From Bdellovibrionales bacterium GWA2_49_15 (lineage in GTDB: Bacteria > Bdellovibrionota > Bacteriovoracia > Bacteriovoracales > Bacteriovoracaceae): a stretch of DNA of 64,000 nucleotides. A program made the position numbers and the translations under genes. The DNA is taken from positions 660,982-724,981 of the forward strand of contig MEPP01000001.1 of assembly GCA_001769855.1 (NCBI GenBank), given 5' to 3'. The notes below the pieces were generated by a model that did not search any database, was not told the DNA's origin, and saw nothing but the letters and a program-made list of their open reading frames with translations. This document shows positions 1 through 64,000 of the stretch, in pieces (within the stretch, counting starts at the first letter, position 1; every line of letters begins with the position of its first letter).

Positions 1-1
1 C

Positions 2-1300
2 GGGGCCACCCGCCCACTGGCGCTCGGGATTACCGATACCAATTATGACGGCAAGGCCGATTTGGAAATCACCACGGTTGCCAGAACCGGCAAGGCCGAG
101 ACCGATAAAGAGTTCCTGCAGTTCAGCTACTTTGATTTTGAGCTGCGCGAGCTTTTCGCCGGAAAAAGTCACTGGCGCTATACCCCCAACACCGTGGCGC
201 TCAATCAGGAAAATGTCTTCTTTGTGCCGGCACCACTGCCCGGAGTTGGTCAGGTCGCCACCCGCGCCTTTTTAGAAATCGGCCCCCTGCCCTCGATCTA
301 TCAAAAAACGAGTGTCTTTCGCGCTCCCGATAAATCTGTGGTGGTCCGCCTCTACGTCCTGGTGCCGGAGGAAAAAGATGGCATCATCACCTTAACCACC
401 AAGCTCCTGGACCCGCCCGCCTTTTATGAAAAATTTCGCAAGGATTTCAAAATTAAATGGAATGAGCAAATTGCGGTGATCGCACCTCTGGCGGCGGATC
501 GCGCCACCTTCAAACGAGGCGAGGCGCGCATTCTTCTCTCGGTAGGCAAGGGCTACTTGCGCGAGGATTATCTCCTCACCTATACCTCACTGGGCGAACC
601 CAAGGTGGAGAAGATGAATCTCCAGGGCCGTCGCGTCGAACTGGACCTGCACTATGCCGCCACCAAACTCTCCAGCGACCGCGCGGTCCGAGGCGGGGCG
701 GATTTCTTTGTGGGTTACCAGGGCCTCACCTCGGTCAAAACCACCGCGCTTCTGCGCGAGAATGCCAACGGAACGCAAACCATCCCCAGCACCGGCGGGG
801 GTTACTATAACTATCCCCGGTCTACCGATCACATTCTGGGATTTGTCGGGGCCTACCAGCAGGACAGTACGGGCTCAATGATCTCTATTTTCCAAACCAA
901 GTCACGCCTGCTCTTTCTCGATGAGAAAATAAAAACGGCGGTGCGTGGGCCGTCAGATCTCCTCAATATCGAACGGACCGCCTATGACTATCCTATCGCG
1001 CGCTTTAGCTTTCTCCCCGGCAAGCTTTTAAACGATCTCTTCTTTCCCATCGTCACCAAGGGAAGCAACGGACTCAGGCCGGCCCTGTTTATCGACAATA
1101 CCCAAATTAACGGAAATCGCGCCTACATTTTAGAGGCCCAAGGCGGCCAGGCCCTGGTTCCCGCCAAGTATTCTTTCTTGGTGCCGGATAACTGCAAGGC
1201 CATGAACCCCGTCAGTATTCAGGGACAGGCCCATCAGCTTTTATTCTTGTGCAAGTACAACGGGAACGTGTGGGGCATGAAATCTTTCAAACTTGAGTAA
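2..1300 (+). CDS. Partial exported/surface protein, 5' end outside window, FG-GAP-like motif
   Basis: The reading frame is open from base 2, so the true start lies upstream; 432 residues are visible and it ends with TAA. The first visible residues contain DTNYDGKADLEI, which resembles the Asp-rich calcium-binding loop of FG-GAP/VCBS repeats (D-x-N-x-D-G-x-x-D). That motif occurs only once here. The rest is rich in beta-prone and aromatic segments, with no recognised catalytic motif and no membrane span. A TTG at 62 could be read as a start, but the motif continues upstream of it, so I treat the gene as truncated by the window. The next gene follows on the same strand after 78 bases. Function unknown; an extracellular or periplasmic location is inferred from the motif. 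Confidence 0.7.
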   Translation, partial: GATRPLALGITDTNYDGKADLEITTVARTGKAETDKEFLQFSYFDFELRELFAGKSHWRYTPNTVALNQENVFFVPAPLPGVGQVATRAFLEIGPLPSIYQKTSVFRAPDKSVVVRLYVLVPEEKDGIITLTTKLLDPPAFYEKFRKDFKIKWNEQIAVIAPLAADRATFKRGEARILLSVGKGYLREDYLLTYTSLGEPKVEKMNLQGRRVELDLHYAATKLSSDRAVRGGADFFVGYQGLTSVKTTALLRENANGTQTIPSTGGGYYNYPRSTDHILGFVGAYQQDSTGSMISIFQTKSRLLFLDEKIKTAVRGPSDLLNIERTAYDYPIARFSFLPGKLLNDLFFPIVTKGSNGLRPALFIDNTQINGNRAYILEAQGGQALVPAKYSFLVPDNCKAMNPVSIQGQAHQLLFLCKYNGNVWGMKSFKLE

Positions 1301-1378
1301 TTTGCTCTGCGAGCATTCTGACAATTGCCCTGTGACTTATCAGCGTCTATACTAATAAAAAATTTTCAAGGTTTAACC

Positions 1379-1900
1379 ATGACACTGATATTGAAACAGA
1401 TATTTTCCCTCTTTAAATTACTCAATTCCGAAACGGGCACCAATCAGATCGCCGCCGGCATTGCGCTGGGGTTTATTATGGGAATGGCACCGGGTTTCTC
1501 CCTGCAAACCATCCTGGTTTTACTGATCGCCCTGATTTTCCGAGTGCAATTTGGCGCGGCAGGACTTGCGGCATTTTTTTTCAAATTCCTGGCCTGGCCT
1601 TTCGACCCTTTATTCGACCGTTTGGGACAGGTCATTTTAGAAATGGACAGTCTGCACCCGACTCTTACCTGGGCCTATAATTTGCCCTTCGTTCCCTTCA
1701 CCAAATTTTACAACTCGGTGGTTATGGGATCGGGAGTTCTTTCCATTCTGCTGTTCCCGTTGGTTTTCATTTTAAGTCGCATGCTGATCCAAAAGTATCG
1801 CGAGCTGATCGTGGCAAAAATTAAAGACACCAAAATCTGGAAGGCCATGAAGGCCACTTCCCTCTTTCAATGGTATGAAAAATATGACCGACTCTACTAA
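1379..1900 (+). CDS. TIGR03546-family (DUF2062-like) membrane protein
   Basis: This 173-residue protein matches what I know of TIGR03546, a small conserved membrane family that travels with TIGR03545. Hydrophobic segments lie at roughly residues 27-58 (LGFIMGMAPGFSLQTILVLL), 60-80 and 110-135, with a basic C-terminal tail. I chose ATG 1379 over an upstream in-frame start at 1325 because an AAGG sits just before it and the extra N-terminus has no conserved character. Its last 26 bases overlap the start of the TIGR03545 gene, which suggests translational coupling. The molecular role of the pair is not known to me; an inner-membrane complex is the simplest reading. Confidence 0.8.
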   Translation: MTLILKQIFSLFKLLNSETGTNQIAAGIALGFIMGMAPGFSLQTILVLLIALIFRVQFGAAGLAAFFFKFLAWPFDPLFDRLGQVILEMDSLHPTLTWAYNLPFVPFTKFYNSVVMGSGVLSILLFPLVFILSRMLIQKYRELIVAKIKDTKIWKAMKATSLFQWYEKYDRLY

Positions 1901-3878
1901 CCCTCCCGCTGTTCCTGCCTCAGAACCCGTCAAGGTTAAAAAAGTGAAAGGGCCGCCCGGGCCCATCCGAACCGGCGTGGTGGTGCCACTTCTCATCATT
2001 GGACTTGGAACCTTTCTCTATTTCAAGTTTTTATTTGATGCCAATCTTCGCTGGGTGATGGAATTTGCCGGAACCAAAATCAACGGGGCCGAGGTCAATG
2101 TGCGCGATTTTCGCTCCAGCTTTCTCGACGGCAGCTTTGAGCTGAGTGGTCTTGAGGTCACCGATAAGGAAAATCCCGCCACCAATATTTTGGAAATTAA
2201 AACCATCGCCTCCAAGCTCTTATGGGATGGGCTGTTGCGCGGAAAATTTGTCATCGACAACTTTGCCATCAAAGGCATTTCCTGGCAGTCGCCGCGCAAG
2301 TCACCAGGCAAGGTGCTCCCGGTAGAACCTGAAAAACCTGCCGATAATACCCCTTCGGCTGCCGGTAAAATTGCCGGCGAGGCAAAGTCAGCGGCACTGG
2401 AAGAGGCGCAGAAAGAATTCAAGGGCAATGCCCTGGGTGACCTGGCAGCCATCTTGGAAGGCGGAGACACCAAAGAGCAGCTGGGCGAGATTCGCGAAAC
2501 TCTTGAGTCTGAAAAATATATCACCGGATTGGAGCAGGAGCTGACGACCAAGCAAAAGATGTGGGAGGAAAAAATCAAGGCCCTCCCCACCAAGGAAGAG
2601 TTTGAAAGTATCGCTCAAAAAATTAAAGATACCAAGCTCGACAGTAATCCCTTGGCCGCGGCAAAGCAGTTGAAAGAATTCAAAGACGATTTTAATAAGC
2701 TCAACCAGACCGTCAAGCTGGTCAAAGAAGGTGGAAAAGAAATTACCGCAAGTGTAAAAATGGTTGAATCGTCCATCAAAAAAATCGACGACCTCGTTGA
2801 GCAGGATTTAAAGAATCTTCAGACCCGGTTTAAGATCCCCAGTCTCGATACCAAAAATCTGGCCCAGGGATTGTTCGGCCCCTTTGTGCTGGCCAAGCTA
2901 GGCAAGTCGAAAAAATACCTGGATATGGCGAGAGAATATCTGCCTCCTAAAAAAAGCGCGGCGGAAAAGGCCAAGGATGAGCTGGCCAAACCCAAACCAA
3001 GGCCCAGAGCACGGGGCGTGGATTATCGCTTCCCCAAACGAGGGGCCTATCCGCTGGTGTGGCTAAAAAATATTGAGATCAGCTCTGAGGCCCCCAAAGA
3101 TGCCCAGGGAGGCACCCAAGGCAACCTCAAGGGCAAAGGCAGCAACTTCACCACCGACCCGCAGGTGGTGGGCAAACCCATGGTCCTGACCATTGCAGGC
3201 AACTTTCCCGGCGCAAAAATTTATGACATGACTTTCAATGCCGCCTTAAACCATCACCTGCCGACCGCGAATGAAGAAGTGACTCTCTCGGTGGGTGATT
3301 ACCCCATCAGTCAGTTTGTCTTATCCAAAAGCGAAAAATTAAAATTTGGCCTGGCCCAGGCCCACGGCGTGATGAACGTCAATCTCAAGCACAGTGAGGA
3401 GATGATCCTCATGAATATCGGCAATCGCTTTCGCAAGGTCGACTACCTGGTGGAATCACAGAACAAAAAGGTTGCGGAAATTCTTAGCTCGCTTCTGCGG
3501 GGAATCCCTGAGATCACCCTCGATGCCATGGCCCGCGGCACCTGGGCCTCGCTGACCTGGGATTTTAAATCCAACCTGGGCGAGGAATTGGCCAGCGGCT
3601 TAAAGCGCGAGATCAATGAACGCGTCGGCGCGGCCAAGGAAAAACTGCGCAAGATGCTGGATGACAAGATCGGCCCAAAACGCAAAATGATCGAGGGAAA
3701 ATACGCCCAGATCAAAGGCAAGCTGGATAGTCTTGTGGGAGACCGGGAAAAGCAGATCGACGATGCCAAAAACAAGGCCCAGGCCGCCCTCGATGATAAA
3801 GTTAAATCCAACACGGGCGGAGCGGAAGACAAAGGCAAGGCGGTCCTCAAAGGCCTGAAGAAAAAGTTCAAACTTTAG
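1875..3878 (+). CDS. TIGR03545-family protein, large periplasmic partner of the upstream membrane protein
   Basis: The 667-residue protein has a Pro/Lys-rich cytoplasmic start, one membrane anchor at about residues 35-53 and a long periplasmic part. Residues 65-130 (GAEVNVRDFRSSFLDGSFEL onward) resemble the AsmA/DUF748-like beta repeats of lipid-bridging proteins. A Lys/Glu-rich coiled-coil region covers about 180-380, and a second charged helix lies at about 575-665. The gene overlaps the TIGR03546 gene by 26 bases, the usual pairing of these families. The start could be ATG 1875 or ATG 1884, three codons later. The next gene begins 19 bases downstream, so an RNA methyltransferase may share the transcript. 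Family assignment is fairly firm; a role in envelope lipid or protein traffic is only an inference from the AsmA-like N-terminus. Confidence 0.8.
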   Translation: MKNMTDSTNPPAVPASEPVKVKKVKGPPGPIRTGVVVPLLIIGLGTFLYFKFLFDANLRWVMEFAGTKINGAEVNVRDFRSSFLDGSFELSGLEVTDKENPATNILEIKTIASKLLWDGLLRGKFVIDNFAIKGISWQSPRKSPGKVLPVEPEKPADNTPSAAGKIAGEAKSAALEEAQKEFKGNALGDLAAILEGGDTKEQLGEIRETLESEKYITGLEQELTTKQKMWEEKIKALPTKEEFESIAQKIKDTKLDSNPLAAAKQLKEFKDDFNKLNQTVKLVKEGGKEITASVKMVESSIKKIDDLVEQDLKNLQTRFKIPSLDTKNLAQGLFGPFVLAKLGKSKKYLDMAREYLPPKKSAAEKAKDELAKPKPRPRARGVDYRFPKRGAYPLVWLKNIEISSEAPKDAQGGTQGNLKGKGSNFTTDPQVVGKPMVLTIAGNFPGAKIYDMTFNAALNHHLPTANEEVTLSVGDYPISQFVLSKSEKLKFGLAQAHGVMNVNLKHSEEMILMNIGNRFRKVDYLVESQNKKVAEILSSLLRGIPEITLDAMARGTWASLTWDFKSNLGEELASGLKREINERVGAAKEKLRKMLDDKIGPKRKMIEGKYAQIKGKLDSLVGDREKQIDDAKNKAQAALDDKVKSNTGGAEDKGKAVLKGLKKKFKL

Positions 3879-3897
3879 GCACTGACTCAGGAGACAG

Positions 3898-4653
3898 ATG
3901 AAAAAATCAGCAGAAATGCGTATCTACGGTAAAAATGCCGTACAGGCAGCTTTTAAGGCCCGACCTCAGGAAATCATTCGCCTCTATCTTGCCCAAAAAG
4001 AGAAAAAAAATTTTTCCCATCTCATGAAATATATGGCCGCTCAAAAGCTGGCCTATCACTTAGTGGGCGAAGAAGAGCTGGATAAAATTTCCGAGTCGGA
4101 CCGTCACGGTGGAATTTGTCTCATCACCAAAAGGCCGACAGTTATTAAATTAACCGAATGGTTAAAGCTCGTAGGTCCGCAGTCAAAGGTCTTGGGCCTG
4201 TGCCTGGAAAATGTGGAAAATCCCCATAATTTAGGGGCCATTATGCGTGCAGCGGCACATTTTGGCGTGAGCGGTCTCCTCACCAATCGCCCCAGCATGG
4301 CGATGACAGGAGCGGCCTTTCGCGTGGCCGAGGGTGGAGGAGAATTCGTGACCGTCGTCGACATCGGGGATGCTGACAACGTCATCGCCCTTCTCAAAAA
4401 ACATCACTTCACAACGATTGCTACCAGCTCCCATGCCGGCGACCTTTCGCTCTATGAGCTTTCCAAGGGTCCCAAAGTCAAAGATAAGATGGTGTTGTTC
4501 CTGGGAGAAGAGCGCACCGGCCTAAAAGAGCAAACACTCAAGGGTGCCGATCTTCGCCTTACCATTCCCGGAACAAATCACGTGGAGAGCCTCAACGTGG
4601 CCTCAACTGCGGCAATTTTACTTTCCCATCTCTATCCCATTTTCAAAAAATAA
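3898..4653 (+). CDS. TrmH/SpoU-family RNA 2'-O-ribose methyltransferase
   Basis: SpoU-class SAM-dependent methyltransferases methylate a ribose 2'-OH in tRNA or 23S rRNA. This 251-residue protein has the family's two parts: an N-terminal substrate-binding domain (about residues 7-80, starting IYGKNAVQAAF and closing with HGGICL) and a trefoil-knot catalytic domain. The three signature motifs are visible: NPHNLGAIMRAA (108-119, motif 1), LFLGEERTGL (about 200, motif 2) and IPGTNHVESLNVASTAAIL (motif 3). Length is close to RlmB (243 residues), but the exact target RNA cannot be decided from sequence. An AGGAGA ribosome-binding site precedes ATG 3898. It is the last gene of the run starting with the TIGR03546 gene. 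Confidence 0.9.
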   Translation: MKKSAEMRIYGKNAVQAAFKARPQEIIRLYLAQKEKKNFSHLMKYMAAQKLAYHLVGEEELDKISESDRHGGICLITKRPTVIKLTEWLKLVGPQSKVLGLCLENVENPHNLGAIMRAAAHFGVSGLLTNRPSMAMTGAAFRVAEGGGEFVTVVDIGDADNVIALLKKHHFTTIATSSHAGDLSLYELSKGPKVKDKMVLFLGEERTGLKEQTLKGADLRLTIPGTNHVESLNVASTAAILLSHLYPIFKK

Positions 4654-5021
4654 CCCTTCAATTCCGAGCAGTTAGCTAACTCATTACGACAAGAAGTTCA
4701 TCAACCTTTTTTGCCAAAGGTGGGCGCTCGCTCCGAACTCTTGTTAAGCCTGAGCTGCTTGCCCACCAAAGTTACTCAAGTGGGCCAAAAAAAATTTATC
4801 AGTGAGAGGAGTACGCCTCCTCAGCACTGCCTTCTTTTTTTCTCCCCGCTTCTGCCCTCGGGAGCAGGAACATAAAATATTATTTGCAGAAGTATTTACG
4901 GAAACGCCATGGCCGGAGTATTCTATTAGCATGTTTGTGAGTTTTTCATGCCCAACTGGATATCCGGACAAGGAAATTAAATAACTGGGTTTTCCCAATA
5001 GGGTCATAACAAGGAGATCGT
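4654..5021. other. 368-base non-coding stretch with alternative hairpins
   Basis: No convincing coding frame is present; short frames on both strands lack ribosome-binding sites and protein-like composition. The arm GGTGGGC (4719-4725) can pair with GCCCACC (4761-4767), while GCCCAC at 4761-4766 can instead pair with GTGGGC (4780-4785), so the two hairpins exclude each other. A third hairpin followed by a T-run lies at 4801-4842 and is listed separately. The stretch could be the 3' end of the methyltransferase transcript, a small RNA, or the leader of the lipoprotein gene at 5022. Confidence 0.45.
4801..4842 (+). terminator. Putative intrinsic terminator
   Basis: The hairpin pairs AGTG (4801-4804) with CACT (4825-4828) and GAGGAG (4806-4811) with CTCCTC (4817-4822) around a 5-base loop. 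It is followed after six bases by seven T at 4835-4841. The gap before the T-run makes it weaker than a textbook terminator. It may end the methyltransferase transcript or a small RNA from 4654-4800. Confidence 0.4.
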
Positions 5022-5198
5022 ATGAAAATTGTTAGCGCGCTTTTGATCGTTGGACTTCTCGCTTCTGTAGGTTGCATGAAGTCTGAGCAAAAAACAGAAA
5101 CAGCTCCTGCAACTACTGAGCAAGCGGCTCCTGCTGAGCAACCTGCTGCTCCTGCCGAGCAAGCACCTGCTGAGCAAGCTCCTGCTGAACAACATTAA
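5022..5198 (+). CDS. Small lipoprotein with PAEQ tandem repeats
   Basis: This 58-residue gene has a strong AAGGAG site 5 bases before ATG 5022. Residues 1-17 form a lipoprotein signal peptide (MKIVSALLIVGLLASVG) with the lipid-accepting Cys at position 18. The mature part is only about 40 residues and consists mostly of APAEQ repeats (at least four) that end in His. Such Pro/Ala/Glu-rich tails occur in small, abundant outer-membrane lipoproteins, where they are thought to be extended linkers; the specific role here is unknown. A good intrinsic terminator follows 22 bases after the stop, so the gene is probably a single transcription unit. The DNA repeats that encode the tail could change copy number by slippage. 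Confidence 0.8.
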   Translation: MKIVSALLIVGLLASVGCMKSEQKTETAPATTEQAAPAEQPAAPAEQAPAEQAPAEQH

Positions 5199-5219
5199 TT
5201 AGTTGTTAACAAAAAGCAA

Positions 5220-5250
5220 AAAAAAGGCCTCTCACGGGGCCTTTTTTTTT
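5220..5250 (+). terminator. Intrinsic terminator of the PAEQ lipoprotein gene
   Basis: An A-run and GGCC (5226-5229) pair with GGCC (5238-5241) and a run of ten T (about 5241-5250), an A-tract/T-tract hairpin that could work on both strands. It lies inside the 3' end of the convergent YkgJ-type gene, whose last codons (KKKAP and stop) are read from the left part of this T-run and stem on the minus strand. Confidence 0.8.
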
Positions 5251-5624
5251 ATCTGCGACTTGGGTTGATAGGGACAATAATTCGGTCGGGGCCCAATCAC
5301 AGGATGGTTACGGCACGTCTCCGGCCGGCATTCGTAAATTGAGCATCGCCTTTCTTCATTTAGGTAGACGCAATCACCATTTGGCCGTTGAGCAAGCGTG
5401 AATTTGGCCGATTTCTTGTTATAAGAGCGGATGTTGGTTAGCTCTTTGAAAACTTTTGAAAGATGTTTTTCCCCTAATTCAAGATCAAATTCGGTCAGGA
5501 GCTGCATGCGAACGAGATCTTGGGCGGTGGCCTCAACCGGAAGGGCACAACACAGGGCCAAACAATTCTGACAATATTGCTTCCTGTATCTCACCCACGT
5601 CTGTGGGCGTGCAAGATCAATCAC
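5232..5624 (-). CDS. YkgJ-family Cys-cluster (zinc/iron-chelating) protein
   Basis: The 130-residue protein has the Cys pattern of the YkgJ/UPF0153 family: C18, C21, C25 and C26 near the N-terminus, then C85, C94, C99, C104 and C117, including the typical CSIYECRPETC stretch (94-104). These proteins are thought to bind zinc or an iron-sulfur centre; no reaction is established. The start is GTG 5624, which overlaps the TGA of the upstream esterase gene as GTGA, so translation is probably coupled. The C-terminus is Lys-rich and is encoded within the shared terminator hairpin. Confidence 0.85.
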   Translation of the reverse strand: MIDLARPQTWVRYRKQYCQNCLALCCALPVEATAQDLVRMQLLTEFDLELGEKHLSKVFKELTNIRSYNKKSAKFTLAQRPNGDCVYLNEERRCSIYECRPETCRNHPVIGPRPNYCPYQPKSQIKKKAP

Positions 5625-6655
5625 CAGGTGCGCACGCGAACTTGAGTCTCCCGTGCCAGGATCTTCTTGGCGAACTCAATCCCACTCACTCCGTCGGCAT
5701 CGATTCTGCCTGTCACTCCCGCGAGGAGAAAAGTATGCTGAAGCGTATCGGGCAGCCAGACCGAAATGTTGCTGGTACTCACACTCATCTCAAAAAGTCC
5801 CTGATGGCCATAGACCAGCTCGCGATGTCCATTGGGTGAGATATTTCCGAAGACCAGGCTCATGACAACATCTCGCGCCCCTTGCAAGATTCCTACATTC
5901 CATGATTTCAGCGCTATCGCCACCGTCGGAAGATAGCGCGCCATCACCGTGTCCTGATTGGTAAAATTAATCCCCACCGTGGCGAAGGCCTTTTTGTAGT
6001 CACTGACAAGCTCATCGGAAAATTTATTCCAGAAGGTCTCACCAAAATGCATTCCGGGGGCATCGGCAAGGATGATTTTATCGGCGGAAGGCGATAAATA
6101 TTTTTCCACGTTGGGTGCATGAAGAAGCGAGCCGATGGCCCCAGCACTGGCCCCGTAGAGCACCACCTGTTTAAAAGTGGAAAATGGCACAAGCCCGGTA
6201 TCGCTTAAATACTGGAGCGCCCTAGTCACATTGCTGTATCCGGTGTGATAGGCCTTGACCGCGCCATAATCGGCCTTGTGGCGGCCGGCGTGAACGTCAC
6301 CCGTGCAGTAGGGAAAATAGATCATACTGGAATCGGCCATGAGCCCATGGGTATTCTCTGGACCGATGTCGTTGCTCATCCAGCTGATGACCGGAACGGT
6401 GGGAATCGGGAACATCCAGGTTCGCAGCTTAACACCAAAGCAGGTCTGGGCACTCCAGCAGGCGCCGCCGCCCATAAACTCAATCATGAGCTTCTTGGTT
6501 TGCTTCATATCAAGCCAAACGCTGTACGGAGAACCGTTGCCACAATGGGCCCCGGGAATATTCACTCTGGCAAAGTTTCGTGCCTGAGTCACAGAGGCAA
6601 AAAAAGTAAAAAATAAAATAAATAAGGCCGCACCGGCCCACCTTTTCCTTGGCAT
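5621..6655 (-). CDS. Secreted pectinacetylesterase/Notum-family esterase
   Basis: This 344-residue protein starts with a signal peptide (residues 1-25, cleavage after TQA) and shows the pectinacetylesterase family landmarks: EFMGGGACW (59-67, oxyanion region) and LYGASAGAIGS (166-176) with the nucleophile Ser170. A C-terminal His near LQHTFLL is a plausible triad member. The family hydrolyses O-acyl esters: plant and bacterial members deacetylate pectin, while animal Notum removes a lipid from Wnt. The real substrate here is unknown. Acetylated polysaccharide of the surroundings or prey is an inference. GGACGGGG precedes the ATG. It is the first gene of a two-gene unit with the YkgJ-type gene. 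Confidence 0.85.
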   Translation of the reverse strand: MPRKRWAGAALFILFFTFFASVTQARNFARVNIPGAHCGNGSPYSVWLDMKQTKKLMIEFMGGGACWSAQTCFGVKLRTWMFPIPTVPVISWMSNDIGPENTHGLMADSSMIYFPYCTGDVHAGRHKADYGAVKAYHTGYSNVTRALQYLSDTGLVPFSTFKQVVLYGASAGAIGSLLHAPNVEKYLSPSADKIILADAPGMHFGETFWNKFSDELVSDYKKAFATVGINFTNQDTVMARYLPTVAIALKSWNVGILQGARDVVMSLVFGNISPNGHRELVYGHQGLFEMSVSTSNISVWLPDTLQHTFLLAGVTGRIDADGVSGIEFAKKILARETQVRVRTW

Positions 6656-6761
6656 AAATCCCCCGTCCTTAGAGAAAAAAAAGATATTTTAATTGTCGCT
6701 GAAAGTGCCCCAGCAGAAAGACGCCGCGCAACACACAAAACATCCAACCGATTGATTTTGC

Positions 6762-6790
6762 TTGACTTGGGATGGTGTGTAAGAAGTTAT
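6762..6790 (+). promoter_or_regulatory. Possible sigma70-type promoter
   Basis: TTGACT (6762-6767) is followed after 17 bases by AGTTAT (6785-6790). The -35 box is good and the -10 box is poor (3 of 6). It lies about 125 bases before the exported-protein gene at 6917 in an otherwise empty divergent region. Confidence 0.25.
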
Positions 6791-6916
6791 TAGAAGGCTT
6801 CAGCCAAACACGGTAAAGGGTAATGTTTGCCCATGACAACTCTTACTTTGAGCATTCATCAAAAATCATCGGCAGACAGCCGAAAGTTAAACACACTTTG
6901 TTCAAAGGAATTGAAT

Positions 6917-7786
6917 ATGAAACGTCATGGACAGACAGTCTCTCGAATATTTTTCACCTTCCTCGCAATTTTGTGCCTGAGTGCGCCCTGTTTTTCAGAG
7001 GAAAAAATCCCGACGAATTACAATATCAGCAAACTCAGCGCCAATCTCAATAACTTAAGCGGCGCGATTGGTTTTGAACGATTTAACCTCCTGGTGGGAA
7101 TTTTTCGCTCTGATTTTAAGACTCAGGAGTTTGCCATTCACACCGACCAGGACTCCATCATTGCCGAGAATGATTTCACCCGGCTCGAGCTGTTTAAAAA
7201 TAATAGCGACATCCTGAGAAGCTCCACAGTGATTCAGATCGATGACGCCAATTTTATTTTTACCCCGAAGGAAATGCTCAAGCTGAACTTTGAGCGTCTT
7301 GCCTTTGAAATGGGCAACGGCATGCAGGCCGTAAATCACCTCTCCTTACAATGCAACGGTCCGGCCAACGATCTGGGCAAGCAGCAGCTTCAGGCCTTTC
7401 TTGAGTCCTCACTGATCAAGGCCTCTAAAATTGAAGTGGACAACAAATCTTCAGACACCTTTCTCTCGCTCTTTCCCAAGGGTGTGATGGCCGGCATGTC
7501 GAAAGAAAGACTGTCGCTCATGCCTAAAGAATTTAGTGATATCTTCCTGCAGATCGAAAAGGGTCAAACCTATCTGGAGTTGAGCGTGCGCTTCCTGGTC
7601 AAAATCAAATTTAAAGTCTGGGCAGAGGCCAGTGAGGATACCCATGATGGCCGCAAGCTGGTGCTCAAAATCAACAAGGCCTGTGCCTGGATCTTCCCCA
7701 TCAAAGATCTGCTCCTCAAAGCGATTGCCAAGGCGAAAATAGCCAATCTCACGGTGGAAGGGAATAACGTTATTATCAAACTCTAA
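6917..7786 (+). CDS. Exported protein of unknown function
   Basis: The 289-residue protein begins MKRHGQTVSRIFF with a Sec-type signal peptide ending around SAPCFSEE; the cysteine there makes a lipoprotein possible but the lipobox is not ideal. I chose ATG 6917, preceded by AAAGGA, over the in-frame start at 6827. The mature protein alternates beta-prone and charged segments, with no recognised motif. The next gene is convergent, with 6 bases between the two stops. I do not recognise the family. Confidence 0.7.
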   Translation: MKRHGQTVSRIFFTFLAILCLSAPCFSEEKIPTNYNISKLSANLNNLSGAIGFERFNLLVGIFRSDFKTQEFAIHTDQDSIIAENDFTRLELFKNNSDILRSSTVIQIDDANFIFTPKEMLKLNFERLAFEMGNGMQAVNHLSLQCNGPANDLGKQQLQAFLESSLIKASKIEVDNKSSDTFLSLFPKGVMAGMSKERLSLMPKEFSDIFLQIEKGQTYLELSVRFLVKIKFKVWAEASEDTHDGRKLVLKINKACAWIFPIKDLLLKAIAKAKIANLTVEGNNVIIKL

Positions 7787-7792
7787 TTCGAC

Positions 7793-8416
7793 TTAATCGG
7801 CATTGTGCCAAACCCATTGCCAGTCAAAATAAATTGCGGCCATAAATAACAGGGATAGACCAAATAAAAAAAACGCGCCGACGAGATTTTTACTTCGCTC
7901 GCGGGCGATATAGGTATGCGGATTTAACACAACTTCTTTCTCTGATTTAATTCCCAAAATTACCTGCTTCTTGCCAAATCCCAGAAAGGGTGGGGCCATC
8001 CAAAAAGTCAGACGCAATGGTGGGATAAGAGTTACTTTAATCTTTTCATGCAGCGCTAGAATTTCTTTCTCACCCCCGGACAGCACAAAAGGATCGGGTG
8101 ATTTTCTGACATGAAATGCTATGTCTGTTTCAAACGATTTGGTTTGATCCAAGACAATTAAAAATGTGTCCGCCTCGACAACTTGCATGCCATTTTCAGA
8201 AGGAATAAGCAGCAAGCAGAGCACGGCCCCAAGCAAAAAACCCGAGACAAGTCCCACCTCAAGAATCCGTTCAAGCCAATCCTTTTCTCTTTTTTTGCTC
8301 GTTTTTACTTTCTTCTTAATACTCACCTCGAAGCTGAACTCACTTAGTTTATTTTTCTCGAATTCGCGATTATTCGCAAGTCTGAGATATTGCAATAGTT
8401 TCGCGTAGTTGCACAT
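7793..8416 (-). CDS. Membrane protein of unknown function, two predicted spans
   Basis: The 207-residue protein has a cytoplasmic, Lys-rich N-terminus (residues 1-48), a first membrane span at about 53-71 (LVSGFLLGAVLCLLLIPSE), a beta-rich middle part of about 100 residues and a second span at about 181-196 near the C-terminus. That topology puts the middle domain in the periplasm. There is no recognised family. It is transcribed divergently from the protease-like gene at 8467. Confidence 0.6.
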   Translation of the reverse strand: MCNYAKLLQYLRLANNREFEKNKLSEFSFEVSIKKKVKTSKKREKDWLERILEVGLVSGFLLGAVLCLLLIPSENGMQVVEADTFLIVLDQTKSFETDIAFHVRKSPDPFVLSGGEKEILALHEKIKVTLIPPLRLTFWMAPPFLGFGKKQVILGIKSEKEVVLNPHTYIARERSKNLVGAFFLFGLSLLFMAAIYFDWQWVWHNAD

Positions 8417-8466
8417 GCATCAGGCATTTATTATTGAGCCCTCATTTGCCGATAAGCTTGCGATGT

Positions 8467-9888
8467 ATGAAATTAGTCATATTTCTTTTTATATTCTTCT
8501 CAGTTCAAAGCAAAAGTGACAGTGAGCTCACGGAGTCAACGCGCGAGGTGAGCGGAATTCTCCAGGTCGTCAATACCTTTACTCACTCCCCCTCACACAA
8601 TTACTGCCAGGATGCCAAGCTTGGGAGCACGATCGGGGGGCGTTGGAGTAGCTTGAATTGCAGCCCGGCGCTGACCTGGAATCAAGGACAGGTCTGCCAT
8701 AATCCGGCGAAATATGTTTGCAATAAAAACATCAATCCCGCCGTGGACACTTTGCATAGGACTTATAACAATCTCAGAACCTCTCTGGCCGGGGCGGAAA
8801 GGAATCTTTCCCATAATGGAGTTTGCAGTCCTACCTGTCGTAAGTCCGCCCAGGCAAGGGTGGCACAAGATGTATACTCTCAACCTCGAATGGCCAGCGC
8901 CAAACAAATTTACAATCGTGCGCTGGATAAAATTTCCCGCATGTTACGAACAAAATTTCCCGCCGATGCCAGCAAGCTCATCGCTCTCCTGCCTGTGAGG
9001 AACTCGCTGCAATTTGCCAATCAAAAGAAAAATATGGGGGAGCTGGAATGGAACGCCCAAGCTGGCCTTACCGAGGGAGTTACCCTCGGGTCGATGGTCA
9101 TGCTGGTGGATAATCCCGACGGCGAAAAAATTTTGGAGCAGGTTCTGACCCATGAGCTGGCCCATATTATTGATCCATGCAACTATGAGAAACTCAAAAA
9201 GGTTCAACCGGCCACCTACACCTCCTATCCATTGGCGGGTGTGGCCCAATGCTTAAGCCGAGGCGATGGTCTGGGGGCCTACATGAAAGTAAATCCCAAT
9301 GATGGAACCATGCAGGGCCACTACCTTTCCACGGCCCGGCGGCAGATCGAAGGAAGGCCGGGAAATATTTTTCCACCAGACTCGGCGGAAAAGAAAAAAG
9401 AACACATCAATGCCTGGATTCAGGACTTCAATGAAAGCACCAGGAGTACTCCAAGCTGTATGGGAATTAGTAATTCCTACGCTGGGGGCACCAGGTCCGA
9501 GCGCGAGTTTAGGCAACCGCAAGGCGGAGAGGCCATGGCCGACTGGATCGCCACTGAGTCTTTGGCGGATGGGCTGACTCTGCCGACGGGAAGTGATCCC
9601 CAGGCCGCTCTCACCAATTTTGCGCCCTATATTTCTCTCATGTGCCAGTACTATGACTCGGAAAAGCAGTGCGAACTTACGGCCACACAGGAATTAGTTT
9701 TGGGACGACGAAATAAAGACGAACATTCGCTGGCGGTGGATCGGATTAATCGTATCTTCTTCGCCAATCCAAAGTTGAGTCGCGCCTTGGGCTGTCCTGC
9801 TCGAACGCAGGAAATCGCTGCCAATAATGGGCCTGTCGGTGATCGACGCCCGGAGCGCACCGCCTATTGCCCCAGTAGTGTGAGGTAA
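8467..9888 (+). CDS. Exported putative zinc metalloprotease (HELAH)
   Basis: The 473-residue protein starts with a signal peptide (MKLVIFLFIFFSVQS). A zinc-binding HELAH motif lies at residues 229-233 in the context LTHELAHIIDPC, and a downstream EAMADWIATE segment could supply the third ligand. Many Cys residues suggest disulfides in an extracytoplasmic protein. I chose ATG 8467 rather than 8434 because the signal peptide begins there. A second exported gene starts 2 bases after the stop, so the two are probably one operon. The HExxH helix and signal peptide are seen directly; protease activity and target are inferred, and the peptidase family is not identified. Confidence 0.7.
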   Translation: MKLVIFLFIFFSVQSKSDSELTESTREVSGILQVVNTFTHSPSHNYCQDAKLGSTIGGRWSSLNCSPALTWNQGQVCHNPAKYVCNKNINPAVDTLHRTYNNLRTSLAGAERNLSHNGVCSPTCRKSAQARVAQDVYSQPRMASAKQIYNRALDKISRMLRTKFPADASKLIALLPVRNSLQFANQKKNMGELEWNAQAGLTEGVTLGSMVMLVDNPDGEKILEQVLTHELAHIIDPCNYEKLKKVQPATYTSYPLAGVAQCLSRGDGLGAYMKVNPNDGTMQGHYLSTARRQIEGRPGNIFPPDSAEKKKEHINAWIQDFNESTRSTPSCMGISNSYAGGTRSEREFRQPQGGEAMADWIATESLADGLTLPTGSDPQAALTNFAPYISLMCQYYDSEKQCELTATQELVLGRRNKDEHSLAVDRINRIFFANPKLSRALGCPARTQEIAANNGPVGDRRPERTAYCPSSVR

Positions 9889-9890
9889 AA

Positions 9891-10316
9891 GTGAGAGTGA
9901 TATTCCTAATTTCTTTTTTGCTCCTCTCTTTTAAGAGTTTTGCCGATTGCTCAATGGTGGGAAGCTATAACTATCAGACCAAGTACATCAAGGAGGATGG
10001 TCTATGGGAGCTCTGTCGCGATCTGAATCAGGATTTTTTTAAATTCACCTATAATGGCAAGAGCAAAACGGTAAAGCTTGATCATTTAAAACAGAAAGTC
10101 GAATATCTGCACCAGGCGATAGAAGAGGCCACCAAAAAACAAAAAGGTCCGATTAACGAATCACAAATCGGCTGTGCCAGTCGCTGGGAATTTCTATTGT
10201 CCATGCCAGAGGGCCGGGCGGCCCATCACCAACGAGGCTGCTTGACTCATCACACTGCCGCTTACCAGGAATTTCGCCTGCACTTTCACTCCTGGTATGG
10301 CGAGAGTGAAATATAA
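9891..10316 (+). CDS. Small exported Cys/His-containing protein
   Basis: The 141-residue protein starts at GTG 9891, preceded by GAGG, two bases after the stop of the putative metalloprotease gene. It has a signal peptide (MRVIFLISFLLLSFKSFA, cleaved before DCSMVG) and a mature part with four Cys and a His-rich stretch (HHQRGCLTHHTAA). No family is recognised. Its tight coupling to the protease gene suggests a joint role such as an inhibitor, propeptide-like partner or co-secreted factor, but nothing in the sequence decides this. Confidence 0.65.
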   Translation: MRVIFLISFLLLSFKSFADCSMVGSYNYQTKYIKEDGLWELCRDLNQDFFKFTYNGKSKTVKLDHLKQKVEYLHQAIEEATKKQKGPINESQIGCASRWEFLLSMPEGRAAHHQRGCLTHHTAAYQEFRLHFHSWYGESEI

Positions 10317-10320
10317 TTTC

Positions 10321-11037
10321 CTACTTCATATTTCCAATGACAGCGGTGGAAGTTTCAGACATCTTTTTCATGACGTTCGAGAGGGTCGAAACGAATTTTG
10401 ACCTGCGATCCATGGCTATCTGCAAGCGCAGACTTTCCAATTCACCCATTTCACTGATTGAATCTAGCTGACTCTTGATACTATTCTCGAGAGTATCCCA
10501 ATCCTGCAAAGAAACAATTTCACATTTTGCTCGAAAGCAACCGGCCTTAGCTTGTTTAATTCTAACGGCCGATTTTCGCAGCTCTTCCTTGCGTTTGTTG
10601 TTGCTTTTCATCTCTTCCAACAGAGTTTTCAACTCCTCACTTTCGCTCTTCGCGAGTTCGGACAGCACTATGATGATCAAAGTTTCTATATCAACTTGGG
10701 CGGTTTCCTTTCCTAAATCTTTCAATAAATTTTTATAATGCCTTTCCTTGAAATTTTCCCTCTTCACAACAACTTCGGCCAAAAACTCTCGAATGCCTTT
10801 CTGGGTATCGTCCGAGAATTTTTTTAGATCCAGTTCAGACCTAACATCAGGATCGACCATAAAGGCAATGGGATTTCTGAGCCGGCCCTGCGCCTCAAAC
10901 ATCAAGCCGGTAAAGGCCAGGTTTTTGTATTTCTTTTTAACCACGGGCGCGAGCGTGATTCTGGTTGGCAAGGGTCGTATCTGAGCAAAAGCGGAACCGC
11001 ACAAGCAGAGGCAGAGGGCGAAGATAATTTTCTTCAT
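10321..11037 (-). CDS. Periplasmic helical protein of unknown function
   Basis: The 238-residue protein has a clear signal peptide (MKKIIFALCLCLCGSAFA, cleaved before QIRPLP). The mature part is mostly charged and helical, with a likely coiled coil over about residues 120-165 (many Lys/Glu and KRKEELRK). Two Cys (CFRAKC) may form a disulfide. AAAGG precedes the ATG. It converges with the 9891 gene, with 4 bases between stops. Family not recognised. Confidence 0.65.
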   Translation of the reverse strand: MKKIIFALCLCLCGSAFAQIRPLPTRITLAPVVKKKYKNLAFTGLMFEAQGRLRNPIAFMVDPDVRSELDLKKFSDDTQKGIREFLAEVVVKRENFKERHYKNLLKDLGKETAQVDIETLIIIVLSELAKSESEELKTLLEEMKSNNKRKEELRKSAVRIKQAKAGCFRAKCEIVSLQDWDTLENSIKSQLDSISEMGELESLRLQIAMDRRSKFVSTLSNVMKKMSETSTAVIGNMK

Positions 11038-11137
11038 AAAAAACCTTTGTAAAATGATTCAGCTGCGCTGTTTAATCATAAAACAACAGGTCGTCAACGA
11101 TGACGAAAAAAAATACTCGCTGGAAATGAGCTGGACC

Positions 11138-11356
11138 TTAGTTTTTGGTCGCTTTTGAATTTTTGGAGCTCTTTCCGTTCTTTTTTAGGGGCGCGGAATC
11201 CTTATTCAGCTCGCACATAAGTTCGTTTTTGAGTTCGGCTTCGGCCATGAGCCAGTCAGACAAGGCATCCCCTCCGGCATTTTTTCGGCCCAGATGTAAC
11301 TCATAGGCGCGTTTAGCAATTGTGTTTGCATCAATTTCGATGTTCAGACCGTTCAT
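11138..11356 (-). CDS. DUF2934-domain small protein
   Basis: The 72-residue protein contains the DUF2934 pattern: IAKRAYELHLGRKNAGGDAL then SDWLMAEAEL, a short helix-turn-helix-like unit of unknown role that is common in soil and aquatic bacteria. The C-terminus is Lys/Ser/Asn-rich and probably disordered. I placed the start at ATG 11356 because GGAGGAAG lies 8 bases upstream; a start nine codons earlier would bury that site. It stands alone between two intergenic gaps. Function unknown. Confidence 0.75.
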   Translation of the reverse strand: MNGLNIEIDANTIAKRAYELHLGRKNAGGDALSDWLMAEAELKNELMCELNKDSAPLKKNGKSSKNSKATKN

Positions 11357-11530
11357 AATCGTCTTCCTCCGTTGACGTGGCATTGTTAGAGAAAAAAATT
11401 TAAACTGTGTCTAACTAATTGTCGAGCGTCACATCAATGACAGATATAGCCCAGACGCGTGACGGAAGTCAGGCCTTGGCCTATCCTAGGTCAATAGACA
11501 AACCTTAGTCGCCCGACAAAATCGCTCGGA

Positions 11531-13036
11531 CTATTTGTTTTTCACAGGTCGAGGATAAAAATATCGATGAAATAGGGCCTTGCGCTTATGTTTTTTATAA
11601 GTGGCGAGATCTCTTACCCGCAGCTCTTCAATAACTGTGAAAAGCTGCTTGAGAGAAAGCGGCTGTGAACTTTTTTTATCTTCACGCATGAGCTCCGTTT
11701 CAATCAGCTCCCCCACTTTCTCCAGTGTCATAAAAAGTTTAAGCTGGGCCGGTTTCATATTGAGAGGAAACTTTTCCTTCAATTTTTTCTTAAAAAAGGG
11801 CATCCGCCGTAATACCCAGCCCATATAAACCTGGGTTGATATTTTTCCGGTGGCGTGGAATTGATAATTCAGCTTTTCCATCCACTCAAACATTTTGGTT
11901 AAAATTGCATCCTTCATGCGTGATTGTTTCATCTTGAGCGGGTTTCGCCATTCCGCCACCACACTAAAGCGGGTATCAACTTCCAAATCGCCGGGTGCAA
12001 AAGTTTCGAAGTCCTGTACGTTGCCTTCATTGACCCTGATCCCTAATTGTTGCAAAAAAGGAATAAGACCCTCAGTGAACTTTGTCTTATACAGGGGAAC
12101 GTCTATCTTCCCTATATCCATAAACCCCTTGGACACGATTTCGGAGCAAAAAAGCTCCGAGGAATTTTTGTAATCCATGCCAAAATCATAGGGGATATTC
12201 TTACCGGCCAAAAATTGTTTTTGCACCAGCTTGAACATATATTCGGCAGCTTTATGAGCGATGTTCTGATCCTGAAAGCGAAAAACGACGGTGCGTGCAT
12301 TCGCCTGCTCTATATGAGTGGCGATGGGTGCAATCACGGAGCCGATCTCAATATGGGCCTCAGTCGTCCACAGTTTGCCTTGAGGGTCCTTATACACAAA
12401 AGAGACATGGCTGAATTGCGCATCATCCTCTCCAATCCGCGCGATGGCGGCCGAGGTGTAGGCGTTGCCCCGAGATAAAATGACATCTCCCGATTGCAGA
12501 TCGTTGTAGTCACGAAAAGTGAAACTTGGGTTAATCATGAAATAGGGTGCCTTGCCTGTCAGTGTAATATATTTTTTGGCATCAGAAATATTGTCATACA
12601 TGGCGTTGAGTTCAATCAAATAATCTTCGGCATAGCGCAGGGCCCGTAATAAGGCGCGGACAGAGTGATAACATTTGTCGCTAAAACTTTGGGTAAAATC
12701 GAGATTTTTTAAATACTCTCGCATAATCAGCTTCGACTTAAAGGTCGCCTGGATCATCTCCTCGATATCACCCGCATTATATTTTAAGAGGTGAGCGCTC
12801 TCGGAACTCAAGGTGAAGAGTTTTTGATAGTAGCTTTCGGCCCCGGTAAAACATTGCTGATGAGTTTCCACCGGAGTGGCCAGCTGATCCTGAAGCTCCA
12901 GGAGGACCTCGCGCAAACCCTGGCCTGAGCTGTTCGCCTCATGGCCAGAAGGAGTCCGGTTCCCGGATGTGGAAGGAATGGGTGAACATCCGATACCCAA
13001 AACCGAGACTGTTAATACCACCAGGAACAAATTCAT
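11531..13036 (-). CDS. Lipoprotein with YiiX-type papain-fold (NlpC/P60 superfamily) domain
   Basis: This 501-residue protein has a lipoprotein signal peptide (SVLGIGC, Cys17). The central part resembles the permuted papain-fold YiiX/YebB group: SGDVILSRG (182-190), FSHVSFVY with His210, and ELFCSEIVSKGF with Cys297. In the permuted fold the His-strand precedes the catalytic Cys-helix, as here. Related enzymes cleave amide or ester bonds in peptidoglycan or lipids. About 170 residues before and 200 after the domain are helical and unrecognised. GGGGGATTT precedes the ATG. It lies 9 bases downstream of the 565-residue exported gene, so the two are probably co-transcribed. Confidence 0.75.
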   Translation of the reverse strand: MNLFLVVLTVSVLGIGCSPIPSTSGNRTPSGHEANSSGQGLREVLLELQDQLATPVETHQQCFTGAESYYQKLFTLSSESAHLLKYNAGDIEEMIQATFKSKLIMREYLKNLDFTQSFSDKCYHSVRALLRALRYAEDYLIELNAMYDNISDAKKYITLTGKAPYFMINPSFTFRDYNDLQSGDVILSRGNAYTSAAIARIGEDDAQFSHVSFVYKDPQGKLWTTEAHIEIGSVIAPIATHIEQANARTVVFRFQDQNIAHKAAEYMFKLVQKQFLAGKNIPYDFGMDYKNSSELFCSEIVSKGFMDIGKIDVPLYKTKFTEGLIPFLQQLGIRVNEGNVQDFETFAPGDLEVDTRFSVVAEWRNPLKMKQSRMKDAILTKMFEWMEKLNYQFHATGKISTQVYMGWVLRRMPFFKKKLKEKFPLNMKPAQLKLFMTLEKVGELIETELMREDKKSSQPLSLKQLFTVIEELRVRDLATYKKHKRKALFHRYFYPRPVKNK

Positions 13037-13045
13037 AAATCCCCC

Positions 13046-14743
13046 TTAATGATCCACGGCCTGATTAAAATTTTGCATTTCAGAAGTATATATTTTTGAA
13101 TTCTGATAACGTCGGCTGATTATTTGAAAAAGAGAGAGCGAAGAGTCCAAATGGATATTTGAATTCTCCACCTCATACTGTTCGTCCATTTTATCCACAG
13201 GATCAGCGGATGTTGGAATTTCATATTGATCAAAATCTATTTCATCCGCCTGCTTATCCACAGAGCTTGGGCCGGCTTTTTGATTCTTTTTTGTTTCAGG
13301 AAGCGCTGAAAAATCCATGCTTGGGGAAGCGGTGGGTGCCGGAAGCTTTCCCAGCATAGTGCGCAGCCATAGCTGATCTTCCAGATTCGCACCATGTTTC
13401 AGATGGCCTGGAAAGAAATCTTTCTCCAAACTATTCAAAAATTGTCTCGTTGACGGAGTTTTTTTCACACGGGAAAGTGCCTCGTCCACCCGTAAGGCGG
13501 CGCTCCTTCCCTTTTCTAAATCCTGGTCCAGCTTGAAATAACGATTGTGCTGGTCAACCTTTTTAAAAATCCCCGGCCCAAGCTGATTAAGTTTCTGAGC
13601 ATATCCGAGCGCGTTCTGGATATTGCCGGCCAGAAGCTGCTTATTCATGCTGGCAAGATAGGCCGCGCCTTTCTCGATCACTACGGGAATCGGCAAAATT
13701 ATTTTTTTATTATTGTGAACAACGGTGGTGGAGGTTCGAATGTTATACTGTTCCGGGCCGCAGTTATTTTTGGTTCGGCACGTGCAACTGGGGTCCTCAA
13801 TCAGAAGCAAATTCTTGGAAAAGGTATAGCAGCTTGCCTGCCCAGGCACCGCGGCCACGGCCTGATCTATCATGAGCTGGACGGTTTGGTTGAATAGCTG
13901 CAGAAGACTTACCGTTTTTAATTTCTTGGATAGCTCTCTGAATTGCTCGGCCTGGTCCCTATACTTGATGGCGAAAATGGCATCCACCACACCCAGGCCT
14001 GAGGTGACAAGGGCACTCAGGGCATAGGTGCTCGCTCGTGTTCCGGCATTGGTCGAAGTCCCGCTTAAGATGGGCAGGATCGCGCTGAGGGCGGAGGCCC
14101 CGGTGGCCAAGCCCTTCCACGAGCTATGAGACAAAAAATCTGCCGCCTGCATGGCGATGGCCACGTAGCCTAAAATCTCGCCGGGAACTTTTCCGATAAA
14201 ACTTTCAGCAGTCCCGAAACAGGTCATATCCGGCTGTACGGTGGAGAAATTTTCGGTGATCGCCAAGTACGCAGCGATTGCTTTGGCCACCGCCAGGGCC
14301 TGTTTTAGATAGGCCTTCTTTTTGGCATTCTCAGCGGCAATATCCTGAATCTGTGCCGCCACATCATAGGCCTTGGCCTGTTTTTCAGGATCGACCATGC
14401 TCTTGAGCTTGTCCTCATCCTGCAGATCTTTTATGGAATATTCTTGGGCAATTTTCTCCATTTCTTTGTGATCATGCATGTCCAGAGCGATGACACCCGT
14501 GACATAGGCCAGGGTGGAGATGTGATAAGTTAAAAATGAAGGTTGGCGCGGATTGCAGGCAATCAGGAGAACCACAGACCCCGCCGCCTCAATCAGATGA
14601 TTCACGCTGGCATGGATGTGGGAATTATCCTTGGTCTTCGGGCCTAAGCCATTGTCAGCTTCTTCAGCAGCAAGCGCCACAGGGTGAAGGGCCTGCAGTA
14701 AAAGGGCCAAGGAAATAACAGCGAATCTCAAAAATCTGATCAT
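13046..14743 (-). CDS. Large exported protein of unknown function
   Basis: The likely 565-residue product starts MIRFLRFAVISLALLLQ with a signal peptide ending near VALAAEE. An in-frame start 42 codons further upstream would put unrelated sequence before that signal. Several Ala/Gly-rich hydrophobic stretches (about residues 100-120 and 190-260) could be amphipathic or membrane-associated helices. A Cys-rich patch (SCTCRTKNNCG) lies mid-protein, and the C-terminal 100 residues are acidic and low in complexity. The ribosome-binding site is weak. It is first in a two-gene unit with the YiiX-like lipoprotein, which suggests an envelope function. Family not recognised. Confidence 0.6.
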   Translation of the reverse strand: MIRFLRFAVISLALLLQALHPVALAAEEADNGLGPKTKDNSHIHASVNHLIEAAGSVVLLIACNPRQPSFLTYHISTLAYVTGVIALDMHDHKEMEKIAQEYSIKDLQDEDKLKSMVDPEKQAKAYDVAAQIQDIAAENAKKKAYLKQALAVAKAIAAYLAITENFSTVQPDMTCFGTAESFIGKVPGEILGYVAIAMQAADFLSHSSWKGLATGASALSAILPILSGTSTNAGTRASTYALSALVTSGLGVVDAIFAIKYRDQAEQFRELSKKLKTVSLLQLFNQTVQLMIDQAVAAVPGQASCYTFSKNLLLIEDPSCTCRTKNNCGPEQYNIRTSTTVVHNNKKIILPIPVVIEKGAAYLASMNKQLLAGNIQNALGYAQKLNQLGPGIFKKVDQHNRYFKLDQDLEKGRSAALRVDEALSRVKKTPSTRQFLNSLEKDFFPGHLKHGANLEDQLWLRTMLGKLPAPTASPSMDFSALPETKKNQKAGPSSVDKQADEIDFDQYEIPTSADPVDKMDEQYEVENSNIHLDSSLSLFQIISRRYQNSKIYTSEMQNFNQAVDH

Positions 14744-14987
14744 ATTTTCAAATAATTTAGGGCAAATCTTCTTCACCGAAAAATTCCCACCGAAGCAACC
14801 AATATTATAAAGCTTCTGTTCTTGAAAAATGATGGGCATTGATTGCCTGAAAAGAAGGCCTCCGGTCATTCCTTCGACAATGGCGAAATCTTGATCAGTA
14901 TCCCTAAGCTAACTACCTGATAACAGGAGAATTATTTGGCATCAAACATGCTTGATATTATCGCTTAGGGGTTCTTGGGAGGGGTTT

Positions 14988-16454
14988 ATGAAAATGCTCA
15001 TTATTTTGAGTCTCTTTCTCGTTCTAGCACCGGCCGTACCGGCCACCTGTATCTGGACAGTGAGTGGAAAGCTGACAGTCAACGATAATATCTATGTGGC
15101 ATCCTCCTCTTCGCAGGTAAAGAATTTACAAGATGTACGAGTCAAGGTTTGGGCGACCACCCAGAATGCTGATCTCTGGACCCACTGGGGAACAACTCGA
15201 ACTGACAGCGCCGGAAATTATTCCGTCTCGGTCATTCCTGCCCAGAGTTCCGCTTCCGGCTGCACCCGCTCACGACGAATCAAGGTCAAGGCCTACCTCG
15301 ATGGTGATTATGCCCGCATCAGCTCGGACCTCATCACAGACTACGACATTGAAATTAACAACTTTGATACCTGGCACACCAACACCAGTATCAACGGACG
15401 CACGGTTACACTTAATAAATATCTGAGTAACACCACTGACACATCGACCACCGCTATCGCACGAAGCTATCGCGATACCCGCGCGGCCCAGGCCTACTTG
15501 GGTTATCGCCAGCTCTATCTCAAACTCAACCAATGGAATTTGAATCCGGGTAAATCAAAACTCTACTGGCCCGCCGAGTTTGGTTTTTCACCTCCAGGTG
15601 GCTGGGTGCATATTAACCGAAATTGGTTTCGCTCCAAGGATGCGTCGAACGTCTGGCATATGAACAGTGAGGATGGGCTGAGTTCCTCGACCTGGCGCTG
15701 GACGGTCCGAGAGCTGACACACGAGCTGCTTCATCAATGGTTTTTTCGAAACGTCTATACTCCCAACTTCATCGGTGGTGCCTCGGCAGATACCCACGAT
15801 TTTATCGAAAGTTCGGCCCTGACCTTATTCGAGGAAGCGGCAGAAGTGCAGGCCATTCATATTAACGAGCTTGTCTTTGGAATTAATGATGACGCCAAAA
15901 ATCGTCAGGTTTTAAGTCGCCAAGGTATCCGCTGCGCTTTTGAGACCGCGAAACACAATAATGGAGAATTTTATTTTTCTCTTTCGGAAGTTGATTCCAT
16001 GATCAACGCCAATTCATCCGAGTGGCGAGATTACCTGAATCGCGCCAATTATTCCGTGGCCAATTATCTGGCCCTCCTGGTTGAACCAGATTGGTTTCAA
16101 AAGGACTTTGATAATACTGATGATACCAGCTCGGGTTGCCTTCTTCGCCCGGCCCAAAGCAGCTCTCGCGTCCTCTGCGCCGGGCTCCCCACTCCCATGT
16201 TCACAATCGTAGAGGCCATGACCGGTCTGAAAAACTGGCGTTTTGCCTACCCTGGCGATAGTATTCCGGATAGTCAGAGAAATATTAAGGAATATTACGA
16301 CTACCTGAGCGCCTTTTACGCCCCTAGATTTGGCGCGCACAAAGAACATTTTTTGCATTTTGGGAACCCCGCCTACCAGGATGTTGCAGGTGAAAATGGC
16401 CCTGATGCCTGCACCGGAATCAGCGGACTTATCTCGGTCCAATTGACCCTGTAA
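14988..16454 (+). CDS. Exported putative zinc metalloprotease with carboxypeptidase-regulatory-like N-domain
   Basis: The 488-residue protein has a signal peptide (MKMLIILSLFLVLAPAVPA) and GGGAGGGG just upstream of ATG 14988. Residues about 25-110 look like a beta-sandwich of the carboxypeptidase regulatory/transthyretin type (TRTDSAGNYSVSV). A HELLH zinc motif lies at 245-249 (LTHELLHQWFF), and a Glu-rich helix about 35 residues later (LFEEAAEVQAIH) may give the third ligand. It is divergent from the 565-residue gene. Gluzincin-like protease activity is inferred from the motif. Confidence 0.7.
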   Translation: MKMLIILSLFLVLAPAVPATCIWTVSGKLTVNDNIYVASSSSQVKNLQDVRVKVWATTQNADLWTHWGTTRTDSAGNYSVSVIPAQSSASGCTRSRRIKVKAYLDGDYARISSDLITDYDIEINNFDTWHTNTSINGRTVTLNKYLSNTTDTSTTAIARSYRDTRAAQAYLGYRQLYLKLNQWNLNPGKSKLYWPAEFGFSPPGGWVHINRNWFRSKDASNVWHMNSEDGLSSSTWRWTVRELTHELLHQWFFRNVYTPNFIGGASADTHDFIESSALTLFEEAAEVQAIHINELVFGINDDAKNRQVLSRQGIRCAFETAKHNNGEFYFSLSEVDSMINANSSEWRDYLNRANYSVANYLALLVEPDWFQKDFDNTDDTSSGCLLRPAQSSSRVLCAGLPTPMFTIVEAMTGLKNWRFAYPGDSIPDSQRNIKEYYDYLSAFYAPRFGAHKEHFLHFGNPAYQDVAGENGPDACTGISGLISVQLTL

Positions 16455-16523
16455 AAAATGCCGGCCGCTGGCGCATGAATCAAAAAGAGCATAAACAACA
16501 GCGCTTAATTGTGAGGTTTAAAA

Positions 16524-17198
16524 ATGAAAAGATCACTGATGCTTGTCTGCATGCTTTTATCCCTGCTGTTATCCGTAAGTTCCGGTGCGGCCATCAATAC
16601 CGAGTGGAAAAAAATTAAGGATCGAAAAGGGGTGGAAGTTTTTGAAGGTATTATTCCTAATAGTCCCGTGGTGGCCTTTCGAGGGGTTTCAGTAATCAAT
16701 GCTCCTATCGGGAATGTTGTATCGGTGATCCATGACGTGTCCAGAATTAAGGAATGGATGAGTGACCTGGCCGACAGCCGCGTGCTGGAACGAAAATCCG
16801 TTCTAGAAAAGATCGAATACAATCATACTAAAACCCCATGGCCTTTGGATGATCGTGATTTTGTCTATTCGGTCAAAGTTGTCATTAACAAGGAAGACAA
16901 GTCAGTTGACATCCTGGTTGAGAATGCCACCCATCCGGACGCCCCTCCAGTAAAAGGAATCGTGCGCGGAACCTTGCAGGCCAGCCGCTATTACTTGAAG
17001 TCAATTGACAATGGCACTCGCACTCATATCGAAGTGGAGATTTTGGCCGACCCCAATGGCAATATTCCCAAGTGGGTGGTTAACCTCTTTCAAAGTGCCT
17101 GGCCCAGCAACACGGTTGCCGGAATTGGCAAAATCGCCACTGAGGCGGGTTACAAAATTCACCCCGATATCACACCATTTCTCAGCAAGGCCCAATAA
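16524..17198 (+). CDS. START-domain lipid-binding protein, exported
   Basis: The 224-residue protein has a signal peptide (residues 1-22) and then a START/SRPBCC domain over nearly its full length. Typical features are the WKKIKDRKGVEVFEG opening strand, the central WPLDDRDFVY strand and the long C-terminal helix (PKWVVNLFQSAWPSNTVAG). START domains hold one lipid or sterol in a hydrophobic tunnel. Export to the periplasm is suggested by the signal. The scramblase-family gene follows after 2 bases, so both are probably made together and may handle membrane lipids. Confidence 0.85.
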   Translation: MKRSLMLVCMLLSLLLSVSSGAAINTEWKKIKDRKGVEVFEGIIPNSPVVAFRGVSVINAPIGNVVSVIHDVSRIKEWMSDLADSRVLERKSVLEKIEYNHTKTPWPLDDRDFVYSVKVVINKEDKSVDILVENATHPDAPPVKGIVRGTLQASRYYLKSIDNGTRTHIEVEILADPNGNIPKWVVNLFQSAWPSNTVAGIGKIATEAGYKIHPDITPFLSKAQ

Positions 17199-17200
17199 CA

Positions 17201-17812
17201 GTGCTCGCGCTGGTTGATCGCAAAAATGTTTTTGTTCGTCAGGTGCATGAGCTGGGCGAATGGGTTGGCTTTGAAACTCGAAATAAGTATCAGATCCAGG
17301 ACGACAAGGGCATAGACCTGGGCTTTGCCGCCGAACAACAAAAGGGTTTGCTAGGACTGATTCTGCGCCAACTGCTCGGCCACTGGCGCACCTTCGATAT
17401 CTATATCTACGATCAGGCACGACAAAATGTGCTGATTGCTCACCACCCCTTTCGCTTTTTTTTTCAGCGTTTGGAAATTAGAACCAAAGAGGGCAATCCC
17501 CTAGGGGCCATTCAGCAGCGTTTTGCTTTTTTCCACAAACGCTTCGATGTGGAAAATGCCAAAGGCCAGGTGCTCTTGGAAGTGGCATCGCCAATCTGGA
17601 AAATTTGGACTTTCCAATTTCGCAAGAAGGATCGTCAGGTCGCCCAGGTAACGAAAAAATGGTCCGGGCTTTTGGCCGAGGCACTTACAGATAAAGACAA
17701 TTTTTTAGTTGAGTTTCAAGATGCCGGTCTGACAGCAGAGGAGAGAGTTCTGGTACTTTCGGCCGCGCTTTTTATCGACCTACAATATTTTGAGCGGAAG
17801 GCAGGCAAATAG
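17201..17812 (+). CDS. Scramblase/LURP-one-family protein
   Basis: The 203-residue protein resembles bacterial members of the phospholipid-scramblase/LURP1-like family. It has a tubby-like barrel of repeated strands (YQIQDDKGIDLG, FDIYIYDQARQNVL, RLEIRTKEGNPLGAIQQR, FDVENAKGQVLLEV) with the X-D-x-x-G-x turn pattern characteristic of the fold. It starts at GTG 17201, two bases after the START gene, and has no signal peptide. In this family lipid scrambling has been questioned and the conserved property is the fold, so I call the family and leave the activity open. The pairing with a START protein supports a lipid-related role. Confidence 0.8.
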   Translation: MLALVDRKNVFVRQVHELGEWVGFETRNKYQIQDDKGIDLGFAAEQQKGLLGLILRQLLGHWRTFDIYIYDQARQNVLIAHHPFRFFFQRLEIRTKEGNPLGAIQQRFAFFHKRFDVENAKGQVLLEVASPIWKIWTFQFRKKDRQVAQVTKKWSGLLAEALTDKDNFLVEFQDAGLTAEERVLVLSAALFIDLQYFERKAGK

Positions 17813-17813
17813 C

Positions 17814-18233
17814 TTATCGACACCGAACGATCGCCGTCTCCGCGTAATTACATCCTGAATCCATGCACTCGGAGCTGGAGTTAAAAAATTTCATCAAACC
17901 AAATACTTCCGTTCGCACACCCAGATTTAAGGCCACCAGGTCTTCAGTCGGGAAGGCAATATCGTAGTTGTTATCACAGCCGTTATTGGCATTGATGGTC
18001 GTTAGAAAGTAGCTGATCTCGGCGGGACCTTCACCGCGAGCATCTAAATCTTTCAACCACACCTCCGATCTGAGTTCGCGGATTTCAAAGCTTTTTGCCA
18101 AGGCCTCATTGTTACTTTCGGCCCTGCACTTCAGGACATTGGGGATGTCTTGTAACGTATAATCACGCGCACTTAGTGTTCCTGCGGCCAGAAAGCTGAA
18201 AGAAAGCACCAAAGTTTTGACAAGATTTCCCAT
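17814..18233 (-). CDS. Small exported protein of unknown function
   Basis: The 139-residue protein has a signal peptide (MGNLVKTLVLSFSFLAAGTLSA) and a mature part with five Cys, which fits a periplasmic disulfide-bonded protein. AAGGAG lies 7 bases upstream of the ATG. It converges on the scramblase gene with one base between the stops and is divergent from the efflux operon. Family not recognised. Confidence 0.65.
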   Translation of the reverse strand: MGNLVKTLVLSFSFLAAGTLSARDYTLQDIPNVLKCRAESNNEALAKSFEIRELRSEVWLKDLDARGEGPAEISYFLTTINANNGCDNNYDIAFPTEDLVALNLGVRTEVFGLMKFFNSSSECMDSGCNYAETAIVRCR

Positions 18234-18383
18234 GGCAAAGCTCCTTCTAAAGTGAATTTACTGAGCTTCATACCGCGCGAGCTTCTGCCAAACAACCGAC
18301 TTGAATTTTTTTCAACAGGCCCAATCTCCCCTTTACCATTCAGGGCGATTCTGCGATGAAATGCGGTTACCTGGAGTATAAGT

Positions 18384-19247
18384 ATGTTATTAAAAAATAA
18401 GACCTTGCTGTTTCTTGCGCTCTCTCTCCTCGCACATGGCATCCATGCCGCTGAGGAAAAGTCGCCGCCCAAAACGGTCAAAACTATCAAGGCCACCTCG
18501 CAGGTTTTTTTTGAGAGTTATACCTATCCGGCCCGAATTGAATTCGACACCTTGGCGCAAGTAAAGACCCCGGTGGAAGGTGAAGTCGTGGAGCTTAAAA
18601 CCTCCCTGGGCCGTGAGACCAAGCGCGGTCAAATTCTCGCCGTCATCAAAAACACTGACCCTCTTTTTCAATACAAGACGGCCAAGATAGTGGCCCCGCT
18701 CGATGGGGTGGTAACCGAAATTTTGATCAGCGACCACTCTGAGGTGAGCAAGGACCAAATCGTCCTGCGAGTGGCCCGCACCGATGCTTTCACCATCACG
18801 ACAGAAATTCCCGCCATCCATCTGGACTATTTTAAAAACTACCCTCAAGGGGAGCTGCGACTCGCCAATCAGGAAATCAAACTTCCCATCGTGATGAAAG
18901 GTCTGGCACCCCAGGTTGATCCGGCCACCGGTACGGCCCAGGCAAAATTCATGTTACGCGATAAGGCCCAGAGCAAGCTCATGACTCCCGGTCGTTTGGC
19001 CCAAGTGACCTTTAAGGGACCGGCGCAAAAAGGCATCGTCATTCCCGAGGTCGCTCTCAACTACAAAGGCAAAAAAACCCTTGTGGCAGTGGTGGACAAG
19101 AAAATCTACAGCAAAAAAGAAATCACCCTGGGTGAGAAACGCGACGGACAGGTTCTCATCACCTCAGGCCTGAAAGAAGGCGAAATGGTGGTGGAACGGG
19201 CCAGCGGTTTTGTCCCTGATGGCGCCACCGTTGAAACGGTGGAGTAG
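18384..19247 (+). CDS. RND efflux periplasmic adaptor (HlyD/MFP family)
   Basis: The 287-residue adaptor links an inner-membrane RND pump to an outer-membrane channel. A signal peptide (about residues 1-22) is followed by a lipoyl/biotin-like half-motif (VKTPVEGEVVELKTSLGRET and KIVAPLDGVVTEILISDHSE), then the beta-barrel and membrane-proximal domains (PATGTAQAKFML and VVDKKIYSKKEITLGEK). It is shorter than typical adaptors (about 370-400 residues). The long alpha-hairpin between lipoyl halves is essentially absent: only about 15 residues separate the halves, as in hairpin-less adaptors. It is the first gene of the operon and the pump starts 3 bases later. Confidence 0.9.
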   Translation: MLLKNKTLLFLALSLLAHGIHAAEEKSPPKTVKTIKATSQVFFESYTYPARIEFDTLAQVKTPVEGEVVELKTSLGRETKRGQILAVIKNTDPLFQYKTAKIVAPLDGVVTEILISDHSEVSKDQIVLRVARTDAFTITTEIPAIHLDYFKNYPQGELRLANQEIKLPIVMKGLAPQVDPATGTAQAKFMLRDKAQSKLMTPGRLAQVTFKGPAQKGIVIPEVALNYKGKKTLVAVVDKKIYSKKEITLGEKRDGQVLITSGLKEGEMVVERASGFVPDGATVETVE

Positions 19248-19250
19248 GCC

Positions 19251-22200
19251 ATGATGAAGACCATATACCAAGCAAATTTCCGGGTTTATTTATGCTTCGC
19301 CCTCCTCGCACTTTTAGGAATTGCCGCAGGACTTGATCTTCCCATCTCGCTCTACCCCAATAGCACCCGGCCCACGGTCCAGACGGGCATCAGCTACGGG
19401 GCCTTGCAGGCCCGTGAGTTTGTCGAAACCTATGGCATGGCGATTGAATCAAACCTGAAGGCGCTCCAAACCAAAACTCTCAAAGTCGAACAGGTCAAGG
19501 CCGAATACAATGCCACCAGCGCTGATTTCATGGTGGACTTCGCCTGGGGTGCCGATCCTAAAGAGGCGTTGCGTGAGGTTCAGGCCATCATGAATGCTCA
19601 AAGCTCCAGGTGGCCCAAGGAAATTCGCGACTCTCTCTGGGTCAATTTTTGGTCGCGCACCTCCGGCTTTGTCGCCATCAGTTTTTTTAGTGCCAAGCGA
19701 AGTTTGGATGAGCTCTACGAGATGCTCAATCCCGAATTTTTTCCCCATCTCCAGGCCATTCCCGATGCCCAGGAAGCGGTCCTTTGGAATCCGAATTATA
19801 AAGAAATTCGCATCACCCTCAATCCCGAGATGCTGGCGCTAACCGGTCTCTTGCCGTCGGATGTGGAAATGGCCATCTCAGAGGGGATGCGCGCCCCTCG
19901 CGGCGGCAATATACAGATTGAGGACAAGGGATTGCAGATTCAGGTCCCGCGAAGTATCAATGCGCTGGAAGATTTGAAAAAGCACCTGATCAAAACTCCC
20001 TCCCAAAAATTAATTCCGCTCTCCGATGTGGCAACTATCGAGCAGACCCTCCCCTCCAAGGGTGAGCAGGTTTTCAAAACCAACGGCAATAAAAGTCTTA
20101 TTCTCTTCGCCTCACCCAAGAGCGGTGCCAACGTCAAAAACTTAGGCGAGGACATCCTGAAAATCACTAAGGATGTCATGGCCCGCATGCCTGCGGACGT
20201 TCAGTATCGCGTGCTGGTTGATCCCTCAGAATTTATCCGCAACTCAGTCAGCAATGTTTTGCAGGAAGTTTTTCTGGCGGCCTTTCTGGCGGTGCTCGTC
20301 CTCTTTTTGTTCGTGGGCAATTTGCAAAACACCATTACCGCCGCCCTGGAAATTCCCCTCTCCATGGTTTTGGCCTTTATCCTCATGAAATTCGCCGGCA
20401 TTAATATCAATCTTATCTCCCTGGGCGGTCTGGCCTTATCGGCCGGCATGAACGTCGACGCCTCGATTGTCGTCATGGAAAATATTTTCGCCCACATGGA
20501 AAAGATCAAGCACCGGCTGACCTCCGCCGAGGCCCTGCATCTCGTGACAGAATCAGTCAAAGAAGTGCGCGGCCCGGTGATTGGCAGCACCATTGCTTCT
20601 CTGGTGGTTTTTTTGCCGCTCGCCCTAACCAAAGATCTGACCAATGCCGTTTTGGGTGATTTAAGTATGGCGGTGGTTTTTTCCCATGGCCTTTCGGCGG
20701 TTGTGGCGCTCTTTTTAGTTCCCACCATCCGCCTCCATCTGCTTATTCGTCGCGGCGGACTGGAGCAACTCTCGGCACCACCCATTGCTCGCCAGATCAA
20801 CTGGCTGGAGAGAACTTACGAGCGCCTGCTCAACTTATACATCTCAAAACGTTGGCCGATTGTGGCCGCGCCGATGGCGCTTGCGGTGCTTTTGGCGGGC
20901 CTTCTTTATTTCGGGCTGCCCAAATTGGAAAAGGAAATCATCGGTTTGCCTGATACCGACTGGATCATCTTGGGCGTGAACGCTCAAGGCATGAACAACG
21001 TCAAAGAGATGGAAGGGCAAATTGATGAAGCGGAAAATGAACTTTTAAAAAAGTTCGGCGATAAAATTCTTTATACCTTCGTGCAAATTCATCAAAAAAG
21101 TAACGGCAATATCATGGCCCGTCTGAAAGATAAGTCTGACATGGACGAGATGTGGAAAAAGATTGAAGGCAATTTTGCCAACACTCCTACCATTCGTTAC
21201 TGGGTTGTCCCCTGGAATCCGGCCGAGCTGCCCATTCCCAACCCACCCAGTCTAGAAATCAGTATCAAGGGCGGTTCTCCTGAAGATCGCGCCATGGTGG
21301 CAAAAGAAATCAACTCCGGTCTGACTGAGAAAGAAATTTTTCCCAATGTGTGGAATGAGCCGGGAACCTTCATGCCTGAAGGCATCGTCTTTACTCCTTA
21401 CTCCGAGCTATGGCCGGAACTCCAGCGCGCCGGGGCCACCTTCACGACCTATGATCTGGCCGATTTAACCCGCGTGGCCACCGAAGGAAAGAGCATCGGA
21501 ACCCTGACCCAGGATACGAAAAGTATGGGTATCAACATGCAATTTCCGGACGGCTACCTAAAGACACTTCCGGATATAAAAGCGCTTCCTGTCAGAGTTG
21601 GCGCTAAGATTATCCCGCTTATGGCATTGGGAAATATCGTTCGCCGGCCCGTGGCCCATGATATCGTTCGAGAAGACGGGCAGGAAGTAACCAAAGTTTT
21701 TGGAAAAGTGAAAAAGGGTGCCGAAAAAGAAAAGGCCACACGTCTGACCCAAGCCAAAGATTATGTAAGTAATTTTACTAAAACCTTCAAAAAAGATTTA
21801 GAACTCTCAACCACTCCGATTATCGCCATTGAGGATGCGGAACGGGACATTACGGCGGCCTTAAAACAACTTTACTGGAGCGTGGCGACTTCCATTCTTC
21901 TGATCTTCTTCGTTCTCTACCTGCAATTTGGAAGTATTGTTCAGGCCCTCATCATTCTTTCCGCCGCCCCGATTGGTCTGGCCGGCGTTCTCATCTCACT
22001 TCTGGTCTTCAAGAGCACAATCTCGCTCAACTCAAGCCTGGGAGTTATTTTACTCAGCGGTATTACCGTGGCGAATTCAATCATGCTGGCCGATTTAACC
22101 TTGCGCCTTGTGGCCGATGGGCACTCCCCCTCTGACGCCGCCCTGATGGCAGCGAAACGGCGCCTGCGCCCGATCTTGATTACCTCACTCACCACCATCC

Positions 22201-22430
22201 TCGGCATGATCCCTGTGGCCGTCGGAATGGGTGAAGGTGGAAAAATTCTTCGCCCTTTGGGTTTAGCGGTTAGCGGCGGATTGTGGTTTTCCATGACCTT
22301 TACCTTATTCGTAGTCCCGGGTCTCGAGGTTCTGACTCTGCAACGAAAGAAAAAATTAATCGAGAACAAGGAGAAGGACCAGGAAGAGATAAGTGAGACG
22401 CTCGCAAGCGAGGAACCCGCATGGCAATAA
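19251..22430 (+). CDS. RND-family efflux pump, inner-membrane permease
   Basis: The 1059-residue protein has the AcrB/CusA layout: an N-terminal span (about 10-28), a first periplasmic loop, a block of spans around 335-500, a second loop, and C-terminal spans from about 860. The transport motif in the fourth span reads GMNVDASIVVMEN with Asp403. Drug pumps of the AcrB type carry two Asp (VDDA), while metal pumps of the CusA type carry one (VDAA), so this resembles the single-Asp group. Substrate is unknown. ATG 19251 follows GGAGTAGG, and the last 10 bases overlap the channel gene. About 30 residues of charged C-terminal tail follow the last span. Confidence 0.92.
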   Translation: MMKTIYQANFRVYLCFALLALLGIAAGLDLPISLYPNSTRPTVQTGISYGALQAREFVETYGMAIESNLKALQTKTLKVEQVKAEYNATSADFMVDFAWGADPKEALREVQAIMNAQSSRWPKEIRDSLWVNFWSRTSGFVAISFFSAKRSLDELYEMLNPEFFPHLQAIPDAQEAVLWNPNYKEIRITLNPEMLALTGLLPSDVEMAISEGMRAPRGGNIQIEDKGLQIQVPRSINALEDLKKHLIKTPSQKLIPLSDVATIEQTLPSKGEQVFKTNGNKSLILFASPKSGANVKNLGEDILKITKDVMARMPADVQYRVLVDPSEFIRNSVSNVLQEVFLAAFLAVLVLFLFVGNLQNTITAALEIPLSMVLAFILMKFAGININLISLGGLALSAGMNVDASIVVMENIFAHMEKIKHRLTSAEALHLVTESVKEVRGPVIGSTIASLVVFLPLALTKDLTNAVLGDLSMAVVFSHGLSAVVALFLVPTIRLHLLIRRGGLEQLSAPPIARQINWLERTYERLLNLYISKRWPIVAAPMALAVLLAGLLYFGLPKLEKEIIGLPDTDWIILGVNAQGMNNVKEMEGQIDEAENELLKKFGDKILYTFVQIHQKSNGNIMARLKDKSDMDEMWKKIEGNFANTPTIRYWVVPWNPAELPIPNPPSLEISIKGGSPEDRAMVAKEINSGLTEKEIFPNVWNEPGTFMPEGIVFTPYSELWPELQRAGATFTTYDLADLTRVATEGKSIGTLTQDTKSMGINMQFPDGYLKTLPDIKALPVRVGAKIIPLMALGNIVRRPVAHDIVREDGQEVTKVFGKVKKGAEKEKATRLTQAKDYVSNFTKTFKKDLELSTTPIIAIEDAERDITAALKQLYWSVATSILLIFFVLYLQFGSIVQALIILSAAPIGLAGVLISLLVFKSTISLNSSLGVILLSGITVANSIMLADLTLRLVADGHSPSDAALMAAKRRLRPILITSLTTILGMIPVAVGMGEGGKILRPLGLAVSGGLWFSMTFTLFVVPGLEVLTLQRKKKLIENKEKDQEEISETLASEEPAWQ

Positions 22431-23689
22431 GAACCTGCGCGGCCCTCATTCTTTTTTCATTTTGCTTCATGGCCTCCGCTGCCACGGCCAAGAACACCAT
22501 CTCCTTTGATCAGGCCCTTCAGTTAATTTTGCAAAATGATTTTTCTCTTAAATCAAGCGAAGACAATGTGGAAAGAATGAAGGCGCGACAGCTCGGGGCC
22601 TTCGCCCAATTTCTTCCCAATGTCACGGTGTCCGCAACCCAAAATCGCGATAGCGAATTTCAAGATGCCGGCCAGACTACCGCAGGAACTTTGGACTTCA
22701 GCCTGTGGCGAAATGGAGTGGATCTTTTAGGACTAAAGGCGCAGGAGTTTTCCAAGCAGAGCGCCGTGGAACACCTGACCTTTGAAAATTTAAATGCCGA
22801 ATCCCGCGCCACTCAGAGTCTTTTTGATTATCTCTGGCGCATCCAGGAAATTGAGATCAAACGCACCCAGGTGGAGGTTCGTCAGGAGCTCTTTAAAATC
22901 ACCAAAGCCCGATATGCCCAAGGACTCATTCCGGAGCATCAGGTGCTTTCCTCCGAGGTCGATCTGGAAAATGCCCAGTCCACGCTCACCTTTGCCACGC
23001 TGGAGTTTCAGGAGGCCAAGGCCGAACTGGAGAGGTCCCTCGGTCTCTTGTCAGGAGAGCGGGAAGTTGAGCAGAGCTGGCCGTACCTTAAAGAGTTAAA
23101 AGGCCTGACCATGCAAAGTCTTCTCACTCTCAAACCGGAGAAAAGTGGCCGACCGGATTTTCAGGAAGTGTTTTTGGCGATGCAGGCCTCAGATTTAAAT
23201 GTCATGCGGGCCAAGGGTGATTTTCTTCCCACCATCGACTTTCGCGCTCAGCGATCCAAGCAGATGCTCTACGGAACAAATCAATATGAAACAAGTTTTG
23301 CTTTTACCGTGACCATTCCCATCTTCGAGAGGCTCAGCAATTATGTAAGCTATCGCGAAAGTGAATATCAATCCTTCCAGGCAAGATATCAGCTCCTGGC
23401 CTTGGACCAAAAGTTTGAGGCCGATTTCCGCGCGAAACATCAGTCTCTCACCCAGGCCCTGGAGCGCCACCAGGCACGGGAAGACATTTTGAAAAAGGGT
23501 GAAAGGCTCTTTAATCTCATGAAAGGCCACTACAGCGCCGGCAAGTTGAACTATCAAGATTTTGCTCTGGAGCAGGAGCGCTTTTTCAACTCACGCCTAA
23601 ACTACGCCCAGGGGCTAAGAGACGTGCATAACTCGCTGGTGGCCTACTGCCATGCTTTGGGATTGTCGCTTAAGACCTGCTTAAAATAA
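22421..23689 (+). CDS. TolC-family outer-membrane channel of the efflux system
   Basis: The 422-residue protein has a signal peptide (about residues 1-22, ending ATA) and the two helical/strand halves of the outer-membrane efflux family (FDQALQLILQNDFSLKSS at the start and the repeated KARYAQGLIPEHQVLSSE / KGHYSAGKLNYQDFALEQ pattern). The two sides of this internal repeat correspond to the trimer's coiled-coil barrel. It overlaps the pump gene by 10 bases and closes the three-gene efflux operon. GAGG precedes ATG 22421. Confidence 0.9.
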   Translation: MAIRTCAALILFSFCFMASAATAKNTISFDQALQLILQNDFSLKSSEDNVERMKARQLGAFAQFLPNVTVSATQNRDSEFQDAGQTTAGTLDFSLWRNGVDLLGLKAQEFSKQSAVEHLTFENLNAESRATQSLFDYLWRIQEIEIKRTQVEVRQELFKITKARYAQGLIPEHQVLSSEVDLENAQSTLTFATLEFQEAKAELERSLGLLSGEREVEQSWPYLKELKGLTMQSLLTLKPEKSGRPDFQEVFLAMQASDLNVMRAKGDFLPTIDFRAQRSKQMLYGTNQYETSFAFTVTIPIFERLSNYVSYRESEYQSFQARYQLLALDQKFEADFRAKHQSLTQALERHQAREDILKKGERLFNLMKGHYSAGKLNYQDFALEQERFFNSRLNYAQGLRDVHNSLVAYCHALGLSLKTCLK

Positions 23690-23726
23690 AAAATCCAACG
23701 CACCAGACTTCCGATTGCAAGGATGC

Positions 23727-24536
23727 TCATCCTCTAACGATGGCCGTGCCTCGACTGCCGGGCAGGTTAATTTCGTTTTGGATCGTATCGGGAGACTCGA
23801 TACCCACGATATGAAAAGAATCCAGGCCACCCTTCAAAAGTTTGAAGCCCTCTTCCAGCTTAGGAATCATGCCACCTTTGATCGTGCCGTTCTTAATTTT
23901 TTCCTGAGCATCACTCACACTTAAGGTTTTGTATTTTGACTGGATGTTGTTGATGTCTTCAAAGACACCACCAATTTGAGTAATCAAAACCAGCTTGGTC
24001 GCCTTGAGGGCCTGGGCGATTTGCACCGCCACCGTATCGGCGTTTATATTCAAAATGGTGCCATCATCGGAACTACAGAGCGGGCTTAGAACTGGAATAT
24101 ATCGCCCGGCGAGCAGGTACTGCAGATATTTTGGCCGGATCTCCACAATGTCTCCCACAAAGCCAAAATCCACCACCTTGCCTTCACTGCCGCTTACGGT
24201 CTTGGGCGGACGCTTATTGGCACAAATAACGCCAATCCCACTGACACTGACACCGGGAAGTTTGAATTTGTGAAGCATGGCCAGGACGTTACTATTGATC
24301 ACCCCTGGAAGAGTCATTTTCATGACCTCCAACGTTTCCGCGCAGGTCACTCTTCGACCTCCCACCATCTTGGGCCCAAGATTGAGTCGCTTGGAAAGTG
24401 CGGTGGCCTGGGGCCCTCCCCCATGCACTAAAACAATATCCTGATTCTGGCGGTGCAGCTCGGCCACGGAATGAATCAGATTGCCAAGCCCCTCTGGTGA
24501 TTCGGCAACCTCTCCCCCAAATTTAATGACAATCAT
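23727..24536 (-). CDS. argB: Acetylglutamate kinase
   Basis: Phosphorylates N-acetylglutamate with ATP, the second step of arginine synthesis. The 269-residue protein shows the amino-acid-kinase fold: VIKFGGE at the start with Lys5, the HGGGPQ loop (39-44), the NINADTVAVQIAQAL nucleotide/substrate segment, and GGMIPKLE near the C-terminus. Length fits the family (about 260-300). I place the start at ATG 24536, with GAGG upstream, rather than 17 codons earlier. The gene begins 7 bases after argC, and both steps are adjacent in the pathway. Confidence 0.93.
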   Translation of the reverse strand: MIVIKFGGEVAESPEGLGNLIHSVAELHRQNQDIVLVHGGGPQATALSKRLNLGPKMVGGRRVTCAETLEVMKMTLPGVINSNVLAMLHKFKLPGVSVSGIGVICANKRPPKTVSGSEGKVVDFGFVGDIVEIRPKYLQYLLAGRYIPVLSPLCSSDDGTILNINADTVAVQIAQALKATKLVLITQIGGVFEDINNIQSKYKTLSVSDAQEKIKNGTIKGGMIPKLEEGFKLLKGGLDSFHIVGIESPDTIQNEINLPGSRGTAIVRG

Positions 24537-24543
24537 AAAAACC

Positions 24544-25599
24544 TCACGGCCACGAGCCAAAATCATCCAGTCCGGCGGTCTCTTCAAGGCCGAACATTAA
24601 ATTCATGTTTTGAACGGCCTGGCCGGCGGCGCCCTTCACCAAATTATCGATGGCCGAAACAACGGCAAAACTCTTGCTACCACTTCTCTCCTCTCTGAGG
24701 GCCCAGCCAATCTCAACAAAGTTGGTATGGGCGATATTGACGACCTCGGGAAGACCTTTGGGAGAAACCAGGCGGATGAAGGGATGGCCCTTATAATATT
24801 CGCGATAAATTTTTTCAAGTTCGGCTTCGGTAATCGAGGCCGGCAAATCCACCACCGAGTTTGTCAAAATGCCACGTGAAAGGGGTGCCGAAATGGGGAT
24901 AAAGTCGATGGACAAATCTTTTCCGCCGGCGGCAATTAAAGTTTGCTCCATCTCCGGCTGATGTTGATGACTAAGGGGCTTGTAGCTTTTTAAGTTATTA
25001 ACTCGAATGGGATGATGAGTTCCCTCCTGGGGGGCGACACCACTTCCACTACTGCCCGTGGGCCCGATCGCCCGGACCTTGCCTTTCAGGAGGCCATTTT
25101 TGGCGAGAGGAAGAAGCGCCAGAGCAACCGAGGTGGGAAAACATCCGGGGTTGGCAACATACTGGGCCTTCTTGATTTCAGCTCGATTAAGTTCCGGCAG
25201 ACCGTAGATAAATTTTTCTAAATTTTCGGGATTGCTGTGGGTGGCCTTGTAGTAGCTATTATAGATGGCGGCATTTTTTATCCGATAATCGCCGGAGAAA
25301 TCAATAATTTTAATATTCAGCTTCATCAGCTCAGGAACTTTGAGAAAAGAAACGTGATGAGGCAAGGCCAGAAAAACGACCTGACAATCTTTGGTCAGCT
25401 CCTGGGGCGAAATATCTTCCAGGATATAAGGCAGGCGATCACCAAAGCAGCGATGGACCTGGCCGACATTTTTTCCCACATGATCAATACTGGAAATGCG
25501 ATTGAGGTGAACATCGGGGTGCTGAACCAGGCGTTTTATCAGCTCGGCCGCGGCATATCCGCTCCCCCCCATTAAAGCTGCTTTTATTTTTTTTGTCAT
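24544..25599 (-). CDS. argC: N-acetyl-gamma-glutamyl-phosphate reductase
   Basis: Reduces N-acetylglutamyl-phosphate to the semialdehyde with NADPH, the third step of arginine synthesis. The 351-residue protein has the NADP-binding GGSGYAAAEL (11-20) and the active-site NPGCFPTS with Cys153; HHPIRVN-type segments follow. Length matches the long argC form. GGAGG lies 7 bases before ATG 25599. The 35-bp-arm palindrome lies immediately upstream, between this gene and tryptophanase. No argJ, argD or argA is visible here, so the rest of the pathway must be elsewhere. Confidence 0.93.
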   Translation of the reverse strand: MTKKIKAALMGGSGYAAAELIKRLVQHPDVHLNRISSIDHVGKNVGQVHRCFGDRLPYILEDISPQELTKDCQVVFLALPHHVSFLKVPELMKLNIKIIDFSGDYRIKNAAIYNSYYKATHSNPENLEKFIYGLPELNRAEIKKAQYVANPGCFPTSVALALLPLAKNGLLKGKVRAIGPTGSSGSGVAPQEGTHHPIRVNNLKSYKPLSHQHQPEMEQTLIAAGGKDLSIDFIPISAPLSRGILTNSVVDLPASITEAELEKIYREYYKGHPFIRLVSPKGLPEVVNIAHTNFVEIGWALREERSGSKSFAVVSAIDNLVKGAAGQAVQNMNLMFGLEETAGLDDFGSWP

Positions 25600-25616
25600 A
25601 CTCTCTCCTCCCCTAC

Positions 25617-25690
25617 TAGGTACGTGATACTTATCCTGAGCACCTAGTCATCTGAATGACTAGGTGCTCAGGATAAGTATCACGTACCTA
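25617..25690. repeat. Perfect palindrome, 35-bp arms, copy 1
   Basis: The left arm (25617-25651) is the exact reverse complement of the right arm (25656-25690) around the loop CTGA. The outermost bases are T/A and an inner pair reads TTATCC/GGATAA. The right edge contains the tryptophanase stop codon (CTA, read as TAG on the minus strand), and the left edge ends 17 bases before the argC start. A nearly identical palindrome occurs at 34225-34297. No T-run follows on the argC side. See findings. Confidence 0.95.
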
Positions 25691-27049
25691 AACTCTCTCT
25701 AGTTTGGCTGAAAAATGGCGTAAAAAAGGCGGCTCCTCCACGATCTTAAAACCGCGAAGCTGATTTTTCATCTCGCTCACCTTCACAATCACCTCGCCCA
25801 CATAATCGATATGACTCTGGGTATAGACTCGCCTTGGAACGGCCAGACGCACCAGCTCCATCTTAGAATTTTGCCCAAACATAAAACTGCCGATCTCCAC
25901 CGAGCGCAGACCGCCCACGCGATAGAGTTCGGTCGCCAGGGCCTGGCCAGGGAGCTGATGAGTGGGAATATGGGGCAGCAGCGCCTTGGCGTCCAGATAG
26001 ACGGCGTGGCCTCCCACGGGAGTTAGAATGGGAATGTCATGCTTGATCAAGTGCCGGCCTAAATATTCCATGGAGGCAATCCGATAGTGGAGATAATCTT
26101 CGTCAACCACCTCGCGCAAACCTTGAGCGATGGCCTCCAGATCACGTCCGGCCAAACCGCCATAGGTCGGAAAGCCTTCGGTAAGAATGCCAAGATTTTT
26201 TACGTGCGCAGCCAGCTCGGGATCATTCAAGGTCAGCCAGCCTCCGATGTTCACCAGCGCATCTTTTTTGGCCGACATCAGCGAGCCGTCGGTACAGGAA
26301 AACACCTCCTGGGCTATTTCTTTAATGGTGCGATGGCCTTGGCCGGGCTCGCGTTTCTTGATGAAATAGGCGTTCTCGGCAAAGCGACAGGCATCCAGAA
26401 AGAAAGGAATTTTATGGGCGCGACAAATTTTGCTGACCTGTTTGATATTTTCCAAAGCCACGGGCTGGCCGCCGCCGGAATTATTGGTCACGGTCATGAG
26501 CACCATGGGAATATTCTCTACTCCCTTGTCGCGGATAAAATTTTTCAGCTTGTCTAAATCCATATTTCCCTTGAAGGGATGATCGGAGCGGGGATTCTTT
26601 CCTTCCTCAATCACCAGGTCTATCGCCTCGGCACCGGTGTACTCGATGTTAGCGCGGGTGGTATCGAAGTGATTATTGTTTAAAATGTATTTACCTTTTT
26701 TACCAATGATGGTGAACAAGATGCGTTCAGCGGCCCGCCCCTGATGGGTGGGAAAAATAAATGAATGGGACGTCAGCCCCTTGACCTCGCGCTCAAAGGC
26801 AAAAAAAGATCGCGCTCCGGCGTAGGACTCGTCACCATCAATCATGCCGGCCCACTGCTTCGAGGACATGGCCCCCGTGCCACTATCTGTGAGCAGGTCA
26901 ATCAAGATGGCCTCGGCCGGAATAAGAAATAAATTGTAATGGGCGCGCTTCAACCATTCTTCGCGCTCGGGTAGCGACAGGCGGGCGAGGGGCTCAACCA
27001 TTTTAATGCGGAAGGGTTCGATGATAGTCTTAAATTCAAAATCTTTCAT
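25688..27049 (-). CDS. tnaA: Tryptophanase (tryptophan indole-lyase)
   Basis: A PLP enzyme cleaving tryptophan to indole, pyruvate and ammonia. The 453-residue protein carries PTHQGRAAE (100-108), the PLP-lysine segment MSAKKDALVNIGG with Lys262, and FAENAYFIK (223-231). Two features favour tryptophanase over the close relative tyrosine phenol-lyase: His in LRHFSAKL near the C-terminus (His445, where the phenol-lyase has Phe) and VEIGSF where the phenol-lyase has its phenol-binding Arg. Some stretches (NIGGWL) look more like the phenol-lyase, so a related substrate is possible. The start is 14 bases after the CrtC/AttH-like gene, in the oxidase operon. No TnaC leader peptide is seen. Confidence 0.85.
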   Translation of the reverse strand: MKDFEFKTIIEPFRIKMVEPLARLSLPEREEWLKRAHYNLFLIPAEAILIDLLTDSGTGAMSSKQWAGMIDGDESYAGARSFFAFEREVKGLTSHSFIFPTHQGRAAERILFTIIGKKGKYILNNNHFDTTRANIEYTGAEAIDLVIEEGKNPRSDHPFKGNMDLDKLKNFIRDKGVENIPMVLMTVTNNSGGGQPVALENIKQVSKICRAHKIPFFLDACRFAENAYFIKKREPGQGHRTIKEIAQEVFSCTDGSLMSAKKDALVNIGGWLTLNDPELAAHVKNLGILTEGFPTYGGLAGRDLEAIAQGLREVVDEDYLHYRIASMEYLGRHLIKHDIPILTPVGGHAVYLDAKALLPHIPTHQLPGQALATELYRVGGLRSVEIGSFMFGQNSKMELVRLAVPRRVYTQSHIDYVGEVIVKVSEMKNQLRGFKIVEEPPFLRHFSAKLERV

Positions 27050-27062
27050 AGAGATATCCTGT

Positions 27063-28070
27063 TTAAGGAATAAGTGTTTCTAACTCAAAGCTGGAACTAA
27101 AAAGTCGGGCGATGACCTGCTGATCTTTCAGGCGGGTAAGCTTCGCTGTTCCCTTGGCATATTTGGTATTGTGGACCTGAGAAACTTTACGCGAGGGATG
27201 ATCATAGTCCAAGGTGGCCCAGGCGTGTCCCTCGCCATTAATCATGACATCTAATTCGTACTCTCGGCCCTTAAAAATCACATGATAGGTTTTCAAGGTG
27301 AGATCTTCCACCCGCGGCCGCCAGCAGGTCAGGACGCGGTTGAAGTCATACCACCTACCCTTATAAAAAAGAGAGCCGGCCGAGAGGTAGGGAGATTTCC
27401 ACGGGCCCAGCAAAATCTTGGCGGAAAAACCGTCAAAGAAGGTATCAGGAAGAGGCCTCCCTTCCTCACTAAACTCATTGCAGTTGGCGTAAGCGTACTG
27501 ATAGGCGTGTTCCTTACCCCAGTTGTGCCCGTTCATGCCCTGAAACTGCCCCTGGCAAGTTAAAAATGGCGCGGTAATCGTGCCGTCATACTTCATGAAA
27601 CAGTCGGCGGTTAGAATTTTTTTCTTGGGAAAAAATCCGCGGTAGAACCAATCCTTATCGAAGTGATAATAAACTATCTCCGAAAAATCAACCTTCAAAT
27701 CCCAGGAAATTTGTCCCGGCATCATGCCGCACAGGTGTGAATCCGAGAGCTCAAAAAATCCGCCTTTTTCAAATTCCACCCGCAGCTGACGCCACGATTT
27801 CTTACTCAAGACCTCACTTTGATATTGCTCAAAAGTTAGCATCTTGCTTTGCTGGTACACACAGCTTTGCTTGGTCTTGTCATTAAACAGAATTAAAATA
27901 TTATCGACTCGCACGCCCGGATCATCACAAAAACCTATCAGGTTATGCTTGAGCCAAAATGAAAAAGGGGAATTCTGCAAGTTTCCACGAAAGTAAAAGG
28001 ACTCATAAATTCGCCGGGTCTTATCTGACAGTCCCAGCTCGATACGGGTTGGAAGTACGGATAAGGTCAT
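27063..28070 (-). CDS. CrtC/AttH-like lipocalin-fold protein
   Basis: The 335-residue protein resembles the hydroxyneurosporene synthase (CrtC)/AttH-like double-lipocalin group through its beta-rich layout and the central motif GMNGHNWGKEHAYQYAYANC, which matches the family's HNWG region. Members include carotenoid hydratases and proteins of unknown reaction. No carotenoid genes are nearby, so a carotenoid role is not supported. It has no signal peptide. Its ATG overlaps the stop of the upstream oxidase (ATGA), showing tight coupling. A hydrophobic ligand that the two oxidases also act on is an inference. Confidence 0.6.
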   Translation of the reverse strand: MTLSVLPTRIELGLSDKTRRIYESFYFRGNLQNSPFSFWLKHNLIGFCDDPGVRVDNILILFNDKTKQSCVYQQSKMLTFEQYQSEVLSKKSWRQLRVEFEKGGFFELSDSHLCGMMPGQISWDLKVDFSEIVYYHFDKDWFYRGFFPKKKILTADCFMKYDGTITAPFLTCQGQFQGMNGHNWGKEHAYQYAYANCNEFSEEGRPLPDTFFDGFSAKILLGPWKSPYLSAGSLFYKGRWYDFNRVLTCWRPRVEDLTLKTYHVIFKGREYELDVMINGEGHAWATLDYDHPSRKVSQVHNTKYAKGTAKLTRLKDQQVIARLFSSSFELETLIP

Positions 28071-30457
28071 ATGCGTCCACTCCAGAGATCGGCCAGTCTA
28101 AGCGAGTTGGCCATAATGGTGACCTGGGGATTGACTCCCAGAGGGCCGGGAATGGTTGAGCCATCCGCAACCACCAGATTTTTGACAGCGAACAATTCTC
28201 CTTCGTTTGACACCGCCCCTAAAAATTCCGTGCGGGCCATGCGACAAGTTCCCAGAGGATGATGGGCCGAGATAATAATTCGGGCGGGGTGAATGCTTTC
28301 ATTTTCAAGATTGGCGATGGGCTCCATCGACGTGATAACTTCACGCCCCTGGATGGGAAGGTAAACTTTTTTCGCACCGGCCTTGAAAAATATTTTGGCC
28401 ATCATTTTTAAACTCTGCTGGGCATTTCGCATCAGCTCCGGTGTCACATAGTAATAAGGCAAGGCCCCCCAAGGAGTTAAAATAAGCTGCCCCTCGGACA
28501 CGTCTCTCATCATGGAAGAAAAATTGGTAAAGTGCTGAACCTCACTCATGAGGGTTGCCAGCTCGCGGCCCCATTGCCCCATGGCGGCGGGGATCACATC
28601 TACGGGCAGGGTGTAACCTTCCAATACATAATCGCCGCCTTCAATTCCGAAAACTCCCAACGATTGCGGTACGAACAAGGTCTCACGCACCACCTCGGAA
28701 AAAAGGCCACCGATGGTAAAGGCCGGATGAATCGTGAGATGGCGGCCGATATGCGGATTACTTCTGTGCAGACCTGAGCGATAGAGAACCTGGGGCGTGC
28801 CAAAAGTTCCAGCGGCAAGCACCACCATCTTGGCCTTGACGGTCATATCAAACTCCGGCCCAAATCCCGGCACCCCCGCCGACACTCCTACCGCTTGTCC
28901 GTTCTCAACTAAAATCTTTTTGGCCCGCATATGAGAGAAGAGAAAGGCATTGCGCTTTAAGGCCTCCGGCATATAAGAGACGGCGGTACTCAGCTTGGCG
29001 TTGATGGGGCAACCGGAAATACAGCTCCCCTGCCCATCACAGCCATTCTCAGCGCGGTGAAGTGGTCCGTAGGTGTAACCCGTTCCCTGTAGCCCGCGCG
29101 CGAGAACCCGCGCCACTCCCCCTTGTATTTTCTCCGGCACAGGAGGGGTGCTTCCCAACATCTGTTCCACGGCGGGAAAATATTTTTCTAAATCTAAGTC
29201 GAGTCCCAAAATCCCGCGCCATCGATCCAAAACTTCCGAAGGTGTTCGAATACAGGTACCGCTGTTGATAAAGGTGGTTCCCCCCACGCAGGTGCCGGTG
29301 GGAATCCACAGGGGCGCATTGGACAGGGAAAATTGAATCCCGGCCTGGGTGTAAAGCTTGCGCATCATATCGGCGGCCAAACCGGTCAGATCCTGACGTT
29401 TAAAATAATGCCCTTCTTCCAGCACCACCACCGCCTTGCCTTTTCTGGCCATTTCGGCCGCAAAAGCGGCACCACCGGCCCCTGACCCGATCACCACACA
29501 ATCGGCCTCGATCACGGACTCATCGGAGGTCCGTCTGGTGCGAGGTGGAAAACTTTGCGCCATCCACGGTTCGTGCTCTATCGCTTTTGGCGGCTCAACA
29601 ATATTTTGCCCCTTCGCCTTGAGATAGGCCTTCTGATCAAAGAGCGGATAAAGAATGGTGGTCAGAAGAGGCAGCAGGGCCAATTTTATGACCGAATTTT
29701 TTCTGATCTTCTGAAGCAGCTCCTCGCCTTCTGTTGGCGAGAGTCGGGAAAGGGAATTAAAGAAGAACACCCACGAGAGCATGCGAATAAAATACATGGC
29801 CCAGCAAAGGAGCAGATAAATAAAATAAGGGGTCGGTGCGAGCTGCGCTTCGATACTTCGAATCAGCTCCTCTTCCGTTCCCAGCTGCTTGATATCCGGG
29901 TACAGATGACGGCCCAGCTCATAAAAACGCGCACTCAAAAAACCATGGGGCCGATGCGCCCAGGTTGAATCTTTGATGCGCAGGCCGAAGGGAAACTGCC
30001 AGAGAGGTGGCTGGTATTCCAACTCACACTTTCCGATCACCTTGCCATCTTGCTGCATTTCGGCCGGCAGCCAGACCAGGGAGTGACGCAGACGTTTCCA
30101 GGAAAACGGCCACCACAGATACGATTTCGCCCCTTCAATTTTCCATTCTCCCCAGGGCGATTTCGGACTGAAAATCTGATAGGCCACTCCACGGTGAGAA
30201 ATGCACATCGTGCCATAGATCGGGACTTGACGGTCAAGAAAGGTGGCTTCCTCTTTTAAGGGTAACCCCGGAAAATTGGCGTGGCCTTGAAAGCCAAGAC
30301 AAAAGGGATACTGAAAAAATTTTGTGGTGAAGGCATGAATGGTAAAGTCGAAGGGATACTGGGCATCAGCTTCAATCTGGGTGCCTGCGATCCCCGGCGT
30401 GCTAAACTGCACCCACCCGGCCATCCGCTCAGAAAGTCGAATTCCTAGCTGTCCCAT
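28067..30457 (-). CDS. GMC-family FAD oxidoreductase with N-terminal accessory domain
   Basis: The 796-residue protein has two parts. Residues 1-210 form a beta-rich domain I do not recognise, followed by one or two hydrophobic helices (about 212-235 and 256-272). The GMC oxidoreductase follows: FAD-binding VVIGSGAGGAAFAAEMARKG (321-340), GTCVGGTTFINSGTC (388-402), a Cys-rich CDGQGSCISGCP (473-484), HHPLGTCRMA and the closing NPQVTIMANS. GMC enzymes oxidise alcohols and sterols; the closest resemblance is to long-chain alcohol oxidases and cholesterol-oxidase-like proteins. The start ATG overlaps the previous stop as TAATG. Substrate unknown. Confidence 0.85.
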   Translation of the reverse strand: MGQLGIRLSERMAGWVQFSTPGIAGTQIEADAQYPFDFTIHAFTTKFFQYPFCLGFQGHANFPGLPLKEEATFLDRQVPIYGTMCISHRGVAYQIFSPKSPWGEWKIEGAKSYLWWPFSWKRLRHSLVWLPAEMQQDGKVIGKCELEYQPPLWQFPFGLRIKDSTWAHRPHGFLSARFYELGRHLYPDIKQLGTEEELIRSIEAQLAPTPYFIYLLLCWAMYFIRMLSWVFFFNSLSRLSPTEGEELLQKIRKNSVIKLALLPLLTTILYPLFDQKAYLKAKGQNIVEPPKAIEHEPWMAQSFPPRTRRTSDESVIEADCVVIGSGAGGAAFAAEMARKGKAVVVLEEGHYFKRQDLTGLAADMMRKLYTQAGIQFSLSNAPLWIPTGTCVGGTTFINSGTCIRTPSEVLDRWRGILGLDLDLEKYFPAVEQMLGSTPPVPEKIQGGVARVLARGLQGTGYTYGPLHRAENGCDGQGSCISGCPINAKLSTAVSYMPEALKRNAFLFSHMRAKKILVENGQAVGVSAGVPGFGPEFDMTVKAKMVVLAAGTFGTPQVLYRSGLHRSNPHIGRHLTIHPAFTIGGLFSEVVRETLFVPQSLGVFGIEGGDYVLEGYTLPVDVIPAAMGQWGRELATLMSEVQHFTNFSSMMRDVSEGQLILTPWGALPYYYVTPELMRNAQQSLKMMAKIFFKAGAKKVYLPIQGREVITSMEPIANLENESIHPARIIISAHHPLGTCRMARTEFLGAVSNEGELFAVKNLVVADGSTIPGPLGVNPQVTIMANSLRLADLWSGRI

Positions 30458-32103
30458 TATTTTTGTGCTCCAACAATTTCGGTGAACTTGATAACCGGCG
30501 GTTTGAAATTCGGCCCCAGAGCAGGGTTAATTGGAAAATGTGCCGCAAATCGTTCCGTTAAAGCGGTAATAGTCAGGCTGGGATTAACCGCCAAGTTCGA
30601 GGGCACCACTGAAGCGTCACTGACATACAGCCCCTTATAACCAAACAGCTCATGATTGCTATCCACGGCACCTTCTTCGGCATTTTTGCCGATCAGAGCA
30701 CCGCCTAAAATATGCGCGGTCGCGGGGGTTTGAAAAAAGACCTCACTGAAAATGTTCTGGGCCTCGCCCTTGATAATATCAGCCAACTTGAGCGCGGCAT
30801 CCTGGGCCACAGGAAGATAGCTGGGAATCTCGCCTTCCTGTCTCTGTCCTTTCAATCCCAGTCGAAAAAAATTCAAAACCGGGCGCCCCAAAGTTAATTT
30901 GATCTTACTCTCCACGGACTGCATGACGAGCAGGATAATCGTGCTCTTGGCCCAGTCACGGGTAAACAGCAGGCGAATATAATTTAAAGGTCGGGTCAGA
31001 AAACGCCACAACATTTTCAGCGGACGAACAAGACAATTGCCATCGCCGGCCAGAGGAACCGCCATGAAACGCAGCAAATCCGATCCTGCAGGATAGCGCA
31101 CACCTTCAATCTTTGTGTAAGGGTCGGGATGAATGGCGGCCCCAATCGCAACGCCGGTGGAGAAGTCTTGGGATTGATCGAAAGTCGTCGCCCCAAGGAG
31201 ACTCTCGCCGTTTGACCGCACATCTTCACCAATCTTTTTGGAGAGCTTAGGTAAGGTCTGGTAAATATCGCGGTTCTTCAACAGAAGTTTCACGGTGCCC
31301 AGCGCTCCGGCGGCCAGCACCACTTTTTTTCCCTTGAAGCTCGTCCCGGCACTACCACAGTAAGAGCGTGAGGCAACCGTGGAGATCAAGTAGCTGCCAT
31401 CGGCCTGGGGCGTGATCTTTTCCACGCGAAGTCCGGGGAATATCTTCGCGCCCCATTTTTGCGCGAAGTAGAGATAATTTTTGTCTAAGGTATTTTTGGC
31501 GCCGTTGGGGCAACCGATCATGCAGCTCCCACAAAAATGGCACCCGGTTCGAGTTGGCCCATCACCGTTAAAGTATGGATCGGGCACCTCCACTTCCGGT
31601 TTCCCGAAAAAGATGCCGACTTCAGTGGCATGAAAGGTTTCTGCCGCGCTCATCTTTTCGCCCAAAGTTTTCATCGCCAAATCATTGGGGGCCAGATAGG
31701 GATTAGTTGCCACCCCTAACATTTTTTTTCCAATCTCAAAATGGGGCCAGAGCTCCTTCACCCAGTCTACGGCCTTCGGCCAGGTCGGACCCCGAAAAAT
31801 ATTCTCTTCCGGTCGCATCAACGTATTGGCATAAACCAAACTTCCGCCGCCCACTCCCACCCCGTGCATGATCATTAATTTTCTTAGTAATGAAATCCGT
31901 TGAATACCGAAGCAGCGGATAATGGGTGCCCACAAATATTTGGTCACACTCCAGTTGGATTTGGGAAATTCAGTATTTTTCCAGGCCATGCCCTCTTCGA
32001 CAATAGCGACCTTGTATCCTTTCTGAGACAGGCGCATGGCAGAGACCGCCCCACCAAAACCACTACCCACGACGATCACGTCGTATTCTTGTTCTTGCGC
32101 CAT
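30457..32103 (-). CDS. ChoD-like GMC-family FAD oxidoreductase
   Basis: The 548-residue protein resembles cholesterol-oxidase-type (ChoD) GMC enzymes. FAD binding is at VVGSGFGGAVSAMRLSQKGY (11-30), with GVGVGGGSLVYANTL (81-95) next. The C-terminal segment ends DASVVPSNLAVNPSLTITAL, the GMC signature. A CxxCxxCxxxCP motif (C188, C191, C194, C198) sits after the FAD domain and could hold an iron-sulfur cluster; the equivalent Cys-rich stretch is typical of this subgroup. Start ATG 32103 follows AAGGTGGA. It is the first gene of the operon. Whether sterol is the substrate cannot be told. Confidence 0.87.
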   Translation of the reverse strand: MAQEQEYDVIVVGSGFGGAVSAMRLSQKGYKVAIVEEGMAWKNTEFPKSNWSVTKYLWAPIIRCFGIQRISLLRKLMIMHGVGVGGGSLVYANTLMRPEENIFRGPTWPKAVDWVKELWPHFEIGKKMLGVATNPYLAPNDLAMKTLGEKMSAAETFHATEVGIFFGKPEVEVPDPYFNGDGPTRTGCHFCGSCMIGCPNGAKNTLDKNYLYFAQKWGAKIFPGLRVEKITPQADGSYLISTVASRSYCGSAGTSFKGKKVVLAAGALGTVKLLLKNRDIYQTLPKLSKKIGEDVRSNGESLLGATTFDQSQDFSTGVAIGAAIHPDPYTKIEGVRYPAGSDLLRFMAVPLAGDGNCLVRPLKMLWRFLTRPLNYIRLLFTRDWAKSTIILLVMQSVESKIKLTLGRPVLNFFRLGLKGQRQEGEIPSYLPVAQDAALKLADIIKGEAQNIFSEVFFQTPATAHILGGALIGKNAEEGAVDSNHELFGYKGLYVSDASVVPSNLAVNPSLTITALTERFAAHFPINPALGPNFKPPVIKFTEIVGAQK

Positions 32104-32309
32104 AAGAATCCACCTTGATAAATTTATGGGCAATTATCCCATGTCATAGACATTTTTGAAACAAACAACACGCCTCCTCATCGCATGGCGCTAAAAAATA
32201 AATTGCCGATTATCATCCTTGTCAACCTGTCCGGAAAACCACTATAAACCCGCTCAACACACTTATGACTGTTTTTATCAATTCATACAAAAAAAAGAGG
32301 AGATCACAC

Positions 32310-33389
32310 ATGAAAAACCTAGGACAATCGACCAGATTGTTGGCGGTGTTGCTGATGTTGAGTGGGCTTGGCGCCACCTTCAAAGGCTGCGTCTACAACC
32401 CAGTTCAAAAGGACTATTTAACAACCAGTGGCACTGTCCAGCTCCAAGGGACTATTGCCGAGTTCAATGACGCCGGGAAGTTTGTTAAAAACTATCCAGG
32501 TCAAGTTCACTTGAAAAAGAATGGTGCTTTTGTTTCTGACTGGAAAAATACCGATGGTACAGTGTGGGACTACCCCTCAGTCGCCCTCAGCAATGGTCTC
32601 AATACCTTTAACGGAGACGTGCGTTTTCAAAATGCTACGGGAACATGGGTGAACGGCCAAATTCCTTCCATCTTAATCGAAAAGAAAACTGACCTGTCCA
32701 ATCGTGGCGAACAAAAAGTTTTCCTGGATTGGAGCGATACCAAAACTGATACTTTAATTAAAGAGATGGCCACGAAAACGCTGGATAAAACTTTCACCGA
32801 AGCCGAACTCACAACCTTCGTTGCCGATGTCAAAAATCGCGTTGTCACTTTTTTTAACGCTGCCTACAATGGCTCCCGCGTGACTCTGGTTGGCGCGGCA
32901 GGTACCGACGTTCATACCATTAAATTTGATGGTGCTGATCGCTGTGACTATTATGGACAGTCACCAGGGGATTACAAAAACCAAACCAAACAACAAACCT
33001 CCAGTATTTACATCGGAACCTTCCACTGCGTTGTGGTGGATGATAATCGGTTGATCAATGGTACTGCAGCTGAGAAGAGCGATACCGTTGCTCAACGCGT
33101 GAACGATCTGGGAGTTTTTATCGGCAGAACCGCAACTCATGAATTGGGCCATAGCCTTGGTCTGACGGACGAGAGCAACTTGCATGGCTGTGAAGGTATG
33201 CACAACTGCGAAGCCTATGACGTATCCAATCCCTCTGACCGTTTTGATAATGGACACTACATCATGGACCCTGGACCAAAATCCACTATCTGGGCACGCC
33301 TCGGGTTGGAAAATTCCACAACCAGAAACGCTCAATCACCCAAATTCAATAGCTATAACCGCAGCTATTTAGAAATCATTCACAATTAA
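32310..33389 (+). CDS. Lipoprotein metzincin-type metalloprotease
   Basis: The 359-residue protein begins with a signal peptide and a likely lipid-modified Cys (ATFKGC, about residue 27). Residues 277-287 read HELGHSLGLTD, the metzincin-type zinc site HExxHxxGxxD with Asp as third ligand (as in snapalysin). A Met-turn follows at HYIMDPG with Met319, the expected spacing for a metzincin. Two CxxxxxC segments follow the site (HGCEGMHNC). ATG 32310 is preceded by AAGAGGAGA. The next exported gene starts 11 bases after the stop, so they form an operon. Protease identity is well supported; substrate is not. Confidence 0.85.
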   Translation: MKNLGQSTRLLAVLLMLSGLGATFKGCVYNPVQKDYLTTSGTVQLQGTIAEFNDAGKFVKNYPGQVHLKKNGAFVSDWKNTDGTVWDYPSVALSNGLNTFNGDVRFQNATGTWVNGQIPSILIEKKTDLSNRGEQKVFLDWSDTKTDTLIKEMATKTLDKTFTEAELTTFVADVKNRVVTFFNAAYNGSRVTLVGAAGTDVHTIKFDGADRCDYYGQSPGDYKNQTKQQTSSIYIGTFHCVVVDDNRLINGTAAEKSDTVAQRVNDLGVFIGRTATHELGHSLGLTDESNLHGCEGMHNCEAYDVSNPSDRFDNGHYIMDPGPKSTIWARLGLENSTTRNAQSPKFNSYNRSYLEIIHN

Positions 33390-33400
33390 GGAGACTTCAA

Positions 33401-34216
33401 ATGAAGATAACACTATTTTTCACTCTGCTTTTGGCTTCCATACTGGCAGCTCCACTTCGAGCAACCGACACTCCTGAAGGTGCCGATGCCTTTTTTCATC
33501 AAATGCGAAATGCCAACATTGTGGTTCTCGCCACCTTGAAAGCACAAGATGCTGAACGATTCACCTTTGTACTTAACAAATCGCTCCTTGGTGCTGTTGA
33601 TGCGCAAATTGTTCTCCCTCGCTTCTCAATGGAACTTGCCAATGGCGTTTTACCACGCGTCGGCGGTAGCTATCTGCTCTTTTTAAAACAGAGAAAAATT
33701 CTCGGGCGCCGGGGAATCGTCGGCTGGGCCATGGGCGGATATTCCATTCAAGAAGTTAAAGGTGCCGAATTTGATCTCCTCTCCGACGTGGTGGCAGATT
33801 ATGTGCGCTACAAAACCGATGCCAACGGGTTAAAGCAGGCACTCATGAAACATAGTGCCCAGAAAATCGGCTACGTTCAGTACAGCACCATTTCTGACCT
33901 GGACACTCGCGGTCTCTTGAATGCGAAAGATGCCGGGCTCCTGGCCGAGAGATTAAAGGGCGGGCACATTATTGATGCTCGCGCCAAGTTGAGTGTCGTA
34001 AACAAGATCAAACATTTTAACTTGAAACAATTCGCTCCTCTCCTTGAAAGTATGATTATGAACACAAATGAAAACATTTCTGTTCGCACATCCTCCTTGC
34101 GCGGCCTCCAACAATTCGGCGATCAAGCCGCCTTGGCCCGGGTAGCACCAGTCATGGTTGATGGCATGTCCGGTCGTCTGCGCCGTACAACCATTGATAT
34201 TGTGAAGCCTCGGTAG
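33401..34216 (+). CDS. Exported protein of unknown function
   Basis: The 271-residue protein has a signal peptide (MKITLFFTLLLASILAAPLRA) followed by an alpha/beta first half and an all-helical second half (from about residue 140) that could be HEAT-like. AAGGAG lies just before ATG 33401. It is the second gene of the operon with the metzincin-type lipoprotein and may be its partner. It ends 8 bases before the second palindrome copy. Confidence 0.6.
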   Translation: MKITLFFTLLLASILAAPLRATDTPEGADAFFHQMRNANIVVLATLKAQDAERFTFVLNKSLLGAVDAQIVLPRFSMELANGVLPRVGGSYLLFLKQRKILGRRGIVGWAMGGYSIQEVKGAEFDLLSDVVADYVRYKTDANGLKQALMKHSAQKIGYVQYSTISDLDTRGLLNAKDAGLLAERLKGGHIIDARAKLSVVNKIKHFNLKQFAPLLESMIMNTNENISVRTSSLRGLQQFGDQAALARVAPVMVDGMSGRLRRTTIDIVKPR

Positions 34217-34224
34217 TCTTTTCC

Positions 34225-34297
34225 CAGGTACGTGATACTTTTCCTGAGCACCTAGTCATTGCATGACTAGGTGCTCAGGAAAAGTATCACGTACCTG
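34225..34297. repeat. Perfect palindrome, 35-bp arms, copy 2, followed by T8
   Basis: Left arm 34225-34259 and right arm 34263-34297 are exact reverse complements around the loop TGC. Compared with copy 1 the outermost pair is C/G instead of T/A, and an inner pair is TTTTCC/GGAAAA instead of TTATCC/GGATAA; both arms changed together. Eight T follow at 34299-34306, so on the plus strand it could also act as an intrinsic terminator for the upstream gene. It ends 9 bases before the ATG of the EEP gene. Confidence 0.95.
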
Positions 34298-34306
34298 CTT
34301 TTTTTT

Positions 34307-35041
34307 ATGGAACTTAAAATTTTAAGCTTCAACATTCACAAGGGCATGTCCTGGCATTCGCGCAATGCCACGCTGGCGGAGTTGCGGGAGTTCATCCGTG
34401 AATCACAGGCCGATCTGGTCTTTTTGCAAGAAGTTCATGGCGAAAATCTCCGCGAGAGGGAACGCATGCATAACGATTTTGCCTCCCAGTATGAGTTTCT
34501 GGCTGATGAGATATGGCAGCACTATTGTTATGCTAAAAACGCTGTCTACGATCACGGCCACCACGGCAACGTTATCCTGTCAAAATACCCAATTTTAGAA
34601 TGGCACAAGCAAGATATCTCCACTAATTCGTGGGAGCAGAGGGGTATCCTCGCGGCCAAGATCGAAATCCCCGAAACCAAGACCGTGCTTCAAACCTACT
34701 GCGTCCACCTCAACTTGTTTCCCCGAAGTCGCGTGCGTCAGTATGCCATGCTAGAAAAAAAAATCATGCAGGAAGCAGATGCCACGATGCCTCTGATTTT
34801 GGCAGGAGATTTTAATGAGTGGAGTCGACAGGCCACAAAGACTTTGGAAAAAAATCTCCAAATTCAGGATTGTCACAATTCAGTCCACGGGGAATACGCC
34901 AAAACATTTCCGGCCCTTTTCCCTATGCTGACCTTAGACAGAATTTATGTCAAAAATGTGATTGTGAGCGATACCCGGGCCCTCAGGCATCTGGGCATCT
35001 CAGATCATTTGCCGCTCATGGCGAAAATCGAGATAAACTAA
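34307..35041 (+). CDS. Endonuclease/exonuclease/phosphatase (EEP) family hydrolase
   Basis: The 244-residue protein has the EEP-family active-site blocks in order: LSFNIHKG (Asn9), FLQEVHGEN (Glu42), the HGNVILSKYP strand, AGDFNEW (Asp/Asn) and the closing SDHLPLMAKI. Family members cleave phosphodiesters in DNA, RNA, phosphoinositides or sphingomyelin; no signal peptide is seen, so it acts in the cytoplasm. An alternative GTG start at 34271 lies inside the palindrome, so I chose ATG 34307. There is no ribosome-binding site before it; the T8 stretch of the palindrome is immediately upstream. Substrate not predictable. Confidence 0.87.
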   Translation: MELKILSFNIHKGMSWHSRNATLAELREFIRESQADLVFLQEVHGENLRERERMHNDFASQYEFLADEIWQHYCYAKNAVYDHGHHGNVILSKYPILEWHKQDISTNSWEQRGILAAKIEIPETKTVLQTYCVHLNLFPRSRVRQYAMLEKKIMQEADATMPLILAGDFNEWSRQATKTLEKNLQIQDCHNSVHGEYAKTFPALFPMLTLDRIYVKNVIVSDTRALRHLGISDHLPLMAKIEIN

Positions 35042-35352
35042 ACCGCCCACACCAGAGAATTTGCACTGGCTGAAGCACCGTGATTGAGCTGAATCGCCAG
35101 CTCCATCTCCAGATCGCTAAGCACTTCTTCAAAAACCGGACCGATGGCAAATGCCGTGATGGGCATGAGCAATCCTTTTAACTCCAGGTTCAGGCAGATG
35201 TCATGGCGAACCGATGTGGCCTCCAAACGGGCCACACACCCAGATGGGCATTTTTGCAAAATTCGTTGCAGCCCATGCTCAAGTTGATTCTGTTCGTTTT
35301 GGTTAAGGTCTGTTTTCAAATCGAGATCGTAACGGATAGAAAAGTCGCGCAC
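35038..35352 (-). CDS. Small protein of unknown function, convergent with the EEP gene
   Basis: The 104-residue protein has alternating charged and hydrophobic strands and two Cys, no signal peptide and no recognised motif. It overlaps the EEP gene's 3' end by 4 bases on the opposite strand. It follows the 1669-residue lipoprotein gene on the same strand, separated by 116 bases that contain a stem-loop. Confidence 0.55.
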   Translation of the reverse strand: MRDFSIRYDLDLKTDLNQNEQNQLEHGLQRILQKCPSGCVARLEATSVRHDICLNLELKGLLMPITAFAIGPVFEEVLSDLEMELAIQLNHGASASANSLVWAV

Positions 35353-35432
35353 CTAAAATAGCTCCTTGGGATGATTGTGAAAGCCAGTATGCTCTTAATT
35401 AATTTTATTGCAATCAACAAAACTTGGCCACT

Positions 35433-35455
35433 CAGGCTGGCCCTATGCCAGCCTG
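35433..35455 (-). other. Stem-loop downstream of the 1669-residue lipoprotein gene
   Basis: CAGGCTGGC (35433-35441) pairs perfectly with GCCAGCCTG (35447-35455) around CCTAT. It lies 14 bases after the lipoprotein stop. There is no adjacent T-run in the minus direction, so it could be a processed 3' end or a weak terminator rather than a classical intrinsic terminator. Confidence 0.45.
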
Positions 35456-35468
35456 TATTTACAGCATG

Positions 35469-38400
35469 TTATAGCGGCGCATAACATCGGTAGGCACCTG
35501 CAGACTGATCTGCCTTTATGTAGAACACTGCATCAAAAGGTACTTCCACTCCATCTCCACCCACCATCTTATCGAGGGTGTCGCAGGACGTGTTGGTACA
35601 AATCTTCCGATACAAAAGTGGTGTCGCCGGTGGCGGCCCCTTTGGCACATACTGACTGAGATTCAGCGTACTAAATCCATAAGGCGTAAAAATCGGCGCA
35701 ATCCCCGTGGCGGCATCGCTCAACCAATGTGGCGTGGCCGGCGCGACATAGTTCGAGTAAGTTGAAAAATTGGTTTGGTCCGGATCGGATTTGATAAAGT
35801 TCCACACGGTAGTGTTGATCAGGGCCTTGGTCTTGTACACGGTACCACCGTTATTGAGGGTATATTTCTGGGCGGCGCAGGCCGAAGTTGCGGCGGCCTT
35901 AAAGCCAAAGCCCGGAATGAGGCCCTTGTCGATCAGCGCGCCATTGGCCCCGATCGTATTGGTAAAAATAGTATTCGCCGGGGGAACGACCGCCGTCAAT
36001 GTCCCCAAGACCGTGGAGCGCGAAGTATAAACCTTTGCTCCTTTTTGGCGTCGGGCCGCCACTCTGTAGTAGTAGTACTTGCCCGCCACTAAGCCATTAT
36101 GCGTGAAGGTGTGAGTGGTCGGCCCCACATCCGTGTAATTTGAAGTAATGGGATAGATATTATTCAAAGTTGATGCCGCCGTGGCCCAGAAAATTCGATA
36201 GCCGATCTTATTTCCCCAAACGGCATTGGCGCCGGTAAAGGTCGGCCAGTTGAAGGTGATACTTCCCGAACTTGAGGCCTGCACGTTGCTGTAGTTTGTT
36301 CCTCCCGATAAGGTGGAGAAGTCGGGTTCGATAAAACCGGAGAGGTGAAAGTGCATGACATCAAAGCTCGACCAGCGATTGTTATAGAAAGTTAAGTGCA
36401 TCATGTTGTTTCCGGGGAGAAGGTCGGTACCGGTGAAAGTTTCATCACTCCAATACTCAAAGAAAAGTTTGCAGGCATTCGGAACCGAGGTGGCATTATT
36501 GAAACCCTTCTGGTCAGCAGGAACACCGCCGTCAAACTCGTCATCCCCGTAGAAACAACCACGGGTGGCGAAGACGTGAATCTGCCCATTGGGCCCACCG
36601 TTCCACATTTCAATTTTATTATCCGTTGGCCCAGAACAGGTGGGTGGGTTCGAGCAGGCAGGAGGGTTGGCCAGTTGTTTTAAAAAGCTTGCCTTGAGTA
36701 TGCTGGAATTGGCAATCGTGACCCCATTCGCCGGTGCGGTCATGGGATAAGCTCCGATGGTCGGATAGGTCGTTTGCTTAATATGAGGATTGGCCGCCAA
36801 AGCCCCATAGGACACTGAATAACTCGACCAGGTATAACCTGACCCAGTTCCCGAGCCAGTCTCCAAAGTTTGGAATTTTGAAAGCCCGGAGGCCGTCAAG
36901 TTGGCCGGATCGGAGGCGGTGAACGTCACCCTAAAGGCCTTGTTAATAAACTGATTGGCCTGGAGGTCGTAGTTTAAATGCACATAGGCCGTGTTCGTAG
37001 CAGGCGTAGAAGCGCTGGCGGTAAATTTAATGTCAAAGGTGCAGGTATCGGTCGGATTCATGATCTTATTGCAAGTATTACTGAGGAGCTCATAGCCACT
37101 GACCGCATCGGCGCTGGCCGTCGCCCCCATTTGGGTCTTGATAAAAACATTCAGCCTAAAGGGGAAGGCGGTGTTATTTTTTAAGGTATAAGTTTTCTTG
37201 GCGTAGACCGCACTACCCTTAACGGCAAAATAGGTATCGTTGAAGGCGGGATCAAAGTTATGAGTCTTTAGAGGAATATTTCTCTCGGCCCCGGTGAAAA
37301 ATTCCGAGGTGCCGGGATTGTTGAACTGGACAAACCAATCCTTGCTTTTCACGTCATCATCGGCATCGGTGTTGCTGAAGCCGCCTGTATCTGCCGTCTC
37401 GAAGGCCTCGGCCATAATCCGATAATGGGCCACGATAGGGTTGGCCGTGGACACCTTGTGATAGCCATCGTCGTAGGTGACGTCCATAAGGGTGCTAAAA
37501 ATTTCCGGATTCCCGGCCAAAACAGTGTTCGGGGTAAAATTAAAGGTGAAGGCGACACTCGCTCCCACATTGATATTGAGAGGCAAGGCCGGCAAACCAC
37601 CGGCCACGGTCAAACCAGCGGGAAGGCCGGGGGAAAAAGTGATGCTTCGGATGGTCACAGTCTGCACTCCCGTATTCGCGAGAGTGAAAGAGAAGAGATG
37701 GGTCTCACCCGTGGCGGGAAATGTTCCCCCATGAAAGGTGTAGTCATCACTGGCACTGACCAACGCCGCAACGTGGGTTTTTGACAGAATATGCCTGGAC
37801 ACAGGTTCGGTGGCACCGACGGTATCAAACCATAATGGAGCAACATCATAACCTGCCTGGGTCCCTGTGCCGGCAGGAGGGTCAGACAGTGTTGGATAAT
37901 TCATGGCCGGCCGATAGGCAATGGCGCTATCGATGGGTGTAAGCCCGCTGACGGGTGTGAGTTTGCCCACACCCACAAGACCGCAGTTCAGCATGTAATC
38001 CCGGGGTATGGCCTTTTTAAAACCCAAAGCATTGTCATAACCGGGAGCAGCCAGAGGGCCTGAACATGGACCCACGGGACACTGGTTGGAGTCACCGTCA
38101 TAGTATTGAAAGGTAACGGTACTGGCCGTTGTCTGGGTTTTCCATTCCCAAAGGTCGGCGGTATTATTTCGGGCCGAGATGTTATGACGAGTTTCATTAA
38201 GGGCGGGAGTATTAAAATCTGCATCCACCATTCTCTCCAAAGGGTCCGCCGTGGCCAAGACGGTGAGCGCGCAGGTTTCGAATTGCGCCAGAACCGACCC
38301 GCCCCCAGGCGCACTGATAAAATCGACGCAATCATGATCGTACGGGGCCCCGGGAGTGGGAATGATGTTGTAGGGATATCCGCTGGGACCTCCATTTCGA

Positions 38401-40478
38401 TAGGTGCCGATAGGGTAAGGTCCGTTAAAGTAATATAGGTTTTTAATCGCATCAATATTGATGTAGGGAATGGAGCCGGTACCGACATTTTTCAGCACCA
38501 CCCGATGGGTCTTCGTCTGCCACGGATACATTGTCCCCATCACCCCGAAATTGGGATCAGTTTCCTTAAACACTAGAAAGCCTTTCATGACCAGGGTACC
38601 GGTATGCTTCGACTCAAGCGCTCGATCCGGATGTGGAGTTCCATCATCCTCATAGGTAGCAGAATCCCGATAGGTGATATGGAAACGCTTAAAACTTAAT
38701 GCAGGGTCAGGTTTGCCGGTGCCCCCGTCAATCGTAATCTCGTCAAAGTAGAGACGATTGTCCAAAGCTTCGGTATAATGAATAGGAGAAATATAACCGG
38801 AGATCGTGCAAAACTCGGCCGGTTCTACGTTGTTACACCCCGTGATCATGGATTCATAATAGGTATCGTAAGCAGAGTCGCTTTGCGAGTGAATATTTCG
38901 AGGGGTTGCATCGATCTGCTGCGGTCCACTGCCGGCCGACTGCCCGTCAAAGACGGAAAGTACGGTGACGCGACTATTGCCCGCATTATAGAGCGTAATA
39001 GACACTGACGAGCGATAGGCCGAATCCGTGATCAGCGCCAAACGACCAAGATCAAACCAGGCGGAAGTTTCGTCCACGGACTCATTGGTTTGTGCAATAT
39101 TGTTGACCTTGAAATCCTGAATGATCAACTTTCCTGCCGCCTTTGAGTTGGCATTAAAGGTGAAAAGTTTTGTGGTAATGATCGTCTCTTGATTTTTCCA
39201 ACGGGAGTCGTACTTAAACCACAGCTCGGTTCCGGTAAAATCCCGGTCGGTGAGGTATTGTAGCGACGGCCAGAAGGTGACTCGGTAAATACATGACTCC
39301 CCCAGCGTCTCTCCACGAATACCCGGGGTGGCGACGTCCATGCAGGCCGACAGGTCTTCCACTCGAAAAGGCAGGGTTGCCAAATCAACGGGGGTGGCAG
39401 GGTCTGCCCCATCGGTGCAGTCGAGGAAGGGACCGGAACCGGCGGGTGTTGTACAGACACCCATGAGGGTGCCATCGGATTTTTTAAAGATAAGTTCTTT
39501 GACGACACCTTCCTGATATCCCTTATTAATAATGGCGATGTTCTTGCTCTCATGATTGCCCACTATAATATCAGGAGTGAACTCATGCACCGCCTGGTTG
39601 GTCTCAAAGACCCCTTGGATTTTGAGGGATTTGTAGGAGAAGAAGGCATTCAAATTCCCCGTGGCGCTTTTGCCATCCTTGATATAACTGGCGGTAAAGG
39701 TGGCCGAGTAATCTTTTGGCGGGTCGGTCACCAGAATATTGAGGGGAACATAGGAGACCGTGGCCTCGCAGCTCATGAGGGACTTGATGACGGTGGGACA
39801 GTTGTGCTCCATAAGAACAAAAGATGATGGCAGGTCAGCACTCAGAACGGAGAGATCGACATTTCGAGCAGAGAGACCACCGCGGTTTTCAATTCGCATG
39901 ACCTCGGTTCGCACGATGGGTTCGGTTTGTTCCAAAACCCCGTAGTTGTAAAAGGACACTTCACTGGGAAATACCAATGATGCAGGCTCGCCTATCAACA
40001 CGGTCATGGTGTCACTGTATTCGGCAGTCTTGATAAAATTTTTATATTTAAAAAGAATCTTCTGCTTGAATATCCCAGAGCGGGCGGGATTCATAGTGAC
40101 CTTTATTGAGCACGTCGCCCCAGACGCCAATTTGGCGGTCACGCAAGTTCCCCCGGTTCCTGGAAAGCCGGGTTGCCCGGTATCCTCACCGGCCGCGAAG
40201 ACCATGCCCATATCCGAGGTGTCGTCATCAAACAGAGTCAGATCAAGATTGGTAATCTCAAACTTGGAGTTATTTTTTACCGTCATGGTAATGGTTCGAG
40301 GATCGGAGCCGGTCAAAATCTCACCAAGGTCTTTGCCCCCGACGATGGTGAATGTCACAGGATCAAAGATACCATCGGTTTTTACATCGACGGCATCTTC
40401 CCCAGTTTTAGGGACGCAGGAAACTAAAAGCCCAATAAGCCCTGCTAGAAATATGGGCAAAAGAAATGTAGCTCGCAT
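35469..40478 (-). CDS. Giant lipoprotein with repeated Ig-like (choice-of-anchor D/ASH-type) and FN3 domains
   Basis: The 1669-residue protein begins with a lipoprotein signal peptide and Cys21 (GLLVSC). It is built of repeated beta-sandwich modules: many segments follow the choice-of-anchor-D/ASPM-SPD-2-Hydin pattern, in which a GxxP/N-rich strand, a CSI/CTI/CAL strand and an F-turn recur (for example SGATCSIKVTMNPARSG and NPTDTCTFDIKF). A fibronectin-type III unit is recognisable near residues 1420-1520 (WATAASTLNNIYPI to YYYRVAARR). The C-terminus is a distinct 150-residue part with several Cys. GAGG lies 5 bases before the ATG. It starts 31 bases after the 1981-residue gene and is likely co-transcribed. 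It is probably a surface adhesin or scaffold; the target is unknown. Confidence 0.8.
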   Translation of the reverse strand: MRATFLLPIFLAGLIGLLVSCVPKTGEDAVDVKTDGIFDPVTFTIVGGKDLGEILTGSDPRTITMTVKNNSKFEITNLDLTLFDDDTSDMGMVFAAGEDTGQPGFPGTGGTCVTAKLASGATCSIKVTMNPARSGIFKQKILFKYKNFIKTAEYSDTMTVLIGEPASLVFPSEVSFYNYGVLEQTEPIVRTEVMRIENRGGLSARNVDLSVLSADLPSSFVLMEHNCPTVIKSLMSCEATVSYVPLNILVTDPPKDYSATFTASYIKDGKSATGNLNAFFSYKSLKIQGVFETNQAVHEFTPDIIVGNHESKNIAIINKGYQEGVVKELIFKKSDGTLMGVCTTPAGSGPFLDCTDGADPATPVDLATLPFRVEDLSACMDVATPGIRGETLGESCIYRVTFWPSLQYLTDRDFTGTELWFKYDSRWKNQETIITTKLFTFNANSKAAGKLIIQDFKVNNIAQTNESVDETSAWFDLGRLALITDSAYRSSVSITLYNAGNSRVTVLSVFDGQSAGSGPQQIDATPRNIHSQSDSAYDTYYESMITGCNNVEPAEFCTISGYISPIHYTEALDNRLYFDEITIDGGTGKPDPALSFKRFHITYRDSATYEDDGTPHPDRALESKHTGTLVMKGFLVFKETDPNFGVMGTMYPWQTKTHRVVLKNVGTGSIPYINIDAIKNLYYFNGPYPIGTYRNGGPSGYPYNIIPTPGAPYDHDCVDFISAPGGGSVLAQFETCALTVLATADPLERMVDADFNTPALNETRHNISARNNTADLWEWKTQTTASTVTFQYYDGDSNQCPVGPCSGPLAAPGYDNALGFKKAIPRDYMLNCGLVGVGKLTPVSGLTPIDSAIAYRPAMNYPTLSDPPAGTGTQAGYDVAPLWFDTVGATEPVSRHILSKTHVAALVSASDDYTFHGGTFPATGETHLFSFTLANTGVQTVTIRSITFSPGLPAGLTVAGGLPALPLNINVGASVAFTFNFTPNTVLAGNPEIFSTLMDVTYDDGYHKVSTANPIVAHYRIMAEAFETADTGGFSNTDADDDVKSKDWFVQFNNPGTSEFFTGAERNIPLKTHNFDPAFNDTYFAVKGSAVYAKKTYTLKNNTAFPFRLNVFIKTQMGATASADAVSGYELLSNTCNKIMNPTDTCTFDIKFTASASTPATNTAYVHLNYDLQANQFINKAFRVTFTASDPANLTASGLSKFQTLETGSGTGSGYTWSSYSVSYGALAANPHIKQTTYPTIGAYPMTAPANGVTIANSSILKASFLKQLANPPACSNPPTCSGPTDNKIEMWNGGPNGQIHVFATRGCFYGDDEFDGGVPADQKGFNNATSVPNACKLFFEYWSDETFTGTDLLPGNNMMHLTFYNNRWSSFDVMHFHLSGFIEPDFSTLSGGTNYSNVQASSSGSITFNWPTFTGANAVWGNKIGYRIFWATAASTLNNIYPITSNYTDVGPTTHTFTHNGLVAGKYYYYRVAARRQKGAKVYTSRSTVLGTLTAVVPPANTIFTNTIGANGALIDKGLIPGFGFKAAATSACAAQKYTLNNGGTVYKTKALINTTVWNFIKSDPDQTNFSTYSNYVAPATPHWLSDAATGIAPIFTPYGFSTLNLSQYVPKGPPPATPLLYRKICTNTSCDTLDKMVGGDGVEVPFDAVFYIKADQSAGAYRCYAPL

Positions 40479-40509
40479 ACGTACCTCGTATTTCTTTTAT
40501 CCGTAACTG

Positions 40510-43500
40510 CTAGTCCGCAGTATTGATCTTGATGACACATCGGCTGCCCCTGCCCCAATGATTTTCTTGGTTGTAGGGACTGTCCCCTCTCATATAGGCG
40601 TAGTATCGACCGGCATCGGAGGTGGTCACATCTCCGCCTACGTTAAAGTACATTGGGTTGCTGCGACTGATGACCCACCATGCCCAGGACGTGCTAACCA
40701 CGTCGGTCGAGCCGTTGGCGTATTTTATATTCCAGATGTCGTCATCAGGAAGAGGGCCGCCGGCCACGACACTGTCAATATATCTAAAAGGAGTTTTCCA
40801 GGCATTGGGCGAAACGTGCCAGGCCGAGAAGTTGAGGTCTCGCAAGCCATCATTGTGGATATTGCCATTATTGGTTGGGAAGTTCTGAATCGTCGGGTTG
40901 CCAAAGGTCGGTCCAGATCCATGGGCCGCGGCCAAGATCGTGGTGGTGAAGTCCTTGTTGTCAGGCGAATCAACGCAAGGAGCGGGGTATCCCGGACCTT
41001 CCATGCAGGCCGTCGTCATCCCAATCGCCGGGTTGAAAAAGGCTCCCATACTGCTTGAGCCAAGGGCCTTTATTTGAAAGACTTCGCTATAGGCAATTGG
41101 TGGGCCGACGTTCGCCTGTCCCCAGTCCAGAAAATATCCATCGCCACCGCGGTCATCGAGAACCAGTTCCTGTCCGAAGGTTCTATGGGCCCCCCAGCCG
41201 GTTCCAGTTCCTGACTCTCCCAAGGCCGGGCCGACGTCACCATGCCATTCAATAACCTGATCGTTGTATCCAGACCAGGTGTTGAAATCGAAGATGGACG
41301 CCATATTGGTGCCTGAGCGAAAGTTCATTCCGGTTCCCTGATCTCGCTCCCCGCCCATCTGCACGGTGGAACATTGTCCGGTATTTTGCTGGGACTGAAC
41401 CCAGGCAACCAGGCCGCCGGGGCCGGTCTTATAAGCATCTAAGTTACTGCCCCACCAGGACACGGTGCGGTCGCCGCCTTGATGGACTTCAGTGCCGGCA
41501 CTTGGAAGTGGAGGAACGGCGGGGGTGACGGTCCCCGATCCTAACCCACCCACGGCCATTCGAATCGAACTCGGCTGGTCGTCGGCCACGGGGCCGAGGT
41601 ACATCAGCTCACCACTAAAGTCACAGAAGACCTGTTCGGCCACGACCTCCATCATATTTCCCACCAAGTCCTGAACACCGAACTTGGAAACGCAGCGGGA
41701 AGAATTTGCGTTGACCCCACTGGCATCATTGGCGCTTGAGCCACTCCAATAGTAGGGATCGGTCTCTCCCCAAGTGGAAGGAAAGCGGGGGGAAAATTTT
41801 AAATTCCACCAGATATCTTGGCCGAGGTTGTTTGCAAGTCGGGCCTGGGTATTGCAACCTGACACATTTCCTTTGGTCAGAGTGGAGGCCAGCAGCTTAG
41901 GTTGCACGTGATCATAATTACCCGTTTCAATGGTGGTAATCATAGTTTCATCATAAATATTGACGTCCGCAAAGCCGGCCGTGGCGCTGGAGTCAATATC
42001 CGGCCAGGCGGCCACAACGTTAAATTCTTTTTTGGTCATGATCCGCTTGCTGGCCGGGGCATCAATCTGATAGAAAACGCCACTTCCACTTCCGGCCGCC
42101 TGATCGAAGGCACCCAGCTCAACTTTATAGAGTCCACAGAGATCGTACGCGGCCTTCTGGGATAGATACCCTAGAGGCGGTAATTTCGCATTATTGCTCG
42201 AGAGAATTTTCCCGATGGGCGTGGTGGCGGGATTGAAACGGGTGGTGGTTGGCCAGACCGTTGGCTTGGTATCATTGGTAGCATAAAAGCCCGGCATGTT
42301 TAAAACCTCATTGACCGTCTTATTGTAAAGGGTCACGGCTCCGGTTGGGGCCGGGGCCGTCAGCTTATCATTAAAAAGCATATTCATGGCAAACCAACGG
42401 GCCGTCCAGTCGCCGTCCTGCCGATTGACATTGGGATGGTTGGCAGGAGTATTGACGAAAGGCAGGTTGATAAAGCACTGGCCACTGGAAATACTATTGC
42501 CGCCCCAGTCCGTAATATATGATCCGGGTCCGGCGGAGGAAGGATACTTATTTTGGGGATAGCCACCCTTGTTTCGTCTATAATACACGGCTGCCGGCTC
42601 TGACTGAACTAGGTGTTTCTGAAAGGGATATCCGTCCCAGGAATTGCCACCGGCACCTTCCCACATCTCACCCCAATAGTTAGGATAATCCGGTGCTCCT
42701 ACGCGGCCGTAAAAAGTTCCGTAGACATAGTCCGCCGTTTGACAGTTTTCCGAGGCATCATTGGGGATGACGTTGATCGCTCCGGGAAAGCCATAGGTCG
42801 CGGGTTGGACAACCGTATAATCGGCACATTCCTGTCCGGTCATGGTCGTCGCCGCCGTACCAAAACAATCTCCCTGATGAACTCGCTGATAGCTGGTGTC
42901 CGTATTGGAACTTCCCGAACCTGTGTGCCCATTCATAGGCTCATACTCAAAGTCATCGGTTCCCACACAACCTTGGAAAGGTCGGCCGGTGGTACTCCCC
43001 ATCCAGGCCACCGTGCGCCCTTGGAAATTGGCCAAGCCATTTCCGTAATCCCCTGGGTAATCACTTTCAGCGATGGGCGTCGCTCGGGGATCTCCACGAG
43101 TGAAATTGCAGCCCAGCTCAAAACGGTCAACGAGAAGGTCGCCGCCTAAGTCATAGATAGGTTTGGCATCGCCCGGAAGTCCGGTGTAAACCGGCCATGG
43201 GAAGCTGGTACTGCTGGCACCCACTCCGTTAAAATCGCAGGAGTAATATCTTCCGGGTGTGGTATTAATCGGCCGATCCATCTCACGACAGATGGTTCGA
43301 TTGGCCATCATGCGATGAACCAGCGCCATATTGGGCGGAGGCAAAGTCACCTTGATGATATTGCTTGAGTCGGTCAAGGGCAGTGGTGTGTTATTGAACA
43401 CGGGAACAATCTTGTACCAGTAGATTCGCGCCCGTTCTATCTCACCATTATTATCCGTGTACTTCACCGAATAATCGGTAAAGGTGACAATCTTATCGGT

Positions 43501-46455
43501 ATCGGCACTGACGTTGTTGCGCTTCATGGTCAATCGACTCTGCGCTCGAATCAGTCCGCCGTTGGAAACTTTCTGGTAGGCGAAATCCTTGTGGGTCAAT
43601 TCTGTCCAGGTCACCTTGTTGTTATCAGAGCGATAGACCTTATAGCCAAAAACGCGCGCCCCCTTAGTGGCGGGAAAGGCGAAAGGAAAATTAGCATTCT
43701 GACCGGCATCGGGCGCCTCATAAGAACTGATCATGTCATCCATATAGAGATTGGGTGTGCTATAAAATTTCACGTCCTTCCAAGACAGTCGCACCATCCC
43801 GGTGTTGGAATATTGATATTTTGGATTGGCCACATCTCCGTCTTTGGTCCCATACACCCCATTAAAAGGTGTGCCGCCTCGCGAGAGATAAAAACCATCC
43901 GCCGGATCTTCGTTTATCATAATGCCGGAGCCGGTGCCGCTGCCCTCCAGCACCACTTCCACGGGCACGCTGGAGTCATCCAAGGTTTCCAAAATCATGG
44001 TGCGCGCGCCGGTAATAGGATCAGGCGGGGTGAGGCCATCCACCTTGGGGCCCACGGCAAAAACTTCGGTCCATTCCTGAAATTCCACGGTGGGAAGAGC
44101 GATCAAACAGTCACCGGTGTTTAAGTTGGCTTCCGAGTAGTAGCGATCCAGTCCAACCTGGAGATACGCCAACACCCCGGTAAAATAGCGCTCGCCGGGA
44201 ATGAGCGGAGGTTTGCCAACAGTCGTGGGATCAACGGTATAAGCGGTCAGCGTCTTGTCGATCGCTTCTTTGGTCCAATAGATCGGGCCGCCGGGTGCCG
44301 GCAAGCTCATGGTTTTGGCTTCAGCGAATTGAAAAGGAGTCCCTGTGTTATTGCGTTTCCAGAAGGCCTGAAAGTTATTGTACATCCCCCCCGTGGGCAG
44401 AGACCAGGTCATATTGATCGTTCGCCCGGCCACGCTACAGGTGGGAACCTTACCCGGGAACTGGGCCAAGGTGGGTGTCTTGATCTCGGGAGTGATGCAT
44501 TTTATCAAGGCCGAACCCATATTCTCGATATCTTGAAAGTTGTAATTAGGAGGGCCGACAGAATAGTGGGTATTATCCCCATCGACCTTAGGCACTAAAG
44601 AAAAGCAGTACTCCTTGCCAACCGATGGCTCGATGCCGTCAATGTTGACCTCCTCGAAGATTTCAAAGGCCTCCTGGGTCGTGGGCGAAGGAGTCGAGCG
44701 ATAAACCCCATTACAGTTGTCAGCACTCTTGATGGAAAAATTCACCTCGACCCCGGCCAGATGACTGAAGTCCAAGGTGTCATTGGTACTCACTAAACGG
44801 GAGGGAACAGTGGCCTTGGAGGTGTAACTGAAAACCTCATAATCAGCATCTCCAACCGCTCCAATCACCACCGCACCAGAAGTGGGAAATGCGTCGTAGT
44901 CCCCATCATCAATGGCCAAAGAGCTAGCGCCAGCAGTCGCCGCGCCGGCCCCAACTTGAGTCTTGGCATAGACCAATTTTTTCGGGCTCGCATCCGTAGG
45001 CGTGGCGTAGCAATAGAGTCCCAGATCGTCGAGATAACCGGAGGCGATAACCGGGGAGTTGAAGACGGCGTGAATACGCCTGGTGGTGGTCTCAGCTCGC
45101 GGGTGATCAATGTGATCAATGCCGTCAAAGGGCGCGACCTTTGGAAAGGTGGTGGTTTTGGTGACAGGATCACTGACCTGTCGATTGGCCACATCGCAAA
45201 CGGCATTTCCGCAGGCCACCACCTTGATTTGAAAATGGCGATAGCTGGGCAGGTTTGTTAAACGAAAGTAACTGGCATCGGCATCAACCCGATCGTATTT
45301 ATTCAGACCATTTAAGCGATCAATCTGTCCCCCGGCCTCTGAAAAATAGTCCACCTCATCCACGGGCAGCACGGTGGCGGGATCTTCCACCGGGTCACCC
45401 AGGACCTTCTCTTTCCCCATCTCCTTAAAGTAGACGCGGTAGTGATCAAAGTCCCCGGTGGCCGGTTTCCAGGTCACATCAATATTGGTGAGGGCCGCCT
45501 TGCCGTCAGGATTGATCGCCTTCACGAGCGAGGTCTCAAAGTTAAACATGCCCGTGGGCAGGCCGGTGACGATGGACAAGAACTTATGATTCTGCTCGCG
45601 CTTATAGTTGGAATCACCGTTCAACCCGCCGAACATAATATAACCCTTGTGGTAGGCGCGAACTTGGAAAAAATACTTTTTACCGGAAGCAAGGCCTGTG
45701 ATGGTTCGGGAGCGCTCGGTGGCCAGCAGGGGGCTCTCGGGAATGGGATTGGGAACCAGGTTCACCACTCGATCATTGCCGGTATAACTGGCATTATTTA
45801 AATTATTGGCCCCACCGGTATCACTGATGAAGGTAACTTCGTAACCGACAGGATCGGCGGTCTTCGGGTTAAAGGCCGAACCGGTGGTGGTCGCTCCCAC
45901 CCATTCAACGATAACCGAACTTTGTCCCGCCACACCGGCGGGAGTGCGCACAGAGGCAATACCGGCAAAGTCGGCGGTGATGTTGGCAAAGGTGGTGGCG
46001 CTCAGAGTGTCCCCTGAATCACTGGAAGACTTGGTCTCATTGTTGGTGGCCGAAACGGCAAAGCTATAGGTGGTATTCACCTGGAGTCCCGTCACCGTAT
46101 ACATCAGCTTCCCCGAAGGGTTGGGCGTCATGGAGTTACCGGCGATAAAGATGGGGGCCTCAGAGCCGTTGACATAAATCTCGTAGGTAAGATCCTCTGG
46201 CTTGCCTTTGGCGGGATAGAAATAAACTTCCACCTTATCGTGGGCAATGGGCTCGGCGGAGGCCAGGCCGGAAAAAGGCAGCTTGACCGTCTTGGTGGTT
46301 GCCGTCTTGGTTTTTGAGAGCTTGGTATCTTCAATGGTTCCGACGCACCCAACCCCCACCAGCAGGACCACAAGAAGGGTCGCGCGCAACCACATGTGGG
46401 TGCACGCCCTCATAGACCTTGATAAAGATTGAGTCTTACAAATAATCATACCCAT
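40510..46455 (-). CDS. Giant FN3-repeat lipoprotein with FGE/C-type-lectin-like C-terminal half
   Basis: A 1981-residue lipoprotein with Cys37 (LLVGVGC) followed by VGTIEDTK, the same start as the neighbouring 636-residue paralogue. Residues about 40-1090 hold several fibronectin-III-like units (for example GLQVNTTYSFAVSATNN and GLASGKKYFFQVRAY). From about 1100 the pattern changes to the FGE-sulfatase/C-type-lectin-like fold: LLVDRFELGCN, KRIMTKKEFNVVAAW, RCVSKFGVQDLVGNMMEVVAE and closing NHWGRGSRCVIK. The typical FGE core GLxDxxGNxxE is seen as FGVQDLVGNMMEV. In prokaryotes this fold makes formylglycine or, more often in such large surface proteins, binds ligands. The exact ATG is uncertain (46455, 46413 or 46395). 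No catalytic Cys pair is claimed. Confidence 0.8.
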   Translation of the reverse strand: MGMIICKTQSLSRSMRACTHMWLRATLLVVLLVGVGCVGTIEDTKLSKTKTATTKTVKLPFSGLASAEPIAHDKVEVYFYPAKGKPEDLTYEIYVNGSEAPIFIAGNSMTPNPSGKLMYTVTGLQVNTTYSFAVSATNNETKSSSDSGDTLSATTFANITADFAGIASVRTPAGVAGQSSVIVEWVGATTTGSAFNPKTADPVGYEVTFISDTGGANNLNNASYTGNDRVVNLVPNPIPESPLLATERSRTITGLASGKKYFFQVRAYHKGYIMFGGLNGDSNYKREQNHKFLSIVTGLPTGMFNFETSLVKAINPDGKAALTNIDVTWKPATGDFDHYRVYFKEMGKEKVLGDPVEDPATVLPVDEVDYFSEAGGQIDRLNGLNKYDRVDADASYFRLTNLPSYRHFQIKVVACGNAVCDVANRQVSDPVTKTTTFPKVAPFDGIDHIDHPRAETTTRRIHAVFNSPVIASGYLDDLGLYCYATPTDASPKKLVYAKTQVGAGAATAGASSLAIDDGDYDAFPTSGAVVIGAVGDADYEVFSYTSKATVPSRLVSTNDTLDFSHLAGVEVNFSIKSADNCNGVYRSTPSPTTQEAFEIFEEVNIDGIEPSVGKEYCFSLVPKVDGDNTHYSVGPPNYNFQDIENMGSALIKCITPEIKTPTLAQFPGKVPTCSVAGRTINMTWSLPTGGMYNNFQAFWKRNNTGTPFQFAEAKTMSLPAPGGPIYWTKEAIDKTLTAYTVDPTTVGKPPLIPGERYFTGVLAYLQVGLDRYYSEANLNTGDCLIALPTVEFQEWTEVFAVGPKVDGLTPPDPITGARTMILETLDDSSVPVEVVLEGSGTGSGIMINEDPADGFYLSRGGTPFNGVYGTKDGDVANPKYQYSNTGMVRLSWKDVKFYSTPNLYMDDMISSYEAPDAGQNANFPFAFPATKGARVFGYKVYRSDNNKVTWTELTHKDFAYQKVSNGGLIRAQSRLTMKRNNVSADTDKIVTFTDYSVKYTDNNGEIERARIYWYKIVPVFNNTPLPLTDSSNIIKVTLPPPNMALVHRMMANRTICREMDRPINTTPGRYYSCDFNGVGASSTSFPWPVYTGLPGDAKPIYDLGGDLLVDRFELGCNFTRGDPRATPIAESDYPGDYGNGLANFQGRTVAWMGSTTGRPFQGCVGTDDFEYEPMNGHTGSGSSNTDTSYQRVHQGDCFGTAATTMTGQECADYTVVQPATYGFPGAINVIPNDASENCQTADYVYGTFYGRVGAPDYPNYWGEMWEGAGGNSWDGYPFQKHLVQSEPAAVYYRRNKGGYPQNKYPSSAGPGSYITDWGGNSISSGQCFINLPFVNTPANHPNVNRQDGDWTARWFAMNMLFNDKLTAPAPTGAVTLYNKTVNEVLNMPGFYATNDTKPTVWPTTTRFNPATTPIGKILSSNNAKLPPLGYLSQKAAYDLCGLYKVELGAFDQAAGSGSGVFYQIDAPASKRIMTKKEFNVVAAWPDIDSSATAGFADVNIYDETMITTIETGNYDHVQPKLLASTLTKGNVSGCNTQARLANNLGQDIWWNLKFSPRFPSTWGETDPYYWSGSSANDASGVNANSSRCVSKFGVQDLVGNMMEVVAEQVFCDFSGELMYLGPVADDQPSSIRMAVGGLGSGTVTPAVPPLPSAGTEVHQGGDRTVSWWGSNLDAYKTGPGGLVAWVQSQQNTGQCSTVQMGGERDQGTGMNFRSGTNMASIFDFNTWSGYNDQVIEWHGDVGPALGESGTGTGWGAHRTFGQELVLDDRGGDGYFLDWGQANVGPPIAYSEVFQIKALGSSSMGAFFNPAIGMTTACMEGPGYPAPCVDSPDNKDFTTTILAAAHGSGPTFGNPTIQNFPTNNGNIHNDGLRDLNFSAWHVSPNAWKTPFRYIDSVVAGGPLPDDDIWNIKYANGSTDVVSTSWAWWVISRSNPMYFNVGGDVTTSDAGRYYAYMRGDSPYNQENHWGRGSRCVIKINTAD

Positions 46456-46670
46456 TTGTCTTATCGTATCCTTCTTGTCAGGGCCTTATGGCCGATTTGA
46501 CTAATTATATGATTAAAGGGCGCTCCCCACTCCGCCCCGACAGCTCAAACCGCAGCTATCCCATGAGATTCATTGGTTTTAATAAAAAGTCTCCGATTAT
46601 CTTAAGAATTTTGGGAGGTCAGCCGAGGGCCTTTTCAAGGCAAAATCTGACAAGTTTTGTGGTCACTTTT

Positions 46671-48581
46671 TTAGTTAGGGGTGCAGGACCAGGTATTGCT
46701 GTTAAATTCACTTCTTTTGATGGTTCCATTGATATTCACATAGGTAATAACGCCAACCCGATAGGTCTGTCCTGTCGTCAAACCTTCCACCGTATATTCA
46801 ACCGTATTTTCGTTCACGAGCCGACGAATATAGGGGGCCGGTGGCGGATCGGAAGCGGTGGCATCACCAAAGTTGAAGGTCCCTTCGGGCCGAACGAAAA
46901 TTTCAAAGTGGGAGTAGATTCCCCCCTGGGGTTTTTCCCAGCTCACCAGCACACCTCCTGGTCCGGCGCCGGGTAGACATCCCGTGGCACCAGAAAATTG
47001 TAAGGCGGTAGGAGGATTGACCTTGGGGACCAGGCAGTTGGGAACGGCATTCTCCCGATGCTCCACCAGCACGCCATTTTCCCAGGTGTAGGGGAAGGCC
47101 TGAAAACAATAGGGCACATCACTGAAAGGAAAGGCGTTGGTGATGACCAATTCCGTAGCACTTTGATAATTGAAACTTAAAATATTGAGCGGACTGATGT
47201 TGGGGACGCCCCCCGGATGGTTTAGGGGCACAATGGTGGTCCCGTTATAATTCACATATTCCACAATGACTCCGTCCATAACGCCGGAGGCGAGATCGGG
47301 AGGTTGAACCTGAAGATAAAGCTCATCCAACTTATTAAACTCTCGGGCGGGTTCGATGGCCATAACCCCAGAGTAGAGCGCCACCTGAGGGGTAGTCTCA
47401 ATCACCTCAACCGAGGACAGAACCCGGGTGGAAGGCGTACAGGTAGTACTCTGACAGACCGCCACCACCACGTAATACTGGGTGTTGGGAATCATGTCGA
47501 TCAAGATGGCGCTGGTCCCGGTGTAATCCACCTGCTTACAAAAATAATTTATATTATTGGTTTCCCGGCCATCACACACGCCATCGGGGGTGCCCGAGAG
47601 GTAGGCCAGAATCGCAGGGTTGGCGGAATAGTAAACGCGGTAGCTGTCAAAGGCCCCCGCCGCCTCTTCCCATTGGGCCGAGATGGAGGTCAACCCTTCC
47701 GTTCCAGGCATCAGGGCCACGGTTACACCTTCGGTATTAAAATCCAGATTGTTGATGCCTCCCTTCAGCGTCTTAATCTCCATGTACTTTGAATTCACCT
47801 CTTTTTTATAAGTGACATCACTGCCGTAAACGGTATAGCCGTAATGAATGGCCCGCACTGAAACGTAGTATAGGGTATCGGCGGCAAGCCCCCCCACCAC
47901 GGAATTAATCTCGGCCGGATTCACGTAGACGACTTTTCGAAAGGGCTCTGAGAAGGCGGTGTTGTGCATATCACTGGGAGACAGAACGTCTCCGTTAATC
48001 AGCGTGATGATATATTTATTCGGATCAATATCCTTGGGCACAAAGGCGGACCCCTGCCTCTCGGCTTCGGCCCATTCCACTTTTACAGAGTTGATGCCCG
48101 CCAAACCCGGCATGGTTTTCACATTCTGAATGCCCAAAAAATTAGCGGTGATATTGGCAAAGGTGGTGGCAGATTTCTGTCCTTCGGCCTGAGAGTAGCC
48201 TCCCGTCTTCACATTTTTAACCTGCACCTCAAAGTTATAGGCGGCGTTGGTTTTGAGTCCCAAGACGGTATACACTAGAAGGCCCAGGTAATTGGGGCGC
48301 AGGTACAGTCCGGGAACAGTGAGCGGAGCCGAAAGGCCGTCATAGTTGACGAGATAAACAAGGTCGGCGGCGTCCCCCGGGGCCGGGAAAAATTTGACAT
48401 CGACCTTGTCATGGGCCACGGGTTCGGCAGAAAAGATCCCGTCAAAACTTATGCTGGGGATGGCGACCGGAATGGTTTCAGACTTTTTAACTTTGGTGTC
48501 CTCAATGGTCCCAACACAGGCGGAAAGGGTGAGAATCCCCGCTAGCCAGACTAAGTGTATGTTGTTCCACGACCACTGCAT
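46671..48581 (-). CDS. FN3-repeat lipoprotein, shorter paralogue of the 1981-residue protein
   Basis: The 636-residue protein starts MQWSWNNIHLVWLAGIL with a lipoprotein Cys (LTLSAC) and is then collinear with the first part of its neighbour. Matching landmarks are CVGTIEDTK, AEPVAHDKVDV versus AEPIAHDKVEV, SATTFANITANFLGI versus SATTFANITADFAGI, and the terminal GGVLVSWEKPQGGIYSHFE versus NMTWSLPTGGMYNNFQ. It contains about five FN3-like units and stops where the neighbour continues into more repeats and the FGE-like half. TGGAGG lies 12 bases before ATG 48581. It is the first gene of the three-lipoprotein run. Confidence 0.8.
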   Translation of the reverse strand: MQWSWNNIHLVWLAGILTLSACVGTIEDTKVKKSETIPVAIPSISFDGIFSAEPVAHDKVDVKFFPAPGDAADLVYLVNYDGLSAPLTVPGLYLRPNYLGLLVYTVLGLKTNAAYNFEVQVKNVKTGGYSQAEGQKSATTFANITANFLGIQNVKTMPGLAGINSVKVEWAEAERQGSAFVPKDIDPNKYIITLINGDVLSPSDMHNTAFSEPFRKVVYVNPAEINSVVGGLAADTLYYVSVRAIHYGYTVYGSDVTYKKEVNSKYMEIKTLKGGINNLDFNTEGVTVALMPGTEGLTSISAQWEEAAGAFDSYRVYYSANPAILAYLSGTPDGVCDGRETNNINYFCKQVDYTGTSAILIDMIPNTQYYVVVAVCQSTTCTPSTRVLSSVEVIETTPQVALYSGVMAIEPAREFNKLDELYLQVQPPDLASGVMDGVIVEYVNYNGTTIVPLNHPGGVPNISPLNILSFNYQSATELVITNAFPFSDVPYCFQAFPYTWENGVLVEHRENAVPNCLVPKVNPPTALQFSGATGCLPGAGPGGVLVSWEKPQGGIYSHFEIFVRPEGTFNFGDATASDPPPAPYIRRLVNENTVEYTVEGLTTGQTYRVGVITYVNINGTIKRSEFNSNTWSCTPN

Positions 48582-48780
48582 AAAATGGTACGGCCTCCAC
48601 AACCGTTAGAATCCATTGTAGGCGTGTCGACTAAATTTCTATAAAAGTTGAGCAAATTTCATCTCCCTAACTTAGTTTCAATGGGTTAACGGTGAAATCA
48701 ATTCTACATAAAGGCAGACATGGCCTGAGGGCGACTAAAAAAAGTGGCAGGGATTCCCAGGCCCCCTTAAACTACTAGTC

Positions 48781-49905
48781 ATGTCCAAGCAAACGGCGAC
48801 AATCTTTTTTCTGCTTTCACTTTGCCTGATGCCCCTCACCTGGGCGGCCCAGGAAGCAACCGCCATGCCCTTGAATTCAAAGGACGGCATCATCTTGCTC
48901 GATCATGGCGCGAAGCTGGTTGGCAAGTTCAAGGTAGTGCCCCTTGGAGATTTTTTTACCGTGACCCCGCAGAAGTTCTCGGCCCGTCTTTTTACCCGGG
49001 AACACCAAAATCCCCCCACTCAGGATTTCTATGTCAGCACCCTTGAGTTCAATGAGGATGAAAAACGTCCTGAGCGCACCAGCCTGAGAATCATGAACGC
49101 TTTCGCCCACGGACTCTCCCTCATCCTGACCCGAGATCAGCGGATCATCATTCAGAATCTTTATCAGGGGGAGCTGGGGCCTGGCACCATCTTATATCTG
49201 GGAAAAAATGAATACCGAAAATATGTGGGAGAAATTAAAAATTTCACCTTTGATGGTCTGGGCACATTAGAGTTTGCCAATGGTCTGACCCTACAGGGAC
49301 GTTTTGGACAGGGAACTTTGAATGGGCCTTATTTGGATCGTGGCAATCAGAACATCCTCCAGTACGCCAGAGGCAAACTGGTGAGTAGCACTCCCATGCA
49401 AAAGCAGACCTGCCATGATCCCTACCTGGGTGACTATCATCTCAATCAGGGCTCATGCAAGGATGGCGAGCTGCAGGCCCACTCGGCAAACTTCAAGAAA
49501 AATCTTCTCGTCTATCATGGCAACTTCAGGAGCGGCAAACTCTGGCGCGGGGAAATCTCTCCCATGGCCCTCGACACCGAGGGGACCTTTGGCAAATTTG
49601 AAAATGGTATCCCCTCCGGAGTGATGCGAATCCAGAAGAAAAATGGCATGACCTTGGGCGCGCTGATTGAAGGTAAGCTGAGCGGCCAAATTACCAGCTA
49701 TGATTTCACCACCGGTGAGCGCTTCATAGGACAGTATGAGCATGGAAAAAGAAACGGCCCTTTTCGCCTGCTTAACTATAACAACGAAATCGTGCAAAAA
49801 GGTCAGTACAAAAATGATGTTTTGGATGGCACCATTTTTACCTATGATCAGAAGGTTCGCCTGAAATCCACCGAAAATTACCAGCGCGGAAAAAAAACTT
49901 TTTAA
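48781..49905 (+). CDS. Exported MORN-repeat protein
   Basis: The 374-residue protein has a signal peptide (about residues 1-22, ending TWA) and several MORN-type repeats: YVGEIKNFTFDGLGTLEFAN and LTLQGRFGQGTLNGPYL in the middle, FIGQYEHGKRNGPFRLLNYN and KGQYKNDVLDGTIFTYD near the end. MORN repeats form extended beta-hairpin sheets that bind lipids or proteins. No clear ribosome-binding site precedes ATG 48781. The gene is divergent from the giant-lipoprotein run and overlaps the TIGR02147 regulator's 3' end by 4 bases. Confidence 0.8.
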   Translation: MSKQTATIFFLLSLCLMPLTWAAQEATAMPLNSKDGIILLDHGAKLVGKFKVVPLGDFFTVTPQKFSARLFTREHQNPPTQDFYVSTLEFNEDEKRPERTSLRIMNAFAHGLSLILTRDQRIIIQNLYQGELGPGTILYLGKNEYRKYVGEIKNFTFDGLGTLEFANGLTLQGRFGQGTLNGPYLDRGNQNILQYARGKLVSSTPMQKQTCHDPYLGDYHLNQGSCKDGELQAHSANFKKNLLVYHGNFRSGKLWRGEISPMALDTEGTFGKFENGIPSGVMRIQKKNGMTLGALIEGKLSGQITSYDFTTGERFIGQYEHGKRNGPFRLLNYNNEIVQKGQYKNDVLDGTIFTYDQKVRLKSTENYQRGKKTF

Positions 49906-50702
49906 TCTTCTCTTTTGGAAATGGGAAAAAGATAGGCCATAAACTGGTATACCTGATTGCCCTGCCCTTCGCGCATGAAGCTCGAAAGTTTTTTCTGAAA
50001 TTCCGTGATCAATTTTCGAACCTGAGGAAGCTTTCTCACGTCGAAGGCGATGGTGGAGGAAACCATCATGCTTTCCTCGGCCTTGAAAGAATCGAATCGA
50101 TCAATGAGCAGGGTCAAGTTGCTCCGGTGGGCCTCGCGAAAAACCTCATCCTTTTCCTTAATCCCGCGGGTGTGTATCGGCCCACAGCTTTTGCGATAAC
50201 GCCCGTCGGGTAACTTTTCCACCAACCTCTTCTGGCACAAATCCTCTAAACAGCTCCGGGTGATTTCTTCATCCAGAAACAAACGCTGCGAGATTTTGGC
50301 CACCGCCGCTCCCCCGTCCGACTCGCACACACCAAGAAAGGCAAAAATGGCAAAGTACTCCCAATGAATTAAGATGCGCGAATCAATGTCATCATCCAGG
50401 CGCAACGAGGTGTAGCGCTCACCCGCTTCCTCCTCGATGGCCGCCAGGCGGGTATGCTCGACCTCACAAGATTGCCTGAATTTTATCAGAGTTTCTCCTG
50501 ACAGTCCCATCTTGCAGGCAAAGGCATGGGCGCGCGACAACGGCAGCGCCCGGCGTCCGTTCAGGATGGCGCTCAGGGTGGATGAATCTATTTCCAGGTA
50601 GCGGGCGAAAGAGCGCAGGGAAAAACGCGGATTTAACTGCTGACGACGGGCCAGCTCCTGCTCCAGAACTAGCTGATAATACTTCCTCTCACTTTCAACC
50701 AT
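49902..50702 (-). CDS. TIGR02147-family transcriptional regulator (DUF4423)
   Basis: The 266-residue protein opens YYQLVLEQELARRQQLNPRF and then SLRSFARYLEIDSSTLSAIL, the N-terminal helix-turn-helix-like region typical of TIGR02147, a family expanded in Bdellovibrionota and Fibrobacteres. The C-terminal two thirds have the DUF4423 layout, with REAHRSNLTLLIDRF and a TIAFDVRKLPQVRKLITEFQ segment. It probably binds DNA through the N-terminal part; the effector is unknown. It is divergent from the exported gene at 50829 and convergent with the MORN gene; 127 bases separate the two starts, so it could control either neighbour or itself. Confidence 0.88.
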   Translation of the reverse strand: MVESERKYYQLVLEQELARRQQLNPRFSLRSFARYLEIDSSTLSAILNGRRALPLSRAHAFACKMGLSGETLIKFRQSCEVEHTRLAAIEEEAGERYTSLRLDDDIDSRILIHWEYFAIFAFLGVCESDGGAAVAKISQRLFLDEEITRSCLEDLCQKRLVEKLPDGRYRKSCGPIHTRGIKEKDEVFREAHRSNLTLLIDRFDSFKAEESMMVSSTIAFDVRKLPQVRKLITEFQKKLSSFMREGQGNQVYQFMAYLFPISKRED

Positions 50703-50828
50703 GGAAATATTCTAACACGGCCCCTGTACTTTTTTCATGCTGCCTTAGTTTTTGAGGTATTTTTCGAGGAACCTGTCAAAATGCCATGTCTTAGTATTGT
50801 ATTTTGGTATTTTCCCGGGAGTTATTTT

Positions 50829-52463
50829 ATGCGAATTATCCTTCCGTTTATTTTGGGCATGACTCTGTCGGCTTCGCTGTTGGCCGGCACAGTAACCACC
50901 ATTCCCCATGGGATCGGGGTCTACGTCAGCCCCACCGGTCGCGATTACTTTCAAAATTCTGCCGACGATCTGGCCCGTCGCTTCAAGGTGAATTTGAACC
51001 ATCAAAATTTGGGTAACAAGCATGAAGATATGGGCGAAAAAACCCTCGACCAGCTGATCCCGGATAATCCTAAATTGACCTCGCTCATTAAGCAGGCAAA
51101 ATACTACTTTGCAAAATTTTTCAGAAGTCGCGAAATCACTTTCCGCAACAAACATCACCTGATCATTGATGCTAAAAATATTGATGTCACCGCCAACTGG
51201 AATCATGTGGGCATCGACTTCATCAAGCACACTCACGGTCCAACCGCCCCGACCCGGCTGACCTTAAATTTAGTGCTTAATAATTTCCGCCTCACGGTTG
51301 ACAAGGTTGATGTGAAGGATCGCTTACATTCTTTCCTGGAAACTATCGGCGTGGATAAAATCATTTTCGGAAGCGCCGCGGGCACGGTCCCTCTGACCTT
51401 TAAAGTCCCCGTCGACGTGCTGGTTCAAAACGGAAAGTTTCACTTTACGGTGTATCCTCCTGAGACCAATCTCGATCAGTTCCGCCTGGCACTGGATTTC
51501 AAAAAGCCAATGCGACTTCCCGTGGTGGAAATTATTGTCAACGGCACGCGAGCGCGCACCCGTTTGGATGAGATTGAAAAACTTTTGCGGGATAAGCGCA
51601 CGGACCTGATGGCCGGACTGACCAAATCCGTCAGCACATACTTAAACGAGGATTTCGGCCCCACAATCCAGAAGACTCTCACAGAGAAGGCCAATTTGAA
51701 ATTTGCCGCTTCCGAAAGCATGAAACCGCTGGGGGCCCCGAGCACTTCCGTAACCCCTTTCCAGTACAAGCTGCTTCCTGCCGGACTTGATTACAAGGAT
51801 GATCATCTGCATTTTTTCCTCAACGCCTTCATCAAGGACCCAAAATATTCCACCGTGCCAGCTCTCGACGACCGCCAGACAGCATTCTTGGGCGTCCAAA
51901 CTCGAACCCTGAATCGTCATGCCTTCGATGTTGCCGTCTCGCTCAACGAGGGTTTCATCAATCAGCTTCTCCAGCTCTCGGACCGTCGCGGTTACTATGA
52001 TTACACCACGACCTCCGACGGTACCCAGTATGAAAATGTTCATCGCCCGCAGTTTGCGCTGGGAGGACGTACCGGATTGAGCAATGGTTTACCGCCGATT
52101 GTTAAGCTCAAAATAAAATATAACGTAACCGGTGTTAAACAATACGCCGTTAATAATCCGATTGAGGTGGAATTCGATCTCAAGCTCCGCTACCCCATTA
52201 AAAACGGTAAGGCCCAAATTGTGGTGGATGGGGTTGATCGCGATTCTGTGTATGTCGCCGCTCGTTTTGCCCGCTTTGAAATTCTATGGCCGAAGGTCCT
52301 GGAAGCGGCAAAAGACACACTGGCAGGCATGGATTTATCCGGAATGGTTCTGTGCGATGAGATCCCCGTTCCCACAGATCTCTTCGGATTTCCAATGCGC
52401 ATTACCCATGCCGAGCCGGACGCCAATGGCCACATCCTGGTTTTCATGGATTACGATCTCTAA
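50829..52463 (+). CDS. Large exported protein of unknown function
   Basis: The 544-residue protein has a signal peptide (MRIILPFILGMTLSASLLAG) and a mature part made mostly of beta strands separated by Lys/Arg-rich helices. GGGAG lies 8 bases before ATG 50829. There is no recognised motif. The repeating hydrophobic/charged strands with FGSAAGTVPLTFKVPVDVLV suggest a lipid-binding beta-structure, but this is not firm. It is divergent from the TIGR02147 regulator, which may control it. Confidence 0.6.
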   Translation: MRIILPFILGMTLSASLLAGTVTTIPHGIGVYVSPTGRDYFQNSADDLARRFKVNLNHQNLGNKHEDMGEKTLDQLIPDNPKLTSLIKQAKYYFAKFFRSREITFRNKHHLIIDAKNIDVTANWNHVGIDFIKHTHGPTAPTRLTLNLVLNNFRLTVDKVDVKDRLHSFLETIGVDKIIFGSAAGTVPLTFKVPVDVLVQNGKFHFTVYPPETNLDQFRLALDFKKPMRLPVVEIIVNGTRARTRLDEIEKLLRDKRTDLMAGLTKSVSTYLNEDFGPTIQKTLTEKANLKFAASESMKPLGAPSTSVTPFQYKLLPAGLDYKDDHLHFFLNAFIKDPKYSTVPALDDRQTAFLGVQTRTLNRHAFDVAVSLNEGFINQLLQLSDRRGYYDYTTTSDGTQYENVHRPQFALGGRTGLSNGLPPIVKLKIKYNVTGVKQYAVNNPIEVEFDLKLRYPIKNGKAQIVVDGVDRDSVYVAARFARFEILWPKVLEAAKDTLAGMDLSGMVLCDEIPVPTDLFGFPMRITHAEPDANGHILVFMDYDL

Positions 52464-52560
52464 GCCTGAATATCTTGGCACTCATTTTCATCTCGAGGCA
52501 AAAAACGCCCTCTCCTAGGGAAAATAGGGGCTTTCAGCGATTTCTGATATAATTGTTCCC

Positions 52561-53136
52561 ATGAGACTTGTCATGTTTTGCTCCATGCTTTTCTTGATCC
52601 TACCTGCCAGTGCCATTGCAAAAACACTTGGAGAAAGTTCCTTTACCGATCAGTGCCTGCGAGAGGTCACGTCCCACCCCTTAGGACAGTCCCTGGCCTC
52701 TCCTGATTACGGCGAGTATGTGGAGTTCTGCGGATGCCTTCAGCATCGGGCCCCCAAAGATCCTCAGACCGTCGAGCTGCTCGGTCACCTCGACCGCTGC
52801 GCCGTTATTTCCCTTTCGAAGGGAAACCTGGAGCGCTATTTTTTAATTCTGCTCACCACCAAATTTGAACTCTTGGTTTACGATAAAATCGTGGGCCGTT
52901 TCCCGGCGGGGACCCTGAGCGTGGCTTCCCCTTATGGCCTTGCCAACCGTACCGACTGCATCCAAAAAAATATTCTGAGTAAATGTTCCAAGGTCCATGC
53001 CTTTGCCGTCACCTATCAATGCATCCAAGATGTCTTTCAAACGGAAGGTCTCTATGTTGAGGCCTCGGCCCTTTGCCCCACCCTTTCTACCGACGAACTT
53101 CCCCTCACGGATCATCCCGGCGCTAATATGCTGTAA
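52561..53136 (+). CDS. Small exported Cys-rich protein
   Basis: The 191-residue protein has a signal peptide (MRLVMFCSMLFLILPASAIA) and eight Cys in the mature part, arranged as pairs (C33, C57, C59, C76 and others), which suggests a disulfide-stabilised extracytoplasmic protein. No family is recognised. It sits 97 bases after the 544-residue gene and 83 bases before the signalling operon. Confidence 0.6.
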   Translation: MRLVMFCSMLFLILPASAIAKTLGESSFTDQCLREVTSHPLGQSLASPDYGEYVEFCGCLQHRAPKDPQTVELLGHLDRCAVISLSKGNLERYFLILLTTKFELLVYDKIVGRFPAGTLSVASPYGLANRTDCIQKNILSKCSKVHAFAVTYQCIQDVFQTEGLYVEASALCPTLSTDELPLTDHPGANML

Positions 53137-53219
53137 CCTTCTGGAAACACAAGCCACTTTCCCCTCTGCCCAAGGGATGGATGTTATGGTATCAAGGCAG
53201 CACAATGTAGGGAGGAATT

Positions 53220-54098
53220 ATGGATGCCATGGCATTTCAGAGGAATTTGGAATTTTGGAAAAAATCACTGGCGGTAAACTGGCCTATCACCCAATCTTCC
53301 CAAGATTCCCAAAAGATGCCCGGACATTACGACCTCGTTTTGTGCCCGGTCAACGAGCAGGGGGCCCCCATCCTCTGGAATGACTCCAGCGGACATTCTT
53401 TTATCGCGGCCTTCACCAAAGACGAGTTAATTTTTCGCATTCTACGCGGTCACACCTTGACGGAGCTGTCCAAAACCGATTGCAAGACGGGGTTGCATGG
53501 ACAAATCGCCCGTCAGTTTATGCTGGGGGATCTGATCACTCGCTTTCAAGACGCCAAACACCCCACCGTCATCTGCCTCAATCCCATTAAAATTACCCCC
53601 CATGACGGCCATGAGTACATCGTGGAAGAAATTATTTTCTGCCCCATTATGGACCCCATAAGCAAAAAATTGATGACCACGACTGATGAGGCCCTGGCCT
53701 TGCTTGCCATCTCTCATGAGGACATGGCCCGTTTTGGAATTGAAATTGTTTTTCATCTCATCACCAATGACCGTGCGCCTGAAGATAAAAATTTGCGAGA
53801 GTCATACCTCAAGGCAAAAATTCAAGAGCTCGCTTTCATGGCCCCCCGTATTCCTGTAAAACGGGGGAGCGGCTCGGTTCTCTGTGTCATGCTCATTCTT
53901 GACAATCTTATGGAAGAGATGGCCTTTATTCGCCATTACAAAACTCTCGATCCCTATGCGGACGTTCTCTTTGTTACCTCAAACCTTGAACTTCTCGACG
54001 GAGATATGAACGTCATACCTTATGACGGATCTCAGATAGATACGATCTTTTCTCCCATTATTGAATGGCAAAGAACCCGCCACCATTATTTGACTTGA
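53220..54098 (+). CDS. Unknown cytoplasmic protein, first gene of the signalling operon
   Basis: The 292-residue protein starts 5 bases after GGGAGGA and has no signal peptide. It mixes beta strands and helices; no motif matches a family I know. The segment ILDNLMEEMAFIRHYKTLDP followed by DVLFVTSNLELLDGD looks like an alpha/beta Rossmann-type region. It ends 34 bases before the degenerate HD-GYP gene, and the kinase comes next, so I read it as part of one regulatory unit. Function unknown. Confidence 0.6.
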   Translation: MDAMAFQRNLEFWKKSLAVNWPITQSSQDSQKMPGHYDLVLCPVNEQGAPILWNDSSGHSFIAAFTKDELIFRILRGHTLTELSKTDCKTGLHGQIARQFMLGDLITRFQDAKHPTVICLNPIKITPHDGHEYIVEEIIFCPIMDPISKKLMTTTDEALALLAISHEDMARFGIEIVFHLITNDRAPEDKNLRESYLKAKIQELAFMAPRIPVKRGSGSVLCVMLILDNLMEEMAFIRHYKTLDPYADVLFVTSNLELLDGDMNVIPYDGSQIDTIFSPIIEWQRTRHHYLT

Positions 54099-54132
54099 TT
54101 TGCTCGCTCCTAAGAACGAAACTATTAGGCAA

Positions 54133-55122
54133 ATGAATGATTCCAAGCCAGCGGCTGACGCTTATCAAAAAATTCGCCTTGATGCCTTAATTTCTTATGG
54201 AGCAGAATATCAGCTAGAACTATATTTACGTCTTTCATCCGAAAAATTCATCAAGGTCTCTCAAAAGGGTGATAATTTCGAAAGCATTTTAGAGAAATAT
54301 AAAAATCGTGGAGTCACCGAAGTCTACCTAACTCTCGCCGATTACGATTATTTCACCACTTCCGTGCGCAAAGCTATTGCCACGCGTTTGACTACCGAGA
54401 CTGCGGAGCCTGTGAAGCCGCCTGAAGTCTCTCTCCTGGCCGGCGCTCATGACGTGCTCAAATCTCTCCTGCTACGGGAAAACACCGAAGAGGACACTCT
54501 TGCGGTGGCCCAAGCGCTCACCCTTGGCACCCTTAAAACCATTCGTCTCAGCAATATCTTGGGAAAGTTTGCAGACTTCAAAAAGAAATGCAGCCGCGAA
54601 TTTACCTATGCGCTCATGACCTCGCAGGTGGCCTGCCTCATGATTGACCAGTTCAACTGGGCCAATGATGCCGTCAAAGAGAAAGTGGCCCTGGCGGCCA
54701 TGCTCTGTGATGTTGAGCTCCTGCCTGAAGATTTTGATCTTTTGAAGGACAGTGGCCTGGCCAAGGAAAAGCTCACTAAAAAAGTTGCCTATCATCCCAT
54801 TAACACCGCCCAATTGTTGGCCAAGGAATCCAAGTTCTTTTCTCAGGAAACTTTGACTATTGTGGAACAACACCACGAAATGCCGAGTGGTGGTGGCTTT
54901 CCCAAAGGGATTAACTATCAACGGATTACCCAGCTCACGGCTGTTTACATCGTCGCCCACTACTTTGTGGATCAAATGTTTGACAAAACCTATCGGGAAG
55001 ATGCCCATGCCGATCGTTGTCGCATCGTCGTTGAGCAGATTAAAAATCAATTTGTAAGCGGCGTCTTCCGAAAGGCCTCTGAGGCCTTGGTGACTGTTTT
55101 TGACCAGGGCAAAATGGCCTAG
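54133..55122 (+). CDS. Degenerate HD-GYP-like protein
   Basis: The 329-residue protein resembles HD-GYP phosphodiesterases in its C-terminal part: VAYHPINTAQLL (218-229) and EQHHEMPSGGGFPKGI (245-260), close to the canonical HHExxDGxGYPxG. Key metal ligands have changed: the HD position reads LCD (Cys192-Asp193), and the first His of the domain is replaced near Thr163. Such changes usually abolish c-di-GMP hydrolysis, so it may act as a ligand sensor or scaffold. The N-terminal 100 residues are unrecognised. The start is ATG 54133; an upstream TTG at 54100 is possible. Six bases separate it from the kinase gene. Confidence 0.75.
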   Translation: MNDSKPAADAYQKIRLDALISYGAEYQLELYLRLSSEKFIKVSQKGDNFESILEKYKNRGVTEVYLTLADYDYFTTSVRKAIATRLTTETAEPVKPPEVSLLAGAHDVLKSLLLRENTEEDTLAVAQALTLGTLKTIRLSNILGKFADFKKKCSREFTYALMTSQVACLMIDQFNWANDAVKEKVALAAMLCDVELLPEDFDLLKDSGLAKEKLTKKVAYHPINTAQLLAKESKFFSQETLTIVEQHHEMPSGGGFPKGINYQRITQLTAVYIVAHYFVDQMFDKTYREDAHADRCRIVVEQIKNQFVSGVFRKASEALVTVFDQGKMA

Positions 55123-55127
55123 GTCCT

Positions 55128-56189
55128 ATGATACATTTTGAAAACTACATGATTATTGATCATCTTGCTCAAGGTGGAGTGGGAAGCATCTACCGCGCAC
55201 TCCAGGGCCAGATGACCGCCTCGGAAATGGGCCAAGGAACCGTTCCCCTTCAGAGAGTGGTCATCATCAAGGTGGTCAAACGCAAGCATTCCGCCAAAGC
55301 TGAATTTAAAAAAATGTTTCTCTCCGAAGTGCAAACCGCCTTTCGCCTGTCTCATCCCAATATCGCCCAGTGCTATGCCTCGGGTGAGGAGCAGGAACAG
55401 CTCTACTGCGTGATGGAGTACGTGGAGGGTTTTAATCTAAAGGTGCTGCAGGAGAAGTTAATTAAAAAACAGCTCAAACTCCCCCATGCCCTCACCGCCC
55501 ACATCATCACCGAAGCCGCTAAAGGCTTGGGCCACGCTCATGAGCTGAGCGGGGCACAGGTTTTCGCCCAAAAAAAGCAAGGACTCATCCACCGGGATGT
55601 CTCTCCTCACAACATCATGGTAACTTTTGACGGGCACGTTAAGGTCATCGACTTCGGCATGGCACGCCTGCATGAGTCCGGAGAAAAGACTAAAGTTGGA
55701 ACTCTGAAGGGCAAGCCGTCATATATGGCCCCCGAGTACATCAGAGGAAAATATTACGATCACCGCATTGATCAGTTTGCACTGGGAATCGTCTACTGGG
55801 AGATGACCACCGGCGAACGACTTTTTCCGGGAGAAAATACCATTGAGGTCATTCGCAAAATTGATAAGTGTGAGATCCCGCCCCCCACAAACTATGACTC
55901 CACTCTTTCGCCGCAGACAGAACTCATCATCCTCAAGATGCTGGCAGTCCAACATCGCAAGCGCTTTAACTCAATGGAGGAAGTGGCCCGGGCCTTAAAA
56001 GGTCTGGATCAGCAAAATCACGTGGGCCATAGTGATCTGGAAAAGTTTTTGCAGGAACACTTTAAATGTGAGATTCAGGATTCGCGCGATCATCTGCGAA
56101 GGCAGATTCATCAGGCGCTCATTCGCGAGGCCATCGCGAGAGATAATGCGGGCATGTTAACGTTTCAAGGAAGGCGGAAGTCGTCCTGA
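55128..56189 (+). CDS. Ser/Thr protein kinase, Hanks type
   Basis: The 353-residue kinase has a complete catalytic core: glycine loop LAQGGVGSIYRA (13-24), Lys48 (IIKVV), Glu67 (FLSEV), catalytic loop HRDVSPHNIM (Asp157, Asn162), DFG at 175-177 and GKPSYMAPEY in the activation/P+1 region. The loop wording HRDVSPHN is common in myxobacterial and bdellovibrio kinases. No membrane anchor follows, only a Gln/Arg-rich tail of about 80 residues, so it is soluble. It follows the degenerate HD-GYP gene by 5 bases, and the tail end overlaps the convergent transporter gene by 33 bases. It probably phosphorylates a partner in the operon; target unknown. Confidence 0.93.
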   Translation: MIHFENYMIIDHLAQGGVGSIYRALQGQMTASEMGQGTVPLQRVVIIKVVKRKHSAKAEFKKMFLSEVQTAFRLSHPNIAQCYASGEEQEQLYCVMEYVEGFNLKVLQEKLIKKQLKLPHALTAHIITEAAKGLGHAHELSGAQVFAQKKQGLIHRDVSPHNIMVTFDGHVKVIDFGMARLHESGEKTKVGTLKGKPSYMAPEYIRGKYYDHRIDQFALGIVYWEMTTGERLFPGENTIEVIRKIDKCEIPPPTNYDSTLSPQTELIILKMLAVQHRKRFNSMEEVARALKGLDQQNHVGHSDLEKFLQEHFKCEIQDSRDHLRRQIHQALIREAIARDNAGMLTFQGRRKSS

Positions 56190-57266
56190 CATAAGCTCGG
56201 CCACTGGACGGGTGACGTCAATTCGTGCGAAAACAATCCGCATGATGGCGGTAATCGGCACCGCCAGGAACATTCCGATCGGTCCCCAGACCAAACCCCA
56301 GAACATCAAGAAAACCAAGATGACAATGGGGTGTAGCTCCATGGAATCTCCCAGGACTTTTGGCTCGACAATATTCCCGATTAAAAATTGAAAGATCATG
56401 TTAAAAATAAGCACCAGATAGAACTGCCAGCCCACACCATATTGAAGCAAAACCACGGGAATCGGCAGGGCACTGGCGATAATACCGCCCACGTTAGGAA
56501 TGAAGTTCAAGACAAAGGCCAAGGCCCCAAACATAAAAGAGAGATCAAGATCCAAGGAGACGTAGAGAATAAAGCTGATCAAGCCGACGCCGAAAGAAAT
56601 CATAAATTTATTGAGCAGATAATGGGCAATCTTGTGCTGGATTTCGGGAATCAATCCCTCCTTCGGACCAATGCCTGTTCCGCCGATGATCATGAAAAAG
56701 AGAAAGATAAACATCAAGGTTATGTAGACAAAAAAGTTGATAAAAAAATCGGTTATATAGTGGGCCAGATTTTCGTAGGGAATTTTGGCCCAGATGTTTG
56801 ATGATTTCCACTTCACCATGGAGAGGAGAGGAATTTTTTGAGTCAACCAGGAGCTAAATGAAGTGGCCAAGATAGTCAGCCGCTCGCGATAGAGGTCAAT
56901 ATCCCCAAAAACGCTTTCTACTGATTTAATTAAGGGCAAAATCATCCCCAATAAGATAAGCGGGCCCATGACCACAAAAAGACCAATCACTACAAGTCGC
57001 GGTAATTTAAATTTGGCCACAAACCAGTTGAGAAGCGGCACCAAGGCGCTATAGAGGAAAAAGGCCAAAACAAATGGCACGGCAATGGTTTTTGTATAAA
57101 CCAGAATAAAGGTCACACAGACAAAGGCCAAGATGGCCAAGCTAGGTTCGGTGATATTAGTTATTAACCTTCGGTCTAGCCCGACGCCCGGTCCGCGGGA
57201 TGTTTCTTCATCCTTATCACTCTTTGCTTTACCCGCCTCCGCCCCATCAGTCATCGTATTCCCCAT
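56157..57266 (-). CDS. AI-2E family transporter (PF01594-type permease)
   Basis: The 369-residue membrane protein has about seven to eight hydrophobic segments, with a first pair at about 45-85, a periplasmic loop around 110-175 and the family's core block LAFVLNFIPNVGGIIASALP near residue 260, then EPKVLGDSMELHPIVILVFLM. The C-terminus is short and basic. Despite the name, members move diverse solutes, and AI-2 transport is only proven for one. GGGGAGAGTG precedes ATG 57266. The 3' end overlaps the kinase gene by 33 bases. Confidence 0.88.
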   Translation of the reverse strand: MGNTMTDGAEAGKAKSDKDEETSRGPGVGLDRRLITNITEPSLAILAFVCVTFILVYTKTIAVPFVLAFFLYSALVPLLNWFVAKFKLPRLVVIGLFVVMGPLILLGMILPLIKSVESVFGDIDLYRERLTILATSFSSWLTQKIPLLSMVKWKSSNIWAKIPYENLAHYITDFFINFFVYITLMFIFLFFMIIGGTGIGPKEGLIPEIQHKIAHYLLNKFMISFGVGLISFILYVSLDLDLSFMFGALAFVLNFIPNVGGIIASALPIPVVLLQYGVGWQFYLVLIFNMIFQFLIGNIVEPKVLGDSMELHPIVILVFLMFWGLVWGPIGMFLAVPITAIMRIVFARIDVTRPVAELMSGRLPPSLKR

Positions 57267-57343
57267 CGCACTCTCCCCGGAAATGTTCTTACCAAAGAGG
57301 AAGGCCCTTGTCACTTAAAGTAGGCCCTCATAGACTGGGTGAC

Positions 57344-57838
57344 ATGAAGAGAAAAATTATTTTTGGCCTCTTTTTTCTAGGTGCGCTTTCGCTCTTGGTG
57401 GTTTGGGCCGTTCTCACCTATCCCTGCTCCTCCGGCTCGCGCAGCGGTCGGCTGGTTAAGCTGGCACAGAAAGGTTGGATTTTTAAAACTTATGAAGGGA
57501 CGCTTGACCTGGGGAGTGGCGATAAACTTACCTGGGATTTTTCTGTCAGGGACAGCAAGCTGGGGGCCGAGATGTCCAAAGTTATCGGACAACGGACGAC
57601 TCTCAAATATAAGGAGTTGATCGCGCCTATCATTTATGAAACCAAGTATAATGTGACGGGCTTTCAAATTGACCTGATGATGACGGCCGAAGCCAGGGGA
57701 ATTCTGTGCCGTTTCGTCAATGTCTTACGCAACTATCCGGACCTGACCACCCAGGTTCGAGCGATTCTCGAGCGTGATGATTTTGAGATGCTGAAGATCA
57801 TTCGGCAAGAATGCCAGCCAGCAGCTCCAGGACATTGA
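57344..57838 (+). CDS. Small membrane-anchored or lipoprotein-like protein
   Basis: The 164-residue protein starts MKRKIIFGLFFLGALSLLVV with a signal/anchor helix; a Cys (LTYPCSSG) follows but the lipobox is poor. The remainder is beta-rich, with no recognised motif. I chose ATG 57344; an in-frame upstream start at 57200 lies inside the divergent transporter gene. Function unknown. Confidence 0.6.
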   Translation: MKRKIIFGLFFLGALSLLVVWAVLTYPCSSGSRSGRLVKLAQKGWIFKTYEGTLDLGSGDKLTWDFSVRDSKLGAEMSKVIGQRTTLKYKELIAPIIYETKYNVTGFQIDLMMTAEARGILCRFVNVLRNYPDLTTQVRAILERDDFEMLKIIRQECQPAAPGH

Positions 57839-57868
57839 TTCCTGAAGCTACTTACCGGTCAAGCTTAA

Positions 57869-58168
57869 TCATTCAGTGCAGGTGTAGGCCGTCGCAATAA
57901 CTTTCGCCTTACTACCATTTAAAATTTCGTCTTCGATAAGAACATAGTTGGCACCTTTTTGAGCAGCAATATTGCGGACTTTATTGGTGGAGACCTGAAT
58001 GCTGCCAATCTCATTTTCGGCAATAACTTTGTCTACCACTTCGCAACCTTCCATCGGTTTTTTCCCGGACATAATTTGAACCTTTTTTCCGGCTTCTGTA
58101 AGTTGATTGGGATTAGAAGCGCAATGAACAAAAGAAACAACCAGCAAGGCCAATAACAAATACTTCAT
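57869..58168 (-). CDS. DUF4156-type small lipoprotein
   Basis: The 99-residue protein has a lipoprotein signal peptide (MKYLLLALLVVSFVHC, Cys16) and the DUF4156-like body: LTEAGKKVQIMSGKKPMEGC, the central VRNIAAQKGANYVLIEDE and closing AYTC. GGAG precedes ATG 58168; an earlier in-frame start at 58243 would move the signal peptide internally. Function of the family is unknown; most members are outer-membrane lipoproteins. Confidence 0.8.
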   Translation of the reverse strand: MKYLLLALLVVSFVHCASNPNQLTEAGKKVQIMSGKKPMEGCEVVDKVIAENEIGSIQVSTNKVRNIAAQKGANYVLIEDEILNGSKAKVIATAYTCTE

Positions 58169-58268
58169 GATTTTTCTCCAACTGTAAAAATGTATAAATC
58201 TAATCGCATTATTTTGGCAGATTGTTGTCTTTGTTGTCATCATGGTAAATTGATGTTGAGATTATACG

Positions 58269-58850
58269 ATGGGCGACAATTCTACTTTTTTTTCTCTCTT
58301 TCTTGGACTGCTCCCTCTTCTGGCCTTCGTCATTGTTGATGCTTTTCTTTCAATGAAGAGCGCCTTAATAACAACTGTCGTCATGGCGGTGATCGAAGCC
58401 ATCTGGACTTATGTCACTTTCAAAGAGCTAGACTCGGTGACAATGTTCACCCTAGTCTCGGTTATTGTCATGACTCTGATTTCCTATAAGAAACAGACCC
58501 CTATTTTCTTAAAACTTCAGCCGGCCATCTTGAGCTTCGTTTTCGCCACAGGCCTGATCATTTCCTTTGCCATAGATCGGCCCTTTATCCTGCTCATGAT
58601 GCAAAAATATAATACTTTCGCGCCGGAACAGATGGAGGAGCAAATCAAGGCGCTCTTGCGCGAAGATTGGTTTCGCCAAATTTTAATCACCAACACATGG
58701 ACAATGGGGGTAGGGCTTTATCTTCACGCCGCGCTTACCACCGTTGCCGCCTTTAAGTTAGGCAACTGGTGGTGGCTGGCCCTGAGGGGTATCGGCTTTT
58801 ATGTCTTAATTTTTCTCTCAACGATCATTGCTCGCGTTCTAGTGGTCTAA
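58269..58850 (+). CDS. YciB/IspA-like inner-membrane protein
   Basis: The 193-residue protein has five hydrophobic segments and the YciB (intracellular septation protein A) pattern: LFLGLLPLLAFVIVDAFLSM at the start and KQTPIFLKLQPAILSFVFAT in the middle. In other bacteria YciB affects cell-envelope synthesis and septation. The ribosome-binding site is weak. The C-terminus is hydrophobic with two Arg. The last 12 bases overlap the convergent protease gene. Confidence 0.75.
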   Translation: MGDNSTFFSLFLGLLPLLAFVIVDAFLSMKSALITTVVMAVIEAIWTYVTFKELDSVTMFTLVSVIVMTLISYKKQTPIFLKLQPAILSFVFATGLIISFAIDRPFILLMMQKYNTFAPEQMEEQIKALLREDWFRQILITNTWTMGVGLYLHAALTTVAAFKLGNWWWLALRGIGFYVLIFLSTIIARVLVV

Positions 58851-59594
58851 CTTCAAGCAATTCTGGATAGCGGCCTTGGCCGCGGGGTGAGCACTGATCA
58901 ACGTCGATGCATTGGAGCCTGAGTATGTGCCACAGCCACCGTGAGTATGGATGGCGATGACCTCTTGGCTTTCCTCTAGAATCACCGAACTGCCGCTGTT
59001 TCCGCCCATGGTATCGACCTGATGATAAAGAATCGAATTTGAAATTTGAGCAATAGGGCCGGCATGAGATTGCTGGGCATAGTTCCTGTCTCCACGATTG
59101 CGATCAGCACCATATCCCGTGATGCGAACACTGGCCCCAACTCGCGGGGTTTCAAAAGAAACGTTGTAATGGCCCTGTACATCACCTGCAAACTGACCCG
59201 TTATGCTATTGGCCTTCAAACGAAACACGGCAAAATCATCGCCTTGGCCATTATTTTTATAAACCACCGATGCGCGATCAACCTCGTAAATATCCTTCTC
59301 GGCAGGATGGCCGATTCGACCACTGCTTGAAGGAGGGGTATTGAATTCGGCCAGCTTAAAGGTTTCAATGCAGTGCCCAGCAGAAATTACACAGGAACGC
59401 CCAATCAAGGTAATCGTACACCCTGCGATTGCGCCACGTTCCAAAACTCGCCCAATTTTTAAATTATCAGAGACATCGCGATCGTCACTGGCCCCGCAGA
59501 TAGTTTTATCCATTGCTGTGGCCACTTCTCCTGCGGTTAACATCGTGCCAAGAAACAGCACGCACCCAAAAAATCTCTTTTGCATCCATTGCAT
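58839..59594 (-). CDS. Exported trypsin-like serine protease (S1 family)
   Basis: The 251-residue protein has a signal peptide (about 1-27, ending ATA) and a complete S1 triad: His74 in SAGHCIE, Asp120 in GDDFAVF and Ser200 in GGNSGSSV. Four or more Cys suggest disulfides. The GNSGSS form and overall size resemble V8/glutamyl-endopeptidase-type bacterial proteases. GGGAGGA precedes ATG 59594. It is likely secreted or periplasmic. The S1 pocket residue cannot be assigned safely. Confidence 0.9.
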   Translation of the reverse strand: MQWMQKRFFGCVLFLGTMLTAGEVATAMDKTICGASDDRDVSDNLKIGRVLERGAIAGCTITLIGRSCVISAGHCIETFKLAEFNTPPSSSGRIGHPAEKDIYEVDRASVVYKNNGQGDDFAVFRLKANSITGQFAGDVQGHYNVSFETPRVGASVRITGYGADRNRGDRNYAQQSHAGPIAQISNSILYHQVDTMGGNSGSSVILEESQEVIAIHTHGGCGTYSGSNASTLISAHPAAKAAIQNCLKLDH

Positions 59595-59727
59595 AAGCTC
59601 ATCCTCCCTGCTTTGAAAAAAGCACGAAGAAAAATATAGAAAACATTAGGAGGGCCTGTATACTTAAAAATACTTACTCTCAGGCAATGAGGGAATTGGC
59701 CAGGTATCGACTTTAACAGAAATGAAA

Positions 59728-59874
59728 TTATGACTTTGTAACTTTCGTGCTTCGCTTGGATTTTTTGGTAACTTTAGGCATGACGGCCCTAAGTTTTACC
59801 GGATTGCTTCGCAGTGGAATCAGCACACCATTTTTTAAAATATAAATAGTCGTAAGGGATACTGCGTTTTTCAA
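59728..59874 (-). CDS. Candidate 48-residue basic protein
   Basis: A frame starts at TTG 59874 with AAAGGAG 5 bases upstream and ends TAA 59728. It encodes a hydrophobic/beta-prone first half (SLTTIYILKNGVLIPLRS) and a strongly basic tail (MPKVTKKSKRSTKVTKS). Most of the 452-base gap between the protease and the exported gene at 60047 is otherwise empty, which makes a small gene more likely. The strong ribosome-binding site is the main evidence. A basic nucleic-acid-binding or membrane-associated peptide is conceivable; no family is recognised. Confidence 0.45.
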   Translation of the reverse strand: MKNAVSLTTIYILKNGVLIPLRSNPVKLRAVMPKVTKKSKRSTKVTKS

Positions 59875-60046
59875 GGCTTCTCCTTTCATCCAAAAGTCGA
59901 TTTAATATGGAGGCGGACATGACGTACGTCAAGGGTCGGGCCTCACAATCCTGCAATAATTTTCAATATCTAAATGAAAATGAGGGCAAATAAAGAGATG
60001 AGAGAAAACACCTTGCGTTAGAATACACCCATAGTAGAATGGCGTT
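59875..60046. promoter_or_regulatory. Divergent intergenic region with a 12-bp palindrome
   Basis: TGACGTACGTCA (59920-59931) is a perfect 12-bp palindrome lying 46 bases from the TTG of the candidate small gene and 116 bases from the exported gene at 60047. It could be a dimeric-regulator operator. A TAGAAT (60019-60024) is a good -10 box for the plus strand but lacks a clear -35. The remaining stretch 59595-59727 holds nothing recognised. Confidence 0.35.
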
Positions 60047-60823
60047 ATGTTTTTTTATCTTGCCTATGCCGTCTTCGCGCTCGCCCTCTTTGGAAATGAC
60101 ATCCGGGCCGGTGAAATCAAAAAGCAGGCGAATCCGCCTAGTATTGACTCCGCAGGTGTCGAGCAGGAGTACGAATCCTTTTTTCCCGTCCTTCTCTCCT
60201 CGCTGGAAGCCGACGCCGGAAAAAAAGAGTTGCAAGACAACCGTCTCAATCGTTTCTTATCCAAGCGCGATAAGAGAGGCTACCTTAAACCTCCCTACCT
60301 CCCGTATTCTAACGAACTCACGGCGAAAGAAAGGGAGGATAGCAAACGCCGGATGGGGCATTTTGTAAACAAGTGGATGCTCACGGCCTTTAATGAGAAA
60401 TATGGAATTTTTGAACGAACCTGGCGCAAAAATGGAAACGACTATGAGGCTTCCAATAATTTGATGGATTCAGGTGAAAATGAAGAAGCCAGCATCGCCG
60501 ACAAGTTGAAAACGGAAGTTTCTTATCGCCTGCGCACCGATCGAACAGAAGTCGAGTTTAAAAACGATCTCTTCAATGTCATCGGAAAGGCCTTTTATGA
60601 AGGTCGGCAGGAAGTCACGGTCAAAAAATATTTTGATGGCCTGGGCCTCGAGACATTCTATTATTTACGCCCGGGCCAACCCACAGGTGAGCAGTTTGCA
60701 ATTGAAAAATCTCTTCCCTTTTATTTGAAGGCAAAAACCAGTTATGGTAAAGAAAGGCCAAGCCAAGAAGACTCACCTATTTCATCCGCCAAGGTTGAAT
60801 TACTTTATCATGGAAATTTTTGA
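60047..60823 (+). CDS. Exported protein of unknown function
   Basis: The 258-residue protein has a signal peptide (MFFYLAYAVFALALFGNDIRA) and a charged, mostly helical/beta mature part without Cys. No family is recognised. It ends 24 bases before the ABC exporter operon and may be its first gene, for example a periplasmic partner, though nothing in the sequence shows this. Confidence 0.6.
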   Translation: MFFYLAYAVFALALFGNDIRAGEIKKQANPPSIDSAGVEQEYESFFPVLLSSLEADAGKKELQDNRLNRFLSKRDKRGYLKPPYLPYSNELTAKEREDSKRRMGHFVNKWMLTAFNEKYGIFERTWRKNGNDYEASNNLMDSGENEEASIADKLKTEVSYRLRTDRTEVEFKNDLFNVIGKAFYEGRQEVTVKKYFDGLGLETFYYLRPGQPTGEQFAIEKSLPFYLKAKTSYGKERPSQEDSPISSAKVELLYHGNF

Positions 60824-60847
60824 GTTCTTTTCCAATGGTCTGGCGCA

Positions 60848-61864
60848 ATGATGGAATATGTAATTGAAAGTCAAAATTTATCAAAAACTTTTCGCAGCTA
60901 CGAAAAGAACCCGGGCCTAAGAGGTGCCATTCGTTCCTTATGGCACCGCCCCTATAAAGAAAGCCATGCCGTCGATGATTTTAATCTACAGGTTAAATCG
61001 GGCGAGATGATCGCGCTCCTTGGTCCCAACGGAGCGGGAAAAACCACGATCATGAAGATGTGGACCGGAATTATTGTTCCTTCAAGCGGACAGGTCCAGG
61101 TCATTGGCCATGACCCTTGGAAGCGTGACAAGCAATTTCGAAAAAAGATAGCCCTCGTCATGGGACAAAAATCACAGCTGTGGTGGGACATCCCTGCCTT
61201 GGACTCCTTTCTTCTCCTGCAAAAATATTATGAAATCCCTGATAACGAATTCAAACAACGTCTGGATATGCTGTCGACCATTCTCCAGGTGCAAGACAAG
61301 CTGAAAATTCATGTCAGAAAACTTTCCCTCGGCGAACGCATGAAGTTGGAGCTGCTGGCCTCATTTCTCCATTCTCCCGATATTATCTTTCTGGATGAGC
61401 CAACCATCGGTCTCGATCTGGTGGCCCAGGAAAATATACGCAATTTCCTCCTCGATTATCACCGGCAGCACCAATGCACTATCGTCGTCACAAGCCATTA
61501 CATGGCCGATGTGGAGGCCCTCTGCAAACGTCTGATTCTGATTATCGGCGGCACCAAGCATTTTGACGGGCCGATTGAGCAATTTACCCAAATTCTGGGC
61601 AAAAATAAAATTGTAACTTTTAACTTCAGCCAAGCGATTGATCACACTTTAGATCTATGGTCAGATTTTGAACCAACCTGGAATGAAATGCGAACCCAGG
61701 TGGCCCTGCGTGTTCCCATGGAAAAATTAAAAGATGTTACGGTGCAAATTTTGAATCAATTTCCGGTCAGTGAGTTTTCCACCGAAAAACTCCCCATTGA
61801 ACGCGTCATGAAGAAAATCTTGGAAAACCCTTCACTCACTAAGTGGGGCCAGCCTTCATCATGA
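60848..61864 (+). CDS. ABC-2 exporter ATP-binding protein
   Basis: The 338-residue protein has all ABC ATPase motifs: Walker A LLGPNGAGKTTIMKM, the Q-loop near MGQKSQLWWD, signature RKLSLGERMKLELLA, Walker B IIFLDEPTIGLD and the switch His in VVTSHYMADVE. The layout and the C-terminal 80-residue extension match the DrrA/YadG-type family that powers ABC-2 exporters of polysaccharides, lipids or drugs. The start is ATG 60848 or 60851 with a weak ribosome-binding site. Its stop overlaps the next ATG (ATGA), so the permease is translationally coupled. Confidence 0.92.
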   Translation: MMEYVIESQNLSKTFRSYEKNPGLRGAIRSLWHRPYKESHAVDDFNLQVKSGEMIALLGPNGAGKTTIMKMWTGIIVPSSGQVQVIGHDPWKRDKQFRKKIALVMGQKSQLWWDIPALDSFLLLQKYYEIPDNEFKQRLDMLSTILQVQDKLKIHVRKLSLGERMKLELLASFLHSPDIIFLDEPTIGLDLVAQENIRNFLLDYHRQHQCTIVVTSHYMADVEALCKRLILIIGGTKHFDGPIEQFTQILGKNKIVTFNFSQAIDHTLDLWSDFEPTWNEMRTQVALRVPMEKLKDVTVQILNQFPVSEFSTEKLPIERVMKKILENPSLTKWGQPSS

Positions 61865-62700
61865 AGATCGTAGAAAAATGCCGTTGGGCCGTCATGGCCC
61901 AAAAATGGACTCAGACCATCCGTATCTGGTGGGGCCAGTACACCGCCTACCGAATTAACTTTTTCCTTCAGGTGATCGGCCCTGTTTTGGTCTTTTTTTT
62001 CGTCAAATTTTCTCTCTGGACGGAGATCTATAAAGGAATGGGGGCCACCCCTGAAAATCCCATCACCATCGGTGGTTTTACCCTCGACGGCATGTTGCAG
62101 TACCATGGCTGGATACTGGTGTTCTCCATGCTCACTCAGGGCAATGCCAACTTTGATCTGAGTACCGATATTCGACTGGGTAAGATCTCCACCTATCTTA
62201 TCTACCCTTTTAACTTTTGGGAGTATCACACGGCAGGTTTTTTGGCCTTCCAAACGCTGGAATGGCCCGTGGCCTTCTTCACGGGTAGCGTTCTGACCAT
62301 TTTCAATGTCATTCATTGCCCCTCCGTCCTAACCCTCATGGGCCTATTGATGTTGGCGATGTTTATCAGTGTCCTGCAATTCGCGCTGCAATTTTTATCC
62401 GGATTGGTGGCCTTCTGGTTGGAAGAAACATGGGTTTTGAGGGTACTTTTGAATATCACAACCACGTTCTTATCAGGCGCGGTTATCCCTCTCGATCTTT
62501 TCCCGGAAGCGTTGCGTGCAGTCCTGGCCTACTCCCCCTTTCCCTATATGGTGTACTATCCCGTCAAGGTGGCCATGGGCCAGCTCTCGCTTGAGCCACA
62601 GGTCTTCCTCATCCTGACCGCTTGGACCCTGGTCTTCGCCGCTCTCAATGTGCTGGTCTGGCGTCGAGGCCTGCGACTTTATACCGGTGCAGGAATGTGA
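61861..62700 (+). CDS. ABC-2 exporter permease, first subunit
   Basis: The 279-residue protein has a hydrophilic N-terminus and about six membrane segments (for example at 35-55, 100-120, 140-160 and the C-terminal 215-260), typical of the six-span ABC-2 half-permease (ABC2_membrane_6/DUF990 group). It starts at ATG 61861 inside the ATPase stop codon and is followed after 2 bases by a second permease of the same type, so a heterodimeric exporter is likely. Substrate unknown. Confidence 0.85.
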   Translation: MKIVEKCRWAVMAQKWTQTIRIWWGQYTAYRINFFLQVIGPVLVFFFVKFSLWTEIYKGMGATPENPITIGGFTLDGMLQYHGWILVFSMLTQGNANFDLSTDIRLGKISTYLIYPFNFWEYHTAGFLAFQTLEWPVAFFTGSVLTIFNVIHCPSVLTLMGLLMLAMFISVLQFALQFLSGLVAFWLEETWVLRVLLNITTTFLSGAVIPLDLFPEALRAVLAYSPFPYMVYYPVKVAMGQLSLEPQVFLILTAWTLVFAALNVLVWRRGLRLYTGAGM

Positions 62701-62702
62701 GC

Positions 62703-63497
62703 ATGATGAACCAGATTAAAATATATTTGGCCATCTACAAGAAATTCTTAGACTGCGCTTTTTCCCGCGCCACCACCTTTCGCACCAGCTTCTTTCTGAT
62801 TGTGATCATGGATCTTTTCTTCTATGCCAGCGTGCTGGGTTCGGTGGATTTTATCTTTCAACATGTCCCGAGCATCGGTGGCTGGAACCGCGATCAGTTT
62901 CTTTTCTTTTTAAGTTTCATGCTGGCCATTGATAATTTACACATGAGCTTTTTATCTGAAAATTTCTGGATCTTTGCCCTTGATTTGCGCAGCGGAGTGC
63001 TCGACTACGTTTTCATCAGACCGGTCTCCAGCATTTTTCTCATCTTCTTTCGCAGTATCAGAGTATCCACCATGCTTAACACGCCTTTAGTAATGTACTT
63101 CCTCATCCACTTTGGCACGCAGGCCGGACTGCATGCTTTTGATTTTTTGCTTCTGCCTTTTTTACTGATCATCTCCCTCCTCATCATGGTGGAGATTGAA
63201 ATTATCATCTCAACACTGATGTTTTGGCTGATTGAGGGTAATGGCATAAATTTTTTGCGCATGCAGCTTCAGAATGTCGCCCGATGGCCCGATTTCGTCT
63301 ACGGCCAGTGGGCCAAACGATTTTTTACCTTGTTCTGTCCTGTTTTACTGATCGGAACACCAAGTGTGCGTTTCATTTTTAACAAAGCTGACTATTTCCC
63401 CTTATTACTTGAGTTTTTGGCCATGATTGCTCTCTACATATTGATGACAAAGTTCTGGTTCTACGGACTTAGAAAATATGAATCGGCTTCATCTTAA
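62703..63497 (+). CDS. ABC-2 exporter permease, second subunit
   Basis: The 264-residue protein has about six membrane segments and the same layout as the previous gene. I chose ATG 62703, 2 bases after the previous stop; an upstream in-frame start at 62622 would lie inside the first permease. It closes the exporter operon (ATPase, permease, permease). The two permeases plus ATPase form a complete DUF990-type ABC exporter, a class found in envelope-lipid or polysaccharide export. Confidence 0.85.
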   Translation: MMNQIKIYLAIYKKFLDCAFSRATTFRTSFFLIVIMDLFFYASVLGSVDFIFQHVPSIGGWNRDQFLFFLSFMLAIDNLHMSFLSENFWIFALDLRSGVLDYVFIRPVSSIFLIFFRSIRVSTMLNTPLVMYFLIHFGTQAGLHAFDFLLLPFLLIISLLIMVEIEIIISTLMFWLIEGNGINFLRMQLQNVARWPDFVYGQWAKRFFTLFCPVLLIGTPSVRFIFNKADYFPLLLEFLAMIALYILMTKFWFYGLRKYESASS

Positions 63498-63606
63498 AAC
63501 CGCTTGGAATTTTTACAGAGCATCTTTGAACCTTTTTGAACCTTTTTCCCCTAAAATTTGATTTTAAATTAAAATGGAGGAAGATAGTTTTATAGCGAGG
63601 TGCTTT

Positions 63607-64000
63607 ATGAAAATAGTTTTTGTCTTGTTAGCGCTCTTTTTTTCCTTTGTGGTTGTAACTCTTTCAACTTCTGCCTGGGCCGCCCGAAGTAGCTCAGGGG
63701 GATCAATGGCCGTTGGTGTTATGGGTGGTTTCGTTAACAGTGAACAGACCCACATCAACACTCTTCGCGCACGCGCCAATCAACGCGCCGGTGGTATTTC
63801 TGCCAGCGATCTCGATCGTGCCTATGAGTTCGGTCCCTTTATCCAGTGGCGTGCAGGCCTGCTCGCCTTCCAGCTACGCCCCAGTTACTTTATGCAAAAG
63901 GAAGGCAGCGGGGCCTATGAGTACAGTACGTCAGGCTACACAGTGGAAGGGCATTTTAAGCTTTACCCTTTGGAAAACCAAGATGTGAAGCTCTACTTTG
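63607..64000 (+). CDS. Partial predicted outer-membrane beta-barrel protein, 3' end outside window
   Basis: 131 codons are visible from ATG 63607, preceded by GAGG. A signal peptide (MKIVFVLLALFFSFVVVTLS and then TSAWA) is followed by glycine-rich, beta-strand-like segments with alternating aromatic residues (FGPFIQWRAGLLAFQLRPSYF and GAYEYSTSGYTVEGHFKLYP), typical of small outer-membrane barrels. No stop codon occurs before base 64000. An in-frame ATG at 63574 is a possible earlier start. A short tandem repeat (TTGAACCTTT twice) lies in the gap upstream. Confidence 0.7.
   Translation, partial: MKIVFVLLALFFSFVVVTLSTSAWAARSSSGGSMAVGVMGGFVNSEQTHINTLRARANQRAGGISASDLDRAYEFGPFIQWRAGLLAFQLRPSYFMQKEGSGAYEYSTSGYTVEGHFKLYPLENQDVKLYF

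Follow-up and report, generated by a model that had tools for sequence, protein, structure and literature searches.

Palindromic hairpins in Bdellovibrionales bacterium GWA2_49_15 as probable gene-less derivatives of a RAYT/TIRYT-type transposon

Two perfect palindromes between genes

The window (the whole stretch of 64,000 nucleotides analysed, positions 660,982 to 724,981 of contig MEPP01000001.1) contains two copies of a long palindromic hairpin, one between a tryptophanase/tyrosine phenol-lyase-like gene and argC and the other between an open reading frame (ORF) and a gene of the EEP family (Table 1). The original prediction had described both as palindromes with pairing preserved between copies, and both are perfect: 35 of 35 arm positions are complementary at each site, with copy 1 (arms 25617-25651 and 25656-25690) closing on a 4-nt loop (CTGA) and copy 2 (arms 34225-34259 and 34263-34297) on a 3-nt loop (TGC). 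No other inverted repeats of more than 18 bp with a spacer of up to 100 nt were reported in the whole window, no tRNA was found in it, and it gave no match against Rfam; a DNA search of the plasmid collection with the hairpin gave no match either. As RNA, copy 2 folds at -64.9 kcal/mol (shuffles, -17.2 +/- 2.9; z = -16.3), and the arm 34225-34259 alone at -3.3 kcal/mol (z = 0.68), i.e. no better than its shuffles.

Table 1. Features at the two hairpin sites of the window.
Feature	Position	Strand	Remarks
argC (N-acetyl-gamma-glutamyl-phosphate reductase)	24544..25599	-	TIGR01850, 364.6 bits; start in congener G002 overlaps lyase stop
Hairpin element copy 1, AGGTACG...CGTACCT, 72 bp	25618..25689		Perfect palindrome 25617-25690; site empty in G002
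Tryptophanase/tyrosine phenol-lyase-like gene	25688..27049	-	TAG stop (25688-25690) formed by edge of copy 1
Upstream ORF, 271 aa, without family match	33401..34216	+	Stops 8 nt before palindrome
Hairpin element copy 2, AGGTACG...CGTACCT, 71 bp	34226..34296		Palindrome extends one chance pair per side (34225-34297)
T8 run, host flank outside element	34299..34306	+	T5+ runs near 0/23 copies in G086 and 1/4 copies in own genome
EEP (endonuclease/exonuclease/phosphatase) family gene, 244 aa, downstream	34307..35041	+	PF03372, 92 bits

The two copies differ in one inner pair (T-A versus A-T), in the loop and in the base pair just beyond the element. The inner difference is the previously described change from TTATCC/GGATAA to TTTTCC/GGAAAA on both arms, and it lies within the element. 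The outer change from T-A to C-G, which the original prediction had counted as a second compensated pair, is real as a base change but falls outside the conserved edge (AGGTAC...GTACCT). Going outward from the GTAC core, the first and second positions pair in 25 and 17 of 27 intact copies, and the third, the outer pair in question, in 9 of 27, which is about chance; the compensated changes inside the element are thus reduced to one.

A transposase gene with the same ends

A DNA search of the 4.86-Mb genome that holds the window (G000) recovered the arm sequence as a hairpin with a different centre (C1:782766-782840) and in a nested hairpin (C31:218238-218350), and the genome contains four intact hairpins in total plus several solo ends. 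A 0.7-kb segment (C1:818643-819333), about 123 kb from the window hairpin, is bounded by the arm sequence in inverted orientation and encodes RAYT1, a Y1 (HUH) transposase of 181 residues (PF01797, 36.1 bits, above the cut-off of 23) with NHYH as its HUH motif and YIYQNP as its tyrosine motif. Against the left end of RAYT1 the window arm is identical at 24 of 25 bases, and it shares GGTACGTGATACTTTT, which is present at both RAYT1 ends, with the right end. No gene-bearing element other than RAYT1 had both ends in the search of this genome, and three other Y1 genes there each carry their own, differing inverted ends. The RAYT1 transposon has the structure of the hairpin with a gene placed in its loop. 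One arm of the hairpin at C31:218265 is left-end-like and the other right-end-like, and the C1:782766 copy resembles the RAYT1 left end further inward, as would be expected of internal-deletion derivatives. Among solved structures TnpA-REP (4ER8) was the sole relative of RAYT1 by sequence (a weak match, E = 0.035), and against NF047646, the model of REP-associated transposases, RAYT1 scores 67.8, under the curated cut-off of 80.

Other repeats were observed in this genome. A tandem repeat of GGCTCCTGGCACCTCGTTA units just past the right end of RAYT1 (L024:2200-2250, contig C1) is similar to the terminal repeat of a RAYT located on C21 (GGCTCCTGGCACC). A second family of long palindromes, beginning GGTGCCAGGTCCTTTTCGTTAAC, occurs at C7:31391, C11:9798, C30:117178 and C32:37489 (L287, L290, L293 and L294), and an imperfect hairpin beginning GGTTCCATGACACTT (C1:653476-653526; L286 and L110:5477-5527) has ends resembling the terminal repeats of the C1:501459 RAYT.

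Of the 129 host-family genomes, 84 encode relatives of RAYT1. Ends were read at 39 Y1 loci, a sample that does not include every RAYT in every genome; in it, GTxCGTGATAC-type ends belong to one RAYT each in G000, G020, G059, G085, G086, G102 and G111, which a single branch of the protein tree (support 85/87) separates from the rest, and RAYTs outside this group carry other ends. On the tree the end type changes once, against 6.5 times when shuffled. The hairpins are palindromes of about 50-75 bp with AGGTAC-type feet and arms of about 20-35 bp, and the intact-hairpin pattern matched in five of the 129 genomes (G000, 3; G059, 1; G085, 12; G086, 21; G111, 2), the reversed control pattern giving 0 matches in the same set. 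All five belong to the seven-member group, an overlap whose chance, C(7,5)/C(129,5), is about 8e-8 if genomes are independent, which they are not fully, G085 and G086 being of the same genus. The pattern was unmatched in G020 and G102, where a RAYT of the clade is present. G085 and G086 are draft assemblies whose contig ends may hide copies, and the copy number of G086 is 22-24 overall against the 21 found by pattern.

A hairpin with GTACGTGGTACCTTTTGGGAC arms on C140 of G086 (L269:183-253) matches another RAYT of that genome at its ends (L279, GTACGTGGTACCTTTTGGGACC), a case which suggests that each RAYT may have its own hairpins. In another genus, two contigs (G024 C65 and C138; L283 and L284) begin exactly inside an arm of the hairpin family as would happen if a repeated palindrome had interrupted the assembly.

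At the site orthologous to copy 1, the congener G002 has no hairpin, and the stop of the lyase gene overlaps the start of argC (GTATGAC); on the minus strand the window reads CTAGAGAGAGTT-TAGGTAC...GTACCTA-GTAGGGGAGGAGAGAGTATGAC. Relative to G002, this copy has 8-9 bp direct repeats (ACTCTCTC) on either side, set back from the edges of the element; their origin may be a target duplication, chance or a small deletion in G002 that ended at them. No argC start following the lyase gene was found in distant relatives, which are therefore silent on whether the G002 state is ancestral. The hairpin is likewise absent, at lower identity, from the G083 site orthologous to one of the G086 copies, and no such direct repeat occurs there. 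Around copy 2, neither congener contains DNA homologous to 32200-35460, and no close EEP orthologue was found in the two.

Several features of the flanks were observed in addition. Directly at 15 of 118 ends, compared with 1.8% of random positions, there are short tandem duplications of the flank plus the first few element bases (e.g. L026:1476-1505, L124:1457-1480 and L134:979-1002, at GTxCGTGATAC elements in G000, G085 and G086), and the hairpin at L110:5477-5527 has such duplications on both sides; either a transposase footprint or slippage of the polymerase where a hairpin is extruded may account for them. A 1.4-kb segment (L297:2402-3799; C1:622.4-623.8 kb of G000), larger than the transposon itself, holds the RAYT at C1:623226 and is missing from the orthologous region of G002. 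Also missing from G002 is a 6.3-kb segment (L110:71-6400; C1:648.1-654.4 kb of G000) with two solo ends of the window-hairpin family and another hairpin.

Pairing of the arms and neighbouring genes

The statement that pairing is preserved through sequence change extends beyond the window. For 22 aligned copies of G086, which as copies within one genome are related, so that counts of covariation do not equal independent events, the covariation score is 0.090 against 0.044 +/- 0.006 after shuffling (reached by 0 of 500), 95.2% of cells pair against 92.3 +/- 0.5 when shuffled, and slid controls score far lower. A second permutation test on G086 gave 397 of 456 cells against 360 +/- 6.5, a value that none of 2000 permutations reaches, and all four Watson-Crick pairs occur at column 16 (U-A 12, G-C 6, A-U 2, C-G 1, unpaired 1). 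Whether one-arm mismatches are as frequent as paired changes received a mixed answer: in columns 1-21, the outer stem, 15 cells hold complementary changes on both arms and 16 hold departures of other kinds, with nine of the 15 sitting in one column and those other departures mostly in a few decayed copies. Columns 22-24 are mispaired in most G086 copies (CGCGCG opposite CATGCG), in both orientations, and the columns flanking them pair; four copies (L137, L138, L259 and L261) are perfect throughout.

Pairing could also be kept by copying between the arms, i.e. template switching or quasi-palindrome correction during replication, with no selection for folding, an explanation compatible with mobile-element identity. 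The perfect arms around different centres among the G000 copies point this way, as do the four faultless copies of G086, which repeated correction would give; copying of whole arms, however, would erase the mispaired zone that most G086 copies keep, and we regard this explanation as rather unlikely, though short-tract correction between arms is possible. The paired changes most likely reflect pressure to keep the hairpin foldable and not a built-in gene switch. The original prediction had offered selection for the hairpin or copying of one arm from the other; the former is favoured here, and the mispaired zone speaks against the latter in its whole-arm form.

A role as a host regulatory element, in which the hairpin and T8 run at 34225 would terminate the transcript of the upstream ORF and set the start context of the EEP gene, had also been proposed. 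The local arrangement suits such a role, with a very stable hairpin followed by one base (C34298, so that the run does not begin immediately after the arm as had been described) and then by T8, directly after which comes the EEP ATG, 9 nt past the arm and, as the original prediction had noted, with no visible Shine-Dalgarno sequence. The T8 run is nevertheless not part of the element: T5+ runs accompany none of the 23 G086 copies and one of the four in G000, and termination or start context as a property of the element is not upheld. Copy 1 has no T-run and stands between same-strand genes that overlap in G002, and the identical sequence bounds a transposase gene. With the element removed in thought, TCTTTTCC..CTTTTTTTTATG remains, a predicted hairpin-free site that is equally devoid of a Shine-Dalgarno sequence, whose absence thus need not stem from the hairpin; homologues of the EEP protein align from residue 1. 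A terminator scan, which counts at most 20 stem pairs and does not extend to a 35-bp stem, returned nothing at 34225. We consider a regulatory identity improbable; hairpin and T8 could possibly stop transcription locally at 34225, which would be incidental to the element.

The weakest alternative is that the hairpin, with no relation to the RAYT gene, is a miniature inverted-repeat element (MITE) belonging to a conventional DDE transposase. This is highly improbable despite the long inverted repeats, the short length and the 8-9 bp direct repeat at 25617, since the arms correspond to the termini of a Y1 transposase gene and track its clade across genomes, the DNA search of G000 gave no gene-bearing element with both ends apart from RAYT1, and direct repeats neither abut the element at 25617 nor occur at the G083/G086 site.

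Proposed identity and comparison with known systems

We propose, with a probability of roughly 0.87, that the hairpin is a non-autonomous, MITE-like miniature in which two terminal inverted repeats (TIRs) of a RAYT/TIRYT-type (HUH, single-tyrosine) transposon stand head to head without the gene. This identity, a reading absent from the original prediction, draws on the match of the arm to the RAYT1 TIR, the co-occurrence of hairpins with the transposase clade, the dispersed copies, one empty orthologous site and the covarying pairing. Set against it are the ACTCTCTC direct repeats at 25617, which are not expected from HUH transposition, the score of RAYT1 below the NF047646 cut-off, the presence of just four intact copies in its own genome and the clade members of G020 and G102, which have no pattern-matching hairpin beside them in their genomes.

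When the locus becomes single-stranded, e.g. on the lagging strand, the arms would pair and bring the AGGTAC/GTACCT feet together; the transposase would then nick the feet and, in line with the model put forward for TnpA-REP and REPINs, move or copy the hairpin to new sites. Copies unable to fold would not be propagated, which would keep the arms matched, perhaps with help from repair of short tracts templated by the other arm. Whatever a copy does to the genes beside it, possible termination at the 34299 T8 run included, would be a by-product of the landing site. A tentative extension, to which we give somewhat less than even odds, is that propagation occurs only when the arms pair on single-stranded DNA, that the mispaired zone is a recognition bulge for a TIRYT-type transposase and that the flank duplications are scars of the hairpin forming in vivo; if true, the dispersed copies would record natural selection on a DNA hairpin.

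Two known classes were rejected. Identity with IS200/IS605 does not fit the tyrosine motif of RAYT1, which is Y---NP and not the Y---Q of TnpA-IS200, nor its score of 20 bits against NF033573 (cut-off 55). An intrinsic terminator as the class of the element does not fit a U tract that is present at the 34225 copy alone of the four.

The element shares with REP/REPIN systems and their RAYTs (TnpA-REP; PMC3116915, PMC2817692, PMC8266576) the form of short, gene-less intergenic palindromes with a cognate Y1 transposase, and the mispairing at columns 22-24 in G086 is reminiscent of the functional bulge in Escherichia coli REPs (PMC8266576). Unlike GTAG REPs and REPINs, it has no 5' GT[AG]G foot, AGGTAC occurring instead in the copies and at the transposon ends, its single arm does not self-fold, the whole element being one hairpin, its copy number in G000 is low and its transposase falls under the NF047646 threshold. 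Double-foot REPs of TnpA-Y1 subclass 2.4 (PMC6006769) are likewise single long hairpins whose two feet carry one recognition sequence in opposite orientations, but these feet are GT[AG]G...C[TC]AC there and AGGTAC...GTACCT here; the motifs of RAYT1 fit class-2 TnpA-Y1 (PMC6006769).

Closer counterparts are the TIRtrons, in which a RAYT-like gene is bounded by long TIRs unrelated to GTAG REPs and the TIR repeats form dispersed families, often as dimers; the name TIRYT for their transposases comes from a 2013 survey (Di Nocera et al., 2013, PMC3733652), and these transposases mostly belong to TnpA-Y1 subclass 2.1 (Quentin et al., 2018, PMC6006769). The present system resembles them in its Y1 (HUH) RAYT-type gene with NHYH and Y---NP motifs, in its long TIRs (GGTACGTGATACTTTT at both RAYT1 ends), which are likewise unrelated to GTAG REPs, and in the dispersal of these TIRs as a repeat family that includes inverted dimers (4 in G000, 21 in G086 and 12 in G085). 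It differs in that its ends are of the AGGTAC/GTACCT type, against the GGGGWSAS consensus of most reported TIRs, and in that nearly all copies are one long, near-perfect hairpin. The linking of one transposase clade to cognate palindromes in five genomes, together with an empty site and covariation, makes the recognition and cleavage rules of the TIRYT group directly testable, and the locus is a caution that strong hairpins beside genes are easily misread as terminators. By its sequence features, the hairpin probably represents a new family within an established kind of mobile repeat, the TIRtron/TIRYT kind related to REPINs, which would work in a REPIN-like manner and not as a canonical REP.

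Follow-up and report, generated by a model that had tools for sequence, protein, structure and literature searches.

Giant FN3 and FGE-like lipoproteins as the probable outer-membrane load of a non-flagellar MotAB/FliF-FliG-like machine in Bdellovibrionota

The window analysed here is a stretch of 64,000 nucleotides from Bdellovibrionales bacterium GWA2_49_15 (GCA_001769855.1, contig MEPP01000001.1, positions 660,982 to 724,981 of the forward strand). The three consecutive lipoprotein genes on the minus strand (636, 1981 and 1669 residues) listed by the first-pass annotation were recovered as intact open reading frames. In order of reading, these were a short FN3 lipoprotein (cassette gene 1; 46671..48581, minus strand; fn3 64 bits), whose orthologues adjoin the long gene in relatives, a long FN3 and FGE-like lipoprotein (40510..46455, minus strand; open reading frame, Pfam, blastp), and a third lipoprotein with choice-of-anchor-D/ASH-like repeats and one FN3 domain (35469..40478, minus strand; Pfam, synteny). 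The start of the short protein was placed at an ATG at position 48581 (636 aa) or alternatively at a TTG at 48602 (643 aa). Short and long genes are separated by a gap of 215 bp (46456..46670, no strand assigned) and long and third genes by 31 bp; in many relatives the cassette genes are spaced by a few bases or overlap, in an operon-like manner. FN3 repeats, as annotated previously, scored over the Pfam cut-off in both the short and the long protein, in the latter within an FN3-rich half comprising residues 40-1060 (43276..46338, minus strand; fn3 60 bits, and blastp against the short protein). Choice-of-anchor D scored 33 bits in the third protein of the window against a Pfam cut-off of 45, and PF22544 (HYDIN/ASH) 124-130 bits in the relatives L109 and L054. 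In several relatives, the counterpart of the third lipoprotein carries an FGE-like domain at its end.

Lipobox cysteines were found in the contexts LSAC, GVGC and LVSC. An aspartate at position +2 is the inner-membrane retention signal of lipoproteins; the +2 residue is valine, not aspartate, in 3/3 window lipoproteins, which are predicted to be located in the outer membrane.

The short and long proteins, described earlier as collinear over the whole of the shorter one, share 34.8% identity (E = 1e-59), but a long insertion splits the alignment into two blocks (blastp; short residues 32-443 with long 40-476, and short 513-640 with long 643-783). The first ~780 residues of the long protein are thus homologous to the short protein, while similarity of the two genes at the DNA level is almost nil, and sequence comparison found no relation of the third protein to either of them. 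In a phylogenetic tree, all short proteins were separated from all long proteins by one branch (support 100/100), and hence a single old duplication is indicated. Of the earlier suggestion of duplication or truncation, an ancient duplication is therefore retained, and the tree rules out that the long gene was duplicated or truncated recently.

The C-terminal region of the long protein (residues 1061-1981; 40513..43275, minus strand) contains large insertions and, in an alignment of eight relatives, 12 invariant cysteine columns; it was assigned as FGE-like from this alignment and from family-level FGE matches. The landmark FGVQDLVGNMMEV is present at residues 1592-1604, within the core motif CVSKFGVQDLVGNMMEVVAE at residues 1588-1607 (41635..41694, minus strand; located by motif search and by hhalign against FGE proteins encoded in the same genome). 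WGRGSRC, taken by the first-pass annotation as the closing motif, is likewise present but is not the exact end, as it is followed by VIKINTAD. A profile search had been proposed there as a check of an FGE/C-type-lectin-like fold; it returned FGE at the level of family profiles and no FGE match for the long protein alone against Pfam, where its C-terminal part by itself matched nothing. Specifically, PF03781 matched 12/24 related domains at E<=1 (best 1.6e-5) and was the sole recurring family, and alignment to FGE-type proteins of the same genome with hhalign gave a probability of 94.6 (E = 7e-8; controls <=0.5). Searching the PDB with a profile of the 24 diverse domains yielded 17 matches, nearly all of them FGE-fold by name (best E 0.0015), which span the core motif only; PorK/GldK chains appeared as weak hits of this family profile (A7), and the same search with only the eight long C-termini gave a chance match alone. 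AlphaFold modelling of the FGE-like region (932 aa) from a shallow alignment of eight sequences reached a pLDDT of 29, too low for the model to be used. Taken at the level of sequence profiles, a relationship of the C-terminus to the FGE/SUMF1 superfamily is supported. It shares its core motif and superfamily with the formylglycine-generating enzyme/SUMF1 and Treponema variable protein 1; unlike in FGE/SUMF1, the domain of the long protein is much larger, with insertions, and a GG[SG]..C-type catalytic motif was recognised in 0/24 domains by a motif search that was not structure-based. Catalytic FGE activity was judged unlikely on account of this missing active-site cysteine motif.

The order short-long-third is shared by 12 genomes (G000, G001, G012, G014, G015, G016, G028, G031, G079, G099, G107 and G116), with a contig break in G034. 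The lack of a shared order in relatives, which the first-pass annotation had named as a refuting result, was thus not observed. In many relatives the cassette is adjoined by MotA (PF01618) and MotB (PF13677 plus OmpA). The motor locus of the source genome lies outside the window, on another contig than the cassette (G000:C25, ~244-254 kb), and comprises a FliF-FliG-like fusion, a PEGA/TPR protein, a small barrel-like protein, a PAS protein, a 260-aa protein, c7, MotA and MotB. The MotA_ExbB and MotB_plug/OmpA families scored over Pfam cut-offs, and the proton-binding aspartate as well as the MotA proline motifs are retained. For the fusion, a profile search against the PDB gave FliG 3ajc as the best match (E = 1.7e-4), FliG 5tdy next and then FliF, collinear along the chain. 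Its AlphaFold model (pLDDT 72) was compared with the PDB in Foldseek, where the top seven matches were FliG or C-ring chains and rank 8 was FliF-YlxF (best match E = 2.8e-5, probability 1.00, ~330 columns). A membrane segment and a periplasmic domain are part of the fusion itself. The search for related loci was built on eight fusion proteins, all 22 being too diverse. Small barrel-like proteins and c7, the latter consisting of an N-terminal domain, a Pro/Lys-rich linker and a C-terminal barrel-like part, are the recurrent envelope proteins of these loci, and no export or axial flagellar genes were recognised in the motor locus. The MotA of the G017 locus (L105 14860, 10 kb from the fusion) was dropped as flagellar in type.

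FN3 lipoproteins and the motor locus share a contig in 24/34 genomes that carry both, always less than 14 kb apart; the two parts are on different contigs in the other 10, including the source genome, where they are >=110 kb apart. Across 129 family genomes, the fusion was found in 46, the cassette in 39 and both in 36 (Fisher p = 2e-19; p = 2e-7 when counted by genus). The fusion occurred without the FN3 N-terminal half at the threshold used in 10 genomes (e.g., G002 of the same genus, G017 and G060), and the cassette without the fusion in three (G033, G023 and G070). Flagellar FliG is present in 125/129 family genomes. FliG_C and FlhA are absent from genus g32, in which MotB was found only in the two cassette carriers G033 and G116, and there within the cassette loci; the machine is present twice in G116, G033 has the cassette with MotAB, and G114 and G115 have neither MotB nor cassette. 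Homologies, linkage, co-occurrence and persistence in a flagellum-free genus were all established computationally.

On this evidence, a dedicated MotAB/FliF-FliG-like machine, ion-driven and non-flagellar, probably has the lipoproteins as its outer-membrane load. The first-pass annotation had proposed a co-expressed surface apparatus, and the apparatus part of that claim is borne out by the linkage and co-occurrence of the cassette with the MotAB/FliF-FliG-like locus; it had missed the motor, and the binding of prey, host or matrix ligands with specificity supplied by a lectin fold is unsupported. For torque, force path, lipoprotein orientation and gliding, we infer the following arrangement. 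MotA/MotB, anchored to peptidoglycan via the OmpA domain of MotB, would turn or push an inner-membrane ring of the FliF-FliG-like protein, and the PEGA/TPR protein and c7 would relay the force through periplasm and wall to the long lipoprotein, whose FGE-like domain would receive it. This domain would serve as a non-catalytic docking hub, and the FN3 and anchor-D lipoproteins would be moved within the outer membrane, with surface movement, i.e., gliding or prey-surface engagement, as the most likely output.

An unlikely alternative keeps the motor but assigns it to secretion or envelope remodelling in the manner of PorKN/PorLM, with the lipoproteins as an outer-membrane ring that moves proteins or envelope material, and without gliding. 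Among analogues of solved structure PorK is the closest, and it is a ring-forming component of a secretion system (PMC12421860); PorK chains also turned up weakly in the PDB search with profile A7, and nothing like the adhesin SprB was recognised. Against this, the locus showed no translocon-like gene that recurs constantly, and the FN3/anchor-D proteins resemble long stalks more than ring subunits. That the lipoproteins are passive adhesins for prey, host or matrix which lie near the motor locus by history is quite improbable. Giant lipoproteins with FN3 or anchor-D repeats are frequent types of adhesin, and related FGE-like giant lipoproteins also occur in genomes lacking the fusion, with no motor nearby (L050, L057-L061), but the cassette lipoproteins are gained and lost together with the fusion across the 129 genomes and inside genus g15, lie constantly close to the motor locus, and are retained with MotAB in the flagellum-free genus, none of which would be expected of passive neighbours.

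Very improbable in our view is a flagellar accessory, in which the MotAB/FliF-FliG-like set would supply the flagellum with stator and rotor parts as an alternative to its own, and the lipoproteins would be part of a flagellar sheath or outer-membrane collar. Stators are exchangeable between rotors, and flagellar FliG is present in most family genomes, as counted above. The Bdellovibrio flagellum is also sheathed (PMC13104615). The two machine copies of G116 persist, however, despite its lack of FliG_C and FlhA, the fusion has a membrane segment and a periplasmic domain to itself, and the loci contain no further recognisable flagellar genes. In addition, the tree separates cassette MotAs from the PomA-type MotAs that these genomes also encode, except that the long-branch L146 and L151 fall among the cassette MotAs, a placement that is not firm.

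Compared with known systems, the lipoproteins of the proposed outer-membrane load would best be read as functional analogues of the Bacteroidota PorK/GldK lipoproteins, which use a repurposed FGE fold. PorK, GldK and GldJ are FGE-like outer-membrane lipoproteins with insertions and no catalytic cysteines, served by a proton-motive-force motor (PMC12421860, PMC12635249), and the FGE fold of PorK/GldK serves as a hub for docking within a ring or track that moves, instead of recognising a ligand (PMC12421860). Likewise, an FGE-like predicted outer-membrane lipoprotein (from lipobox and family profiles) without the catalytic cysteine motif is found here; unlike in PorK/GldK, its FGE domain is borne on FN3 stalks, and unlike in PorLM/GldLM, the linked motor genes encode MotA, MotB with an OmpA domain, and the FliF-FliG-like protein. 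The flagellar motor, with its MotAB stator and FliF/FliG rotor, is resembled in the MotA and MotB families and, by profile and fold, in FliG; unlike in the flagellum, FliF-like and FliG-like parts are fused in one protein, and the machine is tied to giant outer-membrane lipoproteins and occurs in a genome that lacks both FlhA and FliG_C. Agl-Glt of Myxococcus powers gliding by an ion-driven motor in the inner membrane that is coupled to components of the envelope and outer membrane (PMC13104615), an arrangement that the proposed machine would share. The Agl motor proteins belong to the non-flagellar clade, where AglRS was placed (PMC12505986). In contrast to Agl-Glt, the locus lacks AglRQS (TolQ/TolR-type) and has MotA, MotB with plug and OmpA, and a rotor-like protein.

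According to a 2026 review, the gliding machinery of Bdellovibrio is unidentified, and its motor, adhesins and force path are "a major open challenge" (PMC13104615). No description of a machine of FliG/FliF paralogues in Bdellovibrio was found in the literature searched, which covered neither preprints nor most subscription journals, and no named system compared within the same literature combined all features tested; the machine is apparently undescribed. It is a candidate for the gliding apparatus of the predatory bacteria, for which a concrete gene set of motor, rotor-like protein, periplasmic links and outer-membrane load can now be named. The wider reading, put forward tentatively and at somewhat less than even odds, is that many Bdellovibrionota possess a new envelope machine in which a non-flagellar rotary motor, a MotAB-turned ring of the FliF-FliG-like fusion, drives giant FN3/FGE-like/anchor-D outer-membrane lipoproteins, that this is the gliding motor of the predators, and that its FGE-like hub arose independently of that of Bacteroidota. 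If true, a flagellum-type stator and rotor would serve a machine without a flagellum, and an FGE-type fold without catalytic cysteines on a lipoprotein would be tied to an ion-driven motor for the second time. The finding also cautions against taking every "extra" motAB pair of predatory bacteria as a flagellar stator. The PEGA gene, the fusion, motA and motB also cluster in further families of the phylum, often next to giant lipoproteins, and two 840-aa FN3 and FGE-like lipoproteins lie beside such clusters in two near-complete genomes outside the family.

Three consecutive minus-strand genes were present in the window as described in the first-pass annotation, encoding a short FN3 lipoprotein (46671-48581; 636 aa from ATG, 643 from TTG), a long lipoprotein with FN3 and an FGE-like C-terminus (40510-46455; 1981 aa), and a third lipoprotein, anchor-D/ASH-like (35469-40478; 1669 aa), together termed the cassette. 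All three carry an N-terminal lipoprotein signal with Val following the cysteine, and because Asp was never found after the lipobox cysteine (relatives with a recognised lipobox), they fit predicted outer-membrane lipoproteins under the E. coli sorting rule. Pfam searches detected FN3 in the short and long proteins, and anchor-D/ASH repeats below threshold plus one weak FN3 in the third, which was unrelated to the other two by sequence comparison. The short and long proteins were 34.8% identical across their FN3 half (N-half), with almost no similarity left in the DNA, and one fully supported branch of the tree separated all shorts from all longs (13 and 11 loci). As judged from these sequences, the pair stems from one duplication, older than the spread of these genera.

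The annotation had also made its reading dependent on a common gene order, and the order short-long-third was kept in relatives. A search of relatives found short and long adjacent and the third beside them in G000 (the genome of the window), G001, G012, G014, G015, G016, G028, and G031, in G034 spanning a contig break, and later also in G079, G099, G107, and G116; intergenic gaps were often a few bases, or the genes overlapped. The long gene of G001, a MAG, was split into two overlapping frames (L049:8764-9612 and 9491-14914), i.e., an assembly error or a real frameshift. HTH regulators lie near the cassette in three genomes (window 49902-50702; locus L042, 17573 and 18443; L049, 4589), with DUF4423 in those of the window and L042, and are possible regulators of it.

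By profile comparison, the long C-terminus is assigned to the FGE superfamily, as a member with large insertions. The proposed FGE relationship was recovered in sequence with family-level profiles and not with the long protein alone, which had no FGE match in Pfam and whose AlphaFold model was unusable in this region (pLDDT 29). Compact counterparts in relatives (~310 aa) matched FGE-sulfatase slightly under the cut-off. Of the 24 related domains compared, 12 matched FGE-sulfatase, the lowest E being 1.6e-5, and this was the only family to recur among the matches. When aligned with hhalign against four FGE-type proteins from the same genome, a probability of 94.6 was obtained (E = 7e-8, 133 columns; long domains only, 72.9), six control profiles reaching at most 0.5. 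A PDB profile search gave 17 matches at E ≤ 1, by name almost throughout FGE-fold proteins (SUMF1/FGE, SUMF2, PvdO, PorK/GldK, and Treponema variable protein 1), the best of which (E = 0.0015) covered the core motif only. Since the catalytic cysteine motif was missing from all 24 domains, the FGE-like domain is probably no enzyme; 12 other cysteine columns were invariant in eight long proteins. In several relatives, the third-type protein carries its own FGE-like domain at the C-terminal end.

In relatives, the cassette is adjoined by motA and motB (MotA_ExbB; MotB_plug plus OmpA), and the motor locus, annotated with Pfam, further encodes c7 (a working label; N-terminal part, Pro/Lys-rich linker, and barrel-like end), a protein of 200 aa, a membrane protein that has a PAS domain in G000, a barrel-like protein (~210 aa), a PEGA/TPR protein (~203 aa), and a ~700-aa protein. 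In the ~700-aa protein, a signal or membrane segment precedes a periplasmic part of alpha/beta type, and a membrane helix leads to an all-helical part in the cytoplasm. In the PDB, the only matches to a profile of this protein (22 sequences) were FliG (3ajc, E = 1.7e-4; also 5tdy) and a weakly scoring FliF, with FliF preceding FliG along the chain. With its predicted model (pLDDT 72), the best seven Foldseek hits were FliG or C-ring chains (E = 2.8e-5, probability 1.00, ~330 columns), followed by FliF-YlxF at rank 8, with low TM-scores (about 0.3 by target), which could result from the flexibility of an armadillo-like protein. Because of these scores, "FliF-FliG-like fusion" is used as a label, based on profile and predicted model, rather than for a solved fold. 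A 354-aa protein adjoins motB in two loci (L055:16113-17177 and L132:14264), and its PilZ domain in L055 suggests c-di-GMP control of the machine.

Beyond the homologies, lipoproteins and motor are connected by linkage and co-occurrence. Cassette and motor were contiguous in G079, G012, G014, G028, G099, G107, and G116. Among the 129 family genomes, the fusion occurred in 46, the N-half in 39, and the two together in 36 (Fisher p = 2e-19 by genome and 2e-7 by genus, values inflated by kinship); within genus g15, too, they were gained or missing jointly, as four genomes had both, two the fusion only, and eight of those listed neither (p = 0.015). Both were placed in 34 genomes, on the same contig in 24 (then always ≤ 14 kb apart) and on different contigs in 10. 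Flagellar FliG_C was found in 125 of the 129 genomes, the four exceptions (G033, G114, G115, and G116) all belonging to genus g32, which also lacked FlhA and is apparently flagella-less. In g32, MotB occurred only in the two genomes with the FN3 cassette, G033 and G116 (the latter with two fusion genes), inside those loci, and G114 and G115 had no MotB, fusion, or cassette; in this genus, the machine is independent of flagella. Cassette MotAs were placed apart from the flagellar, PomA-type MotAs that these genomes also encode, and the stators look functional in sequence because they retain the Asp of the proton channel and the proline motifs. Second motor sets within single genomes (L148, G012:C2:80000-90000; L111/L112 in G030; L130-L132 in G116) hold fusion and PEGA genes, in some also motAB.

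Across the phylum Bdellovibrionota, the fusion profile matched in 83 of 369 genomes, and the PEGA, fusion, motA, and motB genes are clustered in other families as well, often with giant lipoproteins as neighbours. The near-complete genomes G167 and G169 carry two 840-aa FN3 and FGE-like lipoproteins and a 1013-aa lipoprotein upstream, the fusion being only a weak profile match there (E 1e-6 to 1e-7). In G246 (L185, L173), the motor operon has as its neighbour a protein of at least 6333 aa made of anchor-D repeats. Named carriers among related loci include 'Bdellovibrio sp.' and Bacteriovoracaceae MAGs and, presumably, Bacteriovorax sp. BSW11_IV.

We consider it fairly probable that the three lipoproteins are the load of the MotAB/FliF-FliG-like motor. 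MotAB would act on the FliG-like domain of the fusion, whose FliF-like part may form a ring; the PEGA/TPR protein and c7 would transmit force through the wall to set the lipoproteins in motion, with the FGE-like domain as a putative hub at the outer membrane, and the outcome might be gliding or prey-surface engagement. Such an arrangement has its best precedent in PorK/GldK. In this outer-membrane lipoprotein, an FGE fold with insertions and without the catalytic cysteines has been put to a new use, and a proton-driven motor turns or pushes the protein (PMC12421860; PMC12635249). Gliding of Bdellovibrio is real and needs neither flagella nor pili, its machinery being unidentified (PMC13104615); gliding as the output is put forward tentatively, at somewhat below even chances. 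No prior description was found in the literature searched, which left out preprints and most subscription journals, so one could be missed. The annotation's observation was confirmed, and its interpretation was supported in part, for an apparatus rather than for the binding of prey, host, or matrix with lectin-like specificity.

Several findings speak against the lipoproteins being the motor's load. The motor was present and the cassette absent in G002, of the same genus as G000; ten genomes had the fusion without the N-half and three the reverse. In G000 itself, the halves are unlinked, the cassette lying on contig C1 and the motor on C25 at 244-254 kb (L095, G000:C25:235000-254900), with the fusion (L095 9070-11136), PEGA/TPR (11140), barrel-like (11849), PAS (12495), 260-aa (14460), and c7 (15311) genes on the minus strand and motA (17285) and motB (18098) on the plus strand. 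Related FGE-like giants (L050, L057-L061) have no motor nearby, and may form a second group that is motor-less or differently driven. L050:5426-11215 (G000:C11) encodes a 1929-aa giant lipoprotein paralogue; its relatives L057-L061 come from genomes that lack the fusion, and several adjoin a ~300-aa barrel-like protein.

Elsewhere in the window, a GMC oxidoreductase gene adjoins a second FAD-oxidoreductase-like gene (28067-32133), apparently unrelated to the cassette, and an AcrB-type pump is encoded at 19251-22430.
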